Below the pieces are notes generated by a model. The model was not told the origin of the DNA. It saw only the letters and a program-made list of their open reading frames with translations, and did not search any database. The translations under genes were made by a program, and so were the position numbers. From Lepidurus packardi (taxonomy: Eukaryota; Arthropoda; Branchiopoda; Notostraca; Triopsidae), in the NCBI GenBank assembly GCA_023053545.1, contig JAKZAN010000002.1, positions 8,242,790-8,306,789 of the forward strand: 64,000 nt of DNA, written 5' to 3'. Below, piece by piece: positions 1 to 64,000 of the stretch (its first letter is position 1; every line of letters starts with the position of its first letter).

Positions 1-420
1 TTCCTCACAAACATTGCTCTAGCGCTCCCAAATCTTTTGTAATCCTTTTTCTGTGACCAGCTCCAAAAATTGGATTCTAAAATGATACAAATGAGTTGTT
101 TGGCTCTCCCCAACCCGCCCCAGAATGCCTTATTTGCTTGTTTCTTGTACCCAAAAATGTTCCCCGTAGAATTTACTTTCCGGAAATGTCCATTTTTGTT
201 GTACAGTTTGTAATTTTATAAATAAAATAAAAAATTGTGATAATTTTTGCGAGGCTTTTCAAAATTCTGCCAAAAAGGGTGTGGCCTACGCAAAAAGCAC
301 GAATCCTATTGGTAGTTTGGATCAAAAAGTGGGCGTGGCTCCTTTTCGAGCTGGGGAAAGGGTTTTCAGGGCTTTTCTCCATAAGGAATAATGCTGTATC
401 AAGGGGGTCTTATCAAGGTT
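1..420. repeat. Dispersed repeat, copy 1 (cut by window start)
   Basis: This stretch aligns by eye along its whole length with 4545-4945. Shared blocks include AATGTTCCCCGTA near 160 and 4690, CGAATCCTATTGGT near 300 and 4830, and GGGCGTGGCTCCTTTTCGAG near 330 and 4862, in the same order and spacing. The two copies differ by many substitutions and small indels, so the duplication is old. The left end is missing, and no terminal repeats or coding capacity are visible. It could be a non-autonomous transposon or a degraded retroelement fragment. Confidence 0.7.
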
Positions 421-1565
421 ATCAAGGGTCTGTATCAAGGTTAAGTCTTAAACGGTAGCAACGGAGCTTCTCTGGGTTTTGGTGGGCGTGGTTCGGGTGC
501 ATTGTGGGGCCTGTGGAGGATGGTGCATTGTGAGGCCAGCAGGAAAAGGGCGTTATATTCGGGTGTGGTGATGAAGAGGCGGAGTAAGTTTTGACTTCTA
601 ATTTTTGTAATTCTTTATACTAGTGTTGTTGTTTTTATTCAAATAGGCTATCCATTGGATTCCCTGCGTTATTACTTAACAACATTTCAATGACATTGTG
701 CCTTTATGTTGTTAAACGCCGTCCATTAGAAGAAAGCGAAGACATAAGAAGTGTCTCGGTTCTGGCCCTCGACCCACGTCGTAGTAGAATTCGCCAGAAG
801 TTTCGGTTTGGGAAGCCGTTCTCTGGTTCGCTACCATGGATTGACGAACCCGAACCGAAGCTGCGTATCACTGCATGTGTTTTTCTTATAAACATCAAAC
901 CGTGTCCGGATAGTTTCAAGAGAACGACTCCACAAGTTTGTTGCCTTTGAACGGATGTGCACCCTGAAGAAACCCTATAACGACAGTTGCTCCCTAGCAA
1001 GCAATCAGTGCAGACTTGGCTTTCTCCAGCGACCTTGTGAAAGTTAGTAGTGAGTTTATAGTTAAACATTACCAAGCATGTTGAACATTAACAATCGGAT
1101 TAAGCGTTATCTTCGAAAACATTAAGAATTGGATCTTCCAAAACCTGGAGTCAATTCAAGTGCGCGTTTAAAGTGTTAAGTGTGGTGTTCGGCAAAACTC
1201 TGGTCAGGCCTACGCCAGTAAACAAAAAATGTGTTGGTGTTAAGTGTGCTCTCTACTTCATCCCTGCCTTACATCATCCTTCGCCGTCGACAGAATTTGC
1301 AACTTTAATCTGCTAAGCTGATATTCTGCTACTTGGAGGTAGCTACTTACCTTCTGTGGGAACCAGGAGAACCAGAAGGAACAGGTATGCCAGGAGTTAA
1401 AGTGTTGTTGGCCGGTTAGGTCTTTTGCCGCAACTTTTAATTTCCTGGGCGGCGAAAAGTCTTTGTTGTTGCCATTCATTAGGTCTTTAATGGTAACAAC
1501 GAAGCTTTTCTATGGTAAACGGGTGGTGAACGGATTTGGGGAGCCTCTACTGAATCCCTGGCAGG

Positions 1566-1749
1566 GATGGAAGTTTCGCCCATTTGCCTGATCCTTGGGA
1601 TCAGGCAATTTCTTCATGCCCCTTTCTTCAAATCCCGGTGTATTCAAGAGCGAAAAGTGCAGATGGAAGTTTCGCCCATTTGCCTGATCTTCGGGATTCC
1701 TTCATGCCCCTTCTTCAAATCCCAGTGTTTCCAAGAGTGAAAAGTGCCG
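1566..1749. repeat. Two-copy tandem duplication with a hairpin
   Basis: A unit starting GATGGAAGTTTCGCCC at 1566 recurs at 1662. Both copies contain CATGCCCC, CTTCAAATCCC and AAAAGTGC in order. The first unit is about 96 bp and the second about 87 bp. The first contains a perfect hairpin at 1586-1606: a 9-bp stem GCCTGATCC and GGATCAGGC around a TTG loop. The second unit has lost the distal arm. No coding role is evident. Confidence 0.75.
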
Positions 1750-2099
1750 CGATAGACCGTTCTTCGGGTTGGTCCCTTGGTGAGCTTTCTTCGCATTCAG
1801 CGGTGTTTCCAAGATTGCCTGCGATGTTAAAGTCAACTTTTGTAAGTCGGAGTGTTCGCGAAGTCGAGGTAAAACATAATCTTTTACTTTCCCATGTCGT
1901 TAGATTTTGCTTCGTTTGTATACATTTCGAACTTACTTTTTTCTATTTTACGTTTCGTTGCAGGTTCTTTGGTAACGTTAATCGACTAAACTGGGTGGAA
2001 GGTGGCGAAAGGGGGAGGACAACTGGGTGTTGCGACGCTCATACGATGTACCGAACCGGAAATGCAGAAGTGAGGTCGACTTGACGAACGTCTCAAACG

Positions 2100-2271
2100 T
2101 GTGCAACTTGTGTTGTTGTTTTTTATTTGTCTGTCGGAAGTCTACAAACACAAAACTCGGCAAGTTTTTCTCCTTCTCCATAGTCCTTCTGCTTTCACAT
2201 GTTTTATGCAATTTGTGTTGTTGTTTTTTATGTGTTACCGGAAGTCTACAAACGCGAATCAGGACAAGTTT
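2100..2271. repeat. Diverged two-copy tandem repeat, about 106-bp period
   Basis: The block TTGTGTTGTTGTTTTTTAT followed by GGAAGTCTACAAAC and ending in CAAGTTT occurs at 2100-2166 and again at 2207-2271. Identity is high in the core and lower between blocks. No function is apparent. Confidence 0.65.
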
Positions 2272-2579
2272 GATCCTTTTCATACGTTTTGCGTTTTCAC
2301 CCGTTTTGGGAGCCTTCCTCTGCGGATGTGTTTGTTCACACGTATTTGTAAGTTTTAAACATTTTGTTTATGAATTGATTTCATGCGTACTGATATTTTT
2401 CCCTTTTCTTCTAGTTTTCGGTGGCGAAATGAAGGGGAAGAGGAAGTAATCCTGTGCCAAGAGGTCAACTTCTAACGAATCCGATTTCAGTTTAAAGTTC
2501 ATGGGGAGCTTCGAAGTGATTGTTGTAGCACTTTAATTTACATTTATAAGTTTTTACTACTCATTGTTTCTTTCAGGCG

Positions 2580-3800
2580 AGCATCGTTGAGGTCTTCACT
2601 ATGGCGGTGGCTAACCTTAGACAGCAGTGGCGGTCTTTGGCGAGCAACTTCTATTGAAAACATCGTTGGAGGTTTTCATTAGGGCGGTGGCTAACCATAG
2701 ACAGCAGTGGCGGTCTTTGGCGGGCAATTCCTTTTGAAAACATCGTTGGAGGTTTTCAATAGGGTGGTGGCTAACCTTAGACAGCAGTGGCTGTCTTTGG
2801 CGGACAATTCATGATGAAGATATCGTTGGGTGGTTTTCATTGTGATGGTGGCTAACCTAAGACAGCAGTGGCGGTCTTTGGCGGGCAATTCCTTTTGAAA
2901 ACATCGTTGGAGGTTTTCAATAGGGCGGTGGCTAACCATAGACAGCAGTGGCGGTCTTTGGCGGGCAATTCCTTTTGAAAACATCGTTGGAGGTTTTCAA
3001 TAGGGCGGTGGCTAACCATAGACAGCAGTGGCGGTCTTTGGCGGGCAATTCCTTTTGAAAACATCGTTGGAGGTTTTCATTAGGGCGGTGGCTAACCATA
3101 GACAGCAGTGGCGGTCTTTGGCGGACAATTCGTGATGAAGATATCGTTGGGTGGTTTTCATTGTGATGGTGGCTAACCTAAGACAGCAGTGGCGGTCTTT
3201 GGCGGGCAATTCCTCTTGAAAACATCGTTGGAGGTTTTCATTAGGGCGGTGGCTAACCATAGACAACAGTGGCGGTCTTTGGCGGGCAATTCCTTTTGAA
3301 AACATCGTTGGAGGTTTTCAATAGGGCGGTGGCTAACCATAGACAGCAGTGGCGGTCTTTGGCGGGCAATTCCTTTTGAAAACATCGTTGGAGGTTTTCA
3401 TTAGGGCGGTGGCTAACCATAGACAACAGTGGCGGTCTTTGGCGGGCAATTCCTTTTGAAAACATCGTTGGAGGTTTTCATTAGGGCGGTGGCTAACCAT
3501 AGACAACAGTGGCGGTCTTTGGCGGGCAATTCCTTTTGAAAACATCGTTGGAGGTTTTCATTAGGGCGGTGGCTAACCATAGACAACAGTGGCGGTCTTT
3601 GGCGGGCAATTCCTTTTGAAAACATCGTTGGAGGTTTTCAATAGGGCGGTGGCTAACCATAGACAGCAGTGGCGGTCTTTGGCGGGCAATTCCTTTTGAA
3701 AACATCGTTGGAGGTTTTCATTAGGGCGGTGGCTAACCATAGACAGCAGTGGCGGTCTTTGGCGTGCAGTTCGAACGTTAATTATGGCGGTGGCTAACCT
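2580..3800. repeat. 80-bp minisatellite, about 15 units
   Basis: About 15 head-to-tail units of 80-81 bp, each carrying GTGGCTAACC, AGTGGCGGTCTTTGGCG and CATCGTTGGAGG. A variant unit with GATATCGTTGGGTGG and TTGTGATGGTGG appears near 2815 and again near 3137, four units (about 321 bp) apart, which indicates higher-order amplification. Other variants (AGACAACAGT against AGACAGCAGT) cluster near 3260-3600. The period is not a multiple of three, so the overlapping minus-strand open frames of about 70 codons change frame each unit and are unlikely to be coding. The array decays after 3795. Confidence 0.95.
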
Positions 3801-4544
3801 AATCAGTGCGATATCCGTGTTCGTCCTGCGATATCGGTGTTCACTTTTGTGGCTACAACGCCTGGAACCCTGTCTGGAGGGATTGGCTGATTATCAACAT
3901 CAACGAGGTGAGAGACGCCAGCATTGCGCGCTGCTGATGGCCAGGGATGCGAATCTACTGCAGGTTTAGTTCTTTGCCAGGACCGGAAAGGAAAGCGAAA
4001 TGTAAGTTTTCTTTTGAATGCGTTTAACAATTTGATTAATTGGTCTTTTTTTATCTTATTATAGTGGAAGTGGAAATGAAGCAACAATCTCAAGTGATCC
4101 ATCGCAGTATTGCCTCGTTCCCATGATGCGAATTTGTCCGCAGCATGTCAGAGAACCGCAGAACCTCCATCGTCTAGCTTCCAGAAGGTGAATTAGTTTC
4201 ACATATAAATAAGGATGTAATAATGGTGAATTACAATGGAAGAGCGACAAACAGTAGATGACACAACTTTTGTTAGGCAGAAGATCTGATCAAGCAGGAA
4301 ATGATTGTGATTCTCCATTTGAAATCAGCGTCCAGGATCGGACCAATTTGCTCGTCATTTTCGTAACTTTAATTTGGTCCCTTACAAGATTATGGACTCG
4401 TCGGCCTTGTGTCACAATCCGGCGGCTTGCAAATATGTCTTCCAAATCTGCAAAGCACCCTGTGGGTTCGACGTTGTGTATTATTGTAAAAAGTTTTGAG
4501 AAGAATTGCTTCATATTTTTTTGTTTTTCTTGTAAAAATATTTC
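3801..4544. other. Intergenic, nothing recognised
   Basis: The stretch lies between the minisatellite and the second dispersed-repeat copy. It contains one isolated minisatellite-like block (ATGGCGGTGGCTAACC at about 3784) and short open frames with no family resemblance. I see no RNA gene or repeat that I can name. Confidence 0.5.
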
Positions 4545-4945
4545 CCTCCAGAAACATTGTTCTAGTGCTGCCTTCTAAATCTGTTCGAATTTTTGTTCTG
4601 TGATTTTTTTAGCTCTGAAAATTGGGATTCTAATATTGTGCAAATGAGGTGTTTTGCTTCCCACTGGAATTCCTTATTTGTTGTACCAAAATGTTCCCCG
4701 TAAAATCTAGTTTCCATAAATATCCTTTTTGTATTATCTGTAATTTTTGCAATAAAAGTGACAATTTTGAATGTTTTTGCGTGTTTTCTCAAAAAAATCC
4801 GCTAAAAAGTGGGCGGGGCCTAAAAAATGGACGAATCCTATTGGTGGATTGGACCAAAAAGGGGGCGTGGCTCCTTTTCGAGCTGGGAAAGCGTTTTCTG
4901 GGCTTTTTTCCATAAGGATCCCTGCACGATCAAGGGGGTCCCCTT
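4545..4945. repeat. Dispersed repeat, copy 2
   Basis: Second copy of the repeat at 1-420, in the same orientation, beginning near the AAACATTGTTCTAGTGCT block and ending near CATAAGGATCC...CAAGGGGGTCC. It runs directly into the tRNA-like repeat units at 4950, so the two may be parts of one composite element. No open reading frame is conserved between the copies. Confidence 0.7.
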
Positions 4946-4949
4946 GAAA

Positions 4950-5830
4950 AATCGTCAAAAATTGAGAGCCTCGCCCCTTTTCCCTGTTCCCAACTCCCCT
5001 GCTCGGTTTCCTATCCCCGATATTCGAGCTCGTGCTGCCGAAGCTTCACAATTTCGAATATGGGTATAGGAACCTGGCCGGGAAAGCACAGGGTACAGAG
5101 AAAAGGAGCCAATTGATATTTCGTTTTTTCTACGAAATAAAATGCTTCGATCGGGAATCGAACCAAGGACCTCTTGTTCCCAAGTCGTGCGTGTTGTCCA
5201 CGTGGTCATGGGCTTTTTTCTAATGGTTGTTGAAACATCTATAAAAGCAACATATGAACCAAAGAGGCAGAACATACAGGTACAGTATCCATTCGGTCAT
5301 ACGCCTCGACCGGGTTTCGATCCAAGTACCTTCCCTCACTTGGTCGCACGCTTGTATTTATGCTGCGTTAAAACTTCTATAAATTCAATATATGAAGTAA
5401 GCTGGTGTACAGTGTCTGTAGATAGGGATCCATCTTTTCTTCGATTAATACAAATATGACGGTCCGTCTAGCCATACCTTGTATTCTATAGAACTTTGTA
5501 TTATTATATAATATTTCCTTCAAAAATTGTTGAAAAATGTGAGCCTCGCCTCTTTCCCTTCCCAAGTTGCGTGCTCGGTTCCTTATCCCCGATATTCGAG
5601 CAAATAATCCCTAAGCATCACAATTTGGAATAGGAGTACTGTAAGGTACAGGGAGTGGAAGCCTAATGAATTCGTTTATTAGACTAAATAAAGTGCCTCG
5701 ACCTGGTTGCGATCCGAGAACCTCTCATCCAGTACAGTTATGTCTTACCCACTTGGTGAAACGCATATATTGAACTAGTGTTGAAACTCCTATAAGTTCA
5801 ACATAAAAACAACGCTGTTCAACAGCTTAG
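4950..5830 (-). repeat. Cluster of three tRNA-like SINE-type units
   Basis: Two full units (about 4950-5275 and 5530-5825) share an ordered set of blocks: GAGCCTCGCC, CCCCGATATTCGAGC, TCACAATTT, a tRNA-like core, then CTATAA...TCAACATA. A shorter unit lies between them (about 5280-5400). On the minus strand the core reads like the 3' half of a tRNA: the complement of 5153-5164 is GGTTCGATTCCC, a canonical B box/T arm. The equivalents at 5312-5323 and 5705-5715 are diverged. The copies are not intact tRNAs, because the anticodon arm does not fold canonically. The best reading is a tRNA-derived SINE or tRNA pseudogene array. Confidence 0.65.
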
Positions 5831-6545
5831 ATCGCTGCGCCTTGCTGCCTTGAACGCACCGACCTTTAGGAAAAAAATATCGCAGCATAAAGATCAAATC
5901 AAAAACTTTTTTGTAATAAGATTACATTTATTTTTCTTAAAAAACATCACATATGACCGCATTCCAAAAACACATTGCTTAAGTAAAAAATTTCACTTCT
6001 TCAGCATATGCAAGATGGCCTACAGATTATATTCCTCTTCGTAATACTGTTCCCAACTCCATAACTCGGGCAAATCCTGCAATCCTTGTAGCATGTATGA
6101 TCCATAAACGCTTCAATTAATAGCGGCTCAGTAGTTGTTGCCGCTCCTCTTTCACTTTCCCGTTAATGAAACGCACATTAAAAAATTTAATTAAAAGAAA
6201 ATGTTCTTAAGAATTGCTTTTCTATCATATGCAATTTTTCATATTTGATTTCTTTATTTATTCGTCGTGGAAGTTTTCGTGTTATTTACGAATATTTTAG
6301 AGCAATCCAACATGATACAGATTTACGTAATTACTATTGTATTATAAACATAATAAAATTATATTACTATTAAATGTAGTCAATGCCATATTGCTTAAGA
6401 TGACTCAGCCTCCAAGCGAATGCGGTAGAGGGGTTAATTTTAATACAAGTGCATAAACACAATATAATTTAGGATAACTTAATATCAGATAGATCACTAG
6501 CTGTAATTCCCGTAGACATTTTTAGACAATTTATAAAGCAATTCG
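5831..6545. other. 3' flank of the SLC16 gene
   Basis: AT-rich DNA downstream of the minus-strand SLC16 stop codon at 6546. AATAAA-type hexamers on the minus strand (complement of TTTATT at about 6253-6258) could serve as polyadenylation signals, but their distance of about 290 nt makes this uncertain. Nothing else is recognised. Confidence 0.4.
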
Positions 6546-8602
6546 TCATAACGTTGAAGGCGGGAAAGTTTGATACCTTATAAGAACCGCATTCGTTGTG
6601 TTATTCGTACTTGTTATCGTAGCTGGTAAATAAACAGAATCTATGCGCTTTTCGACTTTGTACAAGTTCCTATCTGAAACTTGCTTCGATTCCGCTCCTG
6701 ACGGTGTGACTTCAGCTACACAAGGGCCATCTTCATTCAATGAAATATCTTCGTCATTGCTCGTGCGACCTAAATTACAAATAATAAATGAAAATAACGC
6801 AAGCGATTTAGTGGTTGTAGCTTACCAATAAAGCACATAATGAAGGCGCCGATTACAGGCGCGCAGCCAGCAAGAAGGAAAGCTACTTGGTAGGAACCCC
6901 GAGAGTCATAAAGCCATCCTTCGAGATAAAACAGATAATTCCGAGATTCGCGAAATTCCCATTATGTTCTCACCTGCGACAGGTGGACCAGTTATGACTG
7001 GTATTGCGTAGAGTCCAAGCAAAAAACCTAACGCCTGTGACACACCAGATGGTCCGCACAAATCAAACGCGACGGGTCCAACCAACGATACGAAACAACC
7101 ATCAAACAATCCCATGCCGAGACAAAGAATTGTTAGCCATATCCTTGATTTAGCCAAGGTTAAGAGCATGGTTAACACTCCAATGCATAAGAGTGACACC
7201 TGCAATTGCAGCATAAAATGTCAATTACTAAAGATAAAAGAAAAGAAGAAAGTGAAGGGCATATCGTTATACCTGCTGAAGGACGACGCGGTTGATTTTC
7301 GGTAGATCGCTGAGTTTCCCAAATATTAACCGACCGAGACCAGACGTTACACCTATGCACAAAACGAGAAGCTTACCATCTGCCTCTGGCACTATGTCCT
7401 TTGCATACGCGACCTACAAACAAATTAAATACAAATTGCATAGTTCAACTTGAAGTATATGTCATAAAATCATAACATAATAAGAGGAACATTCTTAAAA
7501 AGTGATAAACGTACCAAATGAACGTATGGGACGAAATATCCGAACAGTGAAAATGGCACAGCGATTGCCCATAAGATGTACCTCTTGTTACGCCATATGG
7601 ATACATTAATGTACGTTGACCAGTTTTGGCACCAATTTTGTGATGGTTTCGGTAAAGCGACCACGGTAGTTCCAGAAAGTTCGTTTGAGCGCTGAACGGT
7701 GAAACTCATAGCACATACCATTAAGAACATCATTACGCCCGCCAATACCTGTACATACAAAAGTTAAATGGTCAACTCTCCAAATACAATGTTATGCTTT
7801 ATTTTAAGTGTGGTTTTCCTCCTTCGACGGAGGACTAACCTGGAGAGTGGCAGCTAAGCCGACACTACGAAGCATGGCATCCAGAGCATATGGTAAGACT
7901 ACCGTGAATGTGGAACTACCCGCGGTTACCACACCATTGACAAAACCTAGTTTTTTGTGAAAGTAGTAGCCCAAGATTATTAAAGATGGATTGTAGACCA
8001 GCGAAGCTCCACCGCCGAACAAGATACCATAACTTAAGTATAGTGCGCTCACCTAAAACGTAAAAAAATACAATAAACTTACTGACGTTTTTGCTAGGTT
8101 TCGGAAAGTTTGTACATGTTTTAGCGAAAAAGATGCGGACAGCATTCCCACTGTAGCTAAACATCCCCCCATAAGAGCTGTTTTCCGTAGTCCGATGCGA
8201 TCTATTAAAACGCTCGAAACTGGGGACAAAAAGAAAGTCATACCCAATGACAGTGAACCGATCAAAGCTGGAAAGGCAAAATATAACTACATTACATACT
8301 GAAATATTGCATTTTAAAACAGATTATAACTTACAGCATTTGCTTGCCGCATCTTGTACCCCGTTTTCTTCAAGACTCGCCTTCATCCAGCCATATAGAA
8401 TTCCATAACAATTATGGAGACTAAATACGAGTCCGTTTATAAGGAAACTGGCAACTACGATAAGCCAGGCATGTAAGCCTCCATCAGGTCGTTGAAATTT
8501 GTCCGCTTCGATAGGCTTTTCTGCATTGGTATTATTGTTATTCAGCTCTTTAGGACTCGGCTCGTTTTCACACCGACCCGCTTCTACATGGGTCAGCTGC
8601 AT
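6546..8602 (-). CDS. SLC16 monocarboxylate-transporter-like protein, 8 exons
   Basis: Predicted 12-helix MFS transporter of 516 aa, expected at the plasma membrane and moving small monocarboxylates or related solutes; the substrate cannot be inferred. Exons (minus, 5' to 3'): 8602-8335, 8267-8116, 8052-7840, 7748-7515, 7413-7273, 7199-6974, 6918-6826, 6769-6546; the total of 1,551 nt closes in frame. The SLC16 hallmark PDGG...AW before helix 1 is at about residues 39-46 (PDGGLHAW). The second signature is GYYFHKKLGFVNGV followed by AGSS around helices 4-5. Helix 8 carries GLGRLIFGKLSD. The cytosolic N-terminus (Asn/Glu-rich) and C-terminus are short. I chose the ATG at 8602 because the upstream in-frame codon is GTG. 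Intron 2 uses a weak GTACAA donor; a stronger GTAAGT 36 nt further on would leave an intron of only about 27 nt, which is implausibly short. All introns are about 54-90 nt. Confidence 0.93.
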
Positions 8603-10038
8603 TCTCACACAAAACCTTTTTTAGATCCACACAGCAAAACAAGTGTAACCTTACCTTCGCACTCTTAAAACAGTACTGCGTTCTCAGGCTGTGTTGCTAC
8701 CGAACTCTTTTAACTACAACGCAATCATAAGTAAAAAAGAAAAAGTACTAATGCAATACGCAAACCAAGGCTTCTTTTTTTAAAGGCGGGTTTCGGTTTT
8801 GTCGGCCGAACGACATTAAAATCGATAGTGAAAGTACTATTACTACGAGCTTACAATAAGTGAAACTTAAGTCAAAACTACATAAAGCTTCCAAACGAAA
8901 CGCCTAAATTCGAATATCGTCTCTTGGTTAGTTCATAATTATAACACAGATTGCCAATCCAATCTCTTAATCTAACAGTGCTCCAATTTTACATCTAATA
9001 GTCCTGGCTGTAACTTTAACTAAATCATCCTTTTACGAGCTACATAACGTTCGCCCTTAACCTTCTGTTGCAGTAGAGGGTGAAAAAGTTGCTTGCGACC
9101 TTCGCATATTCCGCTGCAAATGACCGTAGCGGCTTTCGAGATCCAAACCTTCACGCTATCAATGATCTCGATGTTCTACAAGAAAATCTGCCTTGTCAGC
9201 TACAACTTGGCAGCGACCCTTTGGGTTCTCCCGTTGTCAAACATGTACGTTTGACCTTTTCCATTGCAACATGTCAAGTCTTGTACCCTTTAAACACAAT
9301 ATAGTGTTTAAAGAAGCTGTTGCTTTAGAAAACAAGTCCAACTTCCCCAAATAGTTGCTCACGTTCAACGTTGTCCTGTGGACACCAATTAGACATGTAC
9401 GCATAAGCATAAAAAAGCTCCCAAAGCCAATTTTGTTTCTTACAGTACGGATGGAGCGAGTAAGACTGAATTGTCAAAAGATGTTACAAATTTGTTAAAA
9501 GTTATTTTCACAATCTATATCAACAAGTTCTTTCTTTATAAAGTCTTACTATTATGTGAAAACTATATCTGAAAAAAGACAAAGCCCTACAAATTAGCCT
9601 TTGTTGAAAAATAAAGCTACTTTAAAGCTTATGATACTTTTTTAACAGTTGCAGCTAGAAAGCTCCAAAAATGTAACACAATCCGGAAGAAATATGAAAC
9701 ACGTGTGCTTTTATCCAAAGACTGCAAAACATGTACACTCGCCATAGTTAATAATTTTCTCGGATGCTTCCATAAAAAAATGGTCTTATATAATGAAATG
9801 TTTGCGTAGTATTTAGTATTTATCCCATTTAAAAATGGCTAATCAATCCAACAACCATTCTTTTCGTGCAACAAACGCTAAAAGAATGGAGTGTAATAGA
9901 AATCGCCGCAGTTCAAACATAAGACCCTTTTTCTGTTGCCTACGCAAAGCACCTGTCGTCCACGTGCTAAAAGAAAAAGCGAGGAATTGACCATCATAAA
10001 TAACAAGGGATTTTTTCAAAAGGCTTTGAATCACACAT
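8603..10038. other. Intergenic; possible stray plus-strand exon
   Basis: The stretch lies between the SLC16 start and the NHS-like stop codon. At 9066-9300 (plus) an acceptor-like CTTCTGTTGCAG is followed by an open stretch of about 75 codons of balanced composition (contains AINDLDVLQENLP), but I see no family match, upstream exon or confirmed start. Promoter elements for the SLC16 gene should lie at the left edge, but no TATA box is convincing. Otherwise nothing is recognised. Confidence 0.4.
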
Positions 10039-13000
10039 TCATAAAGCTGTCTCCATGGGTGAGGAACTGCTAGACCTCCCACTAGCACTACGTGACTCGG
10101 GCGTTGTTGCGGTAAACTGCTCATTAATAGGACTGGGTAAGGACTTCCTTTTCTCGGCTACAGCTGCGCTCCAGTTGTGACCATTGCGTTCCGAAGCATT
10201 GAAATGTAACTGTCGCCTGACACACGCTGGAATTTCCTGGTCTTCCGCTTCTTCTTTGTCTTCCACAATGACGGATGACATGACATCCGTACGGGGGCTA
10301 TTGTAACCCCTTCGGTTACTCAAACGGTTTACAATCTGACTCAAACGCGTTGTTCGACGAGTCTGCAATTCACCATCTGTAGTCGATGGAGACAAACCGG
10401 GGCTGCGATTACTGTCAGCGACAAGCTTGATGTGTTTTGGACTGCCTTTGGCCTGCTCATTGGGATTAGTCTTGGTCGTGGTGTCTAACTTGAGCGCTTC
10501 CACCGCCGAAACGCGTCGTTCGTTAGCTCTGCCATGCTGTAACAACTTCTTCTTAAAGTCGAGTATTGAGGTGGATTTAATGGGACTCAACGGATTGGTG
10601 CTATTCAAAGGAGCTGCATTACTCGCCCAACTCGAACGTGACCCAGGAAGGGACCTGTTGGGCTCGTAACCATCAGAGTAAGGCGACGGCGGAGTCAAAG
10701 GGCTCGCCATGGGTGACCAACTGTGTCGTTGACCAGGAAGATTGCGAGCCAAAGAACCCGGTTGCGATTGATTCCTCGTATTAGCTGCGTAGACAGGTGG
10801 CGGCGGTGGTACTTTAAGTGCAATCGGTCGTTTAGCCGGCGAGAATTTCTCTGGACTCGTAGCCCGACTACACGAAGTAGAAGACAGGGCGTAGGAAGAA
10901 AGAGAACTCGTTGGCGATGGACTGGAAGGCGGTGATGGCGTCAAACTGGAGACGGTTGTATCCGCACCGGCTACTTGCTTCTGTAGGCGCCATTTCCACT
11001 GCGTTTCTATTGTGCTAGCAGACAATTTGGGAGCAGTGGGCTGTACGATTTGTGTGTAAGGAATGGCAGTGCCGTAAAGAGTCGTTTGGGAAGTTTCGGG
11101 CTGCGGCCATTCGAAGGAACTTTGCAACAAGTTGTAAGTTCGCGACATGTCGGAACAATGCTCGGATGAAGCTATCGACATGTCCAGTGAACAAGAAGAG
11201 CTGGACGGACAGGGCGAAGGTGTAGGAGGAAGAAGTACAGGAGTAGTTCGCGGAGGCGGTAACGGAGGTGCTTGGCCGGCGGCTTTCGCTGTCGGACGTG
11301 GATGACAATTTGAGACCTCAAGGAATCCGCCTTCTTCGGGGCTTTCGCGCCCAGAGCGACCCTTCTTCTGCTGGCCAGGCAAGTAGCTGCGATAATCAGG
11401 TTGACTAGTGGACGGAGGAACTGAGGAGGAACGAGGTGGCAAATTAGGGTCTTCCGAAAATCGAACTTTCCTGGCCAACGATCCGTCTTGAACTAAAGGC
11501 GTCCAGGGTCTGCCAAGGTGAATCCAAAAGTTAGAAACTGTATAGCCTAAAGACGTTCGTAACCTTTCTAAGTAGAAGTTTTTTTTAAATTTTAAGTACT
11601 ATACGTATCCTATAGATCAGCGGTACTCTTACTATACGCCGCGGCGCCCTGGTGCGCCGCGAAAGATTCCTATAATTGCATAAATGCAGCAATTACATAG
11701 GCCCATGCTCTAAGGGGCGCCGCGCGAGCTGGGGATATGTTCAGAGAGGCGCCGCGGCGAATTGGGTATACTGTTTGTGCGCCGCGAATGAAAAGGTTTG
11801 GGAACCCCTGCTATAGATGACTAATTTGAAAAGAACCTTGCCTAAAGACGATAGTATACATGCACTAACGGGTACCTGAAACCATTAAAGTAAACAATTT
11901 AACTACTTAACTATGAGCTATTCAACTATTTAACTATACATTAAAGTAAATATATTTTGCTGAATGGTCTGCATTACTTTTAGAACAAAGAATTTTGTTT
12001 TAATTCTAGTTAATAGCCGTTCACGAGCTATTGGCATGCAAACTTCGGTCATGACGTCAGAGATGTAGCATGGTATCGCTTACGGCAATGGTTACCATGG
12101 GTTACTGTTTATTTCCGTGCTTGAAACAGTAAACAAAGCTCCCGGGATGCCATAAATACTGAAACATTAGGAATCCATGTGATCCCTATTTTTTCTTTAT
12201 TATCTTAATTATTACTTTCTCACGATGGAAAGAAAAATATCCATACAAACAAGTTTTTTTTGTGTATCTTTTGACATTTGCTGTAGATTTTTGCTAGCTT
12301 TGTTCTTTAATTGAGTGGAAAAACCCAGGGGTTCCAAACTCGTTCCTTGGCGTTTGAAATTACACAGTTGTTCAGTTATAAAGTTATACGCATTTAAATT
12401 TTAACCGACTGTTCAGGGTGTACAATACAAAGTTTTAAACAAGTTGCGAGCCCCTTGCGGAAAATTGAACTAATGAGGTCTATTAAATACAGAACTAACC
12501 CAATTAAGTTATGGTAAGCCACAATCGTGTCTATCTTTCAGTCACCGAGTGTATGACCGTCGTTCCTTTCAATTACGTACTGTTAATTGCCATAATTGGA
12601 AAGTATAAAGAAAACATCTAAGCTTCGAGTAGTTATAGCATCCGCTTTGAAAGATCTTACGAAACTTCATGAGATTTTAATGAAAGAGTGACCGATTATG
12701 GCTTGAACAATTAAATAAAGTGTTTTACCTTGGTGCAGGAGTTTGATGTAATCGAGCAGGTAATGTTTGGTATTGCCAGGCTCGTCTTTGGGGTTGAACT
12801 TGAGGTGGAATTGACTGCGTTTGAGTAATCAACGGTAATGATGCCATCTGAGGTGGCGGTGTAACAGAGCTTGAGCTCACACTAGCATCTGTAGAAATGT
12901 TACCCACGATTACTTGGTTCATATTACCCAAAATAAAATGGAGAGTAAAAGAAATCAGCTTGGACAACTCCAATAATTGATTCAATTTTTTTCTTATCAA

Positions 13001-16000
13001 AAAAGGTTCTATTAACTTCCTTTAAAAGGGTGGGCTTATCGTGGCTGATTTCTTTTTATCCCTCCATAACAAAGAAAAAGAGCAGGTGATGAAGAAAACG
13101 GAAACTAGACAAACTCGAGACGACGTGCAAGAACAGTATTAAAGTGAAGGATTTTAGGGGTGTGGAAAATGGAGGGATTGAAGAATCTCACGCAGCGACA
13201 GAGGCCCCCAAAATGGCACAAACGGAACATAAAAAATACAATCAAGCAAAATCGTGGGAAGAATTCAAACACAACAAAAGCATTGCGGAATGTGGCAAGT
13301 CGCTACGAAAAAATACGAGGAATGCAAAGTATAAAAGAACAAAACAAAAACGCAAACAAAATACTGATGCTTTTCTTTTTTTGCAGCAAAAAGAAATCAC
13401 AAAAACAAGATCACGCGGGGAATGTTTCACGGTGCATATGAGTATCATAAACATACTTTCGATGGTTTTTTGTTTGCAAATAGTAAACAGATGGACAATA
13501 CCATAATTACCAAATTTCAGTGTCATTACCTGAGCTATAAAATGAAGGTCTTTCATCTGCTGAAGCGCTAATTCTGCCCGAGGATGCGCCAGGAAATTTC
13601 CCAACAGCTTTCGTCACCATCCGTGGATTGACCAACAAACGCGGTCCATAACTTCTCTTCCCTGTCAGATTAGGGTTGACAGGTGTACGCGGTGTTACAT
13701 TACTGCTCACGCCGCCATTGGACTGCGTCAAGCCCAAGTTGGGAGGCACGCTGAAGCCAGTGTTGGCTATACGGTAGCTTTCGTTGCGCTGGAAAACACG
13801 CATTTCCGCGTCGTTGGCTAAACGATAACTACCCGAACGAGCCACAGATGTGCTATTCGCTAAATTCGTTGGCAGAGTGCTATATTGGGCAGGCGGACTG
13901 CGCACACCTGGTTGCATCGCTGGACTGCGCAAACCAGATCGCATCGCTGGGCTGCGCAAACCAGATCCCGTTGGCGGACTGCGCATAATAGCTTGATTCG
14001 GTGACTGTCGCTGCCAAACTTCGCTTACTTGCGCATTTACTGGTGAAGGCGCCGGTCGGTACGGGGGTGGGCTTAACGCTCGGGCCAAGAATTGCGTATG
14101 CGCCATATTGCGTTGATCCGACGCCGTCATGTATCCAACCGTCACGACGTTGGACGCTGGCTTCGCAGGGGACGTATTTTCGCGCAAATGTGGACCCGGT
14201 TCGAACGTGGTATGCGCGCCTTTGCGTCTGCGCATACTGTCCGAGCTAAACACCACTTTCCCCTCCGCGTCGAGCGTTACCCGGGCTCCTTTGCGCAACC
14301 GACGCTCTAACGAGTTATTGGCCGAGGAATTGCTGCTGTAGCTACTCTCCGTCTCCGCGTTGGCGCTAACAGATTTATTGCCCAAACTAAAGGGTTGGAT
14401 TAAGGCAGAGATAACCCGGGGTAGATCCGGTAAAGAAACCAGACCACCGTTGTTGCTCAGACTGCGCAATTTCTCGTTTTTCTCCTTCTCCGTCTGACGT
14501 GGACTGATGGCTATATCCTCTGGCTCTCTTGACAGTTGACCTTTGACCACTGACGCTTGAATAACTACCGGTTCGGCTAATGGCTTTTGCCGCAAATTAT
14601 CAGCCGCGGGGACGGTTGCAGAATCCACCCTGCGTCCTTCGCGCGTTTTTGGCGTGACTGTCAAGGTCGGCGCGTACTTCCAGGTATTCCCATTAGCTTG
14701 CTGCAAAAAAGCAGCCTGAATTTGGGACTCTAAGCTTGGAGGTTCTGCTGCGTCACGCGCGTCTCCTACCACCACAGTATTTCGCGGTTGTCGAGGTGAA
14801 GAAACTGGATTGGCTGGCTGGATTGTCTCGCCAATTGGATTATTGCTAAGAGCTCGTTCTTTCGACACAGAAATTTCCTGGGTTTGGGCCCGTTGGTAAG
14901 TCTGACGTTGTACTACGTCGTTTCCGAGCCCGGATGTGGCAGATTTTGGCGTAGTATTTAGGTTACTTGCAAACTGTTGTTTGAGCTGTTCGTGGAAACG
15001 CGCTTTATGCGCATAGGCTGCTAAAACACTCTCGTCGTCACTGGGCGGCGGTGTGACCACGCACATGGCCGGGATGCTACTGGCTGTAACGGTCGTTTTC
15101 AAGCGCAGACGTTCATGCACGCCGCTCTCGGTCTCAGATTCCGAACATTCCATCGCCACATGACGGTGACGTAACAGTAAATCGGGTTGGGAGCACGGAC
15201 TGCTGGGCAACGCTTCCTCGCCGGGCGAGCTCGAGGTATCGTGACCGCTGTCCGCGGCCCGGCCACGTGATCGTTCCTCATCCCCATGTTCCGAGCCAGA
15301 TGTCGAAGACTCGAGATGAATGACGGTTATGACGCTTTCACGCTTACGCCGTTCTAATGTGCCCACCCGTTGGGGTGGCGCGGGTGGGGTTTGCGACGGC
15401 GTGTGCTCTTGCTCGCGCAAAATGACAGTTCCCGCCGAACTAGCCGTCGTACTCGTCGAGCCTTTACCGAAAAGGTCATACTCATTGTAGTCATCCAGCA
15501 CTTCTTTGCTACGACTATTCTTCAACCCGCTGTCGATATGAAAGGAGGTGTAGTACCCTTCCGCGTCGCAGGAGTAAACCGAACTCGTTTCGCCGTCCCC
15601 GTCGCTCAAGACGTGCTCGGCTACTTCGGGAGTAAGAGTACCTTCGGAGACTGTATCGCGCGTATAGCTGTGGACCATGTGAATGCCGCTTGACTCGGAA
15701 CATTCGCTTTCCTTCGTCGTCGTTTTCACGCTTTGGCTATGACTAAAATCGTCAGATAAGGCCGAATCGCATTCCAAAGAATTCGAGGACAGAGTACGTT
15801 TCTCGGGCTTGAGCGTGGCCCGCACAGGCGGCGGGGAGATGTTCTGTTGTGAGTCAAGCGAGGCCCGTGTGCTAGAGCTGGCGGACCAATTGCCCGACGA
15901 GGAGCGAGTGCCGTCGTCGGTGCGCGTGTCGCGCAGTTTGACACCCGGAATGTTGACGTTTTTGGCCCGCCGAATGCGTCTAGTCGTGCCCAAAGTGCCG

Positions 16001-19000
16001 AACTCACGTTCAAGTGGAATAATTTCGTACAAACTATCCCGATGGCTGCCGACTGCGTGAGGTGAATGGACTTCCACCTCAGCCGTGGTCGGCACAAATG
16101 TGTTATCGGTGCCTAGTCGGCGCGGTTTTAATGTATCGTTGGGCGCGGCTCGCAGTTTGGAAGTGAAGAGGTCAGGCGTACTACTGGTGTCGGTTTCAGT
16201 ATGACTCAAAGTCGTATCAAATTCCTCGAAGGAGTTTTCGGTGCGTTCGGACGAAATGGCGCTGCGTGACAAGGCGCGCCGGAGAAGAGGAATGTTGGCA
16301 GGTCTCAACAAACTGGACAAGTTCAGCTTATCGCGCAAAGAAGCTCTCAGCGATCCTTTTTCTTTTGACCTAGAAAATACAAACGCAAACAAAGTATGAA
16401 TTATTGCTCACCGCCTCAACCCTTTCTCAAGTACACTTCAAAAGCCAACAACACTCTGGTTTTAAACGATTATAGTTTATAGCGCGTTCCAGTGGCTGCA
16501 CTGGTGCAATATTTTTGGCACTTGGTGTGTAAGCATATACACGTTTGACACACTAATAGCGCGTTCCACTGCCTGCATTGGTGCAATATTTCTTGCACTT
16601 GGTGTGTGTACACAGTATGTAAAGATATACATATTTGACACACCGAGTGCCAAAAATATTGCACTAGTGCAGCCAGTGGAACGCGCTATAAGTACCAAAA
16701 ATATTGCACTGGTGCAGTAATTTTGGCACGCATTGCGTCAATTGTGTACACCTTTACATATTGTGTACGCACACTTGAGTGCCAGAAAAATTGCACCAGT
16801 CCTGCCAGTGGAACGCGCGATTAGAAACTATTAACCCAAGGTCGATTGGAGTGCAAATTTGAACTTCACACAAATGGAAGTTTTATACTGCGAAAGCCCA
16901 TATTCCAAGTACTTCTTAACGGTATTCCTAAAGTGCACTTCCGAGTAATTTCCATAACAACCACAAGGGATTGAATATTTTAGAAACTTAGAAAAAGAAA
17001 AAGACCGAAGGTCCTTGAAAATCCCCTTTTATAATCACGCGAAACGCAAAATAAGAGTTGAGCGCATAAAACTTGATGGGATAATCCTGTTTCTATACCA
17101 GAAAAAGGAAAAAAAAAAGGATTGAAAGAATGAAAGCTAGACAATACCTTTGCAAAGGATCTGCTTTTTCCAAGGCGTCTTCTATTTCTTTACGGTCGTC
17201 GCCAGCAATCGTGGTTCTTCGCTTTTTGTCTTTCTTCTTCCGGTCACGATGCGACCTTCGTCGTGATGCGTAATCTACATGCACCAAGGACCGTCGAAAC
17301 TGTTCCATTCGATTAAAGCCAGTGCCTGAAACGTCGACCGAAACCACAGCCGCGCTAAAGGCTACGGCAGCAGCTCGTGCGCGTTCTCGAGGCGAGGGCA
17401 ATCTAAATAAGCAAACGCAACAAACCATAATTAGGCCTAACGTCGTCGATATCTAAATTGCCATCCGTCTTTCCCCTATATTTTTCTTTATTTATTTTTT
17501 GAACAGCGTGCGTGGGCTTGAAAGCCTGTTGCCAATTTATTTATTTTTTACCTTAGGAAATAACACTAGCAAAATATATATGGGCAGGAGTATTTTTACC
17601 TGTGAAGAGTGCCATCACAGCTCATTGACACAGTGCGATTATAGTGTCCATCAGGAGTGACCGTTGCGCAAACTTCTTCTAACGTTTCGTCATCTGTGAG
17701 CCATTCCCTCAGATGGGCCACGCTGGCCGGCTATACAAACAAGTTTGTAAACAGATTAGCATCCAAAGCTCATGCAGCTCAAGATAGGGAAATTTAGAAA
17801 TGAATAAATAACTGTGAAAGTTAACGAAGTGTGACAAACTAAAATGAACGACCTAAAACTGCAGACAGAAAACAAACGTTAAAGATAAACAGAACAGTTC
17901 CACAACAAAAGAAGCTCTAGAATGTGGGGAAATAAAGAAAAAGAAAAGAAAGGGAAAGCTTTTTACCCTGCGTGTTTCGATATCCAAGACATGTTTTTTC
18001 TTTCGACGTAATGTAGCTCCTAATGCGGCTAGACGATACCAATCCTCGGCATCTACCTGCGTTTCACCTTCGGGAAAAGGCGTGCGAGCAACTGCAATGG
18101 GTCCAGCTGTGGCTTTCTTGTACAATGCTTCGATTACTGATGGACGATTCTCTTTCGTGAATAGATCCAAGGCCGGCTTAAAACAAGAAAGACATGCAAC
18201 GCAAACCGTAAGTCTTCCTGGCATTCTTCTTAGACGTTACACAAAAACTACAAACTAACAATGAAGCTAATCCAAGTAGTAATTCTTTTAAGACGCTGTA
18301 TGTGAAAAAATAAATTCTACTAAAATACAAAATAAATAGCCTTTCCAAAATTCACAAAATCCTCGAATTCCTTAAGTTTCTTCAAACCAAAAAAAAAAAA
18401 TCTTTAAACCACAGATCTTTCAGTGTACAAATTTAAAAACAAAACTGCTTACATTTCTGGTAACAAAATGTGACCCACTAATATTTACGTTTAATCTTTC
18501 AGGAAATTATTCTATTCAATATTGTACTTACTAATAAACCAATTAAATCCTTAAGTGTTTTGCTTTAGACGCCTTGTGCTGGTTACACTTGTTCTATTTC
18601 ACAAATAATTACGAAGTTAAAACTATACTCAACATAATAATTTTTCCATTCTAAAATAAGTATTATTATAAAATATTGAACAATAACATAGTAAATAAAA
18701 TAGTAATAACAATAATAATAAAATAACAATTATATTATATTCAGTAACAACGAATTACGAAGTCAATCTATTTAACATAGAATTCATAACATTAGGCAAA
18801 ATTCCCTGAAAAGGTATTTAATATCAGATTATATTTCAGTCAAATCCTACTACTGTTTCTATAATCATTAGTCATTAATTTATATTAAAATAAAAATGAA
18901 TAAAAATATTTTAATTTTATTTGTTTGCCATATATGAAGTCCGTAGTGTGTTACCGGTGTGGTATCTGGAAGATTTTTATATCGTCTGAGCGTCTGCTGG

Positions 19001-22000
19001 CTTAGGTCGAAGGTGAAGGAAAGCGGAGCTTCGGGCTGCAAACTCTTGTAGTAGACCTTCTTATATTGGCAGCTAAACGTCTCCAAATCACTTTCCGCTG
19101 CAGAGAGGAGAAAGCAAACAAGGAAAACACTAATTAGCACTCTTGGCCAACCGTAACGATTCCGTGTCTAATCATCATGGCCTTTAGGACTTGCCCATTC
19201 CATCTGCTAAGCCATTAAGCAAAGGCCAAATAACCTGAATCTCACTCCAGACGTGCAAAAGGGAAGAATGTTACCGGCGAAAAGTCCGGACCGTACGATA
19301 GCAACTACAACAAGAATTAAAACCCAACAACAACCTTTCAACGGCGAGTAAAAATACCGTTAGGTCGTTACTTATCAGCTGTGAAGTCGACCATAAGTGC
19401 AACCCATTTTACCATTTAAAGTAGAACTGGCTTCTCTAATCATTACCCACCCTATTCTAAGAAGTCATTTTCGTCCTTTTTGTGGTTTCTTCCGTTACTT
19501 TTTTCTTGCAAATTTCTTACGGTTCAAGAATTTCGGCGAAAAAGAACTCGTCAGTCAGTCAGGAAATGATGCAAATCAGCTTCTCAGTTCCCACAATTAC
19601 CAAAAGTTAATTACCCAGTGGACTCGGTTCAACTTGTGTGAAAAACGCCAAACTCACGTTCAATACAACACAACTTCCCTTCTCACCTCTTTTTTTTTTT
19701 AAATCTAGCGTGGGAACTTTGTTACTATTCAATACTCCCGAACCCATACAGACCCTGTTGGTTCAAGTATTTCAACGTCACGAAGTCTCAAGCAGCCCTT
19801 CGTTAGCATATGCAAATAACAAGCACAGTTATGAAGAAACCTCGGCTAGTCCCAAACGTAAACACTTTTTCGTTTGTTTAAACTCCGCAGCCACTATCTA
19901 ACGTAGTATATCACGTTGAAAAGGGAACAGCTTGTTGGGTTCTGGGGTCGCGGACGGGCCCAAAACAGTACAAACACGCGGGCCTATGATAAGCTTTATG
20001 GATTATATATTAATCAATAATAAGGCATGTCGGGGTGTAAATTTTGGTCAGGACCCCGACGTCCGAAGCTACCCAAAACGACCGTCCTGGAGCCGTTACG
20101 CAAATCAATGCGTGACCCTTTGGGCCACAAGGCCTCCTGGCTGGAACCAACCCCTATATAAACCATTTCTAATTCCCGTAACAATAACGACAGTGTATGT
20201 GACACCCTACGGGACATAGGCAAATCCATACTTGAAATGTCGGGTATTAGGTGCAGCCATTTTTAGTACGTTACAGTGGGCTGTCTATGATATCCGGACA
20301 CGCGGAGGAGTACGTTTAAGAGGGTAATTTTGAGGCATGCCAAATGCAGGGCTTTCGTGAGTATCTAACACTGGCCTGTGCGTTCGCCTGCATAAAAGTT
20401 TAATCATAAACGTGTGCCGTGCATCACGGCAATGTACCCCAGCATGAAGAGACCACCTTTAACCATTCTTAAAGACTGTAACCAGTTATTTTGCATCTTT
20501 TTACAGCCAGCTAGAACTAATATGACGTCATTCCCCTTCCAAAAGAAGTTCCAAAAGCTGAACCAATAAAAATATTCGCTGTCTAAAACACTTTTATGGT
20601 TTCACATGTGCTGGATATGGTGACTTTGCAATTTAACGTAACGTAAGATAAATGAAAGTCGACAAAAGGAAAAAAAATCCATTCAAGTCGTGACAAGGAT
20701 GAATTGTTTAACGTATATTGACATACAGTAAGCAAATCGAACCTGACTTTAGACTTAAATGGCAATATCCAAACGAAAAAAAGGAATAAAGTTCATCGTT
20801 CTTAGAACCACAAAGAGTAACATGAACAAATCGCAAAATCTGATTCTGGTGGCTATTGCCCGTTCAAAAAGGGAAATGACTCTTAGATATTTGCATTTAA
20901 TTTACATTTCAGCTGAAAACCAATTTCCAATGTACTGAATCACTATGCAAGGAATTTAACTTTCCACGAACGGAGTCAGTGAACTCTAAATAAATACTGT
21001 ACCGCATTTCATTTATTTTTTGGTCGAAACACCAAAGTTGTCGTTTTTCGTACGGATCGGTGAATGGAAAGGCAGTACAAGGATCAGGAACCGTTACCGG
21101 TTTTTGCTAAGGCTAAAAGAGAGCACAGCAGCCTATTGTTGCGCTAACAATAGTACCATTGCCACCCAGCTACGAACCACTTTGGCAATAGAGCTTGACA
21201 GCCAAGATCCAAGCAGCATAAAAACCCAGTAGAGGGGGCACATTGGCCTCTGCCTCCGCTTCTTTTGTTGTTTTATACATATCCATCAATGCGTTTCTTC
21301 GTAGCTAGCAATCCCAAATCCTCAAACCAACGGCTTCCTGTTGGACAAAACATTCTACCAGAGGTTCTTACGAAATAAATGTAAAAAAAATTGACTCGCT
21401 TGATGAGATCAAAACTAATGGGTTCGCTGAACGGTGTGTTAACGAGAAAAGCGTTCTAGCACAAACCTACAGTCCAGAAAGGTCCAAAAAAACATACTGT
21501 GTACCCCATAAAGGATCCCTTATGGTTTCTCCAGGAAGAATATTTGCCACCGTCTTCTAGACAAAAACTTGGTAAGGTTTCTGCTTTAAAGAAAAGGTGT
21601 GCGTTACACGGCTCATCCAAGGCTGAGCAAGAACGCACAATGGAGGAAGCCCTTCGAAAACTAAAGGAACGACACAGCCCTGGTGGTATACATGGGGGCC
21701 TCTAAACGGAACACGGTCAAAGGGAAACTTCCTCTGAAATATGATCAGATTTTAATCCGGGTATAATCCCATAGGCTTGCGAACTTGGGGTTACCTTTGT
21801 TGCGAAAGCTTGGGACATCTGAACGGATACCGAAAAATGCGATGTTTAATCGGTTTACAAACGTTCTAATGTTCTATCCCCCAGATTCACATGTCGCATT
21901 AGATCACGTGATTTAGACTGCGGGGAGCTAGACATGTAATAATGGGTGGTTAACGAAGCAGAGATCCGCCACATGTCCATATCCATTTATACACGACCTC

Positions 22001-25000
22001 AGAGCGAAACCATAACGTTCCACATTTCAAGCGTCAGTCGGCTGGCATAATTAACAGCATTTGGTCCATTAATCAATTGAGATGTACGTCGTTATCAAGA
22101 AAACCAGTTTTAGACAGCCTTAGTGCTTGAGATGTTGCAGGAACCTTCAAGCAAACGCTCATTCCCGTCTGGATGAAAGAAAGTCGTGGCTCGAGCGAGT
22201 CTGGAAATATTTTATTTTTAATCATATCATAATTTATTACTTTTTTCAAAAATCTCATTAATGCCAGCCTTAGAAAAAATTACTTCAAGAGGTCAAAAGG
22301 GGCATCAGCAGGGTGAGAAAGGTGAAGGCAACAGAAACCGAAATTACGAGCGCGATAAAAAGAAATGAGTATCATTAAATCCAAATGGGGAAGGGATCTA
22401 ATTATCTGGATAGGAAGTTTTAGCCAGTTTTCGCAATGTACGAGTGTGAGTCGCCAGAGTGAGCATGTGTTTCGTAAGAAGGTGCTCCACATATGGTCTT
22501 TTCTGTCAAGTTCATTAAGCGAATTTCACGCCTCGCGCTCGCTTTCATTTTCCACTTCTTTTTTTGCTGTTTTCTGTCACGGGGTTTAGATATGTTTATT
22601 TTTTTTACTGATAACGCGAACGCATACGGTCTAATTGGCTTTGACGTTAGACTTACAATTTAAAACACGATTTTAAAGGGAAATAGCCACGAAAAAGGTG
22701 TACTTTACTTTATTTTATTTATACTTTATATATTATATTTTACTTTACTTTATGAACATTGAATTTTGTTTCAAATTTACTGCGATTACACAAGTCAAAT
22801 ATTCTGATCATAACGTTCTATACGTGGCCCGGCCTGCGCCGCTTGTTACCATGGTTACTCTTTAAACTTCTGAACTAAAACGGTAAACAAAGCAATTGTG
22901 GCAATACGTGACTTGTTACCGTGATTATTGTTTAAACTTCCGCGCTGAAACAGTAAACAAAGCTATTGAACATCAAAGATGATACGTCTGTGATGTCAGA
23001 AAGCCATGTGATCCTATTTAATAAAGGTTATTTCTTTAATAGCTGAATTACTTCTTCACGTATAATGGAAAACAGTATTAAAGAAAACTAGACTTTTGGC
23101 TCTATTTTGTAAGACAAAGTTGTTTTTCCGTTGCAACTGCCTTTTACAACACACGTATGTAAAACTGAAACCTAAGGGCCGTATTTGACTAATCGAATCA
23201 TCTTAATATTAGGTTAATTAAACTTTTACTGGACAATAAAGGTCTCCTCGATTGGTGTCGTAAATCTGCATAATCGAAGCGAATATTGAATCCTGTACTA
23301 GGCAGATGGCAAAAAAGGGACCATAAATGAGCTCGTAAATTCTGAATGGATGACGCTGACTGGCTGATATTATATGCACAAAAGTCTCACGCCAGGCGCA
23401 AGTAACGGACCATTTTTTTAGTTTTCCGAAAGTCAAAAACCAAAGTGGCCTGGGTGAGATAAGGATAAAGCTTACTATAACCGAAGACCAAGCCTATGTC
23501 AAACCCCATTTAAATCAAGTGGTCACTTAACATAAAAAAAACAATCTGCTGGTGGCTTTCAAAACTCTTCAAGATGCTTTTGGGTTCAACCTAAACCAAA
23601 GTTTGAAGTCTGAAGAAGGTATAGGGAGCGGCTATCGGCTATCAGCATCCCTTCCCTGTGTCCATTTTCCAACATCTTTCCTTTTTTTGTAAATTTTTTT
23701 GTTTTTGTCGGACCATCTGGAATCTATCACCTTATCAAGTAGGCTAATTAAACCGGTTTGGTTCCGAAAGCTTGAGGTAAGCACCGGCTAAGATGAAAAT
23801 ATAGACAAACAACAAATACCCGCGCCTGGCAAAAAAAATGGGGAAAAGACGGAAACGACACCGCTGTCTGCCATTAAATGCAAATAGCAAAGAGCCAAGG
23901 TTGCAAATCGCGATAAGCACGATAAGAGAAACAGGACGTGACTCAGTAACTGAGTTGCAGCCCAAGATTGACGATATAATTTGAATGCACAGGTACGGAA
24001 GGTGGATTGATTTGTTTCGGCAGTGCTAATAACGGAGATAACATTCGGCGATATACCGAAACGAGGAAGAGGAAGGAGCAGCTCGAAAAACAAGAAAATT
24101 GAGGAAAAGAAGAGGAAAGAGGAACTGAATAAGAAACCGTTTTTCCCCATTTTACTGCGGGTGTAGGGTGCAAAAAGGTCCAAGGAAGGGACCAAAACTC
24201 CCCTCTCATCCACGATGTTCGTCATTGACAGACAAGCCGGCCCAAACCAAACGAAATTCTTGACGAAGAAAGAATTCTTGCCTTTCGAGGGACCAAAACG
24301 AGTCCACATAAATTAGCAAAAAGGAAAACGAAGAAGCCAGGAGCTTCTAAAGGGCTGCAACTTGAAAGTTTGCAGCCTGAAACAAAATATAAGGGAGTGT
24401 GGCGTTACGCGCAACGGATTTATGAGCAGCGGGAGCTAAAAAGTGACGCCCGACACCTCGGATTTTTTAAGTTATTTTTCTGGCGCTCGAACGAAGAGGA
24501 AACCGTGGAAAGATTTTTTTGAAGACTAGGAACTGTTTACTTAGTCAAGAATCTTGAGTCAATTTTGACATGGGCGAAAGCCTTGTGTAAACATTTGTCG
24601 TACAAACTTGCAAAGAGGGAAGAATTTTGGGGACGCGTCCAAGTTACTATTACGGGGGAAGTGAAACGTTGGACAACGGAAACGGAAGTGTCAGATGCTC
24701 ACATGGTACACCTGTAGACACAATTTGGCTGAGCATAACAAGGCCTACGAACCTCCATTGCCTGTAGCTTTGGTTATGAGCTTGAGCTCAATCATTATAA
24801 GGAGTTGTGAGAACTCGTCATAACCCAAACGGAGTTGTGAGTTGATAATATAATAAGACCTTATGCTGTTTCGTTTGGAGGTTCTTTATAACTGCTTCTT
24901 CCTCTTCCTCTTTGGAGTTGCTGACTGGTAAACCGACTACAAAAACCCATCGTTATTTTTCTCCCTTTCTCCCCAAGGCTTGCCTTTATGGTTTTGGCTG

Positions 25001-25434
25001 CTCTTGCTCCTTGTCTGATCTTTCAGTGGAAAAACGTCGGAAAAGAGCAGCACAATTGGGCGCTAGCATGAGTTATCAAAAAATGGCTTAAACTGGAAAG
25101 AAAAAAAGAGAAAAAAGGGCTTGTTATGCGGTACGGTTTACTTACGGACAGGTACGGTACGAGGGTTGAGGTTTTCCACGAGTGTTTCCAACGCTAGGAG
25201 TTTCAGCTTTAAACGGGTGGCTCGGTTGTGAATTTGCAAAGCATCTTCGGTTAACTGTCCGAAAATATCGGCAGCCAAGTGGACCAAAGAGGAGAGCTGC
25301 TGGAGGGTGCCACATAGCGTCAGGTTGGCTATGGTTTGCCGCTCATCCGTATGCAAATGAGCTGGACCAGCACATGGTGGCAAAGGACGCCGGCTTAGGT
25401 ACACCGGTTCCACTTGTCGAAGAACAAAGGGCAT
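10039..25434 (-). CDS. NHS-like: NHS / GUK-holder family actin-regulatory scaffold, 8 exons
   Basis: Homologue of vertebrate NHS/NHSL and fly GUK-holder, scaffolds that link cell junctions or synapses to WAVE-driven actin. Exons: 25434-25146, 19097-18955, 18176-17967, 17730-17600, 17402-17148, 16369-13530, 12888-12729, 11509-10039; 5,499 nt close in frame (1,832 aa). The first coding exon has the family start MPF..R.VEP and a helical WAVE-homology region; exon 2 continues it (QYKKVYYKSL). Exon 5 has the conserved VDVSGTGFNRMEQFRRSL followed by an RRK-rich TTIAG segment. Early exon 6 has the diagnostic SSGNWSASSS at about residue 505. The rest is long, Ser/Pro-rich and probably disordered, with 9-residue SGLRSPAM-type repeats near 13900-13990 and proline stretches (PPLPPPR, VPPPPPVY) that could bind SH3 or EVH1 domains. 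RKVRF, in the last exon, fits an RVxF phosphatase-docking pattern (inference). The ATG at 25434 has a good GCC context. Confidence 0.92.
11618..11810. mobile_element. hAT-type MITE with 8-bp target duplication
   Basis: A 193-bp element bounded by exact 8-bp direct repeats CTATAGAT (11610-11617 and 11811-11818), the duplication length made by hAT transposases. The ends are imperfect inverted repeats: CAGCGGTACTC at the left and, on the complement of the right end, CAGGGGTTCCC. The interior is GC-rich with GCGCCGCGG-type inverted blocks and has no coding capacity, so it is non-autonomous. It sits in the last intron of the NHS-like gene; local GC is far above that of the flanks. Confidence 0.88.
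12012..12240. repeat. Dispersed hairpin-bearing repeat, copy 1
   Basis: Starts AATAGCCGTTCACGAGC and includes a GGTTACCATGGGTTACTG block and a local hairpin in which TACTGTTT pairs with AAACAGTA about 13 nt later, followed by CAAAGCT and a CATGTGAT block. Related copies lie at 22800-23070 and 49943-50130. It lies in the last NHS-like intron. It is a non-coding, probably non-autonomous element whose ends are not defined. Confidence 0.7.
16478..16820. mobile_element. Nested fold-back MITE with four related arms
   Basis: Two forward arms (starting at about 16481 and 16559) read GCGCGTTCCA.TG.CTGCA followed by GGTGCAATATTT and GCACTTGGTGTGT. Two inverted arms end at about 16688 and 16818 with CCAGTGGAACGCGC. 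The inner forward and inner reverse arms form a near-perfect inverted repeat, and so do the outer pair. This fits a MITE inserted into a relative, or a fold-back element grown by duplication. It has no coding capacity. It lies in NHS-like intron 5, where it could form a long RNA hairpin in the pre-mRNA. Confidence 0.85.
19098..25145 (-). other. First intron of the NHS-like gene (6.0 kb)
   Basis: The intron separates the exon with the MPF start from exon 2. I find no exon whose phase and family resemblance would place it in the coding chain, and the phase-1 junction between 25146 and 19097 restores the conserved family sequence. The longest minus-strand open frame (23788-24309, 173 codons, Phe/Ser-rich) resembles nothing known. 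An AT-rich low-complexity tract lies near 22690-22760 and a dispersed repeat at 22800-23070. Long first introns often hold enhancers or alternative promoters, but none can be identified by eye. Confidence 0.6.
22800..23070. repeat. Dispersed hairpin-bearing repeat, copy 2 (internally duplicated)
   Basis: Related to the copy at 12012-12240: CTTGTTACCATGGTTACT, then GGTAAACAAAGC, then GCCATGTGATCC and CTTCACG.ATAATGGA. In this copy the CTTGTTACC...GTAAACAAAGC block occurs twice in tandem (starts about 22842 and 22910), a duplication not seen in the other copies. It lies in NHS-like intron 1. Confidence 0.7.
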
Positions 25435-25501
25435 GGCCACCCAGCCTGACCAACAACACACAGAATGGCCAAACTTAACACACTTTTGGCTTCGAACTCA
25501 C

Positions 25502-25906
25502 CAAAAATGCACTTGAAGCTTCGTGACTCGGCAGAAGCACATCACAATCTTTAACCTGAAAGATAACAGAATGTCTCAAACCAAGGAAATGCAATGCTGG
25601 AGTTGTTGCAAAAAGTTGCGGATTGCGACACTCGCACTATACCTGTCCATAGAGACATTCCTGATCCTAAAAGGTGATGAAAGCGCACCAATAGACATTT
25701 ACATATTTAAAAGAAACACACTCACGTGGAACTGTGGATAAATACCGTACACTTCGAAACTTGTTTGCGCATACTATAAACACAGTTTCCCCCAATTCCT
25801 GCACGTAAAGCCTAACGACAACACCACACCAAGACTGCAGTCCCTGGTATGCTCGAGCAAAGGTTCGAAATTGGATGCCGCCGTTGACTGTACACCTCAC
25901 GGCCAT
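25502..25906 (-). other. Candidate 5' leader exons upstream of the NHS-like start
   Basis: Two segments look spliced: one ending at 25726 with a strong donor (CCAC then GTGAGT), with an ATG at 25906 heading about 60 open codons, and a 54-nt segment 25555-25502 flanked by CTTTCAG and GTGAGT. An acceptor TTGGTCAG at 25447 would join the latter to the NHS-like first coding exon, 11 nt before its ATG. Reading through these joins does not stay in frame with that ATG, so they are better explained as untranslated leader or a uORF. The open stretch from 25906 (pattern C.V.GG then LYV..L then N..RS) faintly recalls the N-terminus of Rad9 checkpoint proteins, but the rest of such a gene is absent. It is unresolved. 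Confidence 0.3.
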
Positions 25907-25954
25907 GATTACCTTGCTTCGGCGTTATTCTTTCTGCTACAAAACATACCACAT

Positions 25955-25969
25955 TGCCATCTAGGGGCA
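25955..25969. promoter_or_regulatory. CTCF-like motif between the SLC17 cluster and the NHS-like gene
   Basis: TGCCATCTAGGGGCA closely resembles the CTCF core (CCAnnAGGGGGC class and its CCATCTAG variant). It lies in the short intergenic spacer between the 3' end of the first SLC17 copy and the start region of the NHS-like gene, a natural place for an insulator. A single match of this length can arise by chance, and arthropod CTCF specificity differs somewhat. Confidence 0.3.
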
Positions 25970-26072
25970 AAATAGGTCTCCTTCAGAACCGATCATTGGA
26001 GCGGAATTTTCGAAAAGACAATCCGCCGTTCATGAAAGTGATAGTAAGAGAATACACAGAGTTTGTTTCTAT

Positions 26073-28160
26073 TTAATCTTCAATCAAAATTGGCATGAGT
26101 GGTCCGGAAATAAGCTTAACTAAAACATGCGGCGTAGGACTGGATTCCATAATTGACGGGGAATCGTGGTCTTTTTCGTCTTTTTCGACAAAGGGCTCAT
26201 TCCAGGGCTGCACTTTGCCTGAAGCGAAAATAAGGAAAAATACTGCACCGAATGTCATGACTCCAGAGGTTACTAAAAAGGCAATCCGCCACCGCTCAAT
26301 CGTTTGCTAGGAAATCAAGAAGTATTCAGTGATTGAAAATGACGAGTTCAGCAAATTAAGAAAGTTTAAGCTTACATTGCCATTCGTCAGAAGGCCCACT
26401 GTTAATGGAGCCACCCAGCCCGGAATAGTGGCTAAACTTCCGGATATCCCTACTATTGTACCTACAATGTTTACAAACTGTAAAACTGTTGAATGAGCTG
26501 TAAGTTACCGGCAAAATTAGGTGCGATATCCATCGGGTTACTTACATAACCACAGTAACTAGCTCCTTGCAAGCAAATGGATAGGGTTAGCAATCCATAG
26601 GCTAACGAAGGATTACACCCAGCAAAGGCAACTACAATTAGGCAGCACGCTGGACCGAGTTGAGCTACAGAAGATAAAGAGTAAGAAAAAAAAAAAATGT
26701 CTTTCAATGTCAATAGTAAGGAACTTTACCGATACTATTAAATATTTTTCGAACAACTGTAGTGGAGAAAATGTTTTTCGATAGAAGCGTCGTCGAAACA
26801 AAGCCACAAATTAGGCTGAAAACCCACATCATTAAATACGGTAGGGCAGAATTTAATGAATTCTAAAGGAAAAAAATAATGGTTAACATGTAACCTGGTA
26901 CTAATAAAGTTGTAATAACCCACACTCATAGTGTCCTGATGCAGGATATTTTTCAAATAAATAGGCAACTGAGACAAAAGAATCGAAAATCCCCAACTGG
27001 TTCCAAATTGAGTAACTATAATTGCCCAAAATCTTGACGAAGTTACTAACAAAAAGGTCGGCACAGGAATTGCCTATTAACACACAATGTATGCGGTAAC
27101 TATATTAATTGATATTGCTTTGAATTGGATTGTTTTACTTTTTGGCGAACTCCAACAGCTTCAGAACTTTCTAGAATGTAGTTCTTCTCGTTTTTAGAAA
27201 TGCGAGGATGAGTTTCAGGTGAATCGTATATGCACGTAAACCAAACGATGGAAAAAAGCAGTAATGCTGCGCCTTCAATGTAGAATACATACCTCCAACC
27301 CAAATGCTCTATAATGTAGCCCGCTAAAGGCATTCCAATAACAGTTCCAATCGGCGTTCCTAAAATGACAAAAAAGGCATGATTGTAATCGTGGAAATTA
27401 TCGAGTTATAGTATTTACCTGCATAAATAAAACTAACTAAACCACTGCGCTCATGAGGCGGTGCCCATTTGCCAATTAAAGCCTGCATTGACGGAAAAGA
27501 TACGCCCTGAGGTTAAGACAAACCGTAAATACAGTAGGAATAACTCGTCAACTTTTAGGAAGATTTAATTACCTGTGAGATTCCTAAAAGTACTCGAGCT
27601 GCAATAACGCCTCCAGCTCCAAGCTCCGCAAACAAGGGCAGTGTGAAGGTAAGAACCGCAGCTATAACTTGACTAGTACCCAGCATTATTTTGGTACCCA
27701 CAATTTCCGACATCCTGCCCCCAGGAAGTTGGGTAAGGACGTACCCCCAGTGGAAGGATCCCAGGATCAAAGCTTGGGTACTCTCATCCCATGCAAACTC
27801 GCCATCTTCAATTTTGTCCTTAAGAGATTTAGTGTGTAATTTTAACAATAACATTACAGAGTAAATAATGGAATAAAATTGCTCAAACTCTACCGGTTCA
27901 GTCTGATTGGGTGTTTTCCCGCATTCAGCACTAACGGAAACGTTCACGTGAGGGATTGCAGTGTTATTGACCATAGAAACAACCGCAATAAGTATATTCA
28001 CACGCGTCACGTAAAGAAATATGAAGCTTAGGAAAGAAATACAGGCTAAGGTCCAACGTGCCGGGAAACCATCTGCATAATTATAATACTAAGATACCTT
28101 AGATTCTTATAAAAATGGGTTACCTTGGAAACTCGAACGTCGGCTAATTTCAATGGCCAT
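26073..28160 (-). CDS. SLC17 family anion transporter, tandem copy A, 10 exons
   Basis: MFS transporter of the sialin / inorganic-phosphate-cotransporter group, 509 aa predicted. Exons: 28160-28124, 28072-27894, 27818-27573, 27506-27419, 27359-27139, 27073-26924, 26862-26730, 26664-26509, 26461-26376, 26306-26073; 1,530 nt in frame. Evidence of family: TVR-type helix 1 VTRVNILIAVVSMVN, an extracellular loop with N-x-S/T sites, the helix 2 motif WGYVLTQLPGGRMSE, GVSFPSMQALIGKWAPPHER after helix 4, and GCNPSLAYGLLTLS and NPMDIAPNFAG in helices 9-10. Twelve helices are expected. Sialin-type proteins export sialic or other organic acids or move phosphate, often proton-coupled; the substrate here is unknown. 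The two acidic residues typical of helix 4 are Leu150 and Gln154 instead. It is the most downstream of three same-strand copies, about 790 bp from copy B. Confidence 0.95.
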
Positions 28161-28660
28161 AAGTTATAAAAATCCCACTCCTGTACAGAAATTTAGTCTG
28201 TCGCAGAGTACGACCTCATAATTACAACGCCCTACGAAGCTTTCCTGCAGACTTCAGAAGACATGACGAGGCAGTAAACCAAACGCATCGCAGCATCTTT
28301 GCGGGAATTTTTTGTAGGAAATACATACAGACAAAGATTATCAATTTTTTTTTCATGTGGCTTCGATTTCTGATTTGCTAGTAGTTTATCTGAAGCCACG
28401 CTCATAATAAAAAAAATATTGTCAAGGCTATTCGTAATCGCAACATAACCGGACTTTTGATCTCCATAGCAAATCTGTAGAGCTTTTTTTTCATAGAAGG
28501 ACAATTATTCCCCACACCTGCTCTTAACATTCTCTGAAAATTTTCGGACTCATCAGCTCCTTTAATTCGTTGTCTTTCGATAAGCACGTAAGATTGATCA
28601 TTGGGCGGCCTAAAATAAAGAGTGAGAGAGAGGTTCACAAGCGAGACGATGTTCAAGGTG
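28161..28660 (-). promoter_or_regulatory. Upstream region of copy A, shared with copy B
   Basis: About 450 bp 5' of copy A aligns with the region 5' of copy B (31052-31480). Shared ordered blocks include GATTTCTGAT followed by TAGTTTATCTGAAG, then GATTGAT.ATTGG.C and CTAAA.A.AAA. The promoter and leader were therefore duplicated with the gene. An open frame through it in copy A (about 84 codons) is disrupted by a 1-nt difference in copy B, which argues against coding. No equivalent is obvious upstream of copy C. Core promoter elements cannot be assigned by eye. The remainder to 28945 shows nothing recognised. Confidence 0.5.
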
Positions 28661-28945
28661 AGACAGATACTAATGGCTCGTGATATGGAACCATTTAGAT
28701 GTATCGATAGATGTACAGATGGTTTGTGCCGACAGGCAAGGGGAACTTAAACCTGTTGCTCTTCCGTACTTCGACGGAGAGTAATTATCGAGCAGGTATA
28801 TAAACCCTCAACCACCAATATCACTGTTTTTAAAAAGGGTAGAACAGGAGTTTGTATAATGCTACAATCACAACCTTAGGAACCTTATAATTCAACACAT
28901 TTTTCGAACACTTATGCGTCACCAAGATGACAAGCAAAGATACAC

Positions 28946-31051
28946 TTAGGATGAACTGGGTAGCTCTCCGTGATCTTTTGTGAAGTTAGGGTTGATATGT
29001 CCATAAGGCGTTTCGACTGAAGCATGCGGGATATAGTTATTAGAGTTCGCAATTGGAAGATCGTTGTCATCTTTTTCTGTAAGGGGTTCATTCCAAGGCT
29101 GCACTTTGCCGGTCGCGAAAATAAGAAAAAATATTCCACCAAATATCATAATTCCAGCGGACAATAAAAAAGCAATCTGCCACCGCTCAATTGTTTGCTA
29201 TAAATCAAGAAAATTTCGTTAATAGAAAGCAATGAGTTCGGAAAGTGCGAAAAATTTTAAGATTACGTTGCCGTCAGTTAAGAGTCCCACTGTTAATGGC
29301 GCCACCCACCCCGGAAGGGTTGCTGTGGTCCCGGATATCCCCAACATTGTGCCTAAGATGTTTTCGAACGGTGAAACCATTGATTTAAATAAAGAGTTTA
29401 CCAGCAAAATTTGGGGCGATATCCATCGGGTTACTTAATAATCCACTGTTACTAGCACCTTGCAAGCAAACGGATAACGTTAGCAATCCGTAGGCTAACG
29501 AAGGATTACACCCAGCAAAGGAAACTAAAATTAGGCAGCCCGCTGGACCGAATTGAGCTACAGAAGATAATGAATGATAAATAAAAGCTTCTTTCAATGT
29601 CCGGAATAGGACAGGAAACCTTACCAATACTGTTAAACACTTTGCGAACAACTGTAATGGAGCAAATGTTTTTAGATAGTATTGTGGAGGAAGTAAGACC
29701 GCAAATTATGGTGAAGATCCAGTTCACTAAATATGGCAGGGCGGAGTGTAATGAATTCTAAAGAAATAAAAGTAATAGTTGAACTTCACAAGAAGACTAC
29801 TAAGGTAGAATATTCACACTCATGTTGTCTAGGTGCAGTATATTTTTCAAATATATAGGCAACTCAGATAGAAGCACGTAGAATCCCCAACTGCCCGTTA
29901 ATTGAGCTACTAAAATCGCCCAAAATCTTGGTGAAGTCAATAAGGAATAGATGGGTAAAGGGATTGCCTATTACAATGCGCAAAGTATGGGATTACTTTA
30001 TCTGAAAGCGATTAAGTAATTGGATTGCGTTTACTTTCTGACAAACTCCAACTTTTTGGGAAGATTCCAAAATGTAATGCTTTTCGTTTTCAGAAATCCG
30101 AGGATGCTTTTCAGGTGAATCATATATGCACGTAAACCAAAGAATGGTAAAGAGCAATACCACTGTGCCTTGAATGTAGAATACATATCTCCAGCCCATA
30201 CTTTCTATTATGTAACCTGTTAAGGTTAATCCAAATACCGTTCCAATCTGTGTACCTAATACACAAAAATTTGTTAAATAATAAATTAACAGTATTATCT
30301 ATTAAACGAAATACCAAGTGCGATTATATATACCTGAATAAATAAAACTGACCAACATACTCCGCTCATGAGGCGGTGCCCATTTACTAATCAAAGCCTG
30401 CATTGAAGGAAAAGCCACGCCCTTTATTGGGTACACAATTGGTAAAGCTATTTCTACCTTAGACGATTCTTTAATTACCTGAGAGATTCCTAAAAGGACT
30501 CGAGCTGCTATAACGCCTCCAGCTCCGAATTCGGCGAATAAGGGTAATGCTACCGTAAGAACCCCAGCTATAACTTGACTTGTACCCAGCATGATCTTGG
30601 TACCCACGACCTCCGACATCCTTCCCCCGGGAATTTGTGTAAAGATGTATCCCCAGAAAAAGGATCCCATGACCAAGGCTTGGGTACTCTCATCCCAAAT
30701 GAACTCTCCATCTTCAGTTTCGTCCTTAGAAAGACACCATGTCAAGTTAAAATAATAATGTACGTTAAACGGCTAAGATTTACTGGATCGGTCTGATTCG
30801 GCGCTTTCCCGCATTCATCACTAACTGAAACGTTTGCATGAGGAATTGCAGTGTAATTGACCATAGATACGACCGCAATGTTAATATTTACTCGCGTCAT
30901 GTAAAGAAGTATGAAAGACAGAAATGAAACACAAGCCATTGTCCAACGTGCCGGGAAACCATCTATTTAACGTATAACAGTAAATGTACTCGATTCTTAT
31001 AAAGATATACGTACCTTGGAAAGTTGGTCGCTGGTTACTATTAGTTGTCAT
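28946..31051 (-). CDS. SLC17 family anion transporter, tandem copy B, 10 exons
   Basis: Paralogue of copy A, 515 aa predicted. Exons: 31051-31015, 30962-30784, 30724-30479, 30421-30334, 30255-30035, 29967-29818, 29757-29625, 29557-29402, 29352-29267, 29197-28946; 1,548 nt in frame. The first nine coding exons are the same lengths as in copies A and C (37, 179, 246, 88, 221, 150, 133, 156, 86 nt); only the last exon, a cytosolic tail, differs (252 nt). It keeps MTRVNINIAVVSMVN in helix 1, WGYIFTQIPGGRMSE, and GVAFPSMQALISKWAPPHER. The helix 4 segment reads RVLLGISQ, lacking the usual glutamates. The tail is acidic and Asn-rich. The copy is intact, with no frameshift or stop. Confidence 0.95.
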
Positions 31052-31480
31052 AATTCTAAAGCACTTTAGTACGTTAGATAAAATGAAGTCATGCTACCGT
31101 TGAGTACGACTTTATACTCTTTGTGTATCTTTCGCGTGACGTTTCACAGCATCAATTCTAGAAATAATCTGTGCGGGAATTATTCCTTAGGCAATGTTTG
31201 CATTCGAAGTCTTATCGATTATTTTCAAGTGCACCGATTTCTGATTGCTACTATAGTTTATCTGAAGACAACGGTCAGGATTTAAAAAGATGTTGTAAAG
31301 ATGTTTCATAATCGCTTCGTATAATCGGACATTCGATGTATATAACTGTTTGTAAAACCTTGCTCAGCAACTGCGTCTCAACATTCCTTCCAGACATTTG
31401 TGTTCGTCAGCCATTCAGCTCGCAGCGTTTCGACAAACACATACGATTGATTATTGGACTGATCTAAATACAAAAAAGAA
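31052..31480 (-). promoter_or_regulatory. Upstream region of copy B, shared with copy A
   Basis: Counterpart of the block upstream of copy A, with shared GATTTCTGATT.GCTA and TAGTTTATCTGAAGAC segments and a matching distal block near 31430-31470. It is more diverged than the exons, as expected for non-coding sequence, but stays alignable in order. It probably contains the promoter and leader of copy B. Confidence 0.5.
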
Positions 31481-31642
31481 GTTATCTCAACGGGGTCGCA
31501 ACATTTTAGTGCCTAGAATTCGCTTTTAGCTTTACAATTAAACCGTTTAACCGTCTAACTTTAACCTCAAAACTCTTAGTTTTTCTTTATAACTCAACTG
31601 TTCATTTTGAATAATTTGTTCACTTTGTTCATTTGTACAACA

Positions 31643-31869
31643 CAGTATAAAGGTTTACACAGTAGTACAACAAGGGTATCTTTCAATGTAAGGCTTTTAA
31701 GACCTGTTTCTCGGTTTCCTGCATTACGCTTTGTAAACCTCTCGTGACCTTTTCTGAACTGCACTGGGAGGTTTGCGAATTTTCCCTTTCATACCTTTTG
31801 GACTTTTACCTGAATGTACTCTGGGGAGTGGGGGCCCAGAAAGATCCTGCTGTGTAAACCTTTATACTG
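31643..31869. mobile_element. Short fold-back element with perfect 20-bp inverted repeats
   Basis: CAGTATAAAGGTTTACACAG at 31643-31662 is the exact reverse complement of 31850-31869. The match extends inward three more bases with one mismatch (TAG and CAG). The 187-bp interior has no open frame of note. This is the structure of a small MITE; clear target-site duplications were not identified. Just outside, 31870-31950 carries short direct repeats of TAGTACACAC and ACTATGTAGTA. Confidence 0.8.
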
Positions 31870-32136
31870 CGGTACACACTATAAGTAATTCACTATGTAG
31901 TACACACAAACTAGTAGTACACACTATGTAGTAATTCATCCACCGCATGCACACGTGTACTTGCGGACAATGAATTGCTGCAGGTTAAGATACATGAACT
32001 TCATTCCCTTTTCTAACACCAAAACTTTGTTATAGCAAATCATTGTCACAAAAACGGATAAGAAATATCGTAAGTTCTCCGAAGGGATTTCTCACCAAAC
32101 AATTTCTGCCAATTAGAGCAATACAGCTTATAAGCA

Positions 32137-34946
32137 CTAGGATAAGCGGGGTATTCCTATCTTATCCTCCGTAAAGTTAGGGTTGACTTGACCTGACACG
32201 GTATTAACTGGGATATGTGGTATGAGATTTAAACTCATAACTATTTGAGGATCCTTGTCGTCCTTCTCCTCCTTTTCCTCGGTAGGTTGATTCCAGGGCT
32301 GCACTTTGCCGGACGCAAATATCAGGAAAAACGTGCCGTCAAATATCATGACTCCAGCGGCTATTAGAAAAGCAATCCGCCATCGTTCTATTGTTTGCTA
32401 AATAGACAAAATAACATTGTTAATAAAAATGATTTCTTTTACGAATTACATAATTAATAATAAAGACATTAGTCTTACGTTGCCGTTTGTCAAGATACCC
32501 ACTGTTAGAGGTGCTACCCAGCTCGGAATGGCTGAAATGCTCCCTGATATTCCCAATATTGTGCCTAAAAAAATTCAGTCAGAATACAGTTCATTCGAAA
32601 TGCAATATAAACTTGCCGGCAAAATTAGGTGCAATATCCATTGGATTACTTAAATAACCACTGTAACATGCCCCTTGTAAGCAAACAGCTAACGTTAGCA
32701 ATCCAAACGCTAACGAAGGGTTACATCCCGCATAGGAAACGGCAATTAGACAGCTAGCCGGACCAAATTGAGCTATAAATGTTGGAACTTAGCAAATTCT
32801 ACTTAAAAACAAAATCTAAAGTCTTACCGACAGTGTTGAATACTTTACGAACTACTGTTGTTGACCAGATATTCTTAGTCAATAACACGTTTGAAATGAA
32901 CCCAGTTAAAAGGCTGAACATCCACATCAGTAGGTACGGAAGAGCTGAATGTAAAGAATTCTAGAAAGAGACAAGAAATGTTGGTGAATTCCGAAACCTA
33001 ACCTTAGCTCCAGGCTTACGCTCATGTTACTTTCATGCAGAATGTTTTTCAAGTAAATGGGCAACTCAGTTAGAAGCATATAAAAGCCCCAGTTATTGCC
33101 AAAATTGGATACCAAAATCGCCCAAACCCTTGGAGAAGTAACTATTGAATAAACCGGGACAGGTATTGCCTAAGAAATGAAATTACTATTGTGATTTCCA
33201 TTATGCCTCAACATAAGAAATATAAAATTTTACTTTCTGTCGGACTCCGTTTTCCCGTAAACACTCCAATATATATGCCTTCTCGCGTTCCGATATTCGC
33301 GGATGCTTTTCAGGGGTATCATATAAGCACGTAAACCAAACAATAGTAAAAAGCAATAATGTTGCGCCTTCGATGTAGAAGACAAATCGCCAGCCCAAAG
33401 TCTCTGCGATGTAGCCTGCTAAGGGTAATCCAATTACTGTTCCCACTTGAGTTCCTGAAACAATGTAAACCATACATAAAAATACTGCAAAAAAGTGGGC
33501 AAAATGTGACGTAAATGTATACCTGCATAAACAAAACTGACCAAACCACTACGCTCATTAGGGGGTGCCCATTGAGCCATCAAGGCCTGTAAGGAAGGAA
33601 ACGCTACGCCCTGAAATACACATTCCAGAAAAGTACGTCTTCAGTTCGATAATTTGCAAACAGAATTAGGTATTTACTTGAGAGATTCCTAAAAGTACTC
33701 GAGCTGCTATAATCCCCCCGGCTCCAAGTTCGGCAAAGAAAGGCAATGCCATGGTAAGAACCGCGGCTAAGACTTGACTAGTACCCAACATTATCTTGGT
33801 ACCCACAACTTCTGCCATTCTTCCCCCGGGAAGTTGGGTAACGATGTATCCCCAGAAAAAGGATCCTGCAATCAACGCTTGAGTACTCTCTTCCCAAGCA
33901 AACTCACCATCTTCATTTTCGTCCTAAGTAACTTTCGTCATGTAATTTAAATAGTAAACTTATCCTTCGTATTTCAAAGGGGTAAGTATCACTTCGTCCC
34001 TTAACACTTCGCCCTCAGAGCACTTCGCCCCATGAGCTCTTCTCCACGCAAGTTTAGTTTGTATGCCGGATTTGGACACCAGACACATGGTGATCTTTTG
34101 GGCGAATCATACGTACGAATAATCACGCCGACTCGTGGCATGCCCGTTTCAGCAAGAAAACGAAGTCCAGAGCCCCGGACATGTACTTGCTGGGAGACCT
34201 CCTTTACAAGGAAGGTAAAATTGCTGAGATGCACGCAAAACTTCTAACGGAAAACAGAGTCGCGCGGATTCAGAAAAAGGGACAAGTGGAAATTGAAGGG
34301 AAATTGCAGCGTCTATTTCAGACGTACGAAGGAGAAGTGAAAGCTGCAGCACTTTTGCTGCTGCAAAATTTTGCTACTGCAAAGATTTTGAATGCGCTTA
34401 CAGGTAAAGGCGCTAGCTCTCCGGCCAGGTGTCCCCCGATGTCATGGATGGGAAAATTTGAATTTTGGAGGAAAGGAGCGGAGCTTAAATCGTTACATAA
34501 TTAATTACTGGTTAAAATGTATAAATGACACAGGGGTTCTTCATCCAGAAGACTTCATTTGGTCTCCTCTATAACACACTTTTTTTATTTTTGCACTTTA
34601 CTCCCCCTTTAAGGGACGAAGTGTGTGGGGACGAAGTGATCAGCCCTCATTTCAAAGCAGTATATAGCAAATACTCACAGGTTCTGTTTGATTGAGTGCA
34701 TTGCTACATTCGCCACCAACAGAGATATTGGCATGAGGAATTGCGGTGTAATTGACCATAGAAACGATTGTAATGTTTATATTCACGCGTACGACAAACA
34801 GCAACACAAACGCTAAGAAACATATTCCCGTCAAGGTCCAACGAGCTGGAAATCCATCTACATTTACAAAAAGGTTAAAAGGTGTTCAATCACTTCAACT
34901 TAAGTTTACCCTCGAACGTAGACCGACTATTAATCTTGGAATCCAT
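32137..34946 (-). CDS. SLC17 family anion transporter, tandem copy C, 10 exons
   Basis: Third paralogue, 518 aa predicted. Exons: 34946-34910, 34857-34679, 33923-33678, 33610-33523, 33454-33234, 33169-33020, 32960-32828, 32772-32617, 32564-32479, 32397-32137; 1,557 nt in frame. Exon lengths match copies A and B except for the tail (261 nt). It keeps the helix 1 arginine (VVRVNINITIVSMVN), WGYIVTQLPGGRMAE and GVAFPSLQALMAQWAPP. The helix 4 glutamates are again replaced (RVLLGISQ). There are two oddities: intron 2 is about 755 nt against about 60-75 nt in the others, because a TIR element sits in it, and intron 8 begins with GCAAGT, a GC-AG intron, where A and B use GTAACT and GTAAAC. The copy is intact and presumably functional. 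Confidence 0.95.
33990..34638. mobile_element. TIR element in SLC17 copy C intron 2, carrying an ORF
   Basis: The left end CACTTCGTCCCTTAACACTT and the right end (complement CACTTCGTCCCCACACACTT) form imperfect terminal inverted repeats, and CACTTCGYCCC subrepeats recur inside both ends. The insertion explains the tenfold length of this intron relative to copies A and B. The interior plus strand has an open frame of about 107 codons (34181-34504; contains YLLGDLLYKEGKIAEMHAKL), with a further open segment upstream in another frame. I do not recognise the protein; it is not an obvious transposase and may be a captured host fragment. Target duplications are unclear (AT on both sides). Confidence 0.75.
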
Positions 34947-36747
34947 GATGCAAGAAAAAATTAGAAGAACGCGAAACTCAATAAATGTACAAACATATTT
35001 ACGTAGGCATTGAACTGTTTATACTTGTGTTTATAATACGTTTTGATCTCCTTTGCGTAAGCTGACTACTGAGAACGTGGATGGGGAAGATTCTGCGATA
35101 ATTAATCTTGACGAGATAAAAGTTTCCTATAATAATATTGATCTACGCCGGTTATCAACTAGTATCCACTTTGCTACTTTATCTGTAAATTTTATGGGAC
35201 TTTTTATCTTTTACTGTGTATGGCTTTACGGATGCGTATCGCCGACGTTTTCCCAATGACGAAATATCAACTAAATGACACACGTGGAAAAGATGGAACT
35301 TCAATATCAACCAGACATGTGTAGATTAACACTCTGAAGTGTTAACTTACATAAGCTAAAAAATGCTATCTTGTCAATATTGAATTACCTAATCAAAATC
35401 TCCCATCAAACTGAAAATAGGATAATTCGTTCAACTGATAAAGATTCGTCACGTGACGAGGCAGTTTTTTAATGTTTCTCAATGCTACCATAGGGTGCCA
35501 ACTTATGGCAGCTAGCAGCATAAATATTTACTATTTTGTAATTTGTCATAGGAATCGAAAAGTTTAGGTTGCGAAGACATGGTTAACACTCTCTGAATGG
35601 GGACATTTACTAATACATTTAACACGTGTATTAGATCCTTATAAACTCTAACATGGTATCACATCTGCCCTTTTTACTCATTTTTTTGCAGATTTTATTT
35701 TTTTTGCACGACTCATTGACTCATGGCTAACGGTGAAACTAATGCTACTCTTTGCCTCTCCGTTCAAGTTTTCTTCAAGAGAGAAATTGACCATCCATAA
35801 AGGAAAAAGGAAAGGAAAGTAATACAACGTTCTTGCCAAGCTTTCATGTAGTTTCTACCCTTTTTTGGTAATTAATGAGGTGGGAGGTTTAGGTCAAAGA
35901 CACGTAAGTATAAGGAGAGTTACTGGTTTGGATTTTTTTTTGGATTTTTTTCTTTGTTGGGAATCAAAGTTGCCAAAGACGCTGGTAGTTTCGTTGACAG
36001 AGATAGGCAAAGGACGCAAGAGAAAGTAAAGAAGATAGAGAGCACAAACATTCATTTCTTCGAAGAACAATCAAGTCAGTTCTCAACAGGCCCATCGACA
36101 TGCATATGCCATTTTTGGTTGATTTTGAGACTTTCAACGTTACACTTCACTTCTGGGAGACAGAGTGGTATAAGGGGAATAAAAAAAGCCTATGTTTATC
36201 CGCAAATTCAACTTTTTTCTTTTCTTTTTCATCATGCTAACAAATGGGAATGCGTGGGAAACCAGCAAGTTTTTAACACAAGCGCTTCAATCATTTTAAT
36301 CAAGAGTATGGAAGCCTTGCAGCTTGGGTTTAGGAATATCCAAGTGACAAATTCACATATCGGTGACCTTTGTTTTTAAACTAATCCAATTATGTTCCTA
36401 CACAGGTTTTACTCCATTTGTATCTAATTCTTAAAAAAAAAAAAATCTTTTGTGTATTTTTTAACCGGAAAATGTGAAGTCATTTTCCTTGTTTTAAGTT
36501 TTTGACTGACTAGACGCGCGAAAAATTGCACAATTCGTTTTCCCTTGGCAGCTGGTGTTAATAAGCTAAGATGGAGTTTTAAGAGTAGGCATAGAGCGTT
36601 TTTTTAGTTTGTGGAGTTTAACAAGTGTGAGCATTAGCTTTTGTAATTTGAAAAGCTGTGTCCTCTCAAAACTCGTACCTCATTTTTTAGTTAATTTTTT
36701 AAGGAGTTCCCCCTCCCCCCCTTAGAATTCTAAGTTTGTCAAAATGT
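34947..36747. other. Intergenic between SLC17 copy C and tomosyn
   Basis: The stretch holds the presumed promoter of copy C at its left edge and the tomosyn 3' flank at its right. A plus-strand open frame at 35954-36379 (141 codons) has no recognised family or splice context and is probably fortuitous. Homopolymer tracts occur near 35935-35950 and 36432-36445. Nothing else is recognised. Confidence 0.5.
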
Positions 36748-39700
36748 TCATAACTGGTACCATTTTTTGTCCCGGTATTTAACCATCAAGGCATGCGCAG
36801 CCTGGGAAAAGGTTTCCGCCTCGTTGGTCATGCGCTGTGTGCGTTCTTCCAGCAGACCTAAACGTTCACCTCGCTCGACCAATTGCTGTCGTGTACGTTG
36901 AACCTCAGCAGCTATTCCAGTGGCGCGAACATTTAACCCGTCAGTGCTGTTAGGTGGAGGAGCCGACCCCAAAATGACCTTGGCCACGCCCCTGCCTCCT
37001 TTTCCACTTGCAGTTTCACCAACTGTTAAAACAAAAAAATGTACATGAAATCAAGGGACAAAAAATTTCGCAGAACTGATTACTGGATTGATTATGGACT
37101 TACAAAGTTCTTCACGATCTAAGGAACGCAATCCTCCTCCAAATAACCCGGTGAAAAAACTCGGTTTTGGAGGTTCGGGCATATCGCAGGCTAAAAACAG
37201 TTCTCCTACCATGTCAGGTAAATTGGCAACAAAGTCTGCAGAGAAGGAGAACTTCTCGATTTCCGAAGGAGAGCAAAGGTATAAGCCGTGTCCATAATTG
37301 CTGAAGCAAAAAGTTCGACTAATTCTATTGGATCAAACATTAGTCTCCAGAAGATAATTAAACATGTTTTGACTCAAGACGTACTGATCTGTGTCCTCAT
37401 TAACAAACATCTGCTGCGCCCAAATAGAGAGCATGGGATCGATAATATTTTGCCGGCTAGTTTGAAAACTTAAGTCAATTAATGGTAAAAATTCCACGGT
37501 GAGCAAAGGCCGCAGACCAGGTAGACTATGTACTTGCAAATGACCTGTTGAAACGTAGCTAGCAACACAGACGCCATCTAGGTAAAATAACAATAATGAA
37601 CGTAAACATCACCATGAATTAGAAATTTTTGTAATATTTTTTTTGGAGCAATTATTGCCTTTTTACCTTTAAGATTAACCACATCAGCTCGTACAACAAA
37701 TGCAGACTCTGCAGTTACTAAGGACGTTCGATACAAACAAGTTTGGGAAGGTAAAGACAACACTCGAGCTTGTTTCTCGGAAACCAAAACTGCAATTTGC
37801 GCATCCGAATGCAAACTGTCAGATCCACTTGCATTCGGAGTCTGTGCTCCTAACGGAGTACGCGTAGGCGTCCCTGTATTACATTAAAATGTACGGTTGA
37901 AAACAAGACGATTTTACTATTATTATTATTTACGGGATCGTTCTCGAATATCCTTGGATTCATCTCTCCATGTCTCGCTGGGACTGAGTAGCAAGGTACC
38001 ATTCGCTCCATCCAAGAAGGCTAGGGTAAGAATAGACCCCTTCAACCGAAAAATTGAGCCTAGAATGGAAATCCCAATCGTTAATCCAAACAACGCAAAA
38101 AAAGTCATATACAATAAATAAGCAAATAAATGTAACGACATTACCACTAGGTGAGACCATGAGAGGTTGCGTTAATCGAGGCTCTCCCGGCGCCGGAAAA
38201 TTTATGACTATCACCAAGACTGACCCCATACTCGTGCCCACCCAAAGTGATGGAGACACGGAGATATCTAAAATGACAATATCTTATTATGGAAACTATG
38301 TCAGAAATAAAACTGTACCCGTCTTCCTAGCAATGGTATCAGCAAACACCAAGGAATCAATTGCTTCATTGCTTGGGGTTTCAAGACTCGAGGTACTGGA
38401 ACTTCGTGACCGCGAAAAGGCCGAATCCACTTTGTCTAGAATACAAACATGTTTACTATTCCGAGAAACGACGCTAAAAATCGAGACGTAACAAGGTTTC
38501 TAATTGATGAACACACAAAACCCATGCTGTTTGGTAAAAATTACATCGAAGCCGAAAAAAAGGAATGCATAACAGGCAAAACAAGTACCACGCTTTCCAA
38601 GTGAAACATGCGCAAGCAAGCCCGCCGTTTAGGGATTTTTTTTCCTTAAAAAAAAGGAAGCTGAAAATACGCCCACAAGTTTTAGTGAAAACGTCACCAG
38701 TTGAGTAGGATTAGTTTGCTTGGCTGTGATTGGGGTTTCTCGTTACGGAAAAGGAGTCTGCATCTTCGCAAAAAAGGAGAGTACACGCCGAACTACGCCA
38801 CGGACCGAACACACGAAACTACTACGTTACAGCCGACTTGTGTTCGACGCCAAACAATTATGTTTTAATTAGGGTTCGATAGAAGAGAAACTTCTTATTT
38901 TTTTAACGTCCGTAAGACTTTAATATACTGAAAAGGAAAGTGTGCTATTTTTTTTGTCCACACAGAGTGTGACAGCAAAGATAGAAGAAAAAAAGGAGAC
39001 GGTATGCGGGACGAGAAAAGGGGAGGGTTTCAGACGCGATGACGTTTTTATCTACCAAAACTTGGGTAGCGTCGAAGTAAATGGAGACTCCGCGTGCGTG
39101 GATCGTAGAAAGTGGTAATCCCGCCCTCTGAGTCCCCGCCATGGCCATCAGGCCCCTCAAAACCGTCCTCGTCTTTAGAGGCGGAGGAAACAGATTGCGA
39201 GCAGAACGTGAGGCCTCTGGTCAACCGATGGCGGTGGGTACCTTGAGATTTGGAACGTCGCATGGCGGCCAAGTCGGATCGCTTGGGGCATGCGCAAGAC
39301 AACGAGCCTCGCCCGCCTGCCCCCAGCCCCGTCGTAGGAGATACGCACGCTCCATTACGCTGTAGGTTCGAATTTTCATCCAATAAAAAAACAAAAAAAT
39401 CGAAAAAGGAAAAGTAGGAGAAAGGAAACCAAAAGCCGTAAGAGAAGGCGAGATGAAAAGTAAACCAATGAGAAAAAGACGAGAAAAGGGGATAAAAAGA
39501 AAACTTGATTAGTGTTATACATAAAAAAATATTGTTTTGCAAAGTTAGAAAGTCACAAGATAAACTGACATGTAACTCGAGTTGGTTTTTCAACGTTTTA
39601 ATCAATAACTAAAAAGGCTTGAGTGAGCTTTTTTTTTTTTTTTAAAAAAAAAAGCTACTAAAAAGGCCCGTGTTAGCCAGTACGAGCACTAAACGATTCC

Positions 39701-42700
39701 AATCGATTCTGAACCCTAATCGATAGACTATCTTGTAGGCAACATCTCTTAATATTCGATAATCGACGTTAAGTCTTTTACACAATATAAGATTGATTGT
39801 CTTATCTTCAAAACTTGCTAAACTTTGTGTCGAAGATATTGCATCGTCGACAAAAATCTGAAAGCATTTAGGAATCTTTTCATTTGTAAACTTTTTAAAA
39901 TCGACAGTTGTGAATTATTTAGTTGTTTCTATCATTTTTTTGCTTGATCTTCGTCAAATTTTGCTACTAAATTCGAACGTTTTAATCTATACTCTCACCT
40001 CCATAACCGTTTGACTCGGTGAAACCTAGGAATTCTGATCACCAGTTTGACCGAGTGGATATGGACCTTTTTGAAATTGGACAACTAGACATGTTTACCT
40101 CATATATCTCAGTCCGTCACCCATAAGCAAGAACCGGAACATAAAGCATACGGCAAAGCTTTGGTTAGGCTCCTCCTTACTGTAATTTAGACAAATTGTC
40201 GCTTTCTTTCCCCTTTAGTACGGCTTTAATGAATGGAAAAAGAATGGCCTACGAAGCTGCAGCTTAGTGCCACGTCAGCAATAGCGTTCATTTTCCTTCC
40301 TGGAATCAAGGCGGAGTATCGGGCTTAAGTTACTTCGTCTTTACAACGGCCGAACCTTGCGATTTAGTATCAACACTTCATTCCTATTCGGCAGAACCAA
40401 GCTTGAGTGAATTGGCAAAAGCTTGTCAGTTTACCTTGAAGAACTCTACTTCTATAGGGTTAAAATGTTTAGACATAGACAGCACATGGGAGTTTTTCTA
40501 AGGACCACGAAGAAACAATGTAAAAAGAGAAGCAACGATTAAACGCAAGCTTTTTTTGGCACTGCTCCCATCACCGTGGCAACATTTTTGGTATATGCGA
40601 CTAATTCTTTTACATTTGGTCAGCTGCTATGCAGCACAGCGTATGTGGTGCTGGGTTAATAGAGGGCCAAGCAATGTGCTCCGCACTTACTAAATTTCTT
40701 TACGAACGAATCCAAAATGCTGGGCGGGGTGGCTGCAATGCCATCTTCGTCGTCCGTGTCAGCTCTTAAATCCAAAACTTGTGTCGCATCAACCGACGCC
40801 CACCGTTTCAGGGAGATGCATTTCCCATCCAGCGTCGAAGTCGTTCCGGCAGGTTTACTATTGTCTTTGGGCTTTTTCATTCCACGCGGCGGTCGCAAAG
40901 GATTGCCTTCCGGGTCAAATAAAGGCATTTCTGTCAGAGCTGCGGCAGTCGTGGCCGTAAAATCTTTGCCTGACGCCTGTCGTCGGCGTTCCGAATAATG
41001 ATGATCGTAACGTTTGGAATCCGACAATACGTCCACCGACCCACGCCGGAAGTTGGCATGAAATGGAAAAGCTGTTTGCGAAGTTTCCTCGCACGGTGTG
41101 GTAGGTTTGGAATTATCGCTATGGTGGCTCATTTGCGTGCCATAAAAAGTGCTCCCGCCAGTAGGTGTTTGAGGAATAGACGCCGATCCACGCCGTGTTT
41201 GAGAATGTCCGCTCAACATATCCCGAAGACGAGAATCGGCTTTTTCCAGTTTCTTCTTCAAACTGAAACCTTTCCATCCCGCGGAGTTTTTTCTGTTGGT
41301 CATGCCCGTCCCCGCACGACTTTCCGAGGAGTCAGTAATAAGCTGTTCCTGTTGTTCCGCGTTCTCTTTGTTGTCAGCTAGGGGTGGAGTTGCTGAGTCT
41401 TCCGATTCTGTGGCTTCTAAAGCGTCTTCCACTTGACTAACACCCTACGAATCGCATTACGCGAGGGAGACTTGCGTGTTACTGACTCATTTTTGTCAGA
41501 AATTTTTGTCCCAACTGTGAACCCCACACATTTGCTGTCGTAATAATTTGTGCTCTCTTTTTCTTCTCCATCTTTTATACTGATCTCGTAAGAAAAAGAA
41601 AAGCTCCCGGAAACAAAAGGATATAAAGTAAAGGTCTTACCTGATCTGTGGCTGCACTCGTAGGGGATTTACTGCGCTCGTCGCCATCCACTCTACCACT
41701 CGTGGAGCTTTCCATGGGACGTTTGGGCGAACGAGGTAATCTTTGATACGGATCCGCACTACTGTACAAATCCATCGTGGCCATACTGAGTAATACTGTC
41801 TTCTGGATCACATCGATTACCACCAATCCCGCTTCGTTTCCGTACGCTAGCCTGATAAAAAGCAAGAAAGGAAAAAATCTTTAAATACAATAATACAAAC
41901 AATCAGCAATAAACTAACAAGCTATCGAGCAAATACACAACGAATTACTGCAAATAAGAACAAATAAGTTAAAACTCGCTTAAATGGATAGTTGAATATA
42001 AGAAAGACCAGCATGTCTAGCATGCCATACCAAATAACTTAAAATGTAATTCCAAATTCCTCAATCATAGTAGGGCATGCTCTCAAGGTTCTTGAAATAC
42101 CGCACCACATTGGAAAAAATAAAAAGCTGGAACTCAAGCTCGGCTTGCTGTGGCATTGCTGAGCCATAGAAGCGAACAACATACCACGTGAAAGGTAAAT
42201 TGACACCGAGAAACTCCCCATACGCTCGATTGTTAACAAATTCCTTGGGTAATGTTGATTTGAATGTGCTGGCAAAAATGTCAGAACTGATTCAGCGTCA
42301 TAGTAACGTAGACAGGAAGTTGCATTCAACAGAGGACAAAGTAGCGTTCGAAAACATATACTTAAATATACTAAACAAAAACTATGTGTTGTTCAACCAT
42401 ATAATTAGCTTACGTTACACGTAAGTTAACTCCGTATGCAATTTTCATTAGGAACGGCTAAAGGTGTTTAGCTACGTCCTATTGTTTGATCAAACTTCTT
42501 AAACTCTGTCGAATTAATTATCTGTGTGGTGCAGTTGTACTCGTATATCGCAATTGCGAAAAAAACAACTTAGCCTCAAAAAAACGTCGAAATCATCGGA
42601 ATCTACAGAAGTGATCACGGTGACACTAGTCAATTAAAGGGGGGAAAGTGCGGTGAAAAGGTCTTGAAAGAATTGCAGAAAACTGGGCCCAACGCAAATA

Positions 42701-45700
42701 AACACCAGCGAAAAAAACTTTAGAATATTTACAAGCCGTAGGCAGAATTGAGGCATAATGCCGAAATGGAGCCAGGCGATTCTCCGTCCAACCAGGGACT
42801 AAGGCAAACCAACTCGGGTTGGAAACCAGGCAACCGACGTTGTGGTCCGCTTTTCACCCGTAAAAGACTGGGCTGTTCCTATTTATGACAAGAAAAAAAA
42901 CGTTACACCTTTTAATTTAGATTAATGGAGTAAAGCTATCCGTAATACCTTCCGCATAGGATGCTCTAGTTCTGCTAACAAAGCGGCAGCTTGAGCACGT
43001 CGACTGGCCTCGCTGTCAGGAGACGGATTAGGATCTTCGGAAGGCTCAAAATAAAGAGGAACTTCAAGCGCCTGAAAAGACGGGAGATACGCTTTACAAA
43101 AGACATAAAACTTTGTAACATAAAACGACAAGAGAGATAAGAGGTAAAGGAAAGGTGGTGGTTTTGGTAAAATGGCGTTATTACTGTCGTTTCAAAGGCG
43201 GCTTCTTGGCGCCGAAACCGGAAGAAAATGACATGACTGGAAGCTCCGGCAATGGCTAACTGTCTGCTTTCAGGGCAAAGGCTAATGTGATGCACGGCTA
43301 ATAAATCTTCTTCGGCGGCAGGATGACCTTCCAGAATTCCTCCAATCCCGCCTTCTTTGCTGCTCCCGGTCGCTGATTTGCTTTTGGATTTCTCGAAAAC
43401 TTTGCTCGTCTTCAATTTGTATAAAACTTGCAATGACAAAGACGAGGTATCCCAGAACTTGACACTCCCATCGGCGTGCCTGAAAAGATAAGAGAGAATC
43501 GTGTGAATACAACCACTTTGCTAGTTCATTTTTTAAAGTTTGTTTATCAGTTATACGGGAAATAAAGCAATTTACCCTGTGAGAACAATTTCTGCATAGG
43601 ATGGGGCTAATGCTCCCCATTCGCCTCCGCTAACGGGCCATTCCCTTTCACTAAAACCAGCTCGGCGACTGGCTTGTCCTCCCACGCCCACCGAATATAA
43701 AGCAGGAATTAGGTCCACAGGACAATCGGCCAAGTAAAAACAAGACGTCACAGGCGATTCGTGGAGGTCCATCGGATATGGATTTTCGAAGCATGGGAAA
43801 CCTGGCGTCAACAAATCCACCACAACTAGATCATTCTGCAGGAGAACCAACACTGCATACGGCTCTTGGGTTTCTTAAATCGTTATCATTCCAATTTGCA
43901 GCCCACCAAAAATATGTAAAAAAAATAAAAACAAAAAACGAAAGAAAAGGGAAAAGTTCAAGAAAGTTAAGAATATGAATTTGCGACTTTAAATTGCATT
44001 ACCGGAGGCCCAGGAAGTTTCACAAAGTGTTATAAAATCGACCACGTTATGTTCCATTTCTAAAACTGTCGTATTTCGCCCATGGCTTACAGTAATGCTG
44101 GAAGAACGCCCGGGGCGATCCTGAGAGAGCCCACCCGAGAAGATGACGAAAGGATCCCTGCAGAATGCAACATTGAAAAGGATTTAGGGGAGAGAAGAGA
44201 ATATCAGGAAACCAGTTGAAATAGGGAGAAAAAAATTTCCAACAAAAGATAAGAGGCGAGTTCATAATGCTGAGCTTCGGAAGCATGAAATTTCTCAAGA
44301 TACTTATTTCTCAGGCAGAAAGGAAATCAAAAAAGACTCAACCCATGAGATCGAGAACAAATGCACATAAGAAAAAAAAAGTTAAGTAGGTTCGCGTCAT
44401 CGATCTGTGCAAGCAGACTTTGACTCGATCTTGTCACCGCTTTCTCGCTCATGTAAACTTACTCAGCTTTGTCATGCATAGCAAATGCGTCGTATGCACC
44501 TAGATAGTCTATTCTCGATGACAAAAGATGGAGAAAGGGACGCGGAAAGACAATATCACAGTTTTAAAAGGTAGGACTTACCCATCTTGCGAAGTCTTCC
44601 ACTCCACTTTCCAAATAGGCTTGCAAGTTTCCTGGCGTCCATCACGATTGGCTTTTGCTACAAACAACAGAATATATTTACATATTCATAGCCTTCGGGA
44701 CGTACACATGCACGCTTCAGGCATAATAGAATGCAAATGACTCACGTCATTAAGGTAAAGAAAGGGAGAAATACTTACAATGTGGGTACGACAGGGATAC
44801 AGGTTGACCTTTTAGCGTACTCCGCGCATTCCAAGTGATGAGAGACCCGTCTCCATGTGAAGTCATGAACTGCTTGCCGTCAGAAATCCAGGATGCGGAA
44901 CGTAAAGGTTCAGAACCTTGGTATCGACAATCTGCACTGCGGTTCCGTAAGTCCCACAATACACAAAGACCGCTCTCATAGCCAATCAGCATCTGTAAAA
45001 GAGAAGAAATTGTTAAAAAAAAATCAATGATTTGTGGCCAGACTTCAACTCATTTCACATGGCTTTCTGGATTAAAGTAAAGACATCAATACATAATGAC
45101 AAGGTCATAAGAAATAGTTCCTTAATATTTACACACAAACTAAATAAATAATACACAAAATTACATACGAAAACAATAATACAGTCGTACAAACGCTTGT
45201 AAAATACTGCTATGAATTGAACCAAAAGTGAGGGACTTCAGAGGGAAGCAGATGGGACATGTTTTCGTCATTACCACGCCCGAAAAGACAATGTAATAAG
45301 AGATGCCACCAGGCGTACAAACTATACCTTTATTAGTACATCTAACAAATGTAAAATAATCTACACTATCAAACTTTAAGAATTTAGTACATATTAATGA
45401 ATGTTCCTGTTTCTAAAAAAAAGGCCACGGAGATCTTTGAGTCAAATGGCGGTTTAAAACCATTTTTTAACTTCCTTGACTGTTCAGCAGAAATGATTAA
45501 TTCAGACAATACAAGCCTTGGCGTTCTGCCAATTTTACCTTGTATTCTATAACTTGAAGAAAGAAGGCGAAAACAGAGAACTCGGACAAAACCACAAAAA
45601 AATCTCTCACCGTTGTTACCTCAAAGAACGAGTACAGCAAAAAGATATTGGAGTTCTGCCCACTTCGCAGTTCAACTTTGACAAGTTGCCAAGGATCATC

Positions 45701-48700
45701 TGTCGTCTTGCTGTAACCTATATCGTTTAATGTTCGAGTATAAATCTGCAGAAAAGCAGCAACGATTTTATCTGCGTTCGCAAAAGGGGTTTTTCTTAGC
45801 TTTTTTCTTTTCCTTTACGCTTGGACTATCTGACATAAATTACAAGGGTGGGGAAGGGACGTCGTGGTACTTTCGAAAGCTTCAGGGTCCTTAAATGATT
45901 ATGCCTCTCCAGCCCGGAAGTGTAAAAGGGAGCATCATTATCCTTGTTGCATCGATCCAAGCCAGTCTTTGGCAAAAGAACATTAGAGAAATACAAGCAA
46001 CCCTTGCTCATCTCTGCTGTGTGCTGCTCCTTGTTGCGCTTTTCAGATTTTAAAGTCTCCACTAAGACACGCTCTTGTCTCCTTGAAGACGTCTACGAAG
46101 GGGCTTGAGGCAAAAGCATCTTCCCAAAAGAAACTTTCAGAGTTTGCATCCATTAAAGGATCCTTTTCCCGATGTACTCAAACTCGGTTAGATTTCAGGG
46201 GGAAACTGTTGTTTTCTATCCAGGCAACCTCGAATCTTCACCACTCTCCCTCTTTTCTCTGGCTTAAAGAAAGGGAAATTGATCGAAAAAATTGCCCATA
46301 AATATTCAATTTATTTGCCAGGGCAGAGGTGGAAATAGCAAGAAAAACTTCAAAAGTATAGACTACAACTTCTACTCTCGTCCGAATGCTTGTCTGCGGT
46401 CGCTTTCCTTGCTACCACTGTGCGGTTCTCTCAATTGTGCTGTTCTGTTGTACGTCCCAGCCAGGCAAATCGATGTAGCCTATCTCTTTGCTGGCACACT
46501 TGCTTTTCTTCTCTTCAGTGCGCACTGTAGTAGCTACACGTGAGACGGGAGAGGGTATTCATGGAGGGGGATACCACGTCTTACTCGGACGGTAGTGTAG
46601 TTAATTTGCTAAGTTTCTAAACGTGGACTTCAGAAGTCACTGGGAAGTAAAAGCTGCTTCCCTAGCTTTTACAGGCGCATTTGGATTAATGCCGGTACAT
46701 TTCCATGAATTATGCTGCCGGATCAGTAAAACACACACAAAAAAAAACTTTTATTAAGTAAAAGAACTTCGTGGAATTCCGAAGATCTTGCAATCGGATT
46801 TCGTTCCAAAAACTCTCAAGGAGAAAAAATACGAAACTGTATTATAAAGTTTTGGCATTTCCGAATGAACGCTTCGGTCGGTTTTTCATGGCGATGTGTC
46901 ATTTTTGTGTGGTACTTATTAAAAAAAAAATATGGGAACTGAAAGTTTCAAAAGTCTGAATGCAATCAATGAACACCATCAGGGTTCCGAAAGTTAGTTT
47001 CCAAGAAGATAAATAAATCAAAGAAACTGAAACAATTGAGTTCAATCAGTGCTCTGTACTTTCCTTTGACTATTTTACAGTACAGTACTGTATTTCCATT
47101 GAGCGGTAGTGCGAATCGTATTTTAATCTTGCGATCCGCAGATCCAACTTCAAAACAACTAGGGAGGACTGCTACGTTGTACGAAGCTATGAAAGCAATA
47201 CTCTCCCATAGTCCATCCCATATCCTGCTGAGACGCTAGTCTGTCAATTCTGTCAGAACCTGATGCCAAACGGAGTTTAAATCGATCCTAAAAGCTCTTC
47301 CACTACTAGCGGAAAAGCTAACCTTACTTCCAAGTCTTCTTTTTATTTCAGAGATAAATTTCGAGCAACTAGGAAACTTCTAAGGTACATTAAGAAGGTA
47401 TGTTTTGACTTTTTTCATAGGTTTATAGCTACCTACAGGACACTTGTTATTTTAACGTAAGATATTACCGGTAAGTGGTTTTCTGACCACAGAACTTTAA
47501 ACAAACTTTCCAGGAATTAAAGGTTTGCATCAAGAGCTGTACTCTAGCGTGACTTGAAAAGTTTCAAGGGACGCAAGCTCTCTATTTAAATAATTATACC
47601 CTGTTCTGTATTTATCTACGAGTACCAAGAAGGCGTTAAGAGTAACCTAGTCTTACTCTCACGCAGCAAAAACACAAGCAAGAAGCTCGTGAGATTTCTG
47701 AATTACCCTAATTAGATAAGCATGTCTGAACAACTTTCCTAATGCATAACCTCTCGTGTTTAACATATTGACTTTCTAAAGCTGCTACTAAGATGCCGTC
47801 TGTTGTCCTATGCCCTTACAAGAAGGAGCAACAAAAGGTAACGCAGGAAACCGTCCTGGGGCAGGCCGGACTTACTCGTACAGTGTAGGCTATAACATGT
47901 CTCGCAGTTGCTCAATAATGTAAAACAGGAAAACCTGAATTAAATACACGAGCTGTCTCTAAAAGAAACTTAATAAAAAGGATGATTTATAGCAATAAGT
48001 CCAGTTTACCTTGGAGGAAGCTTGCAGGACTACCTTGCAACCACACAAATCGACTTTCTTAGAGGAAACCTGACGTATATAGGTACGAATATGAATATAA
48101 TACGATATGCGTTAAAGCCTTGGTTTAGTTTTAATTCCTGTAAACTGGTAAACGTTGCCGTACTCCGCAACAAAAATCGTTCAAAGTAGTTTAATATGAT
48201 AATGCATTTAATAACCTAGTAAAGAAAAAACAAAGGCAGCAAACTGGAGAGGAAAAAGCGCGCGAAGAACACACAACACGAGTACTCGAATGTCAGCACT
48301 CAATAAACAGCGAGTGCCTGCCCTGCTTTGGATCGCGTTCCAAAACAGTTTTGAGAGCTTCTGTCTGCCTGAGTTTTTACGACTTTTTGTTATCGCGACA
48401 GTGTTTTTCACTGAACTAGAACGCGGGTACAAAAAACCTAGTAGCCATAACTCAATTAATACTAAAAATAATGTATACTAAAACCTACGAATTATAAGTT
48501 TTTACTAAACGCTTGTTTCTACAAGGTATTCTCCAACAGAAAAGAAACTTATCCAAAGTAACAACAGTAATTCCTAGTAATCATAGTGCGCTAGAACTAT
48601 TAGTCTTCTGGACTTAACAAAATCGAAACTTAACAAAAGTCTTCTGGACTTAACGCGACCTACAAAGGCAAATTGCATAAAGTAACAAAAGGAAGACGCG

Positions 48701-51700
48701 ATAATTACCTTGTTGGCATCCACAGGACAATCACTCAAATGAACAACAGGGCCAGGATGAGTTTTCCGCGACCTACAAAAGGCAATGATAAAAAGCACAA
48801 TGTAAATTAATGAGATTGAATGAATGAGAATGAATGAGATTCACAATGTGAATGAATGAAACCATTTACTATTGTGGAAAAAGTTGCGAAGAGATGCAAA
48901 TAGAAATATACACCACAATTTTAAGACTTTGATGGTTATAGTAACGAGAATAACCTTCTTTCCCCCCTCTTCTCCCTGCTCTCTTGGCTGGAGGACCCCA
49001 GGGCCTAATGAAACACCTTACCAAGTTTCTTCTGGTCACTCTCCGCCCAATGATCTTGGCATTGTCGTGAGCCGTAACTAGAGCAAGCATCGTTACAAGA
49101 AGAAAAGACGAGGAAGAGGAATCCCCCCAAAAAGTACAAGACTCTATAAAAATCAATAGTGTCCAAGGTATTCTTTTCAAGAAATAAAAAAATTCTAAAC
49201 AAACCAGGATAAAAACTTGGTTTATAGCCCCAGAAAGTTGACAAAATTCCTTGTGATTAATTTTACAAGTCTTTGTACTCCTGATGTTGGCTGTACACCA
49301 CGTCATTACGCTGCGGAAGCATTTTTCTTCGGGCACACTTTTATGTTGTCGTTTAAAAACGGAGAGCTTTTCCCTCTTTACTCTTTTATTCTACTTTTTA
49401 TGGCTTTGGCACGCTTTCAATAGACCATAAATCTGGCGAGTAATTGGGAGACTGATACTGCTACGGTGACGTCACAATCCTTGACGAAAGCTGGTAGCTC
49501 ACAGAAACCTGCCTTGTTGCAGAAACAATCGTGAGGATTTCTTCAGAAGAATGATATGAATTCACATATCTGGATAAAAGTGAGAGACACGTTGCTATAA
49601 AAGAAATGAAGGATCCTGTCTTTCGCTGCTAAGCACACGAACGGCCTCGCAGCCTTTGTATCATGATTAACTAGGAACTGTCACCTTATCATTGGCACCC
49701 AACCCCCGTTTTTCACGCAACTTAGACATGTCTTTTGTATTATTTATGTCCCAAACCAAGCGATCCCAGAGAACCTATCATGTGATCGGAAATACCTTTT
49801 TCGGTTCCATATTTAACAACAGCCAACAAAATAACATTGAAGTTAACAAAATCACATGAAGATTTTGATGGATGCTAATAGTCGAAATCATTTCGAGAAC
49901 GATAAACTTTGAAAATTAAAAATTTTTTTTTTTTTTTTTTTTGACTAGCCGTTCATGAGTTATTGGCCTACGAAGTTTGTTTATGACGTTACAGCCGTAG
50001 AATAGCGTGGCTCTACGGTGCTTGTTAGCATGGTTACTGTTTACTTCCATTCTCAGAATAGTCAATAAAGCTCTCGGTCACTCACTAATCGTCTTCAACG
50101 TTAGAAAGTCACGCGACTATGTGATATTTTCATCAAAATAGAAGTCATTCTGATGAACAGAAGATCAATGTAAAAAAGGATGTAAACAAATTTAAATTTT
50201 AGTATGTCTATAAATGAATTTATACGGTAATTTATCTTAAGATTACCTACGGTTCTATGCGCTGTCTGAAGCTCAATTCGCAAGTCAAGGTATAGTAAGA
50301 ATCCATGATATTAATGATGATAATATTTCAAACGTCTTATATTCGAGCCAGCAAATTTGCAGCGAGTAAGTGTTTGCTGTCGTGTGTTTGCACGGGCAAT
50401 TTTGGCTGTCAGAGTAGGATCGTTGCTAACCTTGGGAAAAGCACTCCGTTCAGGGAATTTACATTGGTAATCCATTTATACATTCAATTTATAGCTGAAA
50501 AAGTTTGTGTTCAATTTGAAAGTGACATAAGAAATGACAGTTAAGACGAAACTGTGAAAAGCATTGGGCTTGGTTGCAGATTCCGGCTTTTTGATCTACG
50601 ATTGGTAAAGCCAGCGTTTGTCTAAAAAAATTGACTTGTTCAAGTTCAATCCGGGAATATAACTATGTGTACTATTGTGCTATCGTGTGATGGGCTTGGG
50701 GGAGAAAAAGGTTGATGTAAAGGCTTTTCTCTGCCGTAGTTTCGGCCGTTTCCTATAAGCCTTTCCTCGAAAATTTCCTCTGCTTTCTTCACGGAAGATT
50801 TAAAGTCTGCGACTTGGAATATAACTCCAGCCTGAATGTCTTTTTCTAAAAAAAATTTCTTGCTCACACAAGATACATTTTTTAGCTTGTTCATTTTCTA
50901 ACTAAAGGATCTGCAGCAGTCTTATCTTAAACCCTAAATTAAATCCTAAAACGATTGTAATCAAACCGATCTTTTCTTCTGGTTTGGCGAATATCGAACT
51001 TCCTTCCATTTTTCAAGTTCATAAAATCCATACACGCTCTTAAAAAATGGTCTAAAATCCAAAGAGCAATCGCGACGGTTTCAAACCACAAGTTTAAGAA
51101 TCTTTAAAAAATGAAGTTTTTTTTTAAGATCCTTCAGCGCACAACGGGGTAACAGGGCACGAACACTGCTTAGTAAGCATACGTTGTTAGAACAGACTTC
51201 ATGGAGATAAAAAAAAAATCTTCAAAATTTTTTTGTAGGGAAATAAATCGTTGGGGGGTAAAAACGTACACTTTCGGTAACACATCTCTTTACATAATAC
51301 ATCGATAAACTCAATTATGCTTTGGAAAATAAATTCTACGTTTGAGATTCGGAATTACTTTCGAAGACCCGAAAGGACGAGAAAAACAAAGTTGACGCTA
51401 AGTAAACTTGGTAATTCGACTGACAGTCAGCGAAAAGCCATTACTGGCTGATCAGTATTGGGCGAAATTGTCTAGCAAGCAAGTTCTTGGCTCCTTTCTT
51501 CTTTTAATTTTTAAGTTGGAATTTTCGAAGAAGAAAACCGCATCTGCAGACGCTTCATGAAAAGAAAAGGAAGTTCCGAACCGTCAGACTGTAAATCTGC
51601 AGCGCTATAGAATGCCTGTAATCAGGTATGAGAAATGTTTGAGAATTTGGGAGAAATGCTTTGTTGTACTGTACGTGTTGCATCTTTAACGACCGACACG

Positions 51701-54439
51701 GACCAGAAAATTAGGAAAAAGAAACTCAACGGGCGTTTAGAATAATTATGGAAGGGAGAAAAATCTTCATTTGCAAAACACATTTGATGGGCTGTGAGAC
51801 TTCATTCCTGTCTTTTGGATCGGGAAACCCGGGAGATTGTTTGGGTTCAATTAATGATGGGCAACTTCTTCTACGCACTTCTATGCAATGCGTCCGGTTG
51901 TGTACGCGCTGTATTCCGGAGAAGAAATCAGATCAAGGATTAACAAGAAAATTTCATACTGATCCATTTCAGAAGAATCGTATTTGTCCTCACGCTTCTG
52001 TCCTCAAATTTTAAGGGAAATTGCGACCGATGTCTAGAAATTTCTTCCGTCATGAAAACAGCCTTCCACGAACAAAACGGCTGATCGCAAACACGGCAAA
52101 AGTTTCAAGAAACGACGCGTTAGTTGCAGGGAAAACTTGGCTAATTGGATTCGGTTCTTGAAGACATCTGAATGAGTGAAGTCGAAGGCTTAGCGTAATT
52201 CGAAAAGCAATTTCACTTTATTTTTCTAAAATAAATAAATTTTTAAACTTTACTTTTCATCCTAAACCCAGTTCGATTTCCTCGCATCTCAAACGACTCG
52301 TAGGCCCTAGCCTTACTCTGCTAGTCTGTGAAAAACTAAAAGATTTCACATCTCCTATAATGGTTAGCAAAGCCTTCGCTAAAGAAAGTGCCAGGGCTTT
52401 AGACAAATGAGCTATTTATTCCTCACGCTGCAAATCCTGACAACGAATTTCTGCGATTGCCAAGTTGGAGGTTAAGCGACTAAAAAAAGTTTCTCAGTTA
52501 AAGTGAAGATAAACGAGCACCAACATAACTTATGTTAGCAATTAACCTACTGCGGGTAGGAGCATGTTTTGTAAACACTAAAGGGTTCAGGAGAGTCGAT
52601 CTGTTGAGTAAAATATTATAGGAAAAGACGCGTCTTATAGGGTTTCATGGTGTGAGCTAGTTAAAGATTTATTCGAAGTATCTTTACTATGGGTTTCCGC
52701 AAGTGGTTCGCAACATGGTTTAAAACTTCGTACACCCAGACCACGCGATTAAAACTTTTAACCTGATTTAACTTTGTAACTGAACTGTAACTGTGTAACA
52801 TTGTACACCAAGGAACCAAGTTAGGAACCCCTTGATTAACTGTCGCTTAGTTTAGTTCACAAGAATGAAATGCAAGATTAGCTTAGATCGCAAGAATGAA
52901 ATGTAGGCTTTGCGTTTTCATCCGTCCCTAGTTTTATGTATGTTATTGTCACTGTCTGTATACTGATAGCCATTCAAACGCAATTTCCTAGCCTAAGCTT
53001 GGCTAAACTGACACACGATCGGAGCTAAACGGTAGCCTTGTAGACATTGCAAAGCTTGCGAATAAGCTCCACTTCCTTTCATTTCCTTATGCAAATCGAC
53101 CACCAAGGGCTCCGCTGTCGCCAGGCATTCAGCAAAATTCATAAATTAAATTAGAAACAATCCTGACTACCCACGTTACTCTGCTAACCAATTCTTGTCA
53201 AGTGATGTGATTAAATTCTCTTGTCCTGTGGTCTAATTAAATTTATTACACCATGAAATAAAAGTACTTTTTCTTTCAAACAACCTCCCGTAAAGGATTC
53301 TGTCCCTTTCTTTTACCTTCATCAATATGAAAAAGGAATGTAAAAAAGGTCAGGCGAAAATTCGCTACTTACAATTCAATGGCTTTATTCCAGTTGATGA
53401 CGTAGCCGGATACCACAAAGTACTCTATGTTAACTACATGTATGTTGCCGCGCTCGCTTCCAACATAGAGCCATTTGCTCTGAAAAGGCAGATGAATGCA
53501 CGTAATCCTACATAAAAGAAAACACAGACGTGGACATTTTACCATAGAGTAAAAGCGACACAAGTCCAAAAAATACATAACAAGTAAAATAAGAAACGAT
53601 GCCCTTTTTTCCTACCCCCGCGTCCGGTATCTAACCCTCAAGAAAACACAACGAGACAACAGTAGAGGAAAAGGACTATTTCCTTACGGCAAAAACAAGC
53701 CACAGAAAAAAAATAAAAAAATGGCGCATCCATTCTTTCGAACAGTACCTTTAGTACAGCACTGTTAGTTAGCGCGTGCTTAAACGGTATCATTTAACGA
53801 AGTTCCGTTGAGCAGTCTGCTCCGTTGTGCCTCACGAAACCGGATTACATGCAACCAATAGTTTATCACCGCTAGCCATTCAAGCAAATTGCTAAATGTT
53901 TTTCGTTAATAAATTCTCAAGGAAAAAGCCTCACCACATCCTTTGTATCCCTTAAAATGTCACATGAAAAACCCACAAACCGCTTAGATAATAGTACAAA
54001 AAAATGAAAAATAAATAAAAATGAAACGCAGGATAAATGTACCTCTCTCGTTGAAATTTGAGCGAGTGCACAATTTCCGGCCGCTTTTGGCGAATATTCC
54101 ACAGGTGCACGCTATCATCCGCAGTGGCAGTGATCAATGCACCTTCATTGACCAAGAACACTATTTGGAGCACGGCCGGGCCCACCCCCGAAGCTAAATT
54201 ACTGGCTGTACCAGCTTGACCCGCCGTGGTCGTATTGTGGGCGCTGGGCGCTCCGCCACCGCTCGAGGCATTATTGTTTCCACTGCCCGAGGTTGCAGTA
54301 CCGGCTGCAGGAACTCCGCCAATATTTCCGGCAGGGTTGTTGCCCGAGCCTGGCGTACCAGAGGAAGCAGACGTCGCGGCAGCATGGTTGGACTCTGACA
54401 AAGGATCGTGCCTCACCTGCACATTCACGCCAGGTCTTC
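36748..54439 (-). CDS. Stxbp5: Tomosyn (STXBP5) SNARE regulator, 19 exons, 5' end missing
   Basis: Tomosyn binds syntaxin/SNAP25 and restrains vesicle priming. Exons: 54439-54043, 53507-53373, 48772-48709, 44992-44779, 44657-44582, 44157-44003, 43873-43576, 43479-43185, 43071-42949, 42878-42733, 41851-41641, 41444-40691, 38435-38319, 38267-38145, 38059-37934, 37873-37667, 37577-37385, 37300-37104, 37022-36748; every junction phase agrees (1,368 codons here; the human protein is about 1,150 aa). WD40 propeller hallmarks: LHSL...TCIHLPFQSKWLYVG, WNKAIEL, LIGYESGLCVLWDL, ITGHADG-like TGHADGSVKFWD, LADCPVDLIPALYSVG, DPYQRLPRSPKR, SRSRSSS. The C-terminal R-SNARE has the zero-layer Arg in LVERGERLG and the family end KYRDKKWYQL, without a membrane anchor. 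The N-terminal exon or exons (before GRPGV) are not seen and probably lie beyond 64000 or in the long intron. A Ser/Gly/Asn-rich insert of about 60 aa lies in the first exon here. Confidence 0.96.
39056..39359 (-). CDS. Stxbp5: Alternative tomosyn exon in the hypervariable linker
   Basis: A 304-nt candidate exon lies downstream of the 754-nt exon 41444-40691. It has a very long pyrimidine tract and CCTACAG acceptor on the minus strand, and a TTTTG-GTAGAT donor. It opens in phase 0 and leaves one base, exactly like the 754-nt exon (251 codons plus 1), so either can join exon 41851-41641 (phase 0) to exon 38435-38319 (phase 1), but the two cannot be used in series without a stop. It encodes about 101 aa, locally GC-rich, Ser/Arg/Gly/Asp-rich, with SVSSASKDEDGFEG; the 754-nt exon has DTDDEDG in a similar place. 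If the donor is ignored, the frame stops at 39048. Fly Tomosyn has a mutually exclusive exon pair (13A/13B) in the same linker, as I recall. Confidence 0.6.
44993..48708 (-). other. Tomosyn intron (3.7 kb)
   Basis: The intron between the exon ending ...CPVDANK and the one starting MLIGYESG. The junction is phase 0 and restores the conserved family sequence, so no exon is missing here. I see no mobile element with clear ends and no RNA gene. Confidence 0.6.
48773..53372 (-). other. Tomosyn intron (4.6 kb)
   Basis: The intron joining ...NWNKAIE(L) to SRKTHPGPVVHLSD, leaving two bases before the junction. It contains the third copy of a dispersed repeat at 49943-50130, directly preceded by a run of about 20 T (49923-49942). 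Other open frames (for example 48869-49336 minus) resemble no family. No further structure is recognised. Confidence 0.6.
49943..50130. repeat. Dispersed hairpin-bearing repeat, copy 3
   Basis: Begins GACTAGCCGTTCATGAG and continues TTATTGGCCTACGAAG, then ATGACGT, CTTGTTAGCATGGTTACTG and AAAGCTC, in the same order as the copy at 12012. The 3' part (CGACTATGTGAT) is more diverged. It is preceded by a poly-T run of about 20 nt, which on the other strand would be a poly-A tail and might point to a retroposed element. Confidence 0.65.
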
Positions 54440-57400
54440 CTAATCTGTATATTTTGGGTAGCTAAGGAAATATTTCGGGCAAACAGGGCAAGTTCATCGC
54501 CTTTCAACTTTTCGGGAATGGATAACACTGCTCGCCGTAGTAATAATTAAGGCTAAGATTACATACAAACTTCATTAAAATTTTAACCTGAAAACAGGGA
54601 AGGTCCAACTACTAATCAGATTTGTGAAAGGGGGACAGGTGAAAAGTTTAGAAGATACGAATAGAGCTTACGAGGATGACGATTTAGCAAGCTTAAGAGG
54701 AGAACGAGGAGATGCAAACTACGAAATGGAGAATATGTGGCGGAAGAGGAACAAATAGGGTAACTAAATTCGCAAATGAGACCAATGACTGCTTTCATTT
54801 GTCTGTTTCGCTCGTATCGCTCTCGCTCTTGTCATCCCAGAGGAATTTGTAAACGCGCACCGACTACTCGCAGATGAGCTCAGTAATGCAAGCAAGGCAT
54901 AATCCTTTAGTATTACTGTCATATCTGCACTACCTTGAGGGGCATTTCTGTCCCGATTACTGCAGAAATCTGGTTGGAAAAAACACTTTAACCACGTCCT
55001 AACTGCGTTTATTTGGACCCACAGTTGAGCACTCAGCTGGACAACGGGGCAGTAGAACCATAAATTACCGCAGCCATTACTACAATTACAATGGCGGGGA
55101 AAAAAAGCTAAGAATCACGCTACTTCGCCTTCTTCTAACGCTTAGAGCTAAACACTCCCATTCCCGCTGTGAAGCTATGATGAATTAAGATCGAATTTTT
55201 TCTTACTGGCGATATACCAGAACAATGCCTATTCAGTTGCTTCAGACAGTTTTAGGTCCCAACGGTACAGAAGTAATGTCCTATTTCGCAATATTACTGC
55301 TGAAACAAAAGCTTTGGCAATTTGGCTGCTTCCTTTTGATTGCTACTCTTTCCCCGAAAAACACATCTATTCCAAGTTACTTTTCTTATGCGCTTCTTTT
55401 CAGCCTGCCAAGTCTTAGAAAGAACATACATGTCGTAAGACGTACATTTCCACGTCAGATGTTTGGAAATTAAACAAGGAGAATCCTTAGAAGATTAAAA
55501 ATATAAACGCCAAGGCAATACTTTGTACAAAACGAAATATGAAATTGTAGGTGGTCAATTTGGCATGTTTATAATTGAATACCTTATTTCTCATTTCTGC
55601 AAAACTCGTTACGTATAGCGACTTTAATAATACTGTGATATTCCCTTGTACACAATAAACGATATACAGAAATACACGCTAAGTTTGCTTAAACCTGGCA
55701 ATTTCTACTGCTCAAATTGCGAATAATTTCTCAGACTGACACGTAAAGTTTCACTGACGGTACTCTCATTTCAAGCTAACTTGACACCTACAATCATTTG
55801 GATTTTCTCATATTTGGCAAGTGATGACAGTCAATATATAAGCCAATAAGCCAACTGGTGACAGTACTTAACCCAAGATTTACATCTCACCCAAATGCGT
55901 GGGTGACTACTCCCCGCTCAGGATAAATGGACTTCCCCTTTAGTACTCCAGAGAATCAGCGGTAGCCTGAGCGAAGGAAAGGATCAAAGTATTGCTTGTC
56001 CGGGGGATACTTGGAGCTCTTTGACCCCTCTCAGAAAAAATAAGGTTGGTGTAATATAGCTGAGGACGTTTTCCTTTACTTCTTGTTAGGCTGGACCTTC
56101 TTTTTAGTCCTTACTTGAGGTGTACCAGAGCGGGTCGAAACGTGAAAGCACCCGAAAAGGAGAAGAGCCGAACTGGGATATCGATCACGGGCGCCCAGTG
56201 AATATGCAGGCAGCAATGCGCGACTACAGGGAACTGAAAAGAACCCAAGTGACGGCCTTTGGAACCAGAAGGGTACGGATAGAGGGAAAAGGGACGCAAA
56301 GAAAAGCAAAACTTTGATAAATGAACGTTGAAAGACAAGGGTTGCCACTGAAAAGGTGATGAAGAAATAATATAACTGCCATAAAACGAGGAAGAAATCT
56401 TGAAGAGAAAAGGGAACAAGGAAAAGTGACTTCAGCCCGCTCTAGCCGGTCCCTATACGGACGCAACGGGTCCGTTGTTGGGTTTGAGGGAAAGGATGAG
56501 GTAATGTCCCAGAGGCATGCCATGGCAACGTCAGGACGGCGGAACCTCCAAACGTTATTAATCGAAGACGCAGTGTTGTTGCGGAGTCTTTGAAAGTTCA
56601 CAAAAAGAATTCCAAAACCGTCCCTTCCGTCCAATTCGATTTCCTTTCCTTCTTAGCCTTCTTGGCTTAAAGCCGACTCTTCAAGTGGTTTCGAAGCCTT
56701 AGGGCTTTGCAAAAACTTCAAGGTGTAGGGATGAATAAGGCATAGGCAGTTGGAAAAAGGTTGCAAAACTGGAACTTTGATTTATTTCTGAAACCGTGGC
56801 TCTTCTAAACTTGTCCTTCAGCTATAGAAACGGACTGGGAACTAATTAGAAGGAATTTCTGCAGCAACGCAGCTCGCCAAATAGACTTTCGAAATGCGGT
56901 AAATCAATCTAGCGCTGACGCGAAGGTTTGTTAAACGAATTCTTTCCACATTCCTGATCAAATATACTCAGCTTTATTCTTGAAGTATCTTGTGCGAATT
57001 GTTTGCAGGTTAACTACGGCTTTGACATGCTTAAAATATACTTTTTAGTAACGAGAAAATTAGAATTTAAGACGGATTACAAGACTTATTTGCAACTATA
57101 CTACGGCAGGTTGTAACACCACCTTGAACCATCGAAGTACCCAATATTTCAAAACGAACTATAGCGTCTTCCGGGGAACGTCAACAATCACAAAGGCGTC
57201 GCTTGTGCAAGGGCAACATGATTACGCAGCGGGATAGCATGCTGGCGAAATGGAAGTGAGAGACCGTAAGAAACACAGCGCCGTTCCTGCATCGGAAGGC
57301 TCGTTCACGGAATCTTGACACAAGAGCTGAATAGGTGATCTACACAAGCGTTATTGGGGCGACTTTTACGGGTGTACAGCAATAGCAACGCTTTAAGCCG

Positions 57401-60400
57401 CAGAAGCTCTTTCAAATCTTGCGAAAAAACTTATCCACGTAAACTTAATTTCTCCTACGTAAATACTTTGAAAAGATAGAAATTCGAAACTTGCAATTAA
57501 AAAGTAAGATAGTTTTAACTGTATCTTTACATAAGAAAAAAGGGAATAAAGTTATAGTTTTCCAAACTGAATTATAAAAACCGTTCCTTCTCCAAAATTA
57601 ACGTTCGATACCCAAATTCCGAATCTGTGTATCGCCTTATACTACTGCTGCAGAAATGCACAAAGATACCCCAAGTCGGCGTGGTATTTATTCATAGAAA
57701 CAAATTTGAAAGTATAAACAACGGGAAAAAGCTGGATAGATTTAAAGTACATGTTACAGTAAAGAGATTTTGATCAGAGACAAGCTTCTACGCACGGTAG
57801 AGAAATACTTTTATCTACTTGAAAATTTAATCCGAAACAGTGGATCTCTTACGATTCTGCCAGACTTTCAAGTATACAGGAAAGCTTTCCAGTTCGCTGG
57901 TGTAGCTCTTGAACCAAGTCAAACCAACGGACATGAAAATGCTCCCAAGTTTGACCCTCGAAGGGTCCAAGGGACAGTTGCCTCCTTGCTGCACGGATGA
58001 ATACGATCATGCACAAAGGAGAAAACAGAGAAGACTACCCAAAAGAATGCTTTACTCATTAGTTCATACCAAGAATTTCCTGCCAGCGGCAATGATTTCG
58101 ATGGAAATTCACAGACGGTTCACTACTCAGTATCTCAATGCGCAAACAATGCCCGTCAGGGATATTCACGACGTTGTAAACCCTTCGAGAGAAAACTTAA
58201 CGGGGCCATTTAACAAACACAAGCACCCTTACAGGGGAAAATACGAGAAGTCCTTTTCATTACTGCACAAGATTGTTGCGACTAGGACGTGACATAAAAC
58301 TACGCCAATCCGTCTTCTAACCTCTTAGAACCAAACCGACATTTTAGAAGAAAAAAATTACATGATTCGTCATACGTAGAGCTTAATGTGAAATTACCAT
58401 TATCTCTCAAACCACACAAGTCAAGTTTAATGCCCTATAACTAAAATTTTGTTCGCTAAAGTGTCGGCTTGCTGTTACCCCCTGCAGTACAGAGCTCTCG
58501 TATACGTTGTTCATACTAATAAAACTTACAAATGCTCCACCTAAGAGGACGTGACACATTACCCTCGTGAAACTACAACAGATACCACAGGTGCAACAAA
58601 GAATGTAGTTACGTTAGCTAGAAAAGACCAACACTTTTGGCCTGAGCAACTAACCGTGTTTAGCACGGTATCAAACCGATAAATGGTTGTACAAGAAAAC
58701 GAATCTGCGTGAGCAAAGCTTTGACAAGGCACAAAACGAGGAAATTGATCATACTTTTCTACGAAATGTGTAGCTTACAGCCCTTTCTAGGGGACTTCTG
58801 AAAGACGGGATTCGTCACGTAGACTCGAGTTAAAACCAAAAGGAAACGTCGAATCATGCAAATGAACTTTATAGGCCCCCCACAGAAAGGATTTAAGATT
58901 GCTCCTGCACTGGGTCTTCTTGACTGTTCAAGAAAACACGCAGTGGATGTTTTCTCACAATCTATTTCTCATGGGCGTCTTCCTATATCTTGGGAGGTCG
59001 GAGGGGCGTTGTCGTTCGCGTTCCAGCTGGTACACAATTCAATAATTCGGTCAGAGGATCAGATGGTCCTACAAGCTTATTTATACTATCTTACTACACT
59101 TATACGATATAAACGATCCATTCTGTCAACCCAAAGTCTAACTCAAATCTTGCAAACTACTAAAGTTTTGATAACTGTTTTGGAATTACAAGAAAAAAAG
59201 CCTTATTGGAAGAAATTTACATAACTTTCCGTGACTCGCTTGGTGGAAGGGAAATCAATAGAAAGTTGGGTTTTCGACTTTAGCACAGTTTTGATTACAA
59301 CTTCCTAAATTGAATAATTAGCCGTTAACTCGAGAGAGACCGGTATTACACGAAAGAGTCAAGTCTGAGCTTGGATAAGTGACCAGGGGATAGCTCATCC
59401 ATCAAGATGCCGAACAGACGTGTGACCCCCAATGACTTCTTAATGGACGAGGCCTTAGTTCACCCCGAAAACCGTGTAAAACTTGCTGGGAGAAAATAAA
59501 AGCTGACCCTTTCTGCTAACAACTTACTACCAATCGATGTCTTGCTTGCACTATCCAGCAACATTCACCCAGTTCTCTCCTCACGGCCTTCATATAAGGC
59601 CTTATTAAAAGTGCTTGTTAAATTTACCGACTCCCTATGGTACCCGGCAGTCTAATGACTCGGCACTACTATACAGTACATGTACGTACACTATGGTCGC
59701 CTCCCACCCCGACGGAACGTGCAGGGTTCAGTTTGTCAACTTGGCTTTAATTGCCCCCTGTGTGCATGTGTCGTACAGGTAATTAATTAAAAAGATGGAG
59801 GGTATCGACGTACCATATCACATGTCCGGCGCGCTCACAAAAAACAAGTTCAATTACCCATCCAACCTACAACACTATAACTGGTAATTTGACGCTAATA
59901 TAAGTATCGAAATCAAAACACAATATCCCTTTCCTCAACGTTCTTTGGAAATAAAAGAAAACCAAAAGGATTCTAAGATTTCTAATAATTTGACTCCTTG
60001 GGAAAACGCAGTTTGCGTCACTCTCCTGACGTCACGAGAGGAAAGCAATATTCTCTTGCACATAAATCCTCAAAAGCTGATTTTCCTTACGAAAAACGTT
60101 ACTGCCATACTTGATGAAATACTTCGTAAGAAAATATCCCTACAGCCTTTTTACAATTATTATTCGTTATTAATCATTTTTTATTATTTCACAATCATGT
60201 CAATATGTTTATTTAAGAGATGGTTTTCTGCTTCTAATCCAGTGAGATTCAAAAACGAAGAACAGGAAAGTTTTTAGGTTTTTTTTTATATTTTTGTAAA
60301 TTTGACAGCTTTGTAATCCTCCTTGTAAAGGCTGGAAAGAAGTTAAGGTCCAATGGGCTGAACGTCATAAAAGAGAATTTTCCTATTACTTTTATTTTAT

Positions 60401-63400
60401 TGTCGCTCTAGACTTTTAGAAATGGAAGGAATAAGAAAAAAGGCATCAAGACCTCCAAAAGCCCTCAGAAATATGGACCATTCACGCCCCAATCTGGAAG
60501 ACGTACGACAGGCTAAACAGAAGCAAAAGCCCTCCGGAATCCGTAACAAGAGGCTTCACCCTAACTTGGTCCACTCGCGTTAAATTAATTATGCACTTGA
60601 TCATTGGGAACACATTGGTCGGATAAGGCAGCGAGCTATGGCTCGGTAAGCAGCTACCAAGCCTGCCAAGCCGTTACCTAAGCTATCTTTTTCAGTGACG
60701 ATATAATCCAACTTGAATGAAACATCCATGTACTGCCATATTCCCTTTCCTGATCAGTTCACTTCAACGGACAGGCAAAAAGGTGGATAAATGAAGCTTG
60801 TTTCGCCTTCAAAGAGACAAAAAGCTGTTCTATCTCAAGAAATAGATGTTAACTTTTGCCTTCTTCCTGTAAATGCTCCGGGACTGTTTAAGAACGCGAA
60901 GCAACCCCACAGAGGTACTAGAATACCACAAGAAAAGATTTGTGCTGCCTTCTGCACTTCTATTTCTTCCACGAAATCTTACATCCCCGGTGAGTTATTA
61001 TTGCTGAGCACCTCAATATCTTTGCCAAGCTTTCTTGACCCAGATAACTGCAGCTTGAAGTAATCAAGTGGAAGTATCGCAGCAAATAATCACATTTGTG
61101 GACTCGTAAAAAATCATAAAAAGGACAAGTCATACTTGCATTACGAGAGCTCAGCCTTTATTTTCAACGTCCCACACGGTATCGCTAATTTGTCTTCAGG
61201 TGTAATTACAAGTAATTAATCCTGTTACTAGCGTCGGAGCTTTCATTTCAGAAGAAATTACTAGTATTAGATTTTACTTGTCCCTTAATTTTTAGTACCG
61301 TTTTCGTAGCCACAACCGAGGAAAAAGGCACAGGAAACGTGACAGGAACCGCACCAAAAAAGAATAGACAAAAAAACTTGACTTGGCTTCGTTAGTGCGA
61401 CTGTGATGTGCATCCAATCATACAGCTACAAATGAAAGCTTACACGTGCATAAAAAATAAAAATAAAATATTTTTAAGCTGAAGCTGAAATGAACTTGAA
61501 AAATATACAGAACTTGATATTGCGGAAGGCTCCTACGCCATGAATACATAACGTGAGTTGGACGTAATGAAAAGTTCAAGTAAAATAGCAAACAGCAATG
61601 GCTGAAAGGCAAGAGATTTTGGAAATTGTCAAGAACCATCTGTCATTTTCAGCCTCACAAAGATAAAGTACTCTAAACGTATGCCGCAGCTGCGCTATCA
61701 TTCCTTAAAATTCCCTAATCCGCTAAATATAAAGATAAATCTTAAGTTTGCGTGGTGTTTTTCCAGGCAGTTTTTTATAATGGTGCCTTTTAGAAGTTGA
61801 ACGATTTGATGAGAGCGAGGAAACGACGGGAATGAACCTATACGTTCTAAGCACCCAAATTTCTCTTTCCAGGCGTTTGAAAAACTTTTTTTTCGCTAAA
61901 AAAAATAAAATTCAATTGCATATAACTAAACCAGGATTATTGATCTTCGATAGACACGAAGCCACCTGCTATCTTTCCTTCCGAAACAAACATCCCCACG
62001 CCGAGTGAGCTTTCCTCTTCAACTCGAAGCTTGTGAAAAGAGTGCAGTTTATATAACACTATAACATTGCAATACTAGAAAAACTTCTAGTCCTCGACTT
62101 TCAATGGCCTTCTGGTCTTCAGAAACAGGCAAATTCTGCACAGTTGGCATTTTTTAGGCTTTTTAGCTCGGATAATCCTAAGCTTCGAGGGGAAACATGG
62201 GACTTTGCACTGGTTTATTAAACATGCCAATGTTTATCTCGTAACAAAACAATGCACAGTCATATCTACGCCTTTTTTCTCCGAGACTAGCCACATGTTC
62301 GCTACCTTGGTATATATATACTTCAAATATTCGTGGGCATTCCTCAAAAAATAAATAAATTTTGTGTTTTAATAAACAAAATAGCGTGTGGGTACTATTC
62401 AAACCATTGAAAACCTTTCAGAATACTGAGGCAAGATTTCAGCTAGACTAAACTTGTAAACAAAAGTTAATTTTTAAGTCTTACACTGACAAGTACGAAA
62501 GTTGGAAAAAATAAAAAAAAAAGGTATTCTTCTTAAATGAAAAGTTTTTGACAATCTTGAATAATGATCCAAGATTTCCGACTATTTTCAATCCTTCTTT
62601 AAGTACTTGTTTGGAAAGTGTAAAACTTATCGCTATTAATGGTTTTCTTCCATGAGAAAGCAGCCAGGAACCCGTTCGCTATCTATACGCTAAATAGATG
62701 GATTGGTTTACGATCACCACGAACTTAGCTTCACAGCAAGTCGAAAAGTAGGTAAAATACCGACCGTTTTAACCTGTGGCAGCTTTCGGACGTTTGACAG
62801 AGAGTGACTATACTCCACATGTGTCTGGAAATTAGCTTCTGTTTTATTCGAGAGCTTAATGTTACTTCTGTCGAAGTAACGCAACTTTCAGCGTACACAA
62901 AAGTAAAAACGTTCATTATACGGCAATCCGTTATTGCGTGAGCGCTCTAAGTACAGCACTGTGCAGCTCTACGTGTATTGTACATGAGAATTATACTCCT
63001 ACAATCGAAGTACCAATTCGCCAGTTAGCTCCTTAAGAAAAACAACTTTTCATTGTTGTCAACACTGAAACAGTAACGGGCTAAGGTGCAAAGTCGCACT
63101 CTGATTGGACGAGTATCTTTCCCCTGTACTCGTTTAGCTGGACAATACTCTACAATTAGCTTATTCCGAAAAATAGTTTAGTAACGGTACGCACGTAAGG
63201 GATTTGACTAACCAGGAATAGTGCTTCAAAACATTCCTGCACAATGACACAAGGGAAACATGTTCTTCCTCACTCTTTTATAAACAACGCAACGGTAAAC
63301 GAATGAACCAAAGCCAGTAAAGGAAATGCCTTCTCTATTGGACCTATCCAGTCTTTCAACCAATCCCTTGAGTCTTCTGTGCTACACATAAAGACTGTTA

Positions 63401-64000
63401 CTTAGCTGCAATTCCAGTCTTTGAAAAGAATTTGCTTATAGGGGGCAATTATTGAAGTTCCGGGTTTTAATGTTGAACGAGACTTAACTTTTCATTAGAG
63501 AACAGGACTTCCAAGGTAAAGGTTACACTGCTGAGAACTAAACTAGACGTTTTTTAGACACCAATGACTGTCTTGCGCCAATTAAACTCGCTACCGTCTA
63601 CTCGAATATATGATCAATTTAAAGCACAAAAGAAACCTTGCTAGCTAATGAATTCTACCTGAATTCATAGCTAGATTAATTTCGTCTACTTCTAATTTAA
63701 TTACATGGCATTGCAGAAAGTATTTAGCTCTTTTAACAAGATCCGACAGTCCTATAGAAGCAAATCCTTACAAAAAGATCAATAAAAGAAAGCAGGGAGT
63801 ATTAGTCTCCAATTTTTATACCTCATTACTCGACTACGTAATCTACCTAAGCAATTACGTGCTTCAACGGAAAATGGCCATCTTTTGCCTCCTCTGCCAA
63901 ACTGAATACCGAATTACATATGCATTTCCTTGGTGATAGCCAGCAAGAGCCCTACCAAGACCTGAGGCAGACCATTTCAAAAGTTTTTCATACAAGCCAC
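54440..64000. other. Gene-free stretch, probable tomosyn 5' intron
   Basis: Exon 54439-54043 starts in phase 1 with the GRPGV block, so at least one upstream coding exon (the N-terminus and the rest of the first propeller blade) must exist. I looked on the minus strand for the expected small N-terminal exons and did not find one. Plus-strand open frames at 56120-56317, 57909-58292, 58856-59224, 59945-60277 and 60791-61063 have no recognised family, signal or splice context. No tRNA, rRNA or defined mobile element was recognised. A missed short exon is possible. Confidence 0.5.

Follow-up and report, generated by a model that had tools for sequence, protein, structure and literature searches.

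The window, that is, the whole 64,000-nt stretch of Lepidurus packardi DNA analysed here, carries a tomosyn gene on its minus strand, of which exons A–S, at 36748..54444, are the part inside the window. An N-terminal tomosyn exon lies outside the window, and the SNARE motif is found at the 3' end of the gene. The product belongs with the tomosyns (STXBP5), displaying a WD40/Lgl-type scaffold followed by a C-terminal R-SNARE motif. Most of the exons could be aligned with human STXBP5 in tblastn searches, and the SNARE exon matched the Pfam family Synaptobrevin (E = 4e-07; 30.2 bits against a cut-off of 26.4). Searches for the Lgl_C family produced zero matches here and in every control genome and are therefore uninformative. 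Exon K matches residues 645–719 of human STXBP5, and exon M also matches this protein; from the human sequence, we take what lies between them to be the variable linker between the conserved DLYxxxDPY and FSRSRSSS blocks. The features relevant to this region are the following.

41641..41851, minus strand: constitutive exon K, ending in phase 0; donor CAG/gtaaga; peptide ...DLYSSADPYQRLPRSPK...SPTSAATDQ
40691..41444, minus strand: exon "13A", 754 nt, phase 0 to 1, 251 aa plus one base
39360..40690, minus strand: intron 13A–13B, 1331 nt
39478..39492, minus strand: upstream copy of a 15-nt pyrimidine-rich repeat, TCCCCTTTTCTCGTC
39056..39359, minus strand: candidate exon "13B", 304 nt, phase 0 to 1, 101 aa plus one base; acceptor cctacag/CG, donor TTG/gtagat
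39010..39024, minus strand: downstream, exact copy of TCCCCTTTTCTCGTC
38436..39055, minus strand: intron 13B–M, 620 nt
38319..38435, minus strand: constitutive exon M, starting in phase 1; peptide KVDSAFSRSRSSSTSSLE...
37385, minus strand: end of exon Q, donor TCA/gtacgt, placed by open frame and GT donor

An end of exon Q at 37469 was rejected because there is no GT donor at that position. The candidate counts and the final interior shuffles (2000) given below were obtained with the end at 37385, codon usage, GC island and exon–exon similarity were computed with the end at 37469, and the frame checks were made with both.

The lengths of 13A and 13B both equal 1 modulo 3, and each exon is entered in phase 0 and leaves one base on exit. 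The coordinates, lengths and phases which the sequence-only reading had assigned to the 754-nt and 304-nt exons proved exact, as did their fit to the common flanking exons K (phase 0) and M (phase 1). It had also claimed that either exon joins its flanks in frame and that splicing one to the other gives an immediate stop; indeed, the frame of K-13A-M and that of K-13B-M stay open through to the natural stop, whereas in K-13A-13B a stop is the first full codon past the junction codon. Skipping of both exons results in a frameshift, so that neither the both-in nor the both-out product is productive. An open frame requires exactly one of the two exons, and double inclusion brings an immediate premature stop. 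Taken together with the shared phases and flanks, this frame logic makes it rather likely that 13A and 13B exclude each other as internal exons of tomosyn and give alternative versions of its variable linker.

In order to place 13B among comparable segments, all open AG..GT segments of the 18 modelled introns were scored without imposing a phase; ten of these introns, all short, yielded no candidate. 13B ranked first among the 586 candidates in its own intron and first among the 3812 candidates overall, with a score of 32.2 bits, the best candidate elsewhere reaching 17.0, with the proviso that the non-coding model had been trained on the other introns, whose scores are somewhat lowered as a result. 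Although phase was left free in the search, the top-ranked segment has the phases which fit K and M. The coding model was trained on 17 of the 33 open reading frames of at least 200 aa found in 200 kb, the remaining 16 having been dropped by eye as retroelement-like or doubtful, as well as on two long reading frames of the window and the constitutive tomosyn exons. In the K–13A intron, a phase 0-to-1 candidate of 124 nt (41584–41461) was not supported (score 9.9), and no further exon was accepted in the 13A–M interval, where the best candidate clear of 13B scores 14.0 bits.

Taken alone, the codon signal of 13B is weak: the coding frame is the best of six by a margin of only 0.03 bits per codon, 17 of 18 constitutive exons score higher, and its score was reached by 93 of 1653 open shuffles (20000 made). 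For 13A, the in-frame codon score is 0.155, likewise the best of six frames. The donor of 13B scores 4.5 bits, near the bottom of the range seen in constitutive exons (3.4–8.3), and its acceptor is weak at 1.1 bits (1.5 for 13A; −1.7 to 10.7 for the constitutive exons). The exact 13B segment, treated as a GC island, gives a log-likelihood gain of 24.9, the best segment in four other tested introns reaching at most 10.3.

The two exons differ in what they encode. The linkers had been described as Ser/Arg-rich, which holds for 13B (Ser 14%, Arg 12%) and fits 13A less well (Ser 12%, Thr 10%, Arg 6%). The pattern [RK][RK]x[ST] occurs three times in 13A and not at all in 13B. A DEDG cluster in both exons had been taken as a hint of kinship, yet no similarity between the two could be detected (Smith–Waterman score 24, with 975 of 1000 shuffles scoring at least as high). 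Shared ancestry was therefore rejected, and 13A and 13B do not constitute a duplicated-exon pair. Pfam searches with the K-13A-M peptide and with 13B returned only matches below the cut-off (E = 0.13 and 0.27), and two ribosomal L3 matches found in the PDB with the K-13A-M peptide (E = 0.048 and 1.7) were judged to be due to chance. Scans of viral contigs with 13B and exons M and N yielded no relative, while exons G and H, scanned against prokaryote genomes, yielded a single 23-residue match.

Several other roles for 13B can be considered. It is quite unlikely that it is not an exon at all, but a GC-rich intronic island with splice-like sites present by chance. The GC content is 0.60 in 13B against 0.38 across the remainder of its intron, and much of the 32.2-bit score can be ascribed to this composition, since interior shuffles with the splice sites kept matched it in some phase in 114 of 2000 cases; the weak codon signal and the second-best segmentation, in which the 3' edge of the island lies at 38995, past the donor, point in the same direction. 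However, phase 0-to-1 candidates equalled the score in 31 of the 2000 shuffles, and candidates with the same sites in 13 (a smaller run gave 7/400 and, in any phase, 40/400), and the best island edges lie within 6 and 27 bases of the 13B splice sites. The Drosophila precedent, discussed below, also argues against chance. Furthermore, the sequence of 13B has a single match in the genome, and thus shows no sign of being a transposable element, and neither Rfam matches (at the gathering threshold) nor tandem repeats were found in 36000–45000. A poison exon, whose insertion after 13A would create the junction stop and lower tomosyn through nonsense-mediated decay, appears very unlikely: the 13A-13B product does stop directly past the junction codon, but such an exon would have no need for a 101-codon frame open from the phase of K to that of M, which is retained in 170 of 2000 interior shuffles.

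The remaining alternatives concern the ends of the transcript. 13B might be an alternative last exon, joined to K and read through its donor to polyadenylation in the next intron, giving a tomosyn without the SNARE motif. Reading past the donor gives ...YPSFGR followed by a stop, and two ATTAAA motifs occur at 38924 and 38869 (3.3 per kb in the 13B–M intron against 0.6 in five further tomosyn introns). Nevertheless, a six-base motif found twice is weak evidence, the intron is devoid of AATAAA, the 4.5-bit donor stands in the sole phase fitting exon M, and the fly exons are described as mutually exclusive, with the SNARE motif in both isoforms (PMC8612732); we regard this alternative as unlikely. 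It is highly improbable that 13B serves as the alternative first exon for a short, mostly SNARE transcript resembling Caenorhabditis elegans tom-1B, even though it exits in the phase in which M starts and contains an in-frame ATG (the Met of LAAMRRSKS), since it also has an acceptor, its frame is open when entered in the phase of exon K, and an out-of-frame ATG (frame 39221–39508) precedes the in-frame one. We retain the either-or pair, which is probably real.

The two copies of the 15-nt repeat flank 13B and represent one (D8) of the 12 direct-repeat families listed; a repeat of this length was reached in none of 200 local and none of 30 whole-intron shuffles. It is possible that these copies serve as repressor-binding sites. 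The motif YTNTCTY has six matches in the last 350 bases before the 3' end of the 13A–13B intron. TCTT, the plain PTB core, shows no enrichment, with 11.4 per kb ahead of 13B and 6.5 behind it, compared with 8.6 in other introns, and CTCTCT is absent. Competing RNA pairing between introns was considered as a device for exclusivity and set aside as suggestive at best, with 1, 16 and 2 of 60 shuffles attaining an equally good duplex energy for the three intron pairs. An inverted repeat around 13B (I1) consists mostly of A/T runs.

Tandem-duplicated mutually exclusive exons of the Dscam, Mhc and slo type are homologous copies, one of which is included per transcript. The Lepidurus pair would share with them the inclusion of one exon per transcript, as predicted from the frame, but it consists of exons of 754 and 304 nt without similarity and thus lacks the homology of that type. 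A closer parallel is offered by Drosophila tomosyn, in which, as the sequence-only reading had noted, exons 13A and 13B are mutually exclusive; exon 13 is reported to code for a disordered loop that extends from the WD40 scaffold (PMC8612732). The fly isoforms have a common SNARE end and differ in potency, overexpressed 13B being less effective than 13A; they are reported there as expressed, whereas in the branchiopod crustacean the pair is predicted from the genome sequence. The names used here follow the fly by arrangement and do not imply exon-by-exon homology. In mammalian tomosyn-1 and -2, the hypervariable region is spliced into s, m, b and xb isoforms, which apparently varies the same DLY..DPY-FSRSRSSS linker (its position being set by the human sequence), but yields seven variants from two genes rather than one exclusive pair (PMC3188574). 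In C. elegans, an extra exon within a tomosyn intron also alters the product, but that of tom-1B is a first exon, an alternative 5' start from which a protein with the SNARE part alone is made, and is not exclusive, unlike the internal alternative proposed here (PMC10112904).

If 13A and 13B are indeed exclusive, neurons would choose one of the two, and frameshifted products of double inclusion or double skipping would be degraded through nonsense-mediated decay. The alternatives would be a linker of 251 residues carrying three basophilic kinase sites and a Gly/Ser/Arg linker of 101 residues, and exchanging one for the other may tune the regulation or placement of tomosyn while the WD40 scaffold and the SNARE motif remain constant. 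As for the selector, our best guess is a repressor that binds pyrimidine tracts and bridges the 15-nt repeats on either side of 13B.

Since the candidate pair lies in a branchiopod crustacean, the arrangement of exclusive tomosyn exons probably extends beyond insects, and its conservation across a wide span of invertebrates, as had been suggested, is plausible. More tentatively, a non-homologous exclusive pair might predate the split between insects and branchiopods and have been kept by exclusivity enforced through the frame, even though the sequence of 13B is hardly conserved, selection acting on the switch itself rather than on the 13B peptide. Scans for duplicated exons would miss such a pair, because its members are unrelated in sequence. 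Tomosyn acts at nerve terminals, where it sets the strength of synaptic hold-back, and this single gene is probably able to produce two such brakes with different flexible loops. Should a crustacean share the either-or switch of the fly, presynaptic tuning by this means is probably an ancient trait of pancrustaceans.

The tomosyn gene lies on the minus strand of the window, where a tblastn search with human STXBP5 as a query resulted in successive matches from 54221 to 36754. No match to this query was obtained for exon I or for 13A and 13B, the alternative exons; these three were positioned from frame and splice sites. The resulting model comprises 20 exons (A-S, both alternatives counted) with GT-AG introns and a continuous frame; the last exon carries the R-SNARE motif (Pfam Synaptobrevin, 30.2 bits; cut-off 26.4) and terminates in DKKWYQL. 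An N-terminal exon is located just outside the window (G000:C2:8307311-8307424, on contig C2 of the genome assembly). A second, weaker match, on another contig (G000:C4:3120287-3120391), may represent a paralogue, e.g. an l(2)gl-like gene. Exon Q contains ∼28 residues (SFQTSRQNIIDPMLSIWAQQMFVNEDTDQ) not found in human s-type STXBP5. The exons considered here are as follows.

41851-41641, minus strand: exon K, constitutive, phase 0 at its end
41444-40691, minus strand: exon 13A, 754 nt
39359-39056, minus strand: candidate exon 13B, 304 nt
38435-38319, minus strand: exon M, constitutive, phase 1 at its start
37577-37385, minus strand: exon Q, open in frame, GT donor

The lengths of 13A and 13B are both 1 mod 3, and the K-13A-M and K-13B-M models are open as far as the natural stop (1377 and 1227 codons, respectively, counted from exon A). 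When 13A and 13B are joined, a stop follows immediately past the junction codon, while omission of both leads to a frameshift and then a stop. Translation of the exon models thus bears out the coordinates, phases and junction stop from which the sequence-only reading had proposed mutually exclusive use.

Candidate exons, defined as AG..GT stretches of at least 45 nt with an open frame, were collected from the 18 tomosyn introns with no phase imposed and scored by codon log-odds plus splice-site matrices derived from this gene. All 3812 candidates came from eight introns; the remaining 10, which are short, yielded none. 13B ranked first with 32.2 bits, a score mildly biased in its favour since the non-coding model was trained on other introns. 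The best candidate outside the 13A-M intron (45889-45844, intron C-D) scored 17.0 bits, and the best one in the intron of 13B that does not overlap it 14.0 bits. The GC content of 13B is 60% versus 38% in the rest of its intron, and an unguided two-change-point search placed a GC island at 39353-39083 (gain 28.0), within and close to the 13B splice sites; in the runner-up segmentation (gain 27.6) the 3' edge of the island falls at 38995, beyond the donor. No comparable segment was present in the four other introns tested. Also in favour of 13B, when phase was left free it came out as 0-to-1, the sole one of nine combinations compatible with K and M.

Against 13B, a large part of its score is due to GC content. 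With the splice sites fixed and the interior shuffled with dinucleotides preserved (n=2000), the score was reached in any phase by 114 shuffles, in phase 0-to-1 by 31 and with identical sites and phase by 13, and the frame across the exon's own sites stayed open in 170; a smaller run gave 40/400 (any phase) and 7/400 (phase 0-to-1). Once the composition of 13B itself is taken into account, the true frame gives the best codon usage, by a margin of just 0.03 bits per codon; 17 of the 18 constitutive exons have a higher codon score, and 93 of 1653 open shuffles match that of 13B. The acceptors of both exons are weak (1.1 bits in 13B, 1.5 bits in 13A), and the 13B donor (4.5 bits) is near the bottom of the constitutive range (3.4-8.3).

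A rival reading takes 13B for an alternative first exon. Its model is Caenorhabditis elegans tom-1, described as producing at least seven isoforms via alternative 5' ends and splicing, one of which is SNARE-only and originates from an intronic 5' exon (PMC10112904). We consider it very probable that the predicted 13B is a real exon and, with less confidence, likely that 13A and 13B are used mutually exclusively.

As to what might enforce mutually exclusive use, 13A and 13B are separated by 1331 nt, which makes splice-site crowding an unlikely cause; pairing between the introns, when tested, was not convincing. An exact 15-nt pyrimidine-rich repeat, chosen after inspection of the repeat list, flanks 13B (118 nt upstream and 31 nt downstream); a match of this length was reached by none of 200 local shuffles (mean 8.6, longest 13) and none of 30 whole-intron shuffles (mean 9.9, longest 12). 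Pyrimidine sites on either side of an exon are reminiscent of PTB-type repression. YTNTCTY occurs before 13B at 17.1 per kb versus 2.8 in five other introns; TCTT is not enriched there (11.4 versus 8.6 per kb in other introns), and CTCTCT is absent.

Several other features of the window and genome were recorded. A 966-codon Ser-rich open frame (13507-16407, minus strand), with no Pfam match at E<=1, is probably a single large exon of an adjacent gene, and two similar frames (27555-28088 and 30302-30772, minus strand) look by eye like adjacent members of the SLC17-type transporter family. Four sampled stretches of contig C2 (L003, L006, L007 and L008) contain reading frames that appear retroelement-like by eye. 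Stretch L031 is a long nuclear mitochondrial DNA tract with the order I-Q-M-nad2-W-C-Y-cox1-L(UUR)-cox2-K-D (proteins recognised by eye); a tRNA-Val call inside its cox1 was set aside as spurious. The placement of tRNA-Leu(UUR) between cox1 and cox2 characterises the group formed by insects and crustaceans. COX1 has 41 matches in the genome: many on contigs C1, C2, C4, C5, C6, C21 and C38 are interrupted by TGA and other stops (standard code) and are probably nuclear copies of mitochondrial DNA, and those on C52, C214 and C43 lie in long frames without internal stops, these contigs being possibly bacterial. The genome search also gave 42 gustatory-receptor-type matches at E<=0.01 and none to insect odorant receptors or odorant-binding proteins, a blank that does not show absence. 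Ten of the 13 globin matches form five pairs ∼550-610 bases apart.

Contig C3, 8583227-8698346: four globin-domain pairs (genome matches)
Contig C1, 8303282-8304135: one globin-domain pair (genome matches)

The pairs look like branchiopod di-domain haemoglobins, such as the di-domain HbL described for Daphnia pulex (PMC7457136). Together with the mitochondrial gene order and the receptor matches, they suggest that the genome is that of a branchiopod crustacean.

13A and 13B were rejected as recognisable copies of each other, their local alignment score of 24 being reached by 975 of 1000 shuffles. The DEDG cluster, which the sequence-only reading had regarded as common to both exons, amounts to a single occurrence in each and carries no weight. 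[RK][RK]x[ST] sites number three in 13A (residues 51, 84 and 133 of the exon product) and none in 13B, and the looser RxxS/T seven and four, respectively. In mammalian tomosyn-1, the hypervariable region that is subject to splicing is reported to undergo PKA phosphorylation and SUMOylation (PMC3188574). On this basis, it is a reasonable guess that the switch acts through gain or loss of kinase sites.

In Drosophila, where tomosyn exons 13A and 13B are reported to be mutually exclusive, exon 13 is described as encoding a loop off the WD40 scaffold, with 13A highly conserved across insects and 13B poorly; release in the mutant is restored by either isoform, and the 13B isoform is less effective when overexpressed (PMC8612732). 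Tomosyn is also named among the transcripts that show differential splicing in the circadian LNv neurons of Drosophila (PMC6025963). No title on tomosyn exons in crustaceans appeared among the best matches listed from the open-access literature, which does not imply absence in print. The 13A/13B arrangement is probably a known type of switch in a new clade; that it predates the insect-branchiopod split is conceivable, at somewhat less than even chances.
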